A DNA stretch of 64,000 nt from Jaapia argillacea MUCL 33604. Lineage: Eukaryota; Basidiomycota; Agaricomycetes; Jaapiales; Jaapiaceae. A program made the position numbers and the translations under genes. Shown here piece after piece: positions 1 to 64,000 of the stretch. Below the pieces are notes generated by a model that saw nothing but the letters and a program-made list of their open reading frames with translations, did not search any database and was not told where the DNA came from. The stretch is taken from positions 268,441 through 332,440 of the forward strand of contig KL197740.1 of the NCBI GenBank assembly GCA_000697665.1, read 5' to 3'. The first letter of the stretch is position 1, and every line of letters starts with the position of its first letter.

Positions 1-551
1 AGTGCCTTAGCGTTAGTGTAAGGTAGCGAATAAGGCTTGTAAGTCTTTCGGGTATTCTTTGCTAACGAGTACTCAGGCTACGATCTTGAGGCGATAGAGG
101 ATGACGAGGAGGAGCAAACTGGTTGAAGGATACAACTAAAGCACTGTATTGTTCAAGTGGACAAGCTAGTGAATACAGAGTAGCTAGTTGTCCTTATATA
201 CTGCGGGAACAATGGAATGTCGAACAATGTACTATGGACAATGATGAACGAGACAATGTCTAGAGACAATGGTGAGTGAGTTAAGGTTCAGGACAATGGT
301 GCTGAACAATGGATACTGAACAATGACAGCAGAACAATGGGACAGAGGACAATGACGAGGCTGTGAGTGACGAGTCATTGTGCGCTAATAATAGTATGAG
401 ATCGGAGATAAGATAATGTCCAAGGATAAGATAAGATAAGATGAATGATGCTAAGTATCATAGACAAGGGAAATGATATGAAAGCGAAGGAGGTCCGATA
501 AAAGAATGAAAAAACACAAGAAACTATACGAGTCCAGATGTGTTCACAACA
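1..551 (-). repeat. Gypsy-family LTR, cut by window start
   Basis: This is a long terminal repeat related to those at 29859-30294 and 38041-38476. The shared blocks are a start resembling the first bases of those LTRs, a stretch around 60-175 about CAAACTGGTTGAAG and TTGTTCAAGTGGACAAGCT, a TATATACT box, and GATAAG runs near 400-440. It lies in the same orientation as the element at 29859-38476. It is longer than those LTRs because of a stretch at about 210-350 that contains ten copies of ACAATG. No internal region follows, so it may be a solo LTR or the end of an element that lies outside the window. It is a fossil and clearly more diverged than the other LTRs. Confidence 0.75.
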
Positions 552-789
552 CCAGTCCCTCAAGTGCACTTCTGGTCTACCTGCTACCTAGTATACATGT
601 CACTTTACCAGGCTTTACCTGGTGTGACTCAGTCCCTAGACCAGAGCGTGACTTGCTTGCCTCGTGAATTCCAACTGTCTCTGGAGTGCCTCGTTGTCAG
701 TCAGTGGATTTCCTCATGCCCCTCACCCTTTACTCTGATCATGACCATGGCAAGATATTGACTAGAGAAAACTATCACCAGGCACATTG

Positions 790-2640
790 ATACTATCAAT
801 GTGCTGATGTTTGCACCTGATGGACAATACTTTGCAAGTGGGGCAGATGACGGGTTGCTCCGTGTCTTTTCAGCTCAATCATACCGTGAAGTTTGGAATT
901 TTCAGTCAATGTCAGCAATAACAGCTATCATCTGGAACGCAAGATACGACCGCACTGTTATGGCTGGGGATAGGTGTGGTGAAATACACACCATATGAAT
1001 TGGTGATGATGAGGTCTGTCTCCTCAATAATGTGTTTTGTCTGCTAAGAGGGGGTATTTTCTTCTAGGATGATGATCTTGAGTGGACAGAGACAGTGCCA
1101 GGCTCTGTCCATTGCATGGCTTTAAATAGAATCTTGCTTGCTATTGGCCATGGCAACTCTGTATCGCTCATCAAGCAAGGCACAGTTTGTATATTGCACT
1201 TGCCAAGTATTGTCCACCTTTTCTTATCATTTGTTATGATTATAGCGGCTTGGGATAACATTAAAGTCCTCCCCGACCCCCCTCAGCTTCCCAAACTTGA
1301 TGTCGAGCTTTTCAAGCCAATAACTACGTCTCTGGCCTTTCTGCAACAAGAAGAGTCATTGTTGGTCACATATCTGGAGCATGGCATTGTGTAGATAATG
1401 TTTGACTCTTTCAGTCACCGTTGAACTAGAGAGAATCACAGAGCATGGAGTACAGTCACCCATGAGATACATTGGCATCTTCGGCCAAGATCCTGTTGAA
1501 TGTAGGTCCACCATTATCACCACCAATACTTGCTCATGTGGGTCTCCATCAGTGGTGCATCTGCACTCTCCCCTCTCCAAGACTTGATGGCCATGACCAA
1601 TCTTTATGACAGGATTGATTGGTATTCTCTCAAGAAGCAGTGCTTTGCACAGGGCTCATACATGGGGATACTATTCAGCTCCTTGAACACAATGGTAAGT
1701 ATATTGCACCTAGGAAATCTATTTCTGACTAACAGACTCTTAGCTCAAGATATCATTCAGGCAGTGGTTCATTGGGAAGTCTGTCCTACTATCCTTTTCT
1801 GATACTTTATTCTTGTAGGCATACTCACAAGTCAAAGTCAAAAGCACATCCTAACTGGTGTTTCTGAAAGAGGATCTCAAACTCTGATTCGCGTGTGGAT
1901 GAGCGAGAAGGAGCTTGACAAGACCACAGTCTCTAAAGCATGTCCAGTCCCGTCTCAGGTTATTGTCATCTGTCTATTCATTTGCTAGGTTGCTTACATC
2001 ATCTCCACAGTCCCTCCAGTACCAGTTCTCATGGACCAATACTGCACTTCTTGTCACCCTTGCAGTAGTTGTGACTTCATGGGCCTCATCAACGGAACCC
2101 AATTTACCCTCATGGGTGTTGAAGGTCACATAGTTCACTGGAGAGACCAGACATGCTGTTGCACAGTGTGAGCGAGACTTGGGTTCCATATGTGGAAAGA
2201 GAGAGTTCGTTTGCCTCATGAAGGAGACAGTGGAAGGTCATGGGTGGATTGTGAGAGTAGGACGGCATTGGTGGAACACGAGAGTGTGATACCTTTGGAG
2301 GAACACAAGGGTGGGGCATTGTTGGTGGAGAATCAGGTCAGGGCAAATGAACTATCCATCAGTACTTCACTTCCGAGGAAATATTCCTCCAAAGTCGACA
2401 CATAGACTCATTGTAGTAATAGAAGAGATCTTTTGGCTTGTTGAGAATGGAATGCCACCAGGTTCCATTGGTAGCGATTCATACCCTGAGCTGCCAAACG
2501 GTGATATCAGAATGTCACTTTGACCATTACATATATTTGGCCTCATGCATCTTTTCATTTTCTCAACTTCGAAATACTCAAGGATGACCCATGGTTGGGC
2601 TGTTGGACATAACCATGAATACTCCATGGCTTTTCGATAA
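790..2640 (+). pseudogene. WD40-repeat protein pseudogene
   Basis: The translation around 801-998 reads like a WD40 blade (APDGQYFASGADDGLLRVF, then a second blade with WNARYD and MAGDRCGEI). Downstream, about 1250-1395 reads WDNIKVLP and then LLVTYLEHGIV, and about 1545-1640 reads SGASALSP and TNLYDRIDWYSL. This order matches a WD40 family common in basidiomycete genomes. Further coding-like text reaches about 2160 (MGVEGHIVHW). Short GT-AG introns separate several pieces, for example one ending near 1066. The frame is broken repeatedly: the segment after HGIV stops at once and the next pieces lie in other frames. The family usually has a longer C-terminal part that I cannot follow past about 2200. 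The WD40 fold is well supported, but the role of the protein is unknown. Confidence 0.7.
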
Positions 2641-2689
2641 ATAGTCCCATCCTCTCATTTCTTACCCTAGACCGTTCTTCACCTTGAAT

Positions 2690-4440
2690 GATTGATCAGT
2701 TGTGTTTCATTGATTCCCCACAGTACGACAGCTGGCTTCTCTCACCTCATCCTCCCTATAAAACCCTTGACACCTCTTTCTTCCCTCCACTCACCAGGGT
2801 GGACACTGCATAGCTACTGGTAGGGGGGATGGGGACTGGCATCCCATCTCTCTACTTGTCCTGAGGGGAACATGTCCCTGAGTATTTGAACACTTTCCTT
2901 ATCCTCTCCCTCCTCATCCAACCATGACTCTCTCCTGTCTCCTTCCTCTCCCTGTTGGACTCTTGTCTCTGTTCCCTCACTCTCCTTCTTCGATTCTTGA
3001 CTCCATCTCCTTGTGAGTAGCTACTTGTATATCCTTCAAGGACATTGATGCCAAATGTGTCTTGATCCTAGTGATCGCCCAAGACTCCCCCTCCCAGGTG
3101 ACCCCACTGTCCTCCAAAGACCTTCCTCCTTTCTGGTAGGTTCCCTCTGAGTGTCATGGGCTCTGGCTGGTCAGAAGTTCTGCTGACTTTCTTATCTACT
3201 ATTAGCATGAATCCTCCAAACAGAGTGTACCTGAGCCCTGAGCCACTAGCATCGTTTTCTCCTTACAATCATCCAGACCTGGTATGACCTTGCTTTCTTC
3301 CATATCTGCCTATATACCCACTCTCTATGTCACTCTCCCATCACCACAGACTACACACCAATGTTGACTCCAACTGCAGCCTCTGCTCTGACAGCAGACA
3401 AAGGTCTCCTGACCATCCTCAAGCAGATCCAAGCCCAATGCCTCGTCATATCACACAATCTACCCATATGCCAGGCACAACACCCACAGACCTAACCACC
3501 CTCCTCTCTCTCAACCTCACACCAAATCTCATCCCTGTCCTCTCATAGATGCGATCTTCTATAACCCCTCATGAATCTCCAGCTCTAATGGCTGAGATTG
3601 GAGCTGTACCCGTGGGTGAGCCGATGATGAGGGCTAAGGATACAACCACTTTCAGAGTTGCTGGGTTTGGTGCAGAGGCTGGGGAGGACTGGGCTAGGGT
3701 TGTTTCAAGTCAAGGTTGATGGAGTTGTCTCTCCAGAGTAGGTAGTCAAGAGGGTCAGCACAGAAGCTGAGCTCATTGGCGTCCACCTTTCTTTCGGAAG
3801 GAAGAACTGTGTTGGTGTCAAACAAGCTACTTCAATTTTGTTGGCGTTGAGGAAGGTCCGTTCAAGGTTCTCAGACACTTCAACACCTCCATCAGCCACT
3901 ACCATCTCGCTCAGGAATATTGGTTCCAAGCCCAAGTGCCCAACTCTCATTCTTGTCAACCATCTCTTCACCATCACTCGTCAGAATCTTCAATGATGAC
4001 ACAACTTTGGAAGAAATTATCCGAACCATCCACCTAGCCCAATTCGACATCATCCAGCTACCTCTCTCTGCCCCCCTCTACTACTCATCCCACATCCCTG
4101 TATACACAATCAGCACCCTCCAAGGAACATCCAACTCCCTCTCCCTCTCCCTAGCCCAACAGCTGGCTATCATCACCTCATCCTACTTGAATACAAAGCA
4201 GAGAATTCTGACAAGGCCAAATCGGTCTCTGAACTCAATGTCCTGTTGCTCTTGAGTTACATCAGAGATATCCTGGCAGCTGATAAAGTTTAGGAAGTGA
4301 CGTAGGTTGCTAGGCCTTGGGCAGTTTGTGCAAGTGGGAATGTGGAGATTGATGGTGGGAGTGTTGATGGGAAATTCGTGGATTTATTCGTCCAGGCTGT
4401 CTAGGCAGCTGATGAGGGTTTGCCTTGGTGATGCACTGGT
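2690..4440 (+). repeat. Inverted duplicated repeat, copy 1 (unknown coding content)
   Basis: This segment matches the reverse complement of about 14205-16440 along its length. The first matching block is promoter-like, with CCCTATAAAACCCTT near 2755 and then GGTGGACACTGCATAGCTACTGG. The last is a block around 4330-4410 corresponding to CTGATGAGGGT. The plus strand carries fragments of a protein I do not recognise. About 3710-3870 reads GVVSPE and ELIGVHLSFGRKN, and about 3990-4170 reads DDTTLEEIIRTI and YYSSHIPVYTISTLQGTSNS. Both have counterparts in copy 2. All frames are interrupted. It could be a duplicated host gene or a non-autonomous transposon that captured one; no terminal repeats or target duplications were seen. 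Confidence 0.65.
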
Positions 4441-5278
4441 GATTGCGAGGGTTGATTGCGAGTGTCACCCTTGATGTTGCATGTCTAAAGAACTATGTTG
4501 CATGTTGTATCACAATTATACATTGGAGTCTGTATTTCGATCCAACATCTGACCTTCATTAGACCTAGCTGAGTCCTTGCACGAATGGGGTCCATGACAT
4601 GATCTTATATCCTTGCCCCAAACACCCAAACTCATTATCAAGAGTCTCGACATACAGCCAGTGACCAATCTCATCCATGTGAATGAGAATGTCACAAGAC
4701 ATTGGACATCATTATCAGAACATGGACACCAATCACCTTGAGATCTCTCATCTCTCATCCATGGAGCATCCTCCACCTCAGGGAGAGGTATTATACTGCA
4801 ATTCCTGCTTCTTCCAGTTTAATTCTGATTTAGAGTCTTCCAGGCCTTGCAAAGACAATGCTTTGTCCAATGACGCTATAGCTTTGACCAAGATGGTCAT
4901 CTGATATTGAGAGTCCAGTTCATGCAAAGGTCAGAACTTCATGCAGATTAATCTGCAAGATCATTGCTGACTTGTCATTTAGTTATCCCCCGTATACAAG
5001 ACAGGTAATGTTGGCTTTGCCACCCTCTAACCACTCTCAAGTGATTCGCCATCAGTATGTTCTTTAATAGTGCCATGGTTGTACTAGCTAGTTATCTTTG
5101 AAAATTAGCTCTCCCACTCCGGCACTGCAAGTATCGACAACCAGTTCAGACTTTCTTCAAACCCAGTGGATTTTTGATTCGATTACAGACATACTTCATC
5201 AATCATCCAAGTCTCCATCAATCCCTGTGATTGCTCGTAGTCTGGCACATCTGACAGGAGATCCTCATATTTGACAAG
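4441..5278. other. No recognisable gene
   Basis: This stretch is about 840 bases of low-CpG text without a reading frame I can support. Short coding-like fragments occur on the plus strand but do not connect. It may be the decayed 5' part of the gene fragment that follows. Confidence 0.4.
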
Positions 5279-6790
5279 GTGCTGGATAGACACCTTGATT
5301 CTCTGGATATCAAGCCTGAATCGAAGGCCATCATCCTGCCCATCATTAAGCACCACCTGGCTTATCCTCCGTACACTCTGGTTACTCTATGTTTGCTTTG
5401 TCTTTCACCTAAACTGATTCTCATACATAGTAGAATGTCCTCCGTCCCTATGACGGTCATGCCGTCAAACACACAAGTTCCAGGATTTCCTCCCTCAGGC
5501 ACTCCACCTACTCTGCAGACAATGACGCCCTACAGACAGCAGAGATCTTTTCACTCACAATCAGGAAGTGGAAATACAATCTGGTTCTGGACTTCTTCCC
5601 TCACTGACCTCACTGCTCCACTCTCTATGGACTGCAAATGTGGTGACTTGTATATTCACAAGAACACCACCTTAGGAAAGCTTCAATCTTGGGTTTATGG
5701 GAAGGAAGGGCAGTGGCAAGCAGCTAATGAAGAAACCTCTCATCCTTTTTTCCCTGACCAAGTCTTATCCTTTTGTGCCAACGATGAGCCAAGTTGGGTG
5801 ACTAGGCAGGCAGCATTAACTGTGCAAACAAGGCAGGAGAAGAAGCGAGCAACATCTGTAATTCCTTAGAAACACTGCTCAGTATCTATACCTTCATGTC
5901 TCTTGTCGACCAGGTTTTCTGCAGATATACCAGTAAATCACCCCCCCTCCCTTGTGGTCACAGTGTGTGGTCTTGCCTGACCTAAAAGTCTGCTAATGCT
6001 ATCAACTGAGTTTGGCAATCAAAACCCAGTAATCCACACGTTTTAACCGAGACCTCTCATAACACACGTCCTCCTCATGTTGTCTAGGATAAAGGGCTTG
6101 CGTTAAGGATGCACCCTCATTCTCCCCCTGTTTCTCTCCTACCATATACTTGAATTCTTTGTCTCTAACTTTCATTCCAATGCTGGTGCTATGAGAAATA
6201 CCTGTTTGTCAGAGTGAGGTAAGTTGTCAACCATATTGTTGTGCAGAGTTCTCACTAATATCCAAATTTGGGAAGCTCAAGGAACGGTCCATCTCAGGTG
6301 TTCTTTGGGTTTATGGAAGGCCTGGGCACTTGCCCCCTTCTAAGCCTGTCCAGATAAAATTTGATGTGCAGCACCCTGATCCAGTGACCATGCACAACAA
6401 GCCCCTTGTGCTGGTGGAACAAGCTTTCCAATGTCCCCCTGGGTCAACTGCTCCAGTACACGATATTTACATGCTGGTGGGGGCCAAACAAATTGCATAC
6501 CTGGTGTCTGGCTATCAGGATGAGAGAGGGCCAGTAAATTGAGCGCTTCAGCAGCAGTTTAAGAAGTTTATTTGGAGGGGGGAGATTGCAGTGATGTTTG
6601 TTGGATCGAACAAGCCCTACATTCAGACCAACTGCCACGGCAATGCAGCAACTTTGTGGTGAGCAATTTCTGCATATGTCTTTCTTTTTTTATTCCCCGA
6701 CTCATCACTCATCTATCCCCCAGTTACATGGCTGAATGTTTGCATCAGGAACCACACATGGTACCCCAGTCGTTCATATCTGTTCCATGA
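5279..6790 (+). pseudogene. Decayed protein gene of unknown function
   Basis: Two coding-like blocks share one strand. The first is a single open frame at 5279-5869; its second half reads SWVYGKEGQW, then FFPDQVLSFCANDEPSWV, then TRQEKKRATSVIP and a stop. Another frame of the same block reads LQTAEIFSLTIRKWKYNLVL, so a frameshift lies inside it. The second block, about 6330-6660, reads PLVLVEQAFQCPPGSTA, then HDIYMLVGAKQIAYLVSGYQ, then a TGA at about 6540, and continues in frame with ALQQQFKKFIWRGEIAVMFV. An intron-like stretch ends in CCCCCAG near 6722. The text has the texture of a conserved fungal protein, but I cannot name the family. The blocks may belong to one gene or two. The visible stop is of the kind produced by C-to-T change. 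Confidence 0.45.
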
Positions 6791-6999
6791 AGTACCCATT
6801 GTAGCATACTTGTTGACCAAGCTCTAATTCTTCTTTCTATCTTGTAAATACTCTCATTGATGATTGTCTTCCATATCCTCCCAACTATATTAGCGGTGCT
6901 CGCAACGACATGTGTACTTTCTGATCCTAGGCAATAAGAATTGGTTAGTGCATTGTGTTTGGTTGTGTGGCAATGCAGTGGGTCAATCCATGACAGTTA

Positions 7000-9900
7000 T
7001 CTTATCTCAATAATCTCCCTTTCTTTCTTTTCTCTCTCATTTTTGAACTCCTCCCTTTCACCTCTGCCTCATGTCCTCGCCTCAGACAGCATATAAGATG
7101 TGACGATGCATAGATGTTCCTTGTCATCTCACGCATTGCTTGCAGGTATGTCTCATTATCTACAGTTCATTCTTGGACGTCGTCTCACACATCACTCGCA
7201 GCTTTGCTCATTTCTGTAGATTTTCTTTGACATCTACCATTGCATGCCCCCTTGCATCTGAGGTGCAAACAGATGCTTCATTCCTGCTACAGTCTTGCCA
7301 CTTGACGACACCACTCCTAACATGGCTGATCAGATCCCTCCTGTTGTCCCTGTTGTCCCTGTTGCCAACCCTGTTGTACCTCCGTTGCCACCAGCAGCCC
7401 CCACAGCTCCAGTCATTGACGCTACTCACATGGCAGCCATGTTTGCTGCCATCTTACCCACCCTGATGACTTAGGTCTGCAATGAGATCACCAATGCTCT
7501 CGCTACTCACACGGTGGCTCCCCCTCCTCTCATACCAGTAGCAGCACCCATTGCACCCCCCTTTGTGGGACCTTTAACTCACAACATCACTGCCAGTGTG
7601 TCATCTTCTCTGCTATCTCAATTTCCTGAAGTTGAAGCTGCTGTCATCACTGCCATCATCACCCACAAATTTAAAGCTTCTGAGCTTTACAAGTTGGACT
7701 CAAAGTACTGGGATAAAGCCAATCGAGGAGTCCTTGAACTCGAGAATGGCTCTCTCCATTTATGCACAGACCCTTCAGTCAAGGACTACCCCACCACCCT
7801 CTCCATCCATAACCCCCTCGCCATCTACTTCCAGATACTCATTGCCCACTCTGTTGCCACTGGTCATTCAATTGACATCGCTACATCAATGATGTCATAC
7901 CTCGCTTTTCTTATCAAGCTGAGCTCCGAGTTTGAGTGGTCCACCATTCTTGGCTATCATATAGCCTTCTTTGCTCATCACTGTCGTGAAATGGCAGATG
8001 GCTTGTATAGTGGCTGGAGGAGGACAGACCAGGAGCTTCAAGCAGAGTACCTGCTAGCTCACTGAAAGGTTTGAGCTGTCGTAGGAAATGGCTCAGGTGC
8101 GAAGAAGTTGGAGAACTCAAAGGAGGTATGCAAGCTGTTTAACACTGGCATCTGTACATCCTCCCCATGTCATAATGGGCATATCCATAGATGCTCCACT
8201 TGTGGGAAGGGAGATCACGGTGCCTCCACCTGTGCCACCCACACTTGAAGGGGAGGTAGGATGAGAGTTCCTCATTCACCAGTCCATAACTCTTGTCTGG
8301 ACCCTCCTGATGAGCCTTTCGCTGTTGCAGTACAGCCATTATCACCATGTGACCATGTCTCACATGCTGTGCCTGACGCTCCTTATGTCCCTGACACGTC
8401 ACCTCTCACTTCAGTAGCCCATCCACTCCTTTTGGATCTACCTCATGCACATCTATTCCCTCTGGGTCCACCCCCTCCCATACGCCCTAATACAGCACCT
8501 TGTGCTAATCTCCCCCCTTCTGACACCTCAGATCTTCCCCGAGTGTCCAGTACCTTACGGGAAGAAGCATGGGCTTATCATCTATTGGATTATCCTGACT
8601 GCACCTTTGTACATACCTTACTACACATAATACGACATGGTGCCACTATTGGATTTACTGGTATTGAATGCAAGCAATCATGCTCAAACCTCAAATCAGC
8701 ACTGGAACTTCCGGATTCCATTCAAACTGACCTCAATGCACAGATTGCCGCAGGCCGCGTCCATGGTCCATTCACGAACCCTCCACTTCCAAACTTCTGT
8801 TGCTCACCTCTGGGATCAGTAGCTCAGAAATGCTCACAAAAGTGATGCCGCATACATCATCTCTCCTGGCCACATGGTTCATTGGTTAACGATGGAATTT
8901 CTGATGGGGAAGCACACATCCATTATGATGCCTTTCATTGCCCTGTCGCCAATCTTCAGAGATCTGGTTGAGGATCCTTACTTGGGAAGTTAGACCTCAA
9001 AGATGCTTTTCGTCACATCCCAATCCACCCTGCTGATTGGCACTATCTTGGTTTTACATGGCTTGATCAGCTGTGGTACGACATTGTCTTTGGCTTTGGG
9101 CTTTGTTCTGCACCATACATCTTCAATCTAGTTGCCGAGGGTCTTCACTGGATCATCTCCCAACACATCCCTGCCCATCATGGTCATTGCCTCGACGACT
9201 TCCTACCAATCTTTGACCCCAAGACTCCTTTCTCAGTTGCAAAAGCTGCGCTAGAGTGGATACAGAGTCTTGGCACACAACTTGGTCTTTCCTTCCAGGA
9301 TGCTAAGACTGAGGGACCCATGACATGTCTGTCCTTCCTTGGTCTGGAACTAGACTCAGAAGCAATGGAAGCCTGCCTTCCCAAGGATAAACTGGTACTT
9401 CTTCTGGAACTTCTCTCAGACTGGAAGGCACAGAAGCAATGCTCTCTTCAAGAGCTTCAGGAGCTAACCAGATTTCTACAATTCACATCCTCAGTGGTAC
9501 CATACTCCCAGGCCTTTATTCACCACCTCATCAACTTCTCGACAACATTTTCATCACCATTTTCAGTCCACTGAATCCCTAGCAGTTCACACTCAGACAT
9601 CAACTGGTGGTCAGAGTTCACAAAAAGGTGGAATGGCATCCGCTTTATTACTCCTGACCATCCCATCCTGCACATCTACACCGATGCCAGTGGCACCAAG
9701 GGCATTGGTGCTATCTTTGGCTGTCAGTGGTTCGCAGCCCGAGTCCCTCGTCACTTCCATGAATGGGATATCCAATTCAATGAGTTGTACACCATTGTTG
9801 AGGCTGTTGGATGATGGGGTGATGCCTTTCAAGGGTCCCACATTGTCTTCCACACCAATAATCAAGGTGTTTACCACACATTACAAAATCTCACCAATCG

Positions 9901-11200
9901 CTCGGCCCCAACTATGACACTCCTTCGTGACTTCCTGATGACAGCGGTGAAGCTTGACTTCATTTTTACTTCATCTTGGTTATCTTGCGAAGAGAATGCA
10001 CAAGCTGACTATGCTTCACATTTTCAATACACAAAACTATTTGCTGTTGCACCACATCTCAACCCACAGCCTACCTTGAAGCCCTGCCTGCCTACTGGTA
10101 TGAAGCGAACTCACACACCCTTGCCTCATATCCTTTTACCTCTGGCATGGCCTCGCCTCCAGCACCTGGAAAACCTACTCTGTTGGTCAAAAATCCTATC
10201 TCAACTTTGTCATGCTCCACAAGCTTGGCAACAGCGACAGGTCCTTCCTTCCAGCATCCCAGCCTGCTATCGTGGCCTGGGTTGCTTCTCTCACTGGCAG
10301 AGTCCAACCCAAAACCATTAAATTCTACCTCACCCACATTCACTCCCTCCACGTCAACTCTGATCTTCCATTCAAAGCAACAGAAGCCCCAGTCATCCAA
10401 TGACTTATCAGAGGGATCAAATGTTTCCATAGCGAGAAAGATCAGAACCCTAAACTCCCCATCACCATCACCATGCTTCGACAGATCTTACAGCAACTTG
10501 ACCCAGTCAACCAATCAGCCCACAAGTTCATTTTTGGAGCTTGTTGCCTGGCATTCTCAGCCCTCCTACGATGTGGCGAGTTTACTGTCACCAAAGCAAC
10601 ATTTGATGCCACCCACAATCTCTCTCAAGGCTCCATCCAGTTCATCCCTGACATCACAAATGCCTCGCATCTGCTCCTCACTCTGCCAGCCTCCAAAACT
10701 GACATTTTCTGGAAAGGTGTCACAATCATGGTTGCAGCAGCTCCCAGGCAAATATCATGCCCTATATCCACCATGCGGAATATCTTCAACAGCCACCCTG
10801 CCCCTCCTGAAGCCCCGCTTCTCACCATGCCTGACAGAAAGCCACTCTCTCAGCAGTACTTTATTGACTCGATCTGCACCCTCCTCACCACAGAAGGGTT
10901 CCACACCAACCAATATGCGGGCCATAGCTTTTGCAGAGGTGCCTCATCTGCTGCTGCTGCTGGATTCAGTGACCATGAGATCCAATTACTCAGGCATTGG
11001 CGTAGCGACGCCTACAAACTCTACATCGATGTTCCCACTGCCCGCATCCTTCAACTCTTCTCTCACCTCCACTGGGTCCAGCCCTCTATCAGCCCTCCTG
11101 GACCTCTGTTTCTCCAAGCTGCACAACACCTGGCTTGAGTCTGTCCCTACCAGCAGGCAAGAGAGCTTGTAGCCTACAATGACCATTGTTTGCCCAAACC
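7000..11200 (+). mobile_element. DIRS/Ngaro-like tyrosine-recombinase retroelement (fossil)
   Basis: Three domains appear in the order expected for this class. After a gag-like region (7514-8065) and a cysteine/histidine cluster (about 8140-8250), a reverse transcriptase region runs from about 8860 to 9570, with KLDLKDAFRHIPI, FGLCSAPYIFN, a C-L-D-D box and FLGLELDS. An RNase H region follows at about 9600-10030, opening with IYTDASGTKGIG. A tyrosine recombinase region lies at about 10140-11138, with LLRCGEF, HSFCRGASS and RHWRSDAYKLYI. There is no integrase and no LTR. The RT-RH-recombinase order excludes Copia and Gypsy. The split repeats typical of Ngaro were not identified, so the ends are approximate. 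It is broken in several places and of moderate age. Confidence 0.85.
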
Positions 11201-12029
11201 CCATTTCATGACCAAACCTCATGTCACCCACTCATGGTCTTGGACCTCCCTCCTCCCTTCTTGACAAAGGATTGATACTATTCTAAGACAGTGGGACCTA
11301 CCATAAGACCCTAACATTAACCAGTTTGGCAATGGAGCTAAACATGAGGGACCCACAGATGTCCACAATGCTTGCCATATTCAGCAACATCAGATAAGCC
11401 TTGTCATCTCATCACAAAAGATTTTTGAACAGTCTGTTCTTTGGCTACGACTGCAGCTGCAGTTGGAATAGGTCCATCATCTCTGAATTCAGTATACAGC
11501 CATAGCTCAATCTAACAAGCCCTTGAGCAACCGACATCAGACCATTTTCTCTACCTGGCCGACAACCAACACACAGACTCCTTGTCCTGGTGAGCTGGCA
11601 TCATGTCTGGTATGAAAATTGTCGTTCTGGTGTCTTATTCATTTTCTATCTTAGAGGGGACAACATTGGGGGTTGCATCAACATCAGCAGCTCATACTAC
11701 GCCTGGCCCTCCCTCTTCACATGCCTCAGAGATCGTTGGTAATCTACTCAGACTCAAAGGTACATCTGGCTTTGAAAGAATAAGTTCCATTCAATTTGAA
11801 CTCTTAAGGCCTTGTTATACAGGAAGTCAAGCTGGAAGCTGTGCCACCTCACGTGGAGGAACTCCCTTGTCCGTTACAGCCCATGAAGACCCAGCAAGTG
11901 ACGGTAGGTCAAAACCTTCATTTATGAACCACATAGTAACAACCATATATAGCAAGTAACAGCGCTGGGAAACACCATCGTAGAGAGGGTTCTACAGCCC
12001 ACGAGGAACCAGAATCCAAGGAGCATCAT
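11201..12029. other. No recognisable gene; one open frame
   Basis: An open frame at 11603-11959 (118 codons, plus strand) is rich in serine, threonine and glycine and shows no motif I know. It may be an upstream exon of the gene fragment that starts near 12030, since a splice-like GT follows it. The rest of the stretch shows nothing. Confidence 0.3.
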
Positions 12030-13850
12030 TGTGGCACTGTACGTGACTTCCTAGGTCTTGTATATCAGTGATGCTAATGAAATAACAAAGCAGGATGCCA
12101 AGACTCCCACCCAAGCAGTGTTTTCTAAAGGAAAGAAGAAGGAACACACCCCTTCACATCCATCTTCTGAGTGGAAGATTGGGTATTCATCAGAGACGAA
12201 GTCACATTTTTTTCACCATGCAACTCAGCGTCTTTGGATCCCAGAATCCAGGCTAATGGAGATTGCTCAATCTGGTATGCCTGTAGGTGATCTATCATGT
12301 CATTGGAATTCAACAATACACTGAGCACCTTGCAGAGTTGGCCGGATGCAACCCTCAATATGGAAGTTGATGATGAGGGATTGGATAGCAGCACCCCAGT
12401 GCTTCCCGGTACCTATTCTCTCCATCATCAAACAAACCCATCCCCCACACCTGAGCAGTATTACGATGCTGGGACAGAAGGAGATGATGAGGAAGTGGGT
12501 GCTTCTTCCAAGGGAAAGGCATCAGGTTCTCATGGCCATAGGCATCAGGTGTGTGTCTTCTCAGTCCTCTTTGCTTCTGTCTTTCATGAGTTGTTTGAAG
12601 ACAACTGCTGGGATACTTGTTCCTGCTACCAAGAGCAATGTTCGTGAAGTTACTGAGGTTCTACTAGAGGGTTTCAGTGCACTACTGGATTCCAATAAAA
12701 CTATGGGAGAGAATTTCACATGACTCATCGATTGATTGGAGAAGTCAAATATCAATGACTCTAGCGATCGTAGCTCCTCTTCTTCCCAAAGTAGCCAACA
12801 AAAAAGATGCAGGAGCTGCCAGCGATGTCTTCCTCAGCAAGTTGCTCTGGCCAGGAGTAGGAGTTCATGTCGTCCAGACCAACACATAAATTTCTCATGA
12901 TTAACCACAGGACGCAGTCAGGATTCACCTCAACAAGATGCTGAAGAGAGCATCTCCACTTGTTCCCACTGTAGATCCCATAGACTCTGCTGCTTTTGCC
13001 ACTGCTTGGATGGCATCAGATGGAGCACTTTTGGCATGTGATTCTGACAATTTCTGCTTTGATATCTTAGGCACCCCCAGGTCACCTTGGAATGTTTCTG
13101 CGGGTCGTGTTTTTATTGCCAACCTCATAGTCACCAATGGTTATCCCAACACAGAAGATGTTCAGGAGAAGATTGAAGCAGCCTTCATTGCATGGTTGAA
13201 GTCTATCAGAAGAGATTACGCCATCGCACAGCAAAAGCCCTCCCAGAAAAGACAAGGAAGATCTGCTCACAATCAAGTGGAGCAACAGACTAATGTATGT
13301 ATTTTCTTTGTCATTGGAATTTGCTGATCCCAGATCCTCTTTCATAGCTCTTCCATTGTCATCGAAATATTGCCAAAAAGTACAAAGGACTTCAATCACA
13401 TCTACCAATGCTAGACCATTTAGGACTGGGTGGTATGTCCAATGATGAATCAGAGTGAGACATTCAGGGAATCAAGTACACCATCTGTCAACCCATCTGG
13501 TGTGCCCCTGAACTTTGTCCTTGGTTGGGCATCTTCAACATGATGTATATGTATGAGCACATGGCAGTAAGGAGAGGGCTGGGTGATGAGGATTGACATT
13601 GTGCCATTCCTCATCTTTGGGAATTTAAAGAGGACTCCATCAGCCCCTCCAGTCGACCCCCACATGGACTCCCCATTAATGCTTACAGCAATGAATGGTT
13701 GAAGACCAGACCTTAGATATGGCGTGATAATATGTTGAGGCCAGACCTGGTGCAATATGCCTTTGTCCATGAACCTGACATTTATACGTGAATCCATTGT
13801 CTTGAGTTGGAACTGCTTTCTCAACATTATCATTATGTATAGATATGTTC
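12030..13850 (+). pseudogene. Decayed basidiomycete gene of unknown function
   Basis: Coding-like exons on the plus strand read, in order: SSEWKIGYSSETKSHFF and QRLWIPESRLMEIAQSGM (about 12155-12280); HLNKMLKRASPLVPTVDPI, then SAAFATAWMASDGALLACDS, then GTPRSPWNVSAGRVFIANL (about 12925-13290); AKKYKGLQSHLPMLDHLGLG followed by GMSNDESE (about 13357-13435); and, after a stop, IWCAPELCPWLGIFNMMYMY and SNEWLKTRP. From memory this resembles a multi-copy family of uncharacterised Agaricomycete proteins with a GMSSDES-type core, often found near DNA transposons; I cannot verify that here. In-frame stops interrupt it, including a TGA right after GMSNDESE and a TGA pair near 13585. No enzyme motif is visible. 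Confidence 0.5.
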
Positions 13851-14204
13851 AGGCTCACTCCAGATGGGATCGTCATTAAGAAGAATTATAGGGCCAGTAA
13901 TCTTGTCATGATCTATGGAGGTGTAAGCTATTTGGACTTACTGTACGAATTGACGAAACAAGCTGGGAACTATGGAGGACAAGAAACCACAGATTGTATT
14001 CATGGACTAATAATTGTAACAAACAAATGATAGCCTGATACTGAGATGTATCTGTGGGAGCTAGATATTCACAGCTTAAAAGTCCTTGAACAGATGTCCG
14101 AAGGGTGATGGACAGTCTCCAATCGTACAATCATGATACAAGATATGATGTATTTTAATTGTACAACCTTGAAGGTGACTTCATCAATCAACCTCTAACC
14201 CCCC
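13851..14204. other. No recognisable feature
   Basis: About 350 bases with no coding potential I can support and no repeat that I recognise. Confidence 0.4.
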
Positions 14205-16440
14205 CAGCAAATATTAGCACGTTACCAAGGTGAACCCTCATCAGTGGCCTGGACAGCCTGGATGAATGAACCCACCAACCCACCATCAACACTCTGACCA
14301 TCAATCTCCACACACAAATTGCCCAGGCCTAATAATGTCCATCACTTCCTGAACCTTATCAGCTGCCAGGTTATCTCCAATGATACTCAAGACCAATGGG
14401 ACATTGAGTTTGGAGATGGATTTTGCTGCATCGGAATTTCTCTGCTTTGCATTCAAGCAGGACAAGGTGACAGTAGCCAGCTATTTGGGCTAGGGTGAGG
14501 GAGAGGGAGTTGGATGTTCCTTGCAGGGTACGGATCGTATACACAGGGATTTGGGAGGAGTAGTAGAGGGGTGGAGGGAATTGGATGATGGTTTGGAAGA
14601 TTTCTTCCAATGTGATGTCATCATCAAAGATTCCGACTAGCAACAGTGAAGAGATGGTAAGCAAGGAAGAGAGTCAGTGCACTGGAGCTTGGAACCATGA
14701 CTCATTCCCAAGTGAGATAGTAGTGGTTGATGGTGATCTTGAAGTGTCGAGAACCTTGAATGGACCTTTCTCAACATCAATAAAATTGCAGCAGCTGGTT
14801 TGACACTGACACGATTCTTTCTCCTGAGTGAAAGGTGAACTCCAATAAGCGTGGCTCCTGTGTTGGCCCTCTTGACTGTCTGCTCTGGAGTAACAACTCC
14901 ATTAATCTCCACACAACATAGCCCTAACCCAGCCCTAATCCTATCCTCCCCACCTCCTGTCCCAATCCTAGGAACTTCTGAATGAAAGCAGGAGTATCCT
15001 TCACCCTCATCAACAACTCACCCACAAGCACAGCCCCAACCCATTCCTCCAAATACTTCTCCACATCCCCCCTCCCCATAATCTCACTCAACGCACAAAG
15101 CATCACATCCTTCCCTTTCACCATATCAGCCAACCTAGTTGTTGTATCCATAATGACATGGAAACCATGCAAGTCATGATTGTTGACTCTGATGAGTGTG
15201 GTGGGAAGGGAGAAGAAGAGTGACATTTCAGTTGCATTGTCGACTTCAACGAGAGGTTCCATACCAAGGCTGGGGGAGAAATGGTAGAGGGCACCAAGTT
15301 GGGCTGGGGAGAGCATGGTGATGATGAGGAGGATGGTACTGGCACTGTGAAGACAGCCTTCTCAGATTTGGTATTCATCCAAGAAGAATTCTTTACGAAG
15401 GGTGGTGGGGTGGTTGGTAAACCATTGATAGCTTGTCTCATGAGTTGCATGTCAAATAAACTCCCTTTGAATTGGGTCGACTCTGTTAGGCAGAGAAGAC
15501 ATTGGCACCCCCAATGGCGTACACCAAAGCCTGGTGGTGTGGGTGTTGAGAGTGATATTCCAGTTGGGAGGGGAAGTGTGTCTGATATCAGCCATCAGAG
15601 CTGGATTTTTGGCTGGGGTGATGGAAGATTGCATTCGCAAGAGGATGGGGATAAGAGGAGGTGCAAGGTTAAGAAAGAGGCAGGTAATTAGTGTGATATG
15701 GTGAGGCATTGGGCTTGAATCCTCTGGAGGACAGTCAGAAGACCTTAGTCTGCTGTCAGAGGGGAGGCTGTGGTTGGAGTTAATGTCAACATGTAGTCTG
15801 TGAAGAGAGGAAGCATGAAATAGTGAGTGGGTATATCAGCAGACATGGAAGAAAGTGAGCTCTTACCTGGTCTGGAGAATACAATGCTCATGGCTCTGGG
15901 CTCACAGACACTCGGCTGGGAGGATTTGTGCTAAAAGTAGATAAGGAAGTCAGTGGAAGTTCCAAACAGCCAGAGCCCACAACACTCAGAGAGAACCTAC
16001 CAGAAAGAGGAGGATCTTTGGAGGACAGGGAGGTCACCTGGGAGGGGAAGTCTTGGGCGATCACTAGGAATGAGACATGTTGGGTATCCATGTCCTCAAA
16101 GGATATACAAGTAGCTACTCATAAGTAGAGGGAATCAAGAATCGAAAAAGAAGAGGGAGGGAACTGAGACAAGAATCCAACAAGGAGAGGAAGGAGACAG
16201 GATAGAGTCATGGTCGGAGGGGGGGAGAGGATAAGGAAAGTGTTCAGATACTCAGGGACATGTTCCCCTCAGGATGAGTAGAGGGACAGGATGCCAGTCC
16301 CCATCCCCCTTACCAGTAGCTATGCAGTGTCCACCCTGGAGAGTGGGAGGGAAGAAGGAGGGGTCAAGGGTTTTATAGGGAGGATGAGGCGAGAGAAGCC
16401 AGCTGTTGTACCATGGGGAATCAACAAAACACAATGGATC
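14205..16440 (-). repeat. Inverted duplicated repeat, copy 2 (unknown coding content)
   Basis: This is the reverse-complement partner of 2690-4440 and the better preserved copy. Read on the minus strand it starts with the same TATA-like block (near 16375). It contains a 130-codon open frame (15316-14924) with EVDNATEMSLFFSLPTTLI, then LHGFHVIMDTTTRLADMV, then YLEEWVGAVLVGELLMRV. Next come INGVVTPEQTVKRANTG with GVHLSLRRKN (about 14910-14800), and DDDITLEEIFQTI with IPVYTIRTLQGTSNS (about 14640-14500). These pieces look like exons of one protein of some hundreds of residues, but I recognise no family. The GVVTPEQ block and a later block near 14290 (VEIDGQSVDGG) resemble each other, which hints at an internal repeat in the protein. 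Confidence 0.6.
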
Positions 16441-17342
16441 AATGGTTTCAGTTTCCATTGAAATTCAGGCATCAGCAAGTGTGCTGTGGGCCATGTTGTG
16501 AGCAAGACTCAACTCTGCTTGTCAGCCATGGCAGACTAACTATTATGACTCTCATTGACAAACGAGGATTCAGATCTAATGGTTAATGGTGCAGAGGCTG
16601 AACCCCACAAACTCTTATGTCGTCTGTTCAAGGGCTTTCATGGAAGCCATGAATATCCAGCTTCTGCAGATACATCTGAAGGACATCTAAGACTTTTGAC
16701 TGAATACAACCCTTGAATATTCACTGAGAGTCGATTCCTCTGTGTCGGTGATTTTACCAAGTCCTTTTCAATTTTGAGTTGAGGGAGATTGCCGAAGCAC
16801 AACCTGATGATGACCACCATCTGTCTCGCAACTGAATTCATCAAGTATGTGTCCTCAGTCTCAGCCATAGTACTTTACGCCAACAAAACCATAGAATTGC
16901 ACCCTGCACACAGCTCCTCTCGCACACCTGCTTCCTGCTCTGTTCTCTTTCATCTCTCATCTGGCAGCAACGACATTGACCCCTGTAAAGATACCACCAG
17001 TACAAATCATGAAGACTCGATGAAGGGGGTGTACAGTCAGATCTACATGATGGAATGCTCTTGTCCCCATTTGGGGGCTGATATGTCTCATGCTGGAGTG
17101 TATGATACTGTGATCGGTGTTTGGCTGTGGACCATACGCGGGTTATAGAATTGGTCTGAGGTGTCATGGTAAGTAACCAATCCATTCTTTGTGGATTCTC
17201 ATGGATCATTGATCTTCGGTCTCCAGGTCTTTGCAGTGCCTTCACCCACCCAATCATCTCCTCTCACCTTGTATTTCCCAAAGCCAACACCCCACATATT
17301 ACACCCACCAATGACACTCATAACGACAGAACTCCACATCTG
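16441..17342. other. No recognisable gene; weak open frame
   Basis: A plus-strand open frame at 16789-17148 (119 codons) contains LATEFIKYVSSVSAIVLYAN, a serine-rich stretch and several cysteines. It has no known motif and no clear start. The rest of the stretch shows nothing I can support. Confidence 0.3.
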
Positions 17343-20300
17343 CCCATGTATATGGCCCACGTTGATCCTCAATTCCAGCAGCAGCAACAGGGTATATCCA
17401 CAACAGCAGGGCTATATACGGGGCCAATATCAACAACACCTCCCTTACACCCAGCGCAAGCAGCAATATTCCCCTCAACAATGGCAACCCTATCCAACTT
17501 CATCCTATCCAACGCAATCTACTTACTACCAAGAGCCCCGACCACCACTACCCCATTACCAAACTCTCCCTCCCCATAACCCCCTCCTCAACTAATCTGC
17601 AGACCTACCTCTCCCCAGTCATCCCATCACTCCACAACCTACAATCAGACCTTAGCCTACACCAGGTCAGACTAGTCCACCTGCTAGTTCCGGATTGTTT
17701 GCACAACCCAGTCGACCACCTGATTGTGCGAGACTCGAATCTCTACCACCACCACCTCGGACTGCTCCTCGTCCTTCCTTCCCTCCTTTGTTAAAATCTC
17801 CTGCTGCTGCTTCAGTGTGGGAGAGGTTGGTATTGCCCTTGTGTAGACCTCTTCCTTCACCTGTACAATCACAATTCCAGCATGAATCCCAACCTTTGTC
17901 CTTCTCACAGCCAAGCCCTTTGTCATTCCAACAACCCCAGCCTCCGCAAATGCAAAGTTGATATGTGGGTAGTAGGCCTGTCAAGAGTTATTCCGTTGAT
18001 TTGGGTAGTCTTGGGTTGAGTGGGGTCGGCATTGGGTTCGAGCAGGGTCAGGGGCAGAGTTCGAGTCCAACCAGAATTGGGTATGGGCAGAGTCCAATCG
18101 GTGCTGGATACAGGCAGAGTATGGCTGGTGCTGGATATGGGTCGAGTCCAACTAATGCTGAATACGCACCGAGTTCCACTGGTACTGGATACAGGCAGAG
18201 TCTGACCAGGGCTGAGTATGGACAGAATCAAGGATATACCCAGACCCCAACCCAACCTGGATTACTAACAGCGCAAATGACTCCCACTCCACCACCTCCT
18301 CCACCTCAATTGATGCTTGAGAGGAGTAGGACTGTTGGTGGTGGGAGACCTTTACCTATGCCTGATCTTTCCAGGGTGTGAGGTGTCTTGCCTGTGCCAG
18401 GGGTGGGGATGGGGGTGGGAAGGATGAATTCAACTCCTCCAGGTGTACCATTGTGGAAACAACAAATGGGGAGGACCCTTGTCAGTCCTGCCGTTCCGAT
18501 GGGTAGGACAGCTACTGCTCCTCCCGCACCTGTGAATATGGCCACTCCTCCTGCTCTTGCAAATAGGTCAACTCCGCCCACTCCTGCCAATAGATCCACC
18601 CCACCTGTTCCTACAAATAGGTCTACCCCACCTGGACCTGTGAATATGTTTACCCCTCCTTCACCTATACCTACATCCAACCCCCTGGGACAAGCACAAG
18701 TGCCTGGATGGGCTTTGAGACCTGAAGGTGCGGGTGTGGGTGAACCTCAGCCTATCTCTCTTTCCACTTTTGGGAATCGTGTTCAGCCTCAAACAGCTCC
18801 TGCGAATGCATATATGAATGTGGCTCCACAATTACCTGGCAACACCCAGCAGACCCTTGGCAATACACAGCGAGCACCAACAAATACGACTCAACAAGTA
18901 CTGCTTAACGTGAACAAGCCTCAACCTGCACATCTGCCCAATGGAGGAGCTGGTGTGAGAGGAATTGGTGTCGTTTTCGGTGGTGGTAGGGTGGGAGAAG
19001 GGAGTGTTTCGGGTGGGGGGTATATGACTTTGCCTACTCAATCGTGGTTTGCAACTATGGCTACTGCAGGCCCTATGTTGTCGTTTACAAATCCTGCATT
19101 GCCTACCAAGTTGTCTTTCGCCAATCCTGCATTGCCTACTAAATCCTCTTTTAGCAGGTCCATTGTGGCGTACACAACTCCTACCAAACCACCTGCTCCC
19201 TTCCAACCAAATACCAGACCAATGTATTCTTTCTATTCTTCTTACTCTTCTACAAGTTTGAGATCTAGTTCACTGAGTAAATCAAGACCTAGTTCTCCCA
19301 GCAAATCGATTTCTTCCTCCTCATCAAGACCAAGTTCACTGACAAAGACATCTTGGTTACCACCCACTCCACCTGTTCATCCTTGATTGAGGTCAAGTGA
19401 ATTTAGGAAACACGTGAGGACTAAGAGTGGGGGGTGTGTTAGTGGGGAGAGTGTGGGGGGGGAGGGCAAGGGATGGGGCTAGTGTTAGGTCTGGGGTTAG
19501 TGGAAGTGTTAGGTTGGGTATTAGTGGGGTGAGCGGGAGTACAAGGTCAAGATCGAAGTCGAGCTCATTTTTGAGTTCTGTTTCTGGCAGTGGGAGTTTG
19601 ACTTTTGGCGTTGGGGTTCAACTTATGGGGGTGGATCCAGATCTAGTTTGAGGGTGGAATTGAGTGTGGGGGTTTGGTTGAGTTCGAGTTCACCCCTGCC
19701 TGGTAAGTATCCTCCACATTCTCATCCTGCTTCTCATTGGAGAAGTAGAAGTGAGGTGAAAGGTGGTTATGGGGAGGAGTCACATCATACACCTACTTCA
19801 AGGATCTTGCATCAGTTGTCCACTCCAAGGATGTTGCATCATACGCCTGATTCAAGGACATCACATCACACGCCTAATTCACGTACTTTGCATGATCATG
19901 AAGAAGACACGCCCACTTCCAGGTCCAAAGTATTGAGTTCTCTGATGAAATCAAAGCTTGTGCCACTGCCTTTACCACCTCAATCACCTACAAAATCAGA
20001 CTTTGTGATTCAGTCTGCGACACAACGGGTGAGAACTGATATCACCCATCCTTTCAGATGATGATCCAGACAACGTCTACAGTATGCTGATATCATCCGA
20101 TGTTGACTCTGACTATCATGATAATCAGTTGAATATGAACTCTACCCAGGTTCACTGAACCCGGTCACACCCTCACTGCCTGACATCGATGAACACCTGA
20201 TGGGTGGAACCTGGAATGGGAAGTATGAGGTTGAGGAGTCTGATATGATGGGAGATCACTTTGGTTGGACATTCATGGCCATTTGGAACTGGAACCGGGA

Positions 20301-20351
20301 TATCCATCGTTTAACTATCCCCCCTTCACATCCACTGTTATTGCTGAAATC

Positions 20352-20355
<4 letters not shown>
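17343..20355 (+). pseudogene. Q/Y/P/S-rich low-complexity protein pseudogene
   Basis: One reading frame can be followed from about 17390 to 19430, interrupted only by stops that single C-to-T changes would create: TAA near 17593, TAG near 17632, and TGA at 17959, 18379 and 19384. The likely start is the ATG at 17343; a one-base shift near 17390 then joins the Q-rich beginning to the Q/Y-rich part (QQGYIRGQYQQ, SPQQWQPYPTSSYP). There follow GYGQSP/GYRQS repeats (about 18060-18240), NRSTPP repeats (about 18550-18640), NPALPTK repeats (about 19090-19150), a serine/arginine-rich stretch, and HHTPxSR repeats (19785-19900). A last coding block at about 20155-20352 (IDEHLMGGTWNGKYEVEES, then FGWTFMAIWNWNRDIHRL) ends at a TGA at 20353. 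The composition suggests a disordered, possibly prion-like protein. No catalytic domain is seen and the function is unknown. Confidence 0.7.
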
Positions 20356-23288
<2,933 letters not shown>

Positions 23289-26284
23289 ATGGCACCTGAA
23301 GTGGAAAAGCACTATACAGTTGTTCTCAGCCCTCAGCATCATCCAGAGATAACCACATTCACCACCTATGAACCCCTTCACAGACTTTTGCTGGAGAGGA
23401 AAGAAACCAATCTTCATTGTGCAAGTAGAAGGAAGATTGAGGCCTGGGAGAAGAAAACAATTGAGGTGCTACTTAATCGCCCTGTGTGGGTGAGTCTACT
23501 TTTTCTATGAGCGTGGATCCTTCAATCATGAATTGTGATCTCTCAGGTTTACACTGCTAGACACCTTATTCTCTGGTGTACAGGTGTTGAGCCAGATAAC
23601 TATCCCACCATCAAGGCCTTTATCCAATACATCGCCCTCACCACCAATGGGAAGATGAGGGAAGCTTATGATATTTTGGACAGTGTACAGGTGGATACAG
23701 TGAAGAGCCAAAAGGTTCGTCCTGTCCTGTCTTGTCTTTATATGCCATCTGATCACAGGATATTATACTCTCCTTAGGATGAGCTGCTTGGGAGAGTCAA
23801 TCTCACTGGACTGGAGGCTGATGAGGATGAGGATAAGGATGAGAATGAGGATGAGGATGAGGACGAGGAAGACCATGAGGTGGATAATTATGCCGACGTT
23901 GACAATATGGGGAACGGTGAGTACTTGGTTGAATCTGTACCTTTTGACATCTAACATCCTATTTTTCATAGCTGAAAAGCCCCCACTGCTCACTGCAAGG
24001 ATGGTCACTGCCTGGAGAAAATGGTATTGTGACTTGCCAGATCGGATGCTTAGCCTATGTCAATGGGGGGCACAATCCCTGGAACACTACTTCTTCAGCG
24101 ACTTCCTCTGGTTAGATTGTGATGAACACCATAAGGTGGAGTGGCATGCAGTGGAAGCCCTTCATGCTCTTCAATCTGTTGATGCCATAATATGGAAGTC
24201 TATGTCCTGGCAGAGTGCTGTTCAGGTGTGTTCCTTCCTCGATATCTTTCGTCCTTTTCATGATTTATTGCCCCTTCATCACCAGACCTCTGGACTTTGT
24301 GAAACGATTGCGAAGATATGTGTTGAATCTACTGCTGTGGAGTTAACCCACCCCCATGTCTTGTTGAGCTTTCAATACCATTGCTGGCGAGAGACTCTTG
24401 GTGAGGTGTTGGCTCAATGGGGTCCAGACTTTCCCATAGCACCACCCTCTCTGATTCCTCAGGCTCTGCCTTCGGCTGATCGCCTTTCAGGCCAGCAATT
24501 TTTGAAGATTCTCAATAAATTCCCATATCTTATTCCTCGGGGTGCTAGGCCAACATGTGTTTTCTTCTTATCCAGTCTCGACAATTTTCTTGAGGTGTGG
24601 ACATCATGGTTGTGTCCCACTCTCAATTGCTTTGGATATAAAGTATGTTGGTCCCAAGACTTTCTTCTTTGAGAAATCTGTTCATTCCAATCTTAGGAAG
24701 TCAACAGCACCAATCCAAAATCTCTATATCAAGAAGTCCTCAAGGAGATGAAATCTACGGATGTTGTCACAAACATCAAGGACAATAACTTGAGAGCAAT
24801 CTTGAAAGAAACGATGCTACTCAGAAATCAGAGTAGAGTTACACAACAGGTAGTTGCTACTGAAGGAGGCATAAAAATTCAGAAGGCACTCCAGAAAGGT
24901 ATGATCTCACTCTATCCTAGCTCCTAGTCATCCATTTATATTTTGTCCAGGTCAACCAGATGTTTTGGAGGCACATTGAAATGTTCCTCAAGATCAATTG
25001 CCACACTTTAACTGCCTCAACTGCAAAAATGAGGATGAGTCAAACCATTGTGTCCATTATCTGGAAGTAGAGGAAGATAAGAAAGTGAAGGACTTGATTG
25101 GTGGTATCATCACATGTGCAGATGAGGATGATGTTCTCCTTCCCAAAGTCTGGATTTCTTTATCATTTGAAGCACTAATTGGTGACTGATACTTTTGTTT
25201 AGAATTCCAAGGGGAAAGAAACACACATCTATTCTCTGGAGGATCTGAAGCTGATGGAGATATCTCACTGTCCTGAGGTATTTGCTCGATGTGGTCGAGA
25301 TGTGGTTTATCTTATCAACAAGGAAAATAATATCTGCGTGAGATCTTCTGATGAAATTTCCTGATTAGTCTCTGAATATCAACTCTTGGATCATAGGTTG
25401 GAGGTATAGTCTACAAGCCAAAAGTTGATGCCAAGACTCAAAATACTCTTCACCAAGGTCACCGAATTGTTACCTCCCAAAAATCTGTGAAGTAAGGGAA
25501 GACATTTGAGAAGTGGGCATATGGGATAATGATTCCTATTGGATCAAGAGTTGCAGTGGGCAGAAGGTCAGGTGATGCATACGCTGCCTATGCCACCATA
25601 GATGCCAACCATTCTTTGGAGGTTGAACTTCTTTTCCATCATGCCAAGGTCTGTGATTCCTTACAGATTTTATGACTCTCACTATATGATTTTCTACAGG
25701 ACACTAGCACTCTGCTTGACCTTGCTTTCCCTTACTTTCCATTTGTTGTCCACAATTTGACTGATGTGGGTAGAACAGCAGGGATTGATCCTTTGGGCAA
25801 GCAGGAGTGTAATATGTACTACTGCGATAGTTACACTGCACCTCAGCATCGAGACAGGGATGCTACTCTTTCTCTATGCATGCAGTTCCAGAAAGTAGTG
25901 GGAGTAGCTGCTGATGGTACTCCACACCATGATGAGTTTGGTTTTGCTTTTACCCAGTGGGGTGTCTGGGTCCAAACTGATGAAGACTCTATCTGGTGAG
26001 TTAGATTCTGCATCGTCAAGAGCCTTGCACCATCCAGTCTCAACTTCTTTAGGTACTTTGACAGTTCACATGTCCATAGCACTATAATGCCAAGAAGATC
26101 CTCAATGTATGCCAAGAACCCTGCAAGTACACCCTGAGCAGAATCAAAAGGTGTGCACATAACAACTCTGAGAAAGGAGGCTGTTACTGCTGCTCGATAC
26201 AAGCGGGTTCAACAGCAATATGCTCAATGGACACAGTATTGGAGGAAGGATCTTGATGAAGACTGTAGTACCCAGCAATTCTAG
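23289..26284 (+). pseudogene. TET/JBP-like 2OG-Fe(II) oxygenase pseudogene
   Basis: Eleven exons with GT-AG introns can be followed: 23289-23489, 23547-23714, 23778-23916, 23972-24225, 24286-24642, 24697-24898, 24951-25147, 25203-25337, 25397-25648, 25700-25995 and 26053-26284. The N-terminal half has no motif I know, apart from an acidic D/E run (23815-23880). The C-terminal exons carry a double-stranded beta-helix dioxygenase signature: YTAPQHRDRDATLSLC with the H-x-D pair at 25857-25865, DEFGFAFTQWGVWV, and IWYFDSSHVHSTIMP with the distal histidine at 26074-26076. This arrangement fits TET/JBP proteins, which oxidise 5-methylcytosine or thymine in DNA and are expanded in basidiomycetes alongside KDZ transposons. 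Three premature stops are visible, TGA at 24977, TAA at 25492 and TGA at 26135, each explained by C-to-T. The splicing otherwise looks intact, so inactivation may be recent. No KDZ transposase was found here. Confidence 0.6.
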
Positions 26285-28170
26285 TCTTGTTTGCCCACTA
26301 TATGTTCATTACACGTTTGAGCTCGATACAGTCACAACAGCAACTCTGAACTTGACAATCAAAAATCACAAGGTGTGACCCAAGAAGCAATAAAAACCAC
26401 ACCATTGGTCTGTATGAACACATCCAACACCCACTCTATAATCTCTGAAAGATTTTGAGGATACTCCCCTCCATGATGATCTCTCCACCTCTCCAACTCT
26501 TCTATCACTGGAAAATACCCAGGTCTGCCCTTACCTCACTATCCTCCATATCCTCATCTGCCTCTGTAACCTCCTCCATATCAGTCCTGGCTAGCTGGAC
26601 AGCAGTGAGAACTTCCCAGAGCTCAGAAGTGAGGGGATGCCAGAGCTCCTGGCATATGAGAGTTGGATACATACACCTATTGAATATTTCAGAATGCTGA
26701 GGTTCCCACAGGTGTGTTTCCTCTCACCCCCTTTTCATACCATGACTGAGAGGTAGTGGCGATTTACAAGTCCAATCTTTGGTTGGCATACACTCTGAAT
26801 TTGGGAATGGGATTCACAGTTCACTATTCGGTCAATAATCTCACCATTCCTCATAACCAGTCTTCCGTTTGCCATCACAAATCATGTTATACCCCTACAA
26901 GCCTCCCCTCTGCCCCGCCCCCAACAACCAACTCAGAACTACTCAAGTGGATAACCTAGTGCATGTGTTTCTAATCCAAGGCACCTTCTTCTTCTCTCTC
27001 CTCCTTGGTACGCTCTTTTCTCCTTGTTTCCATCACTTGCCCGATCTGAACCAATCATGACAATAGACTATGTGTTAACCAATCTCCTCTCATCGATCTC
27101 ATCCCCCATCTCTTCACCACATGAAATCCCTTGTCCTACTTGCATCCTCACAAACCCTGATCATCTTCCAACTCCAGCCCTTCTCAAACTCCATCAAAGC
27201 TGTCCTACTTGCTCTGATCTTGGTTTTGTTCAAGAATGTCATGGAGTACAGGTGGTTACATTGGCAAGTGGGTAGGGACAACAAGGGGAGTACAGCAGAA
27301 GAAGGGGGAGTGACCAACAATGGGATTTGTGGGGGATATTATTAGTCTTAGGCACTTGGACCTGAATCACTTTCCTAGCATTCACCCTCCCAACCATTCT
27401 CCAACTCCTCTGATGGTCCTTCTCCCCTTCATCCACCACAAAAACTCGAACCCTGCAATCCTGGCTCCACCTCTCTCCCCCAGCACACTGCACATTCCAA
27501 ACAACACTCCTCATGATCATTTCTGACACGCTCTACTTCCGCTCATCACCCTCAATCAAAATTGTGATTGTAACCCCCTTGAACTTCCTTGCATACAACC
27601 TCTCATGCGATAACCTCTCGGAGCACGGTATCCACACACGGTACTCCACATCCTAGTTAACCTTCCCCTCATAATTGGCCTCAGTTTGGTGATGCTTGGG
27701 TGTAGAGCTTTGTTGGTTTGGCTCTGAGTTATCTTCCTGGAGATGAAGGCTGGTGGGGGTGGGAGTATGTGGAAATTAGTCAACCAAAGTAAATTCCCCT
27801 TTTGTCCTATTTCTTGGGATTAGTTTGCTGACTGATGGGTGTGCGATAGCAGTGGTCTTCACGATCATTTCATTCGTCTTGATATTATCAATCCAAGCCC
27901 ATCAAGCTAGGTTCCTAATCCCGATACTGGTCCCTTTTGTACAGCATTAGATTGCAAGTTGGAGGACTTCATGAGTACACCATGAGTGCATATACAACAC
28001 TGTCGTTTTGGTCACCAGCGCAAAAGCCCAGCATCCTACCACAATTGTGATGCTCCCCAACGTTTTTGTGGTTGTTGGATGTGGAGCAAAAGCCAATTGG
28101 ATTGGGGATGGCAATGCTCTATGGAAGTTACCCAACCCCCAATGGCAAAGGTTGGATTGGCGCCTCCAAG
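26285..28170. other. No recognisable gene; possible F-box/LRR debris
   Basis: The text around 27040-27530 (plus strand) contains a C-P-T-C pair (near 27140 and 27210) and SLRHLDLNHFPSI near 27350. These resemble leucine-rich F-box proteins like those at 47.3 and 54 kb, but nothing can be joined. The rest shows no supportable frame. Confidence 0.3.
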
Positions 28171-28275
28171 GATCCAGACCCGTCATTGCAGGTATGAGTC
28201 AGTTGCGGGTGCGTGTACAGACCAGAAGGGGAGGGAGTACAGTGTGGGACTGGGATGTCGGTCAGTGAAGACAAG
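28171..28275 (+). repeat. Direct repeat, unit 1
   Basis: This unit of about 105 bp is repeated about 290 bp downstream at 28463-28570. Shared phrases are CCAGACC, GTCATT, GTATG, GTACAG, GGGAGTACAGTGTGG and ACTGGGATGTC. Unit 1 keeps CpG where unit 2 has TpG or CpA. Confidence 0.65.
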
Positions 28276-28462
28276 GTGAGCAACTCTGGACCTGCTACTC
28301 CTGTGTTTTGTCTGACAGTATTCATGATGCTTTCAGGGTTAGGCGCCACTGGCAGAGGGATAAGTTGCATTGTAGAAGTCTTAACTCGTATTTACTATTG
28401 CCATACTACTCATACCAATGAAGACCTGTGGGTTGACCCATAACCTGTCAATCCACGAGATA

Positions 28463-28570
28463 CCCAGACCTGTCATTACAGGTATGGGTTAGTTGTGGCT
28501 GCATGTACAGTATCGGAAGCTGGGGGTGGGGGGTACAGTGTGGAACTGGGATGTCCATCAGTGATGTTAA
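28463..28570 (+). repeat. Direct repeat, unit 2 (CpG-decayed)
   Basis: Partner of 28171-28275. Most differences are transitions: CGTCATTGCAG becomes TGTCATTACAG, and GCGGGTGCGTG becomes GTGGCTGCATG. Confidence 0.65.
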
Positions 28571-29250
28571 GCAGATGTGTATATAGGCCAGTCAAAATAT
28601 CCTTGACATTTGGAGTCAAGATGTCCAGACATTGGGAGTCTTGATCTCTCGATGTTGGGTGTTAAGTCTAATGTGCTCTCCAATGTGCGAACCATGCAAA
28701 TAATGGAGGCATACAGAATTTGATCCACCATTTGCTCTTTGTGTGCTCATCACGCATTTTCTTAATTTGGGCCAAGGCCTCATGCTGAATGCATTGTGGG
28801 TTACATTTGAAATTTGATCCCTATTTGCACAGTGAGCAAAGGTGAATTACATTGTGGTTGCCATTCACAAAGGAATCAGCATTTGCATGACATGCAAATG
28901 GCGAACAAACACAAGGCAAAATCTCAAATAATTCACCAATTTTTCCACCTGCACTCTGCAAGCTCATGTGGGATCAAACTCAGAATTTGAGTGCTAGATT
29001 AAATCATCAATGACCTCTTCTATGTGCTCTGAGAGCTCAGTGGGGTGCAAGTCAGACTTTGACTGCTGGATAAATTTTGAATGCTTTGCGGAGGGCTTTA
29101 AGGTTGGACTCAACATGAAATCCAGGACCACATTGAGACTTAAATGAGGATTGCATTAGAAGTTTGTTCAGGATTTGCCCAGTGAGCTCACGGTGAATAA
29201 CTAGGGTCTATAATTCACATGGGATCACCATGAAATCAGTAATTACATGG
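28571..29250. other. No recognisable gene
   Basis: AT-richer non-coding text with loosely repeated phrases (GAATTTGATCC, CATTTGCA, GTGAGCTCA). It may be decayed 5' sequence of the Plavaka element that follows, but no frame supports that. Confidence 0.35.
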
Positions 29251-29254
29251 GACC

Positions 29255-29858
29255 TTGCCCACAGTGAATATCCTTAAATTCCACTCCTTGCTTCACTATA
29301 TCAATGCCATATGTCTATATGGTACCACCGATAAGTACAACACAGAGATGTTTGAGCATCTTCACATTGACTTGGCTAAGGATGCGTGGCATTCTACAAA
29401 CCACAAAGATGAACACTCGCAAATGGTCAAGTGGGTTACATGACAGGAAAAGGTGGTGTCCTTTACTAGCTATGTGGCATGGAGAGAACATCAGCAATCT
29501 GCAGCTAAACCTCAACCTCCCATCCTCAAAACTAAAGGAGGCTCCTCCATCAAGCTTACAAAACATCCTCAGGCTCCTGGCTTCTCTTTAGACAAGATTG
29601 AGACTCTTTATTCTGCACCAGGCTTTACAAGAGATCTCATAAAATATCTAGCCCCTCTCTCCTCCACAACACCCACACGTTACAACCTCCCATTTGATTG
29701 TCTTGATGTTTTTCATAACGTCAAATTCTCTCCTCCTTCCTTGGATGATCAAAAGGAGAAGGATGCAATCAAAGCCTTTCCAGCTCTCAAAGAAAAACCA
29801 TCATGATTCAACACTGCTATTGTTGTGGTCAGTGATGAAGTGCTTTCCACAGGCCTTG
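29255..29858 (+). pseudogene. Plavaka-type transposase fragment, 5' piece
   Basis: The translation reads NILKFHSLLHYINAICLYGT, then TDKYNTEMFEHLHIDLAKDA, then STNHKDEHSQMVKWV and RQEKVVSFTSYVAW. This is the highly recognisable central core of Plavaka transposases, a CACTA-like (CMC) DNA transposon group of Agaricomycetes. One frame change lies near 29440 (a stop after KWVT, resuming as RQEK). The frame then runs to a stop near 29806. The N-terminal half of the transposase is missing upstream. A Gypsy element interrupts the gene right after this piece; the five bases at 29854-29858 (CCTTG) are duplicated on its far side. Transposase function is lost. Confidence 0.85.
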
Positions 29859-30294
29859 TGTTAGGAGTGCTTTAGCAACCAGTAGTCAGACTATGACTTG
29901 AGGCTGTAGAGGATGATGAATGAGAGCAAACCAGTTGAAGAGTACAGGCTAAAGAGCTGTATTGTTCAAGTGGACAAGCTTAGGGAATACAGGAGGGCGA
30001 GAGCACCTTATATACTTGGGCCAGGGAGGGAGAACATAGTAGAAGGGTATAGAAGGCACTAAGAATAGCATCCAAGGAATGCAAGAGAACATGATAGAAA
30101 GGTAGAGAATAAGGCGGAAGGTCCAGAGAAACGGTAACCAGCCAAATGGGGTATAGAATGAAAAGTCAGGTTAATAATAGTACAATGGGATATAAATAGA
30201 ACAAGTCCAAGATGAGGCACAATAAGATGAGATAAGATGTCCAAGATAAGATAAGATAATGAAAAATAAAACGAGTATACACAGAGTCGTAACA
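29859..30294 (-). repeat. 3' LTR of the Gypsy element
   Basis: 436 bp, beginning TGTTAGGAG and ending GTCGTAACA on the plus strand. It contains a TATATACT box near 30011 and a GATAAG-rich stretch near 30220-30260. It is flanked outside by the target duplication CCTTG and inside by the polypurine tract. Confidence 0.95.
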
Positions 30295-33200
30295 CTACCC
30301 CCTCTTCTAAGCCAAGGTTTGTCCCAAACCTCTATCCAAACCTTCGTGGTTCCAATCCATCGCCAGTACTTGACAATCTAGAAATTGCTGCCACACAGCG
30401 GCATCAGGGTAAACTGGGAAGGCAGGAGATGAAGGGCAGGGTTGGGTTGCCAGGAGATGTTTTCCTTGTTCCATCCAGTGGATCCATGCCCATGGAGCGC
30501 TGTCCAGCTCGAGTTTGCATCATTGAATGTTCTCCTTGATGTAGGTGCGATGGCAAAGTTCCTCACAATGTGTCCTTGTTGATAGCAGTTCCAGCACTTG
30601 GCTTGCTGGTAAGACTTGGCTTCTTTGGTGCCAACGTAGTGGGGGGGGCAGGCGGCCCAGGGGTCCACTGAGGATTGGGATGGCGATGGGAAGGGGACGT
30701 CCAAGGTGGATGCCCATTGTCCAATGGTGTCGATGGAGTTGGGTCAGACTTCCTCAGAGTCCGCAAGGCCAGCTGGGGGCCATTCATGTTTGCCTCCTTC
30801 AGGTTTCCAATTGGTGGTGAGACTGGGGGTGGAGTATCAAATCTGATTGCCAGGGCATTCACTAAGAGAGGACAGTGCTGAAGAGGGTTGAAGAGGTGGT
30901 AGGGATTCTGATGAGGTGGTAGAGGACAGGGGTTGGAGCGAGGGGAGGGAGTTGTCAGATGAAGAGGCGTCAATGGGGATGAGGGGTGGTGATGCACAAT
31001 CAGTGCGGCTGTTCCACTTGTCAATCTCCATATCTGCCATGGGCTGATAGTCAGAAGGATGGGGGGAGTGGATTGGGGTGGATAGGTGGTATGACAGACT
31101 GCAAGCCCCTGATGGGGCGTCCTCTAGGAGGAGGGGGTGAGCACCAAAGACCTCTTCAGCCTCTGGGACCGGTTTGGTCTGGATGATGGGGAGAAGGGGG
31201 CATAGACTTTCAGGGAAAGCTTCTGAGAAGTCAAGCCTGTTGAGGACCAGGGGTTTGTTGATGGTAATAATGGGTATAGGGAGAATGGGGCGCACCCTCT
31301 TTTGGATGGGCTATCTGTTTCAAAGAAGTCTAGGGCTTGGGGACAGCCCATATGGACGTGGATCTCTTCTTGCTGGTTGCAATTCCACTTGAGAATCCAG
31401 TGCTCAGGGTTGACCAGGTGGGCATTGTTGAGGATTTTAGCCATGAGCTGGCGCTCGCAGTATTCAATGTCATTGTGCGTCATCACCTGATTGTTGGCTG
31501 TGACATAGAAAGATGGGGGTGCAGGGAGGTGAATGCTGGGGGTGAGGACGACAGAGAGGGTGTGGAGCATAGCTTGAGAGATCATTTTGCAAAGAGTAGA
31601 GGGACTGGTGGTGCTTGTTAGGTGGGAGTGGTTGCTTTTGCTGCTGGAGTATTTGATGAGGAATGGATTTCCATAGTTTTGCCAAGTGGGTTTTTATATG
31701 TTTGGAGTTGGGGGTTTTTGTCATATATTCTGGAAGATTTGGGAGACTTTCCATGGCTGCACGTCTCACTGCAAGGTCTATCCAGAGTTGAGTCCATTCT
31801 TCTTTGGGTATCCTAAGCAACGCAAAGGCTAGTTGGACTGGCTTGGGAGATTTGAGGTGTTTCTGATGGAATGCTTCCACTAGTTCTGATGAGTTATGGA
31901 GGTTCTTCATGTCTTCCCATGTGTTTTCTGAATCTGGGTATCCTTTCCATCGTACCAGATACTTGACAGATTTTTTCCCTCATCCAGTATACTTCAATTT
32001 GATGACTTCTTCTACTTCGAATTCTTCTTCTCCAGTGATCAAATCAGGTACCAGTCATGGGTAGTTCAATCCATGTTCAGTGGTTTCTTTGTATGGAGTT
32101 AGTAGTCCTGCATGGAAGACTGGGTGTATTCTCCATGTCTTGGGTAGTTTGGGTTGGTAGGCCTCGGATCCAATGATTGTTTCTATTTCAAAGGGACCAT
32201 GTCTTTTGGGGGAGAGTTTAGCGCTGGCGTATTCAGTTTTGACATTTTCCCTTCTAGCCAGACTGAGTCTCCAACCTTGAAGTTGGGTCCTTTTGTTCCA
32301 TATTTGTTGTGTCGGTTCTTCATTGCTTCGGCTGCTAGTTTAAGGCATGCTTCCACTTCTTCTTTCGACTTCTTGAGTTCTTCTCATCATTGTTTGGCTG
32401 CTGGGACATTGGGTGTAGGTCTGAATGATGGTTTGACCTTGGCTTGGTACCCACGCATGAGTTCAAATGGTGTTTTCTTGGTTGCGGAGTGTATATGCGT
32501 ATTATGGGATAGTTTGGCAGCATAAAGGAGTGAGGGTCAATTGTTTTGAGCTTGGTTGCAGTAGGCTCAGAGGAATATTTCTAATTCTTGATTGACCCTT
32601 TCTGTGGCTCCATTTGTTTCTGGGTGGTATCCTGTGCTTAGGGCTGATTTGATATCAAGTCGATTGAATATGGTGTAAAGTACTTGGGATGTGAATTGGG
32701 GCCCTCAGTCTGATATCATTTTGTCTGGTAGTCTGTATCATCTGAAAGTGTCTTTGATAAGAATTTCTGCTGTTCCATCAGCGTCTATGGTTTTACTGCA
32801 GGGTGTGAATATTACTGTTTTGGTAAATCGATCGGTGAGGACGTGGAAGGCATCAAAGCCATCTACCTCTGGGATGGGATTTCCATTGGGCATAGTGGTT
32901 CTTGCATTGGGTTGTTGTTTGGTTTGATGGATTGGCATGTCATGCATCCTTTGACATAGTTTCTGACAAATATTGACATGCCAGGCCACCAATAATCTCA
33001 TTGCATGAATTCTAGGGTCTTGTATCTTCTGGGATGTCCCATTAGGGTGGGGTCATGGCATGATTTTATGACTTTTCATCGTAGATCTGTGTTCTTGGGT
33101 ATGTATATTTTTCCTTGATAGAGGATTAATCCATCTTCTAGATTCCATTCTTCTAGTCCTTTGGTAAGGGACTGTGGTCCTTGTGTGTGAATGGAGTTTA

Positions 33201-36200
33201 GTGCCATTGCTACCAAGTCATCCAGTTCATTACTCTTTCTGATTTCCTCTTTTGGGTCTGAATCCCCTGTTATCTGTATATATTCCTTGGAACTCACTGT
33301 TATTATGCTTTGTATCACTAGTCAAATTTGTTGTGCAATGATAGGAGAGTGTGTTGAGGTGGTTCCTCGTCCTGTGATGTCGACCTGTTTAGCGAAAAGT
33401 TCGGGGCCTAATAAGATTCTGTCCTGATTGTCAGTATCCACCCCCTCCCTATAGTCTTGTTGTCTCAAAAGACCATCAGATTTGTTGGATTTACCCAGTT
33501 TGTGTATTAGCTCGAAATCAAATCGTGTCAAGAATTGAGCCCATCTTGCTTGTCGTCGACTAAGTTTCTGGGTGTTTTGGAAGTATTCCAGATTCTTGTG
33601 GTCTGTGTAGATTTTGATCTCATGGGTACGTCCTTCCAGATAGTGGCGCCATGCTTCCAAGGACCAAATGATTGTGAGTAGTTCCTTGTTGTAAATGTTG
33701 TAATTTCACTCTGCGTCTGATAGGGACCTTGACAGGTATGCAACTGGGTGCCAGTTCCTATCTTCCTCCAACTGTGTGAGGACAGTGCCGGTTGCATAAT
33801 CAGATGCATTGCATTCGATCTGGAACTGCTTGGTGGTGTCTGGTGTCACTAATGTTGGGGACGACGTGAATGATGCTTTAAGTTTATTGAAGGCTTCTTG
33901 ACATTTAGTCATCCAATCCCACTTGTGCTCCTTCTTTGTTAACTTGAATAGTGGCTTGGCGATTTTCAAAAAGTCTTGGATAAATCATTGGTAGAAGTTG
34001 CAGAAGCCCAAGAAGGATTGCACTTCCTTGACTTTTTTTGGGTTTGGCCATTCCATAATTCTGGTGACTTTGACCGGGTCCATCTCAATGAGGTTATGGG
34101 ACACCATTAGCCCCAGATATTCGATTTTGGAGACTTTGAATGTACATTTCTCTGGTTTTAGGAAGAGATCATTTTCTTCCAGGATCTTCATTACCTGGTG
34201 GAGTACTTGTCGATGTTTGGTAATTTGTGTGTGAAAATCAGAATGTTGTCCAGGTACACTATGATGTGTCCTTCGTCGATGAGTTCTTTGAACAATTTGT
34301 TCATCATTGTTTGGAAGGTTGCTGGTGAGTTGGTCAGGCCAAAGAACATTACCTGTGGTTTGTATAGTCCTTGGTTAGTTTTGAAGGCTGCCTTCCACTC
34401 GTCTCCCTCCTTGATCCTTATGTTATTGTATCCCCATTGTAGGTCCAATTTGGAGTAGATCTTGGCACCCTTTAGTTTGTTGATGAGTTCAGAGATAAGG
34501 GGTATCGGGTAGGTGTTTTTGACTGTCATCAAGTTTAGGTAATGGTAATCTTGGGTTGGTCGCAGTTTGCCATCCTTTTTCTTGATGAAGCAAAAGGGTG
34601 ATGACAATTGGGATTTCGAGGGTCTGATGTACTTCTTTTCCAGTTGCTCTTCTAGAAAGGCATCAAACTCTTTTTGTTCTGTCGGCGACAGGGGGTAGGT
34701 TTTACAATTGATTGGTTTCCATCCTTCTTTCAATTCTATTGCATGATCCCAAGAGTGTTTTATTGGGAAGCGTTCTGATGCTTTCTTTTTGAAGGTCTTC
34801 CTGTATTTCCAATATTCTCTGGGTACCATCTCTTCTAAGGTTTTTCCTTTTGTCCCTGGGTGGCTTTTTCCACTAATTTGATGGATTTGTTTCCATGGGC
34901 CCTTGCTGTGATAATTAGGGGGTGTTTGTCTTCATCAGGTTCTTTGTCGTCTTTGGGTAATTGGTCTCCCATTAGGGCACAGTGTACCTTGATGCCTTGG
35001 TATGTCCAGGGTCGTATTTCCTGATCTGGATTAATGGTTTTGTCTGTGGTCCATAGTTCCAAGGGGAGCATTCCTTGTTTTCTGTGCCTTTGTATTTTAG
35101 TTCTAGTTTTCCTGAATGGGATGGTCTCTGTGTCGTGTTTTTGAGCTCTTGCAACTGGTTTGGCTCATGCAGAGACAGGTCCTTGTTGAATCTGGCACAT
35201 GTTTGGGCATCGGCTGAGGTTGAGTGTGTAAGTTTGACAGTCTATTTCTGGATTGTGTTCTAGTAGCCAGTCGCTTCCGAGAATGACATTTTCTTTTCCT
35301 ATATTGGTGACATAGAATTGGTTGTTTTCCATATGGGTTCCTTCTTCTTATCTGTGGATTCAGACTCCTAACTCGATGTAGTAGCGAATTTCTCCATTCA
35401 CATTTTCCAAGTTGTCGACATTATGGACTGGGATTTGATTTGGTAGTTTTTGAAGGTTCATTTGTTTTTTGACAGCATATTCATAGCTGATTAAATTTCT
35501 GGTGGCCCCACTGTTAACTAAGGCTTCTGTGGTGGTGGCTCGATTCCTTCTGATAAGTTCAATTTGAATGTGTAAGGATGGGGTTCTCAAATTTTTTAAG
35601 GTGGAAATAGATAATGATTCAGGGGTATCCAAAACTTGGTATTGATTAAAGGAATCTCATTTAACCTTCTTGTTCGCCACAGGTGGAAGGTGATTTAAAA
35701 ACCCAATTTAGCAAACCCTTCTCTGACCATTTGTACTACTTCCCATCTATTATCCTCTGCCGTATCCTGTAAGAGATTCCTGATCTCTTTTCATACATCC
35801 CTTGGTTCTTCCTCCTTCTCATCTCCTACTTCAACAATCCTGGACTGGAAGTGTTTCCTGAAAGGCTTCTTTTGTTTGTCTGGGCAATTGTGGGAGAAGT
35901 GTCCAGGTTTGCAGCAATAGAAGCATGCATTGGTGTCCCTTCACTTCATTCATTCTTGATCATCCAGATGTCAGAATTGTCCAGTTCATTGATTCCTTCT
36001 GATTTGAGCAGCATCTATATCCATTGGGGGGTGGGATCGTCAGGGTATATTGGTTTGGCCAAGCGAAATCTCCAGGATTTCTTGGTGGCAGCTTGATGTT
36101 GGAGGAGATCCTCTTGGATAGCGGCAGTTTTAAAGTTGGTGTAGCTGGATGGGGGAGTGGGAAGGTGGATGATGGTGCAGAGGATGTCCCAATTGAGTCC

Positions 36201-38040
36201 TTTCTTGAAGTACTCAAGTAGGGCAGCATCGTTGAACTCAGTGTAGTGTGCTAAGTCTTCAAATTTGGTGACATAGTCATCGAAGGATGACCTTCCTTGT
36301 TGTAGGTTCTGGATTTGCATCCTTGCCGTTCCTCCCTTGTCCAATTCTTTGAACACATCCTTGACATGAGTAATGAATTCTTCCCATGTATCCTTACTTC
36401 CATCTGCTTTGGTATATGTTCCTTTCTCGTAATCCTTGATGTATTTCATAGCCCAGGAACCAGCAGTGCCTTCCTTCATGAGAGAAAGAGTGTAGGCGAT
36501 CTTGGCCCATTCATTTTTGAAGTCATCTGGATTGGCTCTGATGTTAAGTTTAACTTCTTGAATGAATTTGTCAGTTCATCAGCGATTGCTGGTGAATACT
36601 GATGGTGGGGTGAGCTTGGGTCCTTTGTTGGTTGCAATGGACATGGTGCTGCTAGGTGTGGGGCCTGGTGGCAGAGGTGGCGGAGGTGGCAGTGGAATAG
36701 GTGGGACTTGGGGTGGTGGACTTGGAGTTGATATGGGGTGGTTGGGTGGATCGGGCAGAGGTTCGGTATCGATGGGGATAGGAGTGGTTTCTTCTGTATC
36801 GGCTTGCCCAGCAGAAGGGTCCTGTGTTGGGGAGTGTGAATCTTCTGGTTCTTCTGTGATGGGGGCATGTGTGGAGTGGTTGTCATCAGATACTTCTGGG
36901 GCTCAGTAAGATGTTCTAGAAGCAGATCTAGACACTGATTCGTGTAGTTCTTGTAGTCCTTGATTGCTATGGACCAATTGTCTACTAGGTTGTCGCGATG
37001 GAGGTTTGGGTCAAGGGGTCCCTCCTCGTGAGATTCATTGATGGGGTTAGCCTACAGAGGTTGGGTGGATGAAGATGCGATGAGCGGGGTGGGTGTGGCG
37101 AATGAGGGTGATGCCGGACTGGTTGGAAGTAGAGATCTAGTAGTTTCAGGTTCAGGGGAGCTTGTTTGTAGTACTTCTGGGTGTGCGTGGATGTACTCCT
37201 TGAAGGTTGGCAGACTAGGATTGAATGGGAATTGGTTGGCCCTTCCAAATGATGCGAAGTTTTGGCTGGTTCAGACAACAAAGGGTCTTTGCTCGAAGTA
37301 GAATAGCTGTTATGAGTCGTCGTAATGGAATTTATTCTGAAGGTGGTCAGCGTATCCAAGGAGCTCTCAGAAGGTGGGTATGTGGGTCTCCGCCAGTAGT
37401 GGATAAGTTGAATAAGCAGAGTACCTGTTGGGATCAATCTTGGCAGGTGCGTGTGGGTGGGGGAACTAGTTTGATGTGTTGTTGGCAGAGTTGCTCTACT
37501 TCTGCCACTTGTTACCGTATTCACTCAATAATGTTGTTGACTCGTGTGTGGAGGGTCGTGAGGGCGTTGGCAATGATGTTAAGTTGGTGGTAGAGTTGGT
37601 CGAGTTCCTGGGTAATGAGTAGAAACACGCTTAGAAAAGTGTCAATGTGGATCTGTACTTCCGCCAGGTTTGGTATGTAATGAGCACCTTGAGTAGGATG
37701 AGAAGGCAGATGAGTTTGGATTGTTGTTTGACCTTTGTATGAGTATCAGAGTGTGGTGCGATGGGGTAGCAGGCAGTGACGGGGCATAATTGGATGGGAG
37801 CTAACAGGTTAGCATGGTAGATTGGGTATAGAGCATGCATTACTCATTGTTTAACGAATCCAAATCATTTGCTATCGTTGTATTGTACATAGAAAAGGGG
37901 TTGGATGTTGATGGTCCCAATGAGACTGGGGCGGGGCTCGTTGGGTACAACAATGCGGTAGGATTCCAGGGTGAATGAGATTGCAGATCCTGACTGTGCC
38001 AGTGTCATAGGGTGAGTAGGGTGTAAAAAGCTTGTCCAAG

Positions 38041-38476
38041 TGTTAGGAGCACTTTAGTGACTAGTACTCAGGCTATGACTTGAGGCTGTAGAGGATGATG
38101 AACGAGAGCGAACCAGTTGAAGGGTACAGGCTAAAGAGCTGTATTGTTCAAGTGGACAAGCTTAGGGAATACAGGAGGGTGAGAGCACCTTATATACTTG
38201 GGCCAGGGAGGGAGAACATAGTAGAAGGGTATAGAAGGCACTAAGAATAGCATCCAAGGAATGCAAGAGAACGTGATAGAAAGGTAGAGAATAAGGCGGA
38301 AGGTCCAGAGAGTTGGTAACCAGCCGAATGGGGTATAGAATGAGAAGTCAGGTTAATAATAGTACAATGGGATATAAATAGAATAAGTCTGAGATGAGGC
38401 ATGATAAGATGAGAAAAGATGTCCAAGATAAGATAAGATAATGAAAAATGAAACAAGTATACACAGAGTCGTAACA
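38041..38476 (-). repeat. 5' LTR of the Gypsy element
   Basis: 436 bp, the same length and ends as 29859-30294. It is followed by the CCTTG duplication at 38477-38481, then by the continuation of the Plavaka gene. Confidence 0.95.
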
Positions 38477-38481
38477 CCTTG

Positions 38482-39059
38482 CAGGTATAATTCAAACATC
38501 TTGTTTCTGACAACTATATTGCATTTTCTGACTCCTTGTTTTAGGAACTAGAGTGGGACGAGTACACTGCATATTCAAGCTACCTACCAAGATTTGGGAT
38601 ACAGAGTTCCATGATCACATTTCTGCCCCTCATCAGTGGCCAAAGGAGCCTTTGGCTCACATTGAGTGGTATAGCCCACTGGCTGGAGCTGCTGATCCCA
38701 ACTATATGATGTATGAGGTTAGCAAACCCCACCCACAAGCTGACGGTACTCCTCCTGGTCCTGTGGTGCATCTATCTGATGTTTACCAGAGTTGTCAACT
38801 TGTTCCCAAATTTCCCAAAAAGCTCGACACTTCCTGGGAGAGTCATAAAGTGCTTGAACAGTGTAATGCATTTTTTTGTAAACAACTGGACTTCTCTATA
38901 CTCCTATCAGACTATCTGGTAGCTTTCTGTACTATAGATTGTCAACGTCTACCTATGGCCAATATATGGAACTCTGAAACAAACTCAATTCTATATAGAG
39001 CTTTTTTGGGTTCTATGAAAAATCGTGCACATCTTCTAAAGTTACATAGATTAAAATGA
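38482..39059 (+). pseudogene. Plavaka-type transposase fragment, 3' piece
   Basis: This continues the piece at 29255-29858 beyond the inserted Gypsy element. After an intron-like stretch ending TTTTAG at 38547, the frame 38553-39059 reads GRVHCIFKLPTKIWD, then PLAHIEWYSPLAG, then YMMYEVSKPHPQ. This is the conserved C-terminal region of Plavaka transposases (normally VRVIFKLP, then LAYVEWF, then MYRVSR). It ends at a TGA at 39057. The usual last block of the protein is not recognisable after 38950. Together the two pieces cover perhaps the last third of a transposase. It cannot be active. Confidence 0.75.
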
Positions 39060-39179
39060 TCTAGATCTGTCTGGGCCTATAGTATGTAAGAGCTCTAAGT
39101 AGGGTTTTGTGTTCCTTTATGGAAGGTGCTATCTTTAGAAACTGTTGTCAAGTTCTTGGATCTAGAAACCATTTTTCCT

Positions 39180-42095
39180 GATGTAGTCAACAGCAGGGGC
39201 ACCAGAAATTTAATCAGTTACAAATACACTGTCAAGAAGCAAATGAACCTCCAGAAACTACTGACCCAAATCCCAGTCCATAACATTGACAACTTGGAAA
39301 ACATGAACAGAGAAATTTGCTACTATGTCAAATTAGGAATCCAAATCTATGGACAAGAAGGAGGAACCCAAACAGAAAACAATTGATTCTACGTCACCAA
39401 CATAGGAAAAGAAAATGTCATCCTCAGAAGCGACTGGCTACTAGAACATAATCCAGAAATAGACTGGCAGACTTACACAGTGAATCTCAGCTGATGCCCA
39501 GACACGTGCCAGATCCAACAAGGAACCATCTCTGCACAAGCCAAACCAGATGTAAGGACTCAAAATCGTGAAACAGAAACCATCACAATCAAGACAACCA
39601 AAATTACAACAAGAAGGTGCAGAAAACAAGGAATGCTCCCCTGAGAACTATGGACCCCAGACAAGACCACAAGCCCAGACCAGGAAATACAACCCTGGAC
39701 ATACCAACACATCAAGGTATGCTGCACCCTAATAGGAGATCCATTACCAGAAGACAATGAAGAATCCGATGAAGGGGAGCACCCCCTAATTATCATGGCA
39801 AGGGCCCATGGAGACAAATCCATCGAATTGGCAGAAAAAGCTGCCCAAGGACAAAAAGAAAAACCCTGGAAGAGATGGTACCCAGGGAGTATTGGAAATA
39901 TAAAAAGATCTTTGAAAAGAAAGCATTGGAATGCTTCCTGATAAAATGTCCTGGGGATCATGCAATAGAATTGAAAGAAGGATGGAAACCAATCAATTGT
40001 AAAACCTACCCCCTATTGCCGGCAGAACAAAAGGAACTCAATAACTTCCTGGAAGTGCAGCTGGAGAAGAAGTACATCAGACCCTCAAAATCCCAACTAT
40101 CATGGCCATTCTTCTTCGTCAAAAAGAAGGATGGGAAGCTCCGACCGACCCAAGATTACTGTTACCTAAACTCAATGACAGTCAAGAACACCTACCCAAT
40201 ACCTCTCACCTCCAAACTCATCAACAAACTGAAAGAAGCCAAAATCTACTCAAAATTGGACCTGCAATGGGAATACAACAATGTAAGAATCAAGGAAGGA
40301 GATGAATGGAAGGCAGCCTTTAAAACCAACCAAGGACTATATGAACCATGGGTAATGTTCTTTGGCCTAACCAACTCACTGGCAACCTTCCAAACAATGA
40401 TGAATGAACTATTCAAGGAACTAATCAATGAGGGACACATCATAGGGTACTTGGACGATATTCTGATTTTCACACATGACATTGCCAAACATCAACAAAT
40501 GCTCCACCAAGTAATGAAGATCCTGGAAGAAAGCAATCTCTTCCTGAAACTGGAAAAATGTACATTTGAGGTCCCCAAAATCAAATACCTAGGACTGATG
40601 GTGTCCCACAACCTCACCGAAATGAACCCAATCAAAGTCGCTGGAATCATGGAATGGCTGGAACCCAAAAAGGTCAAGGAAGTACAATCCTTCCTGGGCT
40701 TCTGCAACTTCTACTGACGATTCATCTGAGACTCCTGTCCACTCCCCCCACCCTTCAGATTATCACCCATTAGAAGATATGGAGATTAATGAATGGAACA
40801 GCTGTGCTGACTACACCTCCCCACCCCTAGTCCCTACTGATGCCTCCTCAACTGCCAACTCCCTCTCCTCACTCCATTCCGTATCCTCCACCACGTTGTT
40901 GGAACCCCAACTACCTCCCTGACCTTCCTTGGCCCCTTCATCCCTTGGCAAATGCCCCAGAAACCGGATCTGATACCCCACCCCTAGCCTCACCACTAAA
41001 TGGAAACCCAAGGGAGGCAAACACAAATGGCCACCAGCTGGTCTACCTGACTCCAAAGAAATCTGGCCCAACCCTGTCAATGCCATCAAACAATGGGGAT
41101 CCACCCCAAACACCCCCTTCCCCTCACTGTCCCAATTCCCTGTTGATCTCTGGGCTGCATGCCCCCCCCTGTTATATCATCACCAACGACTCCAAATGCC
41201 ATCAACAGGCCAAGTGTTGGAACTGCCATTGCTGGGGACATATCACAAGGTCTTGCCCCACTGACTGACAACCTTGTAAGAGAAACCCAGTCACCCCTCA
41301 TTTCCCCCCCCACTCACACCGCCCACAGGCCCCCACCCACAATTTCACCCCTACCACAGCCAACCCCAATCTCGGAATGCACCCTCCATGAGGAATCTCA
41401 ACTTACTGCCTATATCAAGAACAACACCCAGCGATGCAAACTCAAACTGGACAGCACTCGATGGGCCTGGATCCACTGGATGGAACAAGGAAAACATCTC
41501 CTGGCATCCCAACACCCACTTTTGTTGCCCACTGCCCCAGTATACCCTGATGCCACTATGTGGCAGCAATTTCTAGATTGTCAAGTGATGGAAACAGATT
41601 GGAACCACAAGGGTTTGGATAGAGGTTTGGGACAAACCTCAGCTTAGAAGAGGGGGTGGTGTTATGACTCTGTATACCCGTTTTGTTTTTTCATTTATCT
41701 TATCTTATCTCAGACATCTTATCTCATCCTATCGCACCTTATCTCGGGCTCATTCTATTTATATCCCATTTCACTATTATTAACTTGTCCCCCTGTACTA
41801 TACCCTATTCGGCAGGTTACCGACTCTCTGGATGTTCCACCTTGTTCTCTATTCTTCTATCATGTTCTCCTGCATTCCTTGGACACTATTCTTAGTTCCT
41901 TCTACACCATTCTACTATGTTCCACCATTCTGGCCCTAGTATACAAGGTGCTCTTGCCCTCTTGTACTCCTTAAGCTTGTCCACTTGAATAATACAGCTC
42001 TTTAGCCTGTACCCTTCAACTGGTTCGCTCTCATTCATCATCCTCTACAGCCTCAAGTTGTAGCCTGAGTACTAGTTGCTAAATCACTCCTAACA
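39180..42095 (+). mobile_element. Second Gypsy copy, incomplete (fossil)
   Basis: This is a relative of the element at 29859-38476 in the opposite orientation, starting about 120 bp after the Plavaka end. Recognisable parts are a protease-like region (39180-39390), a reverse transcriptase region (39875-40717), the extra 3' open-frame region with a CWNCHCWGHITRSC zinc knuckle (about 40740-41647), a polypurine tract (near 41643-41659) and a 436-bp 3' LTR (41660-42095). No 5' LTR, gag, integrase or chromodomain is seen, so no target duplication can be checked. It is broken and incomplete. Its LTR is more diverged from the other two than they are from each other, so it is probably older. Confidence 0.88.
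41660..42095 (+). repeat. 3' LTR of the second Gypsy copy
   Basis: It begins TGTTATGACTCTG and ends ACTCCTAACA, the reverse complement of the LTR family at 29859 and 38041, and has the same length of 436 bp. Confidence 0.92.
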
Positions 42096-44944
42096 TGATC
42101 AAGTTCAGTCCTCCAAGCAGACCTGGGGTTCCTCCGTGTAGGAGGACATGCTACAGACAAAGAAAGGAGCTTATTCAAGAAGGATGCCAGGGCTCTGTTG
42201 ACGAGGGAGGATTACTTGAGTATCCAGATATGAAGTGTACATGGGGAAAGATGATTACGATGACATTGAACATCAAGCAAGGACAGGAGATTTGAGAAGG
42301 TGGCATGGATCCGTGCAGGGTGTGTGTGAACATTTGTGAGGGTTCATTGACACCTTGAGGTCAGTGAAGGTTGGATACATGCACACAGAGTGATTGAGTA
42401 CATAGTGCAAACTTTCAATGGAGTTGGTGTCCATGTGGCTCAACCATCAAGCATAGATTCCTGGCTTATACTGTAGAGGCTACCTCATTGCCAGTGTCAA
42501 CTGCACATCAGGCCCACTGAACTTGCCCATTTTGCATCATTCATGTCCAACAATGTGTGCTGCTTCTAATTCCCTGTCTCCATGGATCCCACCATCTCCC
42601 TCCTCAGCCCAATACATGCTACCCTACACCAACCTGTGGTACCTGGACTTCTTGTGCCATCTCTCTCCATCTCCCTCACTGGGACCCCCAAATCTCAACC
42701 TATTCTTTTCATCCGAGGCCTTGATGCAGAGTGGGCTTGCAGTTTCTTGTAACCAGGTGTGTGCCTTTTCATTCAACTGGTGGTTTATTATTTGGATGCA
42801 GTGGACTTGGATACTGAGAGCGAGATGGAAGACATAATGAGAGGCATCGTGTTGATGCTATCCATCTCAATATGCTCACACCCCTCTCTCAAAAGAGGTT
42901 GCATTTGTATGATGTGCATCAGCATGTTGTTGGGGTCTTCTCAGTGTGTTCATTGATCAATTCATCTATATCTCCTTGTACACTTCCATATTGTCTTCCC
43001 TCATCTTCCACTGCTTACTCCCATTACCACAGCATCCCATACTCCACAGTACAATCACTCTTCATCTCCACATAATGTCCATTTCATGCCAACTGTCACA
43101 ATATACTCTACTGGGATCGGCTTTGTCCTTTGCAAGCGGGGTAAGTATTGTGGATGGTTCAGCATAGGTTACCCTTGGCTTAGATTTGCTGGTGGCTGAT
43201 TGAGGAGTCAGAGAGGTGGGATGGACCACCCAGAATGGACTGTCACAACATCCCTTCAACACAAAATTACACCCCTTGTTCTTCTCCCAACACTCCCTGT
43301 TTCTCCAGTTGTCACAAAAGCCCATGATTCTTGAGCTACTGGCAATCCCAACCCCAACTCCAATGGGGCATATTGACCTTCACAGCCAAGTGCAGACTTG
43401 GGATTTAAAGAGGGAGGGTTCTAGACAGATGATGCAGGGAGTGATAAAGTGAGCGGGTGGGCAGTGTAAAGTGAGGTTGAGATTGGGTGGGATGGGACAG
43501 TTGGAACCTTGGAGATTTTGGATTGGCCAAACCTCAAGAGTTTTTCTCTCGTCAATCCCTCCCTGTTCAACATGATTGAGACACTAGCAACCCTCTCCCC
43601 TCATTCCCAAACCTCACCGTCTTCTCCACACCTTCATCTGCTCCTATTCACTGCGATGGCTCAGATCGTCAAACTCCTTATAACTCCCATCTCACCCTCT
43701 CCTCCCACTGCTCCCCCAACCATCACCCACCACATATACCTTCAAACTTGAACCATGGTTATTATGCAGGGTTAGCTCCAACCTCACCACTAAGAAACCA
43801 TAACAGACAGACTTTACTCCTGGCATCCATTCAGCCCTTTGGCGAGAGTGAAGGAGAGCCTAGATAGGCTCATGGTTTTATGTGGTGTTCAGAGGATATT
43901 ATGTAATATTGAATTAGGGATTCTATGCACTGCCCTTCTTCAACTCCCAGTGCTTTCTCCCATGTCCCTAGTCTATGATACCCCCAATTGACTTGATCAG
44001 TCTCCCACTGCCAAATCTACCTTCAAAAATGATATCCTGTCTCTTGGCAACACAAGTGCTGACTCTAGCATAAGTTTCAAGTACCAGAGGAAGAGTGGAT
44101 GATGGGCTTATGAGTCAGCTCAGGGTTAGGGCACATACGATTCAGCAGGTTTGGTTACTTGTGCTGGAGGTATTGTTATAGTATTGGATGAACATAACCA
44201 ATTGCATATAAGATCTCACTCGGTGGTGATTGCCTGGACATAATAAACTCTGTATGCCCTTAACTTTCCTCGATCCAGCTCCCCCAATTTGAGAGGTCAC
44301 CACCATTGGTTGATGCTGTGCATCCTTCTCTCTCCCTCTCCTTCTATCTTGTGGCTGCTTATCACCCCTGATTCTTCACTTATACCCAATGTCACTCTGA
44401 ACCAAAAGACCTACAAGTTGTGGCAAGCCTGCCCATCTGTCCATCTCACCATTGTCATTCTACTTCCTCCAAAAAGTTCCGCTCCTCGCCTCAGTGATCC
44501 TGATAACCGTTCAACCCTACCCTACTGCCATTTGACCCCACAGCCTTTGTCTTGACAGCAACTCCAAAGCACAACCAACACCCTCCATCAAATAAGCCAG
44601 AGTATGAACATTTTTGGCTTGAAAGTGCTTGTTATTTGGTGCCTCCTTTTTGCATTCCAGTTTTGACTTGTGCATACTCCCCCATCAGCAGTGCAATATT
44701 GTGCTCATTGGATCTTGTAGTCCAGAGGAAGTCACAATCCAAGTGATGCATGTGCTATGTTACAATGTTGGCAGTGCTCAACCACTCTCATCCTGTTGTC
44801 GAAATGTTGTACTAATCATAGTCCAAAATTAATCATTTTGCCTGTTCCATTTACAATCAACTTTTCTGTATTTTACCCTATACTAATCAATGTCTTGGAG
44901 TCTTCAGTGTATGACTGGACCTCCCAGACTTCTTCTTGAAGTAC
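42096..44944. other. No recognisable gene
   Basis: About 2.8 kb of CpG-poor text with proline/serine-rich fragments on the plus strand (for example 43571-43751). An exon-like piece near 42690-42755 reads PILFIRGLDAEWACSFL before GTAACC. I could not assign these to a family. Some may be F-box/LRR debris. Confidence 0.35.
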
Positions 44945-45285
44945 AGTAAGAGATGAGTACAGCTACCCTTCAAAGGTGAGATACAAGTCTTCTTGAATTT
45001 GGCAATGACTACTCTTTGAGCTTGTCAATCCAGCTTGTCATCAACATCCCATGCAAGTCCAAGAGTTCATTCTCCATCATCGTGATCAGCACATCGTACT
45101 TGGTGAAAATGACCACTCGTGGCACTACACGAATAAACCGTCCAGTCAGTCCATATAGTTACTATAAGCGATGAGTATGGGCTTACCAGTCCCCTAGATT
45201 GATCATAGATAATTTTCCTTGCCTATGTCAAATACTCTACTTTCTACAACAGGCCAGTGGTACAAAGCCTCCAGGGAAGTTACTA
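44945..45285 (-). pseudogene. CpG-decayed copy of part of the GTPase gene at 57.4 kb
   Basis: This aligns base for base with about 57385-57700, an exon/intron/exon stretch of the intact GTPase gene, and includes the intron. Shared phrases are GAGATACAAGTCTTCT, GTCCATATAG/GTCTATATGG, CGATGAGTATGGGC, AATACTCTACTT and GCCTCCAGGGAAGT. Because the intron is present, this is a DNA-level duplicate. Where the intact gene has CpG, this copy mostly has TpG or CpA: TCGAATTCGG becomes TTGAATTTGG, CTCGTCGTC becomes CTTGTCATC, and GCGAA becomes GCAAG. No protein can be read. The duplicate lies in the same orientation as the intact gene and ends abruptly on both sides. Confidence 0.9.
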
Positions 45286-46143
45286 TCCAGAGAGGGGTCA
45301 ATGTTAAGCCAAGGATAAAGGGCAATAGGAGTTCAGACATTACTATTCATGGCCCACTAGGTGTGCTATTTCAAGCTGATGAGTGCTTGGCTGAGCGCCA
45401 GACATCTCATAGAATGCCCATTGGATGTTGAGTCTAGACTGAAATTGAGTTGTTGAGAGTTGATCTTGCAGTTTGTGCACTCAGATAATCAGAGAGGTGA
45501 GGGATTGCCTGTGATGTGCGACACAGGCCATACTATATTGATCATGGCAGTGATTGACATGTAGAGGTGTTGCTGAGGATGTCAACGTCCAGGTAAACAT
45601 TAACACAAGAACAGATACCACTGCATACTAGGTCTGAGTGAAGTCAAGAGTGGACAAACCATGTGGATGTTACTACCATTTGAAAGTCAATCAAGTCATT
45701 GACTAGACTCTGTCATGCATGAACCCACCGCTCACCAAACTCGACCTGCACAAACACGAAGGCCAGCTCCACAATCCCAGCAGAGTCTGGCACACACCCC
45801 TCCCTCTCATCTTTGCCCATCTAGACAATTGCAAAGATCTGAGAGAGGAGGAGAGGATGGGTGGTAAGGTGGGGAGCATTTTGCGAGGCTGGAGGGAGGG
45901 ACTATATAGAGAGGCTCATTATTGTTAAAGCTATGGTGGGATGGATGCAGCTAACCTTGCGCTTAACAATAAGAAAGAAAAGAAGCAAAGTCATGTGGTT
46001 GCTGAATTTAGCAAGGGGGAAATGGAGAGGGAGGTTTGACATTGCACGATGATCACAAGCAATGGATCATGATTTTGTTCAAGGTCGAGCTGGATCTGTG
46101 CATGTTGAGTTTGGATTTGAATTGAGAGATTTGGAGTTGGAGT
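45286..46143. other. No recognisable gene
   Basis: A short plus-strand frame at 45719-45928 contains PLPLIFAHLDNCKDLREEER, which resembles the F-box of the pseudogene at 47.3 kb and may be debris of another family copy. The rest shows nothing. Confidence 0.35.
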
Positions 46144-46146
46144 TGG

Positions 46147-47021
46147 CACTGCAGACAGGGGTTGATAAAGGGCCACGCCATATTGCTCCCATATTAATTC
46201 CCTGATGTAACATTTTCAGGGTCCCACAGGAGACTGCCATAGCCAAATCTGTAGTTAAATTTTGTGATTTCATACAGGTCCCTGCCATATCTGTAAGACA
46301 AAAATTGAAATAAGTCAAAAACTATGTCATTTGACTGTGGGGTTGGCCCATACTGATGGACAAAAGGTAAAATACAGGAGGGCATACGGCTGGGCTACAT
46401 CTTTTAAAAATGTCCCATCACCTTATGCAGAAGCATTTTTTGTACATGTTGGGTTACCGTATTTGGGTTTTGTCATAAGAAAAACATGGGGAACTACTGA
46501 AAATGCAGCTTATGAATATGACCATCTGATATAATCATGCACCATATTATGAAATTGTCTATGTGACATATAACCCCACCTGACTCATCCCAAGCATATA
46601 TCATGTAGTCATTTTCAAAATTTGACATTTTATTATGTCTGACAGTCATATTCACAAGCAGTATTTTAAGTAATTCCCCACATTTTTCTTATGACAAAAC
46701 CTGAATACAGTAACCCAAATGGTACAAAAAATGCTTCTGCATAAGGTGATGGGACATTTTTAAAAGATGTAGCCTGGCCGTATGCCCTCCTATATTTTAC
46801 CTTTTGTCCATCAGAATGGGCTAACCCCCACAGTCAAATGACATAGTTTTCAGCCTATTCAAATTTTTGTCTTACAGATATGGCAGGAATCTGTATGAAA
46901 TCACAAAATTTAACTACAGATTTGGCTATGATGGTCTCCCATGGGACCCTGAATATGTTACATCAGGGAATTGATATGGGAGCAATATGGCATGGCCCTT
47001 TATCAACCCCTGTCTGTAGTG
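46147..47021. mobile_element. Foldback MITE with CACTG/CACTA ends
   Basis: This 875-bp element is almost entirely an inverted repeat. The left arm (46147 to about 46543) starts CACTGCAGACAGGGGTTGAT. The right arm (about 46625-47021), read in reverse complement, starts CACTACAGACAGGGGTTGAT. The arms match along about 400 bp with roughly a tenth of sites different, and a spacer of about 80 bp separates them. A 3-bp TGG lies directly outside both ends (46144-46146 and 47022-47024). CACTA-like ends with a 3-bp duplication fit the CMC/CACTA superfamily, to which Plavaka is related. Each arm contains the same short frame starting MAGxCMKSQNLTTDLAM, which I take as chance coding in a palindrome. It encodes no transposase. 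Confidence 0.85.
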
Positions 47022-47312
47022 TGGGAATTTGTATAGTCAGATTAAGCAAGAAATTGTTGGCCGTGGTCAATGCAGGATGTATTGATCCCAAAGATGATCA
47101 ACAGGCAGACAGTTATGGTGTTGCTGACGATGTCGATGTTCATGTGACCCCAATCACCAAAGAAGGGATACTACTCCATCCTTGTTGTGAGCGAAGTCAA
47201 TCTTCCAGTTTCTTGAAGTGAGCAACCCACATGGATTCAGACAACAGTTTCTAAATCAGGCACACCACCATACACTGAAAGCTCAACCAGTATGACAAAT
47301 GTCAGGCAGACA

Positions 47313-49240
47313 ATGTCAGAGGAGCCCATCATGCACCTATCCCTCCTCTCATCCTCTCTCAACATCCTACCCCTCATATTCGCCCACTTGGACAAGTCAG
47401 CCCTTCTCTCAGCCTCCTGAGTAAACAAGACTTTCAATACCTTCTCAAACAAGCTACTTTACTCCTCCATAACCTTCTCTCCTGATTGGATGAACCCTGG
47501 CTATCCTTGCAAAGACAAAAGAACATTTGTACATGAGTGTGAGCCATAATCCTGATCTTCCCATCCAGCACTGATGCTGTTCCTCAACATAGCAATGTCA
47601 ATTTACATCTGCACTCGGATCCCACATATCTCCCCATGTTCAACGACTGACAATAACAGGTCTGTCTGCCCCATACCATACATGAAATTGTGCTGACCAT
47701 GAACTTGTTATCCAGGTTTCCTTGGCTCCTACTTGTCAGCCCCCACCACTCTTCTCTCCTCTCTCCACATCTCAATCCTCTGCTTTGCTTCCCTCCAATA
47801 ATTCTCAATAACACCTACTGATTATCTCCCAGACCAATTCACTCCTCTCCTCATCAGGTTAGCGAATGGCACTTTGCAGAGGCTGAGTGAGTTGGAAGTG
47901 AATACAAGTTGTTTTGTTGAGAGCAGGGAGTATGAGTATAGGCCTAGGATCCTGCTTGGTGGTGCGATCATGGAAGAAGACAAGGATGAAGATGGAGTTG
48001 ATGGAGAAGAGAACAGGGAAGCTGAGATGAAGAATGAGAGCAAAGTCAAGACCCTAATCTGAACATGGAGATTAACATCCCTCACCCTCATCAATCCCAA
48101 AGGCACCATCATCCAATCCCTCTCCACCTGGCTAGGCCACCTATCCCCAACTCTCTGTGAATTCTATCTCAATGTGCCCCATCTTGCCTCACATGCATTT
48201 CTGATCGCTAACTGAAGTGTACACTCACAGGGTAATTGTGGTTTGATCACCCCTGGAATCCTTCATTCCTTATTGGTTGCTCTTCTTGCGCTTCACCAAC
48301 CACTCCAATGTTTCTCAGTCAGAATATCATACTCTCTAACTGACACTGACATTTTTGGGTTTTTGGATGGGAGTCTGAATGGTCCCATGTGAGAACTCAA
48401 GGAGTTGACTGTATACTATTACTTGGTAACTCCCCATCCCATCCTCCTCTCCTAACATCCTTAATCATGGAAGTGCAGCAACTCAAACACCCTACTGTAA
48501 TCCCCAACCTCTCCTCCCTCTGCAGACTAATAATCAAACACACCGGCACCAATCTCATGCACAACCCAAGCATCCCTCTTCACATCATTCATCATCTGAA
48601 TCATAAAAAAGTCTTGGTGTCTTTGTATGCTCAATATCAATCATAATGGGGTTGGAGGGGGAGTGAAGATGGATGGGTTGGTGAGCAGTTTGGTTGTGCG
48701 GGAGGGTGGGGGTGTGGGGTTGAGAGAGGTTAGGCTGTGGTTTTTAAGGAACTTCTTAGGAGGTGTACATTGTTAGAAGTTCTGTTTGCTGGAGTTAGTC
48801 TGGGGACTTTGGTGAGTGTTACTGTTACCCTTGTCTTCTGGGACTCCTCATCAATATTTACAATCCCTTCAGCAAGATTTACCAACCCTAATTGCTCCAT
48901 TGAAGTGCCTTCACAAGCTCTCCCTCAATACACATTTTGTGAAATAGTTGAAACAGTCAAACCTATTCAACATCAAGGCTGTGCAAGACCTCATAAGCAC
49001 ATCTTGTGTTAGAAGGTTAAGTGTGGATGACATAGCTTGGGAGGTAAGCTTTTCCTCAGTTATACAATTGGTGTTTGGACAGATTATGTCACATATGGGT
49101 CGGAAAGGTGGGAGGCTCATGAAGGCAAGGAGGAGCTTTGCATGGTTGAAGTTGGCAAGGCTGGGCAGTGGTAGGGATGTTAGATGGGGTTGTTCTGGTG
49201 AGTTATCCTGTTGATCCTCTCTGTGCTGTACTGGGCATGT
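47313..49240 (+). pseudogene. F-box/leucine-rich protein pseudogene
   Basis: The ATG at 47313 opens a frame with a clear F-box: LNILPLIFAHLDKSALLSAS, a TGA where arginine would be expected (47418), then VNKTFNTFSNKLLYSSITFS. F-box proteins bind Skp1 and bring targets to SCF ubiquitin ligases. Leucine-rich text follows: about 47865-47990 (LQRLSELEVNTSCFVESREY, then PRILLGGAIM) and about 48055-48195 (WRLTSLTLINPKGTIIQSL, then WLGHLSPTLCEFYL). A further block at about 48670-48720 (MDGLVSSLVVREGG) is shared with the copy near 54.5 kb. The frame is broken many times by stops and shifts. Basidiomycete F-box/LRR families are large and evolve fast, which suits the several copies seen here. Confidence 0.7.
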
Positions 49241-49817
49241 ACCTGATCAATAAATTATCATTCAATGAACAGCTACTATGTTTTTCTTGGCCATGAATGA
49301 ATGGTATGCTTCAAATACTGATCGAGAGTTCAGTGGCAGGGGTGGTAGGGTCATTGTTCTCCTGGATGGAGAGGGTGGTGGTAATAGTTCTTAAGAAGGA
49401 CTTGAGAATGTGAAAGGTGGTATGATGTTGTTGAGAGGAGGTTGGTGAAGGGTTCAAGAACTGATGTTTGTGTTGAGATATATAGGTACATTGCTTTGCA
49501 TAGCAACATTGTATCACACTGACAATGATCAAGACAATGTGTCTGTACCCATACTCCTTCTGCATTGTAACAACTAAAATTGTATATGTGCTGCAAGTAA
49601 CAATCTTAGGTGGACTCAGTACAAAAGGTTACATATCAAAGGCACAAAGAGTATAAGTGTATAGATAAGTTTCAGCCAATACCAGTACATGTTTTTGTAG
49701 TGAGATAACAAGATAAAAGATGTAACACAAGGTTAGGCTGGGCTAGCAAGGTTTTTAGGCCAGATTGCTAGATAGTAAAGCATAAACACAGCTTAAGAAT
49801 GAGATAAAAACACCTAC
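49241..49817. other. No recognisable gene
   Basis: No frame can be supported. This is the 3' flank of the GTPase gene that reads towards it from the right; its terminal exon may lie here but could not be placed. Confidence 0.35.
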
Positions 49818-52161
49818 TTTGAGTGTACTTCATACAGATTTCCAGGAGATCATCAGCATAGGATACAATGACTTGTCTATTCTTCTTCAGCCTCTCTGCA
49901 AAATGTAACCTCCCAGAAAACTTTGATTCTACATCTTTCATCAACATGCTGTACTGGTTGCTGCTGTGAAATGCTACAGCAGTGTGGATAATGGAGGCCC
50001 GGAAACTCATTTGAGGATTAAATTTTCTGAAAAAAAAGACATCATGCATAATGATTATAAGGCCTGTTGAAAACAAAAACACAGTCAGGTAGTAGTAGTT
50101 GAAGTAGAGAGAAAAACTGGCCAGCAAGGAAGAAAACAATATCAAATATATTTTGTGGTCGAACAGGAGGCTGAAGAAGATCATTGATTGATAGACTAAA
50201 TGTGGAATGGTAACCAAACATACAGAAGCATTCAAAAGATCCTTGGCCACTGCTGCAAAAATCTAAAAGCATGAAACGTATGATAATGTAAGAACCTGGC
50301 AAAAAATGAAAAAAACAAGCATAAGTACTTACATCCTAACATATCAAAGAATTAAAAAAACAGATAGTAAGCAGAAGACACAGGCCCACAGATGTAAATG
50401 ACATATACTCACATCCTAGCATTATGAAGGATAGAGAAACAGCTGGTCAGCAGAATGCACAGGCCCACAGATGTAAATGGCATGTACTCACATACTGGCA
50501 TTATGAAGGATAGAGAAACAGCTGGTCAGCAGAATGCACAGGTCCACAGATGTAAATGGCATGTACTCACATACTGGCATCATGAAGGATAGAGAAACAG
50601 CTGGTCAGCAGAATGCACAGGCCCACAGATGTAAATGGCATGTACTCACAGCCTGGCATCAAACAGAATGTACATTCAGCACATACAGTTCTTCTGGTTA
50701 GTAGTTACAATAATTACCTAGATTATTGATGAAATTTACACTCTCCTCACCACAGCAGAGATTCTAGTCAATAAAACTCACCCATATGTGTGGGAACCAT
50801 CCTATAAGTCTCTTGATTATACTCTCCCCATTCCATCTCAAATGCAATGGTGTGAACACATCTATGAGCGACTATTTCAGTAAAAGCACATAGTAAGTAT
50901 GTATATGCTAACATCGTTTCATAATGTCTCTGCATATTTGTTGGTCAGGGCTATTCTTCTAATCAGCATAATCACTTACTCAATGCCATACTTCATAGCT
51001 AGCTGCACATTGTTTGACTGTATTGAAACATATAACTTTTGCAAATTTGAAGAATTTTCTAGTGCCTTGGCCGTTTTTTCTGACAGTCTGGTGCAGACAG
51101 CATCCACTTTATGCATATCTCCAACAGCATACTTTAGGTCAGTCTCTCCAATTGACTGTAAATCACCTACCACTAAGATACACATACTCTGCTGGTGGAA
51201 ATGACTTTGAATTGACCACAGAAAGATAATGTTCTTCAAATTCTTGAAGTGCCAGTCCAGGGGCCATCTGTCTTGCCTCGCGAATTCTCATGCCCTGGTT
51301 CCGGAGCTCATTGCATGCTTTAAGAACTAGACCATCCCATTTTGTGAAAACTGCAATGACAGGCACTACTTGCAAACCAATGAAGTAGCATAAGCTGATT
51401 CATAGTATCAGATCTCACCATTGCCTGTGCCTTGGTTGAAAAAGGCAGCCTCTGCAGGAGATAGGACTCGAGCCCCATCTGTTGGAATGCAGTACCTAGA
51501 TAGATATATATTGTGTTATATCATAACTGAGACCACCATGACCAAGCAGGTTCTTACCAAATTATGTGCAATTGCTTCTCAACATCACCACTCTTTCCTC
51601 GAGACTCAATGAAGTCATGAACTGCCTGAATCTCATCCGTAGACCCAGCTTCAAACCCCCTGGAGTCATGAAATACAAAGGCAGGGTTGCTTGCATATGT
51701 AACCTCATAATCTATGTGATGATGGCCACGCTTTTCAACATGGTTCCAATGATCAATGCTCAGGACAAAAATGAAGGTTGGAAGAGGTATACCAGGGCCG
51801 TGGGACCCTCCAGCAAAGAAGGATCAATCTGAGAGGGGAAAAGATGAACTTGATAGGTGTACCGTGATCGTAGAGAACTAGGGCTTACCACATTTCCGTC
51901 CTGATCTCGAACAACGGGCTGCTCTGTCGTGTCACAGATCTTTTGCAGGATAGTAGTTTTGCCCGAGTTTGCTTTCCCCATGATGAGGACACGGAATCGA
52001 CGGTACATTCGCCTTATCTTGATGATATCGGGATCGTCGTCGTCGGGCGGATTGGGCGGCAAGTTGTCGTCAGTGGTTGTGCTAGTCGGGTTGATCTCTT
52101 GATCATCGAGTTGGTTCGTCGCATTAGCACCGTCGGTAGTGGGGAGTGAAGTCTCAGACAT
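49818..52161 (-). CDS. P-loop GTPase-domain protein, 3' end uncertain
   Basis: Exons, in gene order on the minus strand, are 52161-51889, 51828-51793, 51730-51558, 51495-51419, 51368-51171 and 51118-50980; the frame stays open through all of them. The protein begins with a disordered, acidic stretch of about 50 residues (MSETSLPTTDGAN, then PPDDDDPDIIKI). The GTPase core follows: G1 GKANSGKT (residues 62-69), G3 DSRG (125-128, within FVFHDSRGFEAG) and G4 TKWD (195-198, within VPVIAVFTKWD). Next come the conserved blocks FPPAEYVYL and DMHKVD. This matches a multi-copy basidiomycete GTPase family of unknown role. Probable later exons are 50871-50782 (ending GWFPHIW) and 50026-49818 (KFNPQMSFRASIIHTAVAF), but I could not join them in frame, and a 79-bp tandem repeat lies between them. 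The gene may be losing its 3' end, since it straddles the CpG-poor border. Confidence 0.75.
50331..50649 (-). repeat. 79-bp tandem repeat made of intron-like units
   Basis: Three near-identical 79-bp units (50413-50491, 50492-50570 and 50571-50649) are preceded by a diverged fourth unit (about 50331-50412). Read on the minus strand, the strand of the surrounding gene, each unit starts with the donor-like GTGAGTACATGCC, contains GCTGACC (a fit to the CTRAY branch consensus) and ends in TGCCAG or TGCTAG. Three bases (TAT or GAT) then separate it from the next GTGAG. The array lies between probable exons of the GTPase gene. Confidence 0.85.
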
Positions 52162-53938
52162 TGTGCAGCTAGACGGATGAGAGACGATGTCGCGAATGGT
52201 CAAGATGGATGAGCAAGCAACGTGCAGGCGACTGCCGCCACTGTACGAAAGGCCTTTCCACGCTCGCCTCAACCTCGTTATTATAATGCGACAAATGCCA
52301 CCATCTCTGGCCACGACTGTTGACTATCAAAATCGGAACCGTCCATCTCGTCCCTCATTTCGGCCCACAAGTTACAGCATCGTAGTATGGCACGGATTTC
52401 TCGACATTTCCAGCCGTCGTGAGCAGAGCGAGTCATATCCTGACCCCATCTTGGGCAGTACACCTGGAGTCCACCGCCCATGTCCCTTATCGTGCTGAAC
52501 CCCTTAACGTCTAACTCCCGTCATGCAACTATCTCCAGCCGAAGTACTATATGCCCTTCAAGCGAAGATCTCTTAGCCTCCGCTCCGAATTACCCCCTCC
52601 TTGTCTTCACCTGGAGTTACTCGTTTCCCGCACAACCCAACCCCGGATACCATGCAAGTGCATCCTCCATCGTGGCGCTACATCTGGAGGCTGCGCCCGA
52701 TTATGTGAAGGGCGCAGTTCGACAGGAATGCTAGGAAGGGGCGTTCGTGAGTCTTATCCCCCGTTTCGACTCACTATCAAGTAAGTACTTCATCCCATCA
52801 TCGTGCAGACGGATGAACTACGCCAAATGCACGAGTGCTAAATTTTCCGCCTCAATACCACGACCTTCGGCAAACGGACAAGCATCCAATCCATTCAAAT
52901 TTCGGATGACGGCGAGTTGCTACTCATGTCAGAATGCAGACAACCGACGAGCGAGGACTTTCAAGCCTGAAGTTAGGCTACGCTATCCGCCGTGGGGGGT
53001 GTATCCACTGACTGAACTATCTTTCATACCGGCGCCCAACTTCACAAATACCCGGAGTCGGCCTACATTCACGACCATGCGATCCTCCCTCCATCGTTGA
53101 GACAGCCACACGGCGTATGATCGTTAGGATGGTAGGGGTTTTTGGCGAGGATTATGATGAGCTCTACGAACGAGACAATAGGGCAATATATGCTTTCGGC
53201 TACTCCTTGCGCATGTCTCGATGTACTTCATGATGCTGTGTCATCTCAGTGTACTATGTAGTCACAATGGAGTGTGCATGAAATTGAAATTGGGAGGATG
53301 TTCGAAATGTGCCCCTCCTTTCTCTACACGACATAATACAACCCACCCAACATCGAAATGGTCAATCGTGAAGTGTAATTTGAGTAGTCTATAACGATAA
53401 CAATCGTCAGCATGATACATCTTCGATCTGAGGAGCACTGTACCGAACACATTTCAATGCAAACAGCGGTTCTCGGGCGCTTTGCCAACCCTCTCGGCCA
53501 CTTTCCCAACTGCTTCACGACCTGATCGTTTCTCAAGAACCGTCTCGGCCATCCGAACACGAGAGCGACGACCTAACACCCTACATACGCCGCTCCCCAC
53601 GACCACTTGAAGAGTTAGGTCTGCCGTCTTCCTGAAGGGCTGCGTAAGACGGGGTGGTCGAGTGAACCATCGGTTGTCGATCGGGGTACGTGGCTGATTG
53701 GGTGTGTTTCGTTTTTGTTGTGTAGGAGCTCGGGATCGGGATTGGAAGGAGGAGCCGGTGCTACCGCGATGCACCACGGCTACCATTTTCTGAATCAACA
53801 AATGCGAACGATCGCCAGAAGCGACACCGAACGACTTACCCAACCTAACGGTCTAGCACTACCTTTCCCCCACTCAAAAGGTCACATCTATGTCCACATT
53901 CCAGTAGTCTATCAAGGTTGACATGACGATCAGTATGC
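52162..53938. other. No recognisable gene; CpG-rich upstream region
   Basis: This is the region upstream of the minus-strand GTPase gene that starts at 52161. It is CpG-rich. Plus-strand open frames at 52480-53100 and a minus-strand frame at 53454-53843 show no family motif and look like chance frames in GC-rich DNA. A promoter for the GTPase gene should lie near 52170-52400, but no clear TATA box is visible. Confidence 0.35.
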
Positions 53939-53939
53939 T

Positions 53940-55430
53940 CACCATCGCCGACCGAGGAGAGAATACTCACCGAAACGCCACCATTTGACACCACTCCCGA
54001 GCCCACTCAACTCCACGGCCCCCTCACCTTCACAAACCTCCCGCCTCCATAACACACGTAAAAAATAAGTCAAAAAGTCCAGCGTCAAATTGTACGATCG
54101 AAGCTGAATCTCGCCTCCCAACGCACACCATCCGCGCTCGACCTCCTAACACTGGACGTTCCCATCACTTCTCGCGCGGCCGTAATGTTGAATAAGTCGG
54201 GATGTCTCCCCGGGTTTACGAAATGGACTTAGAGGTCGAGGTGGTGAAGATCCTCCAGTGGGACGATGAGGCTCGGTGAATCTCACTGAGGGGATCGTGA
54301 ACATCAATAACGAGAGTCGGAAGAGGAGGGAAACGACACCACTCACCAAAGTCCCCACCCAACTCTCGGCAACCAAAACTTCCCTCCCCGCACAATCTCT
54401 ACAAAACTCCTCAAAAGCGGCTCTGCTAACGAACCACGACCTGACCACTTTCAATCCACCACACCCGCCCTCACGCAGAACCAAACTATTAACCAGACCA
54501 TCCATCTTCCCCCTCCGATTCCGTCATGAACGCTATCTAGTATCCGACGACGCCGAGAGTTCTTGATGATTCGGATTAATGATTTGAAGAGGAATGCTTG
54601 GTTTGTAGATGAAATTGACGGTGCCGGTGTGTGTGATTGTTAGTTTGTGGAGGGAGGGGAGGGATGCTACTACGGTGGACACAGTGAGTCGCTGGATCTC
54701 CATGCGTAATTGGCAGGGACGAAGGGAGGGAGGTAGGATTTACCAGGTGATAGCATAGAGTCGATTCCTCGAGCCCTCTCATAGCACCATTAGGACTCCC
54801 ATCCTAAAACCCAAATATGTCGGCATTAGATATTGAATAGGACATCGCGATGGAGAGGCTTCGCAGAGGTTGGCGTAGCGCGAGAAGAACCGAGGATGAT
54901 GAACGCAAGATCTCGAAGTGATCGAACCGAAAAGACCCTGTGCATAAATCCCTCGTCAGCGCTTATACGCACGCGAGGCAGGACGGGAACGTTACACGGA
55001 GGTGAAATTCGCGGAGGGCGGGTGAAAGGTATTGGGGGAGACTGCCTTTGGGACCATGAGGGTGAAGGATAAGGGGGTCAACTTTGCTCTCCTTCGTTGC
55101 CGCTCGCCCCGGTTCTTCATCGACCCGACACAACCTTCATTCACCTCATATTCGTCTTTCGCAAGTATTGCACCACCAAAGGGTGCCCTCGGCCTATAAT
55201 CCAACTCCCAGCTCTCAACAAAACATCTCGTAGTAAATTCCAATTCCTTCAACCTCTGGGCATCGCCGGAGATCAACACGAGGAGGAGCGGAGCGGATTG
55301 GTCTGGGAGGTAATCGGTGGGTGCCGGAGAGAGGGAGTGGATGGAGGGGAACGAAAGGACTGGTTGGGAGGGGGGAGAGGAGGATTGAGGGAATGATGAG
55401 CAAGAGCCTGGTAATCTGTAGGGAATCATG
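53940..55430 (-). pseudogene. F-box/LRR-like gene fragment, minus strand
   Basis: Two blocks match the pseudogene at 47.3-49.2 kb in the same order. In the 55429-54992 frame, LISGDAQRLKELEFTTRCFVE and YRPRAPFGGAI correspond to LQRLSELEVNTSCFVE and YRPRILLGGAI there. In the 54505-54146 frame, MDGLVNSLVLREGGCGGLKV corresponds to MDGLVSSLVVREGG. A leucine-rich text (GPKGSLPQYLSPALREFHLR) lies near 55030 in another frame. This copy keeps its CpGs. I found no F-box upstream, and the joins between blocks are not obvious, so it may be an intact gene with introns I could not place or a truncated copy. The fragment call is cautious. Confidence 0.5.
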
Positions 55431-56233
55431 TTAGCCTTTAGGTGCGGTTGCTACTTTGAGAAGGGAGAGGACGAACTGTTTATTGTGAGGGTTTGGACGT
55501 TGGGAGATATGTGAGGCTAGTGATCAATCAAACCCTGTGGTGCTTCTCGATGTGTTTGGACGGTCGTAATTGAAGGCCAGATGGAGGGCCCCGTAAGTCT
55601 TGAGTTGAGGCTATGCTGACAATCGGAAAGAGGGACATCGGTAGGAAAAGTAGACGATATCAGTATGAGTGGGTATGAGTTGTCGAGTGTGAAGGGGTTC
55701 TAAATATTCTATGTCCGAAACGTGAAATTTCCTTTTAGGGCAAGTTTCGGCAATTTCCGTCCATCTGCACATCGACTCTGCGTTGGAGGAGTTCGTGAAC
55801 TAGCTTGACAGATGTATTGAGGAGGCTTAGGAGGATTTGGTGGAGTTTAGGTGTCTCTCGAGCAAGAAATGAGACTTGAGTGCTCCTCGATTTGAGTGCG
55901 CTCCAGCAAATGTTGCGCGCGGGAATAAAGGTGCATTTTGACCGTCATAGGTCAGTATGAGCCTGCACGAGCCTGAGCTCGGGATCACTGTGGCACCTTC
56001 CTCTCAGCGGCGTGTCATGATCAATCGCAAGTTTCCTCTCCCTTCTACCTTAGCTTCCCTTTTTCTATATCTTCGCTGATGACCTTCCGAAACCGATTGC
56101 ATTTAATTACTGTTCTGTTTACACTTGGACGGTATGCTACCTGATAATATTCCAACACAATCTCCAAACAATCCTCACCATGGAACGAAGGGCCTGGGGT
56201 TGGGTGACGAAGCAATGCCACGACTGAGTGAAA
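55431..56233. other. No recognisable gene
   Basis: This is intergenic, CpG-rich and without a supportable frame. It separates the F-box-like fragment from the 3' end of the large GTPase gene, both read on the minus strand. Confidence 0.4.
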
Positions 56234-59089
56234 TCAATCCTCTTCCCCCTTCGTAGGGTCTAAGCAGAACCGCTCGATTAACTGAACCACTTTTTCCAAC
56301 ACCAAGTCCCGATCGGCCCGTTGTCGCAATCCCGTTTGGTCAACAAACGTCGTGATCTCGTTGTGCACCTGGTTTTTCTCGGCTGACCTGCTATACTTCT
56401 CTAGTATGTCCTTGACGAGGTCCTGCGGAACGGGTTGAATCCCACCCTTGTCTCGCATACGCCAGAATAGCTGCTTCAGGACGAAAGTGAAATCCACAAT
56501 ATAGGCCATTAGACAGCGCAAGATGCCCGGACTGTAATGGTAAAGTCAAAATGACGAGTTCGGTAATTGAATCGACGCAACTGACGTTTGCTTGTATACG
56601 TCGTAAGCCCATTTCGCGAAGACAGCGCCCACGGCGATGGGTCCCACGATGATGCCTGCAGGAGGAAGGATAGCCGTCGCCAACCCTACTACACCCGCTG
56701 CGGCAGGTATTCCCTTGGCACTGCATTTTTTCAGAATATTTTCCAGAATACGAATGGTACGAACGTACAGGGTGGTCATAGGGTCAGTGGCGTCATGGTC
56801 CACTAATTCCTCGATTAGTTGTAGCATCGAAGCCCTCATCTCTGACTTGGACAAGTACTAATATCGTAGGGTAAGCATCCAGTAGTTTGAATATCAATAG
56901 AAAACTGACGCCTTCAGGGTCATAAAAATTCCATACTAAGGTCATGTCTTTGTGGATAGTGGCGAGGCACGAGGTGAGCTTTTTCTCACGAAAGTACGTG
57001 CTGGAAGCAAGGCCTCTCCAGTATTCTGAGAAGGTCATAGTTAGGATCGAAGGGAGTAGTCGTTGATGGGAGTAACCTACTGTCACGACCAATGCTAGAG
57101 AGCAGACATCAGTGGTCGAGTCCACAAACACGAAAAGAGACATACGCAATGGACGCCTCAATGCTGGTGTCAGCGTCAGCTCTCTGAGCGATCGCCCATG
57201 TCTGCCAAACATTTTTCGCCACATGCTCACGAGTCAGCTTGATCAGACCTTCGAGCGTATTTTGGTAACCGGGGCTGACTAGAGGACCAATCAATTCACT
57301 TCGTCAAATGTCCTTCAGTGTAAGACCAGACTTGCCAGAAACCTTTATGAAGTGGGGCTCCGTAATACCTAAGGGATCACAGATGCCCTTCAAAGGCGAG
57401 ATACAAGTCTTCTCGAATTCGGCGGCGGCTGCTTGTTGAACTTGTTGATCCAGCTCGTCGTCGTCGACATCTCCAAGCGAATCGAAGAGTTCATTCTCCA
57501 TCTTCGTGATAAGGGCGTCGTACTTGGTGAAAACGACCACAAGTGGTACTTCATGAGAGTCAGTCTATATGGTTACTCTTAAACGATGAGTATGGGCCTA
57601 CCGGTCCCGAGATTCATCTGAAATAATTTCTCGTCGCCTACCTCGAATACTCTACTTCCGGCAACAGGCACGGTGGTGCAGAGCCTCCAGGGAAGTCGCT
57701 ATCAGAGACCAGCTGGCTTGGAAGCCGAAGTTATAGAACTCACCAAATTGCGTGCAATCGTTCTGATAGCGCTGCGCGAGTGGTTCGATCCTTGATAAAA
57801 TCATCCACCTTAGTGTAGTTCTCCATCGAACCAGATTCAAATCCGAGGGAATCGTGCAGGATGAAGTGCGCGTTGTTGTCTGACTTGATCTCGGTGTTGA
57901 TATCTGCACTCCCGGCTCGGTGGTGAGAAACATCCTGTAAAGGTGGCAGACTGAGTTCGATAACATATTGACCGAAGTTACAAGTGGGTACGCACTGCTA
58001 TAGGGACCCCGAAAATGCTGTTTATCAGGGAGGATTTGCCAACACCAGACTGGTATAACGTTGTCAGGGAGATGATGCAAACGATATCGGGAGACCAACG
58101 GCACCTTTCCCAGCAGGAGAATGCGGAATCTAAGCGATGTTTGAATCAAGGGAAGATAGGAAAGGATGAGCGACGGACTGTGGGCACTTCTTGAGGATAC
58201 TCTTCACAAAAGGCTGCATTTCATCCCCCTCGTCGCCGTCCTCTGCGTTCCATCAGTTTCCGGTGAAGCAGCGAATATCAGAACGTCACCTTCAACATCA
58301 ACCTGCGTCACAAACAAGCCGAATGAGTGGGATAGAAACGAGATAGTGAAGAACAAGTACACTAGGTTCCGTGGGAATGGCTTCGCCCGATTGCCGGATC
58401 TCAGACATCCTACGACCAGCATTTTCATGGTGATGGCATATGATTTGACCCCGAGTCTGAAAGGTGGTCAGTCCTTGGGAGGAAGCCAAGGTAGACAAAA
58501 TTCTCCACCTTGAATTTGTCCAGTGCGCCAGTTACGGCGAGATTGAGTTCTGACAACGTCCCTCCTGACTCTTCTGCACCTGATCGCTTTCTAGACAACA
58601 ACCGAAATCCGCGCGAGGACGCGGACTTGTCGGGTATAGAGGAAGAGATAGAGCTGAAGGGTACGAAAGGTGGATGTCAAACGGGAATCAACAGCACGTC
58701 GGACTGAATACTCACTTGAACAGTTGATGTAATTGGTTTGTCAACGCATCCGAAATCATTACTTCTCCAGAACGTTTGGCTGTTGAGATTGGTTCCAGAA
58801 CCACCTTCTCAAGTTCTTGTACGCAGGCTCCGAACTCCTTGATGGCATCTGAGTTCGCCTTTACCTCCTGAGAGAAGAGATCGAATGGTTGAGCAAGAGG
58901 TTTACCCAACCAGCCTGATTCACAAACCTTGCAAAGCTGCGACAGCTTACCGAGAGCATCTTTGAGCTTTGGGATGGGTAGATCTTCAAGATCCTTCTTG
59001 ATATTAGACAGATTTGTTCTCGTCTCCTTCAATAGAGTTTTCACTTCAAGTTCAGTCGAGAGTGACCGGGCTGAGCTGCCGCTGGCCAT
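56234..59089 (-). CDS. Helical N-terminus + P-loop GTPase + Gly-rich hydrophobic segment, 671 aa
   Basis: Fifteen exons join with no stop: 59089-58928, 58867-58716, 58653-58509, 58456-58363, 58242-58179, 58129-58105, 58049-57996, 57934-57744, 57684-57602, 57548-57336, 57278-57146, 57094-57081, 57025-56910, 56857-56586 and 56531-56234 (2016 nt). Residues 1-105 are predicted helical or coiled (LKDALGKLSQLCKEVKANSD, then CVQELEKVV), followed by a variable linker. The GTPase core has G1 GKSGVGKS (213-220), G3 DSLG (260-263, within FILHDSLGFESG) and G4 TKYD (331-334). A glycine/alanine-rich hydrophobic stretch (about 532-567, AAAGVVGLATAILPPAGIIV) could insert into membranes. The C-terminus is helical. 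One intron has a GC donor and one exon is 14 nt. The fused layout recalls signalling or membrane-acting NTPases, but the role is unknown. The N-terminal 180 residues depend on my splice choices; the GTPase part is firm. Confidence 0.85.
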
Positions 59090-59235
59090 GGTCGTCGTGG
59101 GGCGGAGGGGTGGTTAGTGTCAAAACGACCGGAATCGGATGCAGCGCAAACTTGAGGCGATAGAGGGTTGCAAGGACCACGAGGTACACCATTTCTAGCA
59201 GATGAGCGCTTGATGAGCATTGAGCGCCAAACGTC

Positions 59236-60100
59236 TTGAGGACGGCACCAACAAATCCCTATCGTGGGAGTGTCAGTCATGGTACAAACAAGATTCCTCG
59301 GTGCCTACCTTCCTCTTTCCGCGCCTCGATCCTATCATTCTCCTCCCTCCAATCTCTTTCAATAACCCTGGGCATCAACTCCTTCCCATGCAAATTCGCT
59401 CCAGTTCCCTCGATTTGGCCGTTCCCTCCATGGCGGTTTGCGGAGGCTGAACGGCTTGGCCCAAATTTCACTTCAAGGCAACGTGCCCTCATTCTTGCCT
59501 TGCGCGTTCTATCTGACCCGAGGGTGAAGCAGCTCTCCATCACACCTGGAAACCTTCGTTCATTATCAGCGGCTTTTCTGGGGCTCCTCTGACCGATGCC
59601 GACATTTTGGGTTTTCAGTTTATGGGGGGCTTAATGGTCCAATGATGGAGGGGCCTCGGGGACTAGACATTCTGCTATTACATAGTGACTACCAAAACGC
59701 CACATCTTCTACTCTACTGCTTCTCACGACGTTCTCAGCAACTGAAACCTCCCACCATAATACCAATGTTGCCTTACCTCCGAAGACGCACAATCAAATA
59801 CACGTGTGAGGGTGTGCAGTTTGGTTGCGGCGGGGGTGCGGATGAGTCTGGGGGTGCGGGAGGGGAGGCTTGAAGGTGGTTATTTGTTGGAAGTTTTGAT
59901 TGCTGGAGTTGGGCGGACGTTGGTGAGTGCCTTCCTCCTCCTCACCCCGCTTCTGTTCTGATATCATCGATCAACAACAGAGCCCAATCACCCCCTCGAA
60001 AATGTTGCACTACCCTCTGCTTGAAATCACATTTCGTTTCCTCGAGAGGTTCTGAGGACATCGGGTGTTAAAGGTGAATTGTAAATGGTGTAGGTTGAGA
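59236..60100 (+). pseudogene. LRR/F-box-like gene fragment
   Basis: The frame 59236-59592 reads SFSSLQSLSITLGINSFPC and VKQLSITPGNLRSLSAAFLG, a leucine-rich texture typical of basidiomycete F-box/LRR proteins. Downstream, about 59730-59940 matches the F-box pseudogene at 48.47-48.83 kb: GAGTCTGGGGGTGCGGGAGGG, then TTGGAAGTTTTGATTGCTGGAGTTGGG and GGTGAGTGCC have counterparts there. Start, exons and end cannot be fixed, and no F-box was found. The gene start probably lies between 59100 and 59240, facing away from the GTPase gene; if so, the two share a short divergent promoter. This copy keeps its CpGs. Confidence 0.45.
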
Positions 60101-60507
60101 GGTGAGTGTCAGTCTTCCTGGGGCGCACATTTGACTTTCTGGCTGATCTTGTTTGTACGTATGGTAGGGGAGGTGGATTTGAGTGCGGTTGGGGTTGGGG
60201 AAGTCGGGGAGGTATGGGGATGTTATATCTAATGGCGGATTCGGTAAGTTGTTGCTAACGAGAGCGAGGGGACTGACTGTGATGTCCATATTTATAGACT
60301 ATACAAATGCGCCTATATGCCATTTTAGAAGAGTAGACGGGGTTTGCATTTTGGCAAGTCGTTCAGGGTACGCTTTCGACGATCTTTTGACTGTATGATT
60401 AACGAAATGATACAGGTGCGTTTTGAGAGTAACATGTGCTCCACTCCATGCCGAATCCGAGCCGGTGCACCCAATTATGTACCCCGATCGTCAAGACGAT
60501 GTCCCAT
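60101..60507. other. No recognisable gene
   Basis: About 400 bases downstream of the LRR-like fragment, without a supportable frame. Confidence 0.35.
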
Positions 60508-60948
60508 TCAACCACCGCAACTTGCTAGGCCCTCTTGAGGAGCTCGCGCCGTAAACCACGTCGCTGCCGGTTTTGATGGGTTTTTAGGATGTGGGGGTAA
60601 TCGAGAACGATAACCGCCATCCTTCACGGAGTAAGAACGGTGACCGACCACTCTCCACAACCCAACCCAACCCAACCCTCCTAGTTGGGCAACGATAAAC
60701 AAGAAAACCAAGACGGTCACGATCCAGAACCCGACTCGACCCACCCTGCGGCTGGCAATCTGGTGGAGAACAAGCTGGCGATCTGGTGGAGAGGAGGTTG
60801 GTCGTGTGGTTTGAGACGAGGTTGGCAATGTGGAGGTTGATGATGTCGTTGAGAAGAGGTTGGCAATGTGGTTGGGAGGACGTTGGTGATGTGGTCGGGA
60901 GGAGGTTGGCGATGTGGTATAGAAGAGTTCGGTGATATAATCGTTCAA
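60508..60948 (-). CDS. Small ORF with Ser/Thr/Pro repeats and one membrane segment
   Basis: An open frame of 146 codons without introns. The first 60 residues are built from PTSSQ/PTSSPP-type repeats encoded by the GGTTGG(C/T)GATGTGG repeat array at about 60755-60930. One strongly hydrophobic segment follows (VGFWIVTVLVFLFIVAQLGG, near residue 75), then a basic tail. No family is recognised. A repeat-encoded frame can be open by chance, so this may not be a gene. Confidence 0.3.
   Translation of the reverse strand: MNDYITELFYTTSPTSSRPHHQRPPNHIANLFSTTSSTSTLPTSSQTTRPTSSPPDRQLVLHQIASRRVGRVGFWIVTVLVFLFIVAQLGGLGWVGLWRVVGHRSYSVKDGGYRSRLPPHPKNPSKPAATWFTARAPQEGLASCGG
60755..60930 (+). repeat. Degenerate minisatellite
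   Basis: About six irregular units built on GAGGTTGGCGATGTGGT, 25-35 bp apart, in CpG-rich DNA. Part of the array codes for the Ser/Thr/Pro repeats of the open frame on the minus strand. Confidence 0.7.
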
Positions 60949-61134
60949 GAGCCGTTACATGCACCGCAATGTGTTCGGTCAGTTGTTTATAAGTTGCAAC
61001 ATTGCATAACGCTAATCATTGCAGACTTTGTAGGACATACAGATACACCGTTGGAGTACCCGCTCCATCAATTCCGATCCCGACCTCATGTCAAATTCAA
61101 AAACTGACAAGGGTCCACAAACGTGGCCGAATCA

Positions 61135-62599
61135 TCAGACCAACACATCACTCAACCACTGCCTCATCTGCTGGACTCTGCTCGTCTCCCCAGGAGATCG
61201 CGTCATCTTCCAAACCCTGTCCATTCCCTCACACATATCCATTAGGATCTTTTCGGTCTCTGCCCGGAGAAATTTCTGAACTTCGTCTCCGTGGACTTTG
61301 ATGGACTTCCGGACGTGGGATTGCCAGTCTCGATGAGATTGGATTCTAGTCAGAGACGTACGAGGGGTGGCGTGGTGAGAGCCGGCCGAGTTCTGCACCC
61401 AAATATCCTGGTGGTTCAAGATCGATCTTGTCAGTCTTCGTTACCACTGATGGTGAAGAACTCACGTCGATCGGAAGCACATGCAATTCGATCACCGAGG
61501 GTAGTACGTCGCCCTTCTCGTGCCCATGGAGGATGTCGGCCATGATCCTCGAGAAAAGTTTTGTGATGTGGTCGCGGACCGTCTTTTGTACCGGGCTGGT
61601 CATCGATATATCCTTCATGGGAGTTTCGTCGACCATGTGATGCTCCTTGCATATTTCCACCAATTCGTCGCGCCAGAGCGTTTGCTGCAATGTCCCTATC
61701 AGCATCTTTTGAACTCTACCCCTGACAACCCCACTTATCGACTCTCCCCTCCATGGTGTGTTTGTTTCGACGATCCCTGGCCTCCAGTTTTCGAGCATCT
61801 GTCCTACGATGTCGACTGGTGCCGATAGCCCAAACAATTCGAGCTTGGCGTGGGTTATGATCCCATTGGCAGCCTGGTCAATGGCCGTGGGCAGCGCATC
61901 GTCCACTGTATCCCATCGTATAGCGTCAAGGTGCGAAGGGGATCGAGCGATATTCAAGATAGCTTGTCGAACGACGAGTGTGAAGATGGTGCGGGCGAAG
62001 AAGTAACAGTTGTATTCCTGCAGTGTGTATTTGCTCGCTATCTCGTCCCGATTGATCGCGAGGCATACGTCGAGGATGAATTGAAGGTCCAAATGCACGT
62101 CCCGCCCGAATACCATCTCCGCCAAGCACGTATGCTCTTCTATTTTGCACAAGTCGCCCTTCAGGTCGCGGTCGAGGGTATCCCACGCTTCGCATCCGCC
62201 TGGCTGGAAGGTTTGGGTTGGGCTGGCTTTGGGATCTGGACTTCTTTCGAACCGCATGATAGTCCCTGTGCGGAGTTGGACGAATATGTATTCGTGCGAG
62301 AAAAAACCCTTCTCTCTCATCCACCTGATCTTGGCAATATCCGTCCTCTCCTTTTCCTTCAGTCTCGAAAACCAATCAAATACTTCACCTTGGCCCCATA
62401 ATATCCGGTGAAGACCCTCGGCTGAGCCGGATAACAGTCTTAGGCTGGCCATGCCTATGGATGGCGAGAGATGCGCGGGTAGATGAGTACCCCTCACCCA
62501 TTCCACACCATGAGTCACGTGCTGCACGAGGCGGCCAATGTGCTTGTGCGGGTGTTCGGCGTCGCGATGAAACAGAGGGGCGAGCAAGGTTTCGAACAT
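61135..62599 (-). CDS. Two-exon gene, 468 aa, unknown function
   Basis: Exon 1 is 62599-61466 (378 codons from ATG) and exon 2 is 61407-61135. The 58-bp intron (GTGAGT to CACCAG) joins LPID to DIWVQNSAG in frame. The protein is mostly helical. It has SHEYIFVQLRTGTIMRFERS (H102) followed about 95 residues later by YTLQEYNCYFFARTIFTLVV (N197, C198). A histidine on a strand and a later Asn-Cys pair also occur in NlpC/P60/LRAT-type cysteine enzymes, but the spacing alone cannot prove that. From memory, similar proteins with a NCYFF motif are common and uncharacterised in basidiomycetes. I chose the ATG at 62599 because upstream codons in frame have no ATG. It is CpG-rich with no break, so probably functional. 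Confidence 0.75.
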
Positions 62600-64000
62600 G
62601 TTGGCAGGTTTGGGAAGAGGGTGTAAATGGGATCGCGCAGTTTCGTGGGCCTGCAACTTCTGCTTTCTTATGGGTCAAAACGTATGTTCTCCTCGTTGCC
62701 GAGCCAGCGTTTGAACCTTAACATAGGTCCCTTCTTCAGAATCCTGCGTGTGACATTTTGACAGTGTTTGTCGTCAGCTGAGAATGACGATCCGGTGATT
62801 TAAGGCACCGGCGTGTTCGTGCATGAACATTTCGAAGTTTCCGGCCTACGGACATGCCCATCCTCCCTTCGACGAATTCGAACCAAAGTCGATCTCTCAT
62901 CATCTATATGTCCCCGACCGCGATACCTCGTGTCGCACCATCGACACCTGGTCCTTCAATAACGTCCCACAGCTCTTGCGAGCCGCTCTGGTTGAAAAGG
63001 CTGTTCCTATCCGATATCATGATTCGGATCGATCCTCGATATTAAACCCACCCGGCCTTCCAGCAGGATTGGCACATACTTATTCCGCGCAAGCACCACT
63101 CCCGTTGATCTCTCGCTTTCGAGAGGGCTCATGCTCGTGTCGTCGACAAAGCCTGCGATACGGCTTGATTGGTACTTAATAGGTCCAACGCAATCAGACA
63201 ATGAGTTCAACATAACCATCGGAGTTAACAACCACCGGACCTAGCTCGTCGAATGCCAACGGTTGGTCGGGGGTTGACTTTGCGACCGACTGAGAGGGTC
63301 GCGTATCGCCGTCGATGCTGGTGCTGGAGGCGCTAATGTCGGCGCGTCAGCGTCCATGTTTGTGGGGCAGTCAGGGAGCAGTCAACAATGACGGCACAAA
63401 GTAAATGACTGGTATCGCCCCGATCACAACGTGCCAATCGCCTGGTGAGGTTAGGTGTTATCTTCGCGACTTCACGCACGCCTTGCCTATTTCCTTATTT
63501 TTGCCATGTCTGGCGTTCCTGAATGTCGAGGGTCATCCCCTCAATGACCGAAAAAATGGCCTAGCGATTGGCAAAGTATTCGATTGGCGGAAGTGCAGCT
63601 GCTTCTCTCAAGCCTTATCGCGCACTTCTGTTCGTGATGTTCTTCTAATTTCGTCATCTCTTTCTTTAGCTCACCTACATATCCACGAGAACATGCGCCC
63701 CTTCGGCATTTTCGCTCCAGAGGCTCTGCTCTTATCGTGACGATCTTATAAAGTCTCGACGGCTGCTGAGCTGAACCATTGGACCATTTGACGTACTCCT
63801 GCGAACGATGTCAACGCCGGGAGAATCGGAGTTTAGGCCGCTGCTAGGTATCGTCGCATCTGCGAATTCATCTATCTGTCTCAATTGACTCTTGCTCTAG
63901 ATCAGAGTGTGGGATACGGTGTTGTCGTTGGTAGGGTTCCGCCCCGAAGGGATCCTGACACTCCTTGACATTCTAATTGACCTTTTAGGTGTCGGGTTCT
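62600..64000. other. No recognisable gene
   Basis: Open frames at 62823-63179 and 63405-63740 (plus) and 63007-63231 (minus) have no motif and no clear splice context. The region is CpG-rich and may hold the 5' flank of the gene at 61135-62599 and exons of a gene beyond the window. Confidence 0.35.

Follow-up and report, generated by a model that had tools for sequence, protein, structure and literature searches.

A recurrent CpG step within a family of GTPase-like genes of Jaapia argillacea that carry arrays of one-codon exon-like units

Very short in-phase exons characterise the micro-exon genes of schistosomes, in which we know of no array of equal 3-nt exons, and variable codons of a stop-proof form are found in diversity-generating retroelements. 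Among fungi, the truffle NACHT-ANK (nank) family is described, in 2012 work as cited in PMC4986451, as diversifying by alternative splicing of codon-sized microexons. Fungal transposable elements are reported to pass from CpG to TpG or CpA by deamination of 5-methylcytosine, a process that the account in PMC4352252 links to Masc2-like DNMT1 genes, and DNMT1 plus DNMT5 is given as the main set of basidiomycetes in PMC7862722. Here we analyse a 64,000-nucleotide stretch of the genome of Jaapia argillacea MUCL 33604 (the window), in which an ordinary case of CpG decay, when traced to its edge, led to an unusual gene architecture.

We recovered the alignment, proposed in an initial annotation of this DNA, between a segment near 45 kb and a GTPase gene near 57 kb. 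By BLAST and local alignment, positions 44902..45293 match 57313..57708 of the CpG-rich gene (both on the minus strand) with 74.8% identity over 408 columns, and 308 of the 380 aligned bases compared are identical. When substitutions in this pair were counted by context with the 57-kb copy as the reference, transitions proved to be enriched at CpG, as the annotation had supposed, affecting 16 of 47 C/G positions within CpG but only 15 of the 135 C/G positions elsewhere (p=0.0011 by Fisher's test). Taking the 45-kb copy as the reference instead gave no excess (1/11 against 12/152). Of the 23 aligned CpGs of the 57-kb copy, 14 are TpG or CpA in the 45-kb copy, 1 is TpA, 3 are kept and 5 have other states. 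The earlier estimate that roughly nine of eleven CpGs had decayed was right as to the decay itself, but the recount within 44945-45099 gave 9 of 13. The idea of a duplicate lying beside its source was not supported, since the segment is the end of a longer decayed stretch (42099..45293) whose CpG-rich relatives are found at 223.1-226.2 kb and 226.9-228.9 kb of contig C32 as well as at 57.3-57.7 kb of the window. The proposal that the segment is the lost 3' half of a gene at 52 kb was rejected, as that gene retains its own 3' exons. The segment is what remains of a dead GTPase gene related in type to the one at 57 kb, and its sign of CpG decay is true and by itself ordinary. What the annotation overlooked is a compartment edge at about 51.9 kb, which lies within another GTPase gene and recurs in that gene's relatives.

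Up to this edge, positions 1..51900 of the window form a CpG-poor compartment with pieces of Ty3-type retroelements, comprising reverse transcriptase, gag and chromodomain. The CpG observed/expected ratio (o/e), measured in 2-kb windows, stays within 0.07-0.44 from 1 to 52 kb and within 0.79-1.10 over the remaining 52-64 kb, and none of the 224 500-bp windows of the 112-kb right arm (52-64 kb of the window together with C32:332-432 kb) falls below 0.5. In six comparisons of CpG-void with CpG-rich copies, the flagged pair included, transitions affected 32-37% of C/G positions at CpG and 10-16% of the others, with p from 5e-5 to 8e-16 in the five comparisons beyond the flagged pair; 47346..49203, for example, is an inverted CpG-void relative of the CpG-rich 53.9-55.5 kb. 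In two rich-rich pairs, which are less diverged (83-84% identity as against 69-80%), the corresponding values were 9-11% and 8-9% (p 0.20-0.48). The excess in the former comparisons and its absence from the latter bear out the annotation's view that CpG-directed change is confined to one compartment. Among pairs of void copies and pairs of retroelements, CpGs have become few and those that remain are still changing.

CpG transitions accompanied by a rise in TpG and CpA as CpG drops, which is the pattern of 5-methylcytosine deamination, were found. G+C is lower as well, at 0.35-0.46 in the void, as might be expected had the void come from base composition or from selection against CpG with methylation playing no causal part. 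We regard such an origin as highly improbable, given that the losses are CpG transitions, that TpG and CpA go up as CpG goes down and that o/e already corrects for G+C. A RIP-like mutation triggered by duplication is a second candidate, as the decayed stretches are repeated and show a slight preference for TCG (80/182 against 116/342, p=0.03), a context reported for Microbotryum in the account in PMC4352252. RIP, however, mutates duplicates wherever they are located, and here the rich-side repeats (2.4-3.1 kb, 83-84% identity) are without CpG excess, the retrieved parts of three additional copies (86-88%) of 52.3-53.0 kb are CpG-rich, and the decay spans single gene 3' ends. Tested with these rich-rich duplicates, RIP is unsupported as the cause and, in our judgement, very unlikely; the lack of excess in the rich-rich pairs argues that decay tracks location, or compartment, and that duplication is not the trigger. 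5-methylcytosine deamination is the reading that we carry forward.

The CpG-poor part of the window also contains a palindrome (46147-47021; an 877-column self-complementary match, 86%), an inverted pair of retroelement reverse transcriptases (33972-35520 and 39184-40733, 82% identical) and, at 20405-20911 within the retroelement-bearing block, an open frame matching phosphoglucose isomerase (PF00342, E 3e-20), which is perhaps another decaying gene.

The step at about 51.9 kb falls within a minus-strand GTPase-like gene, the P-loop exon of which is CpG-rich while later exons are CpG-poor. Exon 1 (51889..52161), with the ATG and the P-loop, lies on the CpG-rich side, and exons 2-6 (50782..51761; ends approximate, read by eye) lie on the CpG-poor side. 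Beyond them, on the same strand, come an array of 79-bp units (50333..50652) and a putative terminal exon (49768..50262) with an uncertain 3' end. The array holds five 3-nt exon-like triplets: GCT (50650-50652), TAT (50571-50573), TAT (50492-50494), GAT (50413-50415) and GAT (50333-50335). The first six codons of the putative terminal exon are highly divergent among three copies (pN 0.51-0.64) and are followed by KDLLN; beyond these six codons the frame is open in the three copies, in which clear purifying selection was not detected. Upstream of the gene lies a CpG-rich stretch (53021..55532) that is repeated upstream of the genes at C32:219.5 kb and C32:231.5 kb. The border gene sits between an inverted pair (47346-49203 and 53021-55532, ~64-69% identical), one arm of which is CpG-void and the other CpG-rich, and related arms are present around the C32:231.5 gene.

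The family of this border gene has the motifs GKANxGKTT, HDSRGFE and TKWD/TKFE in exons 1, 2 and 4, which are candidates for G1, G3 and G4 of P-loop GTPases. The joined exons of one copy gave nothing past E 0.001 in Pfam, weak GTPase matches below the curated cut-off in NCBIfam and weak Arf-like/EngA matches in PDB; NACHT and ankyrin were absent among the profile matches of this query, which covered the joined exons up to the terminal region, and one viral-contig scan did not confirm a relative. These matches hint at a small-GTPase-like family, for which a firm name was not reached.

A genome search with exon 1 listed 30 hits, of which the 20 with DNA were profiled. A CpG step with the void on the 3' side is present in 18 of the 20 profiled relatives, with log-likelihood ratios (LLR) of 33-54, and its position relative to the P-loop ranges from -13 to +521 bp; in L35 and L41 masked sequence interrupts soon after the P-loop, and the readable part of L41 is without a clear step. 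In the pooled profile of the 18 loci, with L35 and L41 excluded, CpG o/e falls from ~1 upstream to ~0.06 at +1 kb. CpG per 100 bp drops along the family exons (6.5, 3.1, 1.8, 0.8, 0.4; exon block 3 takes in a single false match in L41 that lies 5' of the gene), and arginine codons shift from 62 CGN : 25 AGR to 1 CGN : 19 AGR. The void exons are still coding, with pN/pS of 0.21-0.66, and exon 4 is stop-free in 17 of 21 copies and has a stop in 4 (its recovery was partial in L31, L33, L34 and L45). The 57-kb GTPase gene has neither a CpG step nor, by the searched strand patterns, an array. Since copies in the border-gene family are collinear over 2-3 kb with 58-91% identity, gene and border might have been duplicated together throughout the family, in which case the step would be a single old inherited event and the gene would play no part in it. 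We think this doubtful, because the same step is seen despite unrelated array units among subgroups and because CpG in the void is still changing, which suggests that the low-CpG state is kept up.

On C32, outward-facing genes at 219.5 kb (minus) and 231.5 kb (plus) flank a CpG-rich island. On contig C24, four promoter-side tiles contained 14, 7, 10 and 7 CpG per 150 bp and six 3'-side tiles 4, 5, 1, 3, 5 and 3, while a tile between two same-strand genes had 12 and a distant tile 9. The listed reverse transcriptase hits within 30 kb of family genes form 15 pairs on the 3' side but only 2 pairs 5' of the gene (p=0.002; the pairs are not independent, the 15 downstream pairs deriving from 12 distinct hits); 150 of 178 candidates were scored, and the count takes in those whose contig also carries a family gene. 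Near C32:185 kb there is a CpG border without a listed family gene, and telomere repeats (at least 3 TTAGGG) were not found in the C32 sample. As to methyltransferase genes, two loci have BAH and methylase hits (C5 and C2), and a methylase locus on C4 is without a nearby BAH hit. The C2 locus (149.2-152.4 kb, L025), methyltransferase-like with a BAH hit nearby, differs from the C5 locus in its lowered CpG, three of its four 800-bp bins having an o/e of 0.25-0.46.

Turning to the arrays, Tandem Repeats Finder detected a 3' tandem repeat with units of 77-79 bp in 17 loci out of 20, the remaining three being masked there. Group 1 and L49 both have units of 79 bp, those of group 2 are 77 bp long (76 in one), and the consensus units of L30, L36, L40 and L49 had no cross-group match among the matches listed. 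Every unit has the form YAG-NNN-GTRAGT, an exon-like stretch of exactly 3 nt. Across the 20 loci, we counted 65 sense tandem sites with a 3-nt gap, in 17 loci, and none with gaps of 0-2 or 4-12; there were no antisense tandem sites in these loci, and in the C32 sample the counts were 29 versus 0, again in favour of a gap of 3 nt. The gap is 3 nt in 117 of 119 sites, a count which, like the 116-triplet set, includes three units twice, since L31 overlaps the C32:214-218 kb source. For triplet statistics we used 104 units, with L31 excluded; L35, L37 and L41, cut by masked sequence, gave no units. In group 1, 49 of the 51 triplets have T as their last base, and there are 20 kinds among the 48 units of group 2. 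No stop occurs among the 104 triplets, where group 2 by itself should have yielded 3.2 (P=0.036); the expectation in group 1 is only 0.14, given its NNT form, which makes the stop test uninformative for that group. The ends of exon 6 in the family read ..WYPW + codon, ..WFPHIW (the form in the border gene) and ..PKFW, all in phase 0 (frames read by eye), so that the array triplets would be codons. Multiple one-codon exons, as in codon-sized microexon genes, are therefore predicted from the sequence.

Exon-like units with variable triplets are tied to one gene family. When the 43.7-Mb genome was searched for three such units in a row, the pattern matched 230 times and its reversed form 3 times. 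All of the 100 matches listed out of these 230 follow an exon-1 hit on their own strand at a distance of 1,039-3,548 bp downstream, and they belong to 15 genes. The 5-kb zones behind the 30 exon-1 hits make up 0.17% of the two-strand genome.

The triplet is hypervariable within units that are otherwise nearly alike. Of 114 pairs of units that match in at least 94% of their other positions, 19% share the triplet, whereas windows clear of the exon are identical in a median of 83% of the same pairs (minimum 45%). At an intron difference of ~3.6%, the triplet differs by 42-52% per base and is identical in 23% of pairs, with 90% expected at equal rates. The per-base difference jumps at the codon to 0.51-0.71 (0.11 at the third base in group 1, where that base is fixed). 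A few intron sites, at 0.35-0.51, come close to the codon in variability, among them +14 in group 1 (0.51) and -5 in group 2 (0.49); the latter lies within ATCGACAG, which is CG, TG or CA across unit consensus sequences, as would be expected from CpG decay.

These measurements bear on whether the array might be a non-coding minisatellite in an intron or 3' UTR, in which case the motif would be a decoy or a point of recursive splicing, and the triplet would vary for want of any constraint. The motif itself would fit recursive splice sites, which place 3' and 5' splice signals side by side. Neutral triplets, however, should not outrun their intron, as they do here (42-52% per base versus ~3.6%), nor would one expect a gap length of 3 nt and none other, the lack of stops in group 2 (0 versus 3.2 expected) or the entry of exon 6 into the array in phase 0, and we consider a minisatellite unlikely. 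If the triplets are instead codons, their change by selection and their change by a targeted process are both compatible with the data and testable. In group 1, 26 of 56 pairs at least 94% alike elsewhere differ at two triplet bases and 3 of 56 at three. Of the 58 comparable pairs in group 2, 24 have no triplet base in common. Differences of the latter kind are not readily given by single-base change plus selection, which leads us to suggest, tentatively and as the less likely course, that a dedicated mutator rewrites just three exonic bases per repeat and so renews a recognition tail, with methylated chromatin as part of the mechanism or as its mark.

Taken as a whole, we think it fairly probable that methylation-driven CpG decay here meets a GTPase family with a diversifying tail, stored as one codon per repeat. 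In this model, the chromatin of the CpG-poor block would have been CpG-methylated over long times, with deamination of 5-methylcytosine yielding TpG and CpA, and the edge of the methylated chromatin would cross a member of a GTPase family other than that of the flagged remnant. Genes of the border family run from a CpG-rich promoter side and P-loop exon, through exons of dropping CpG, into the 77-79-bp array, each repeat unit of which is predicted to consist of an intron and one 3-nt exon in phase 0, so that in the tail of the spliced protein each repeat would account for a single amino acid. The codon evolves far faster than its own intron, and gain or loss of units would alter the length of the tail. 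Likeness to fungal NLR repeats and the truffle nank family suggests that the tail may be a diversifying recognition part on a GTPase switch. The array, as a possible seed, and the retroelements beyond it may attract methylation that weakens towards the promoter, which would leave the CpG step.

If splicing holds, a sizeable fungal gene family would store a variable peptide as one codon per tandem repeat. A codon within its own intron would carry a built-in clock, by which selection and targeted mutation would be separable within one genome. The CpG step could likewise serve as a fossil record of the methylation limit, making heterochromatin borders testable from sequence in such genomes.

How does this arrangement compare with known systems? 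It shares very short in-phase exons with the schistosome micro-exon genes and, judged from codon form alone, variable stop-proof codons with diversity-generating retroelements. In the literature covered, preprints lying outside its scope, we recognised no description of such arrays in GTPase genes. As in fungal transposable-element decay, in the account in PMC4352252, CpG passes to TpG/CpA in repeats; unlike what is described there, the decay here also reaches coding sequence, at the 3' ends of genes belonging to one family, and the edge is recurrent. Podospora HNWD/NWD genes and fungal NLR repeats, as portrayed in PMC4986451, similarly combine near-identical repeats with a few diversifying codons and a changing repeat number, but there the repeat is a whole WD, ANK or TPR motif, whereas here it is one codon, the rest being intron. 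Like the truffle NACHT-ANK genes, the genes described here belong to an expanded fungal NTPase family in which multiple codon-sized exons are proposed to diversify the protein; in contrast to those genes as described, the family is small-GTPase-like, with 77-79-bp arrays, hypervariable codons and CpG-void DNA. Compared by description, the GTPase arrays would be a variant of codon-sized exons, predicted as such from sequence.
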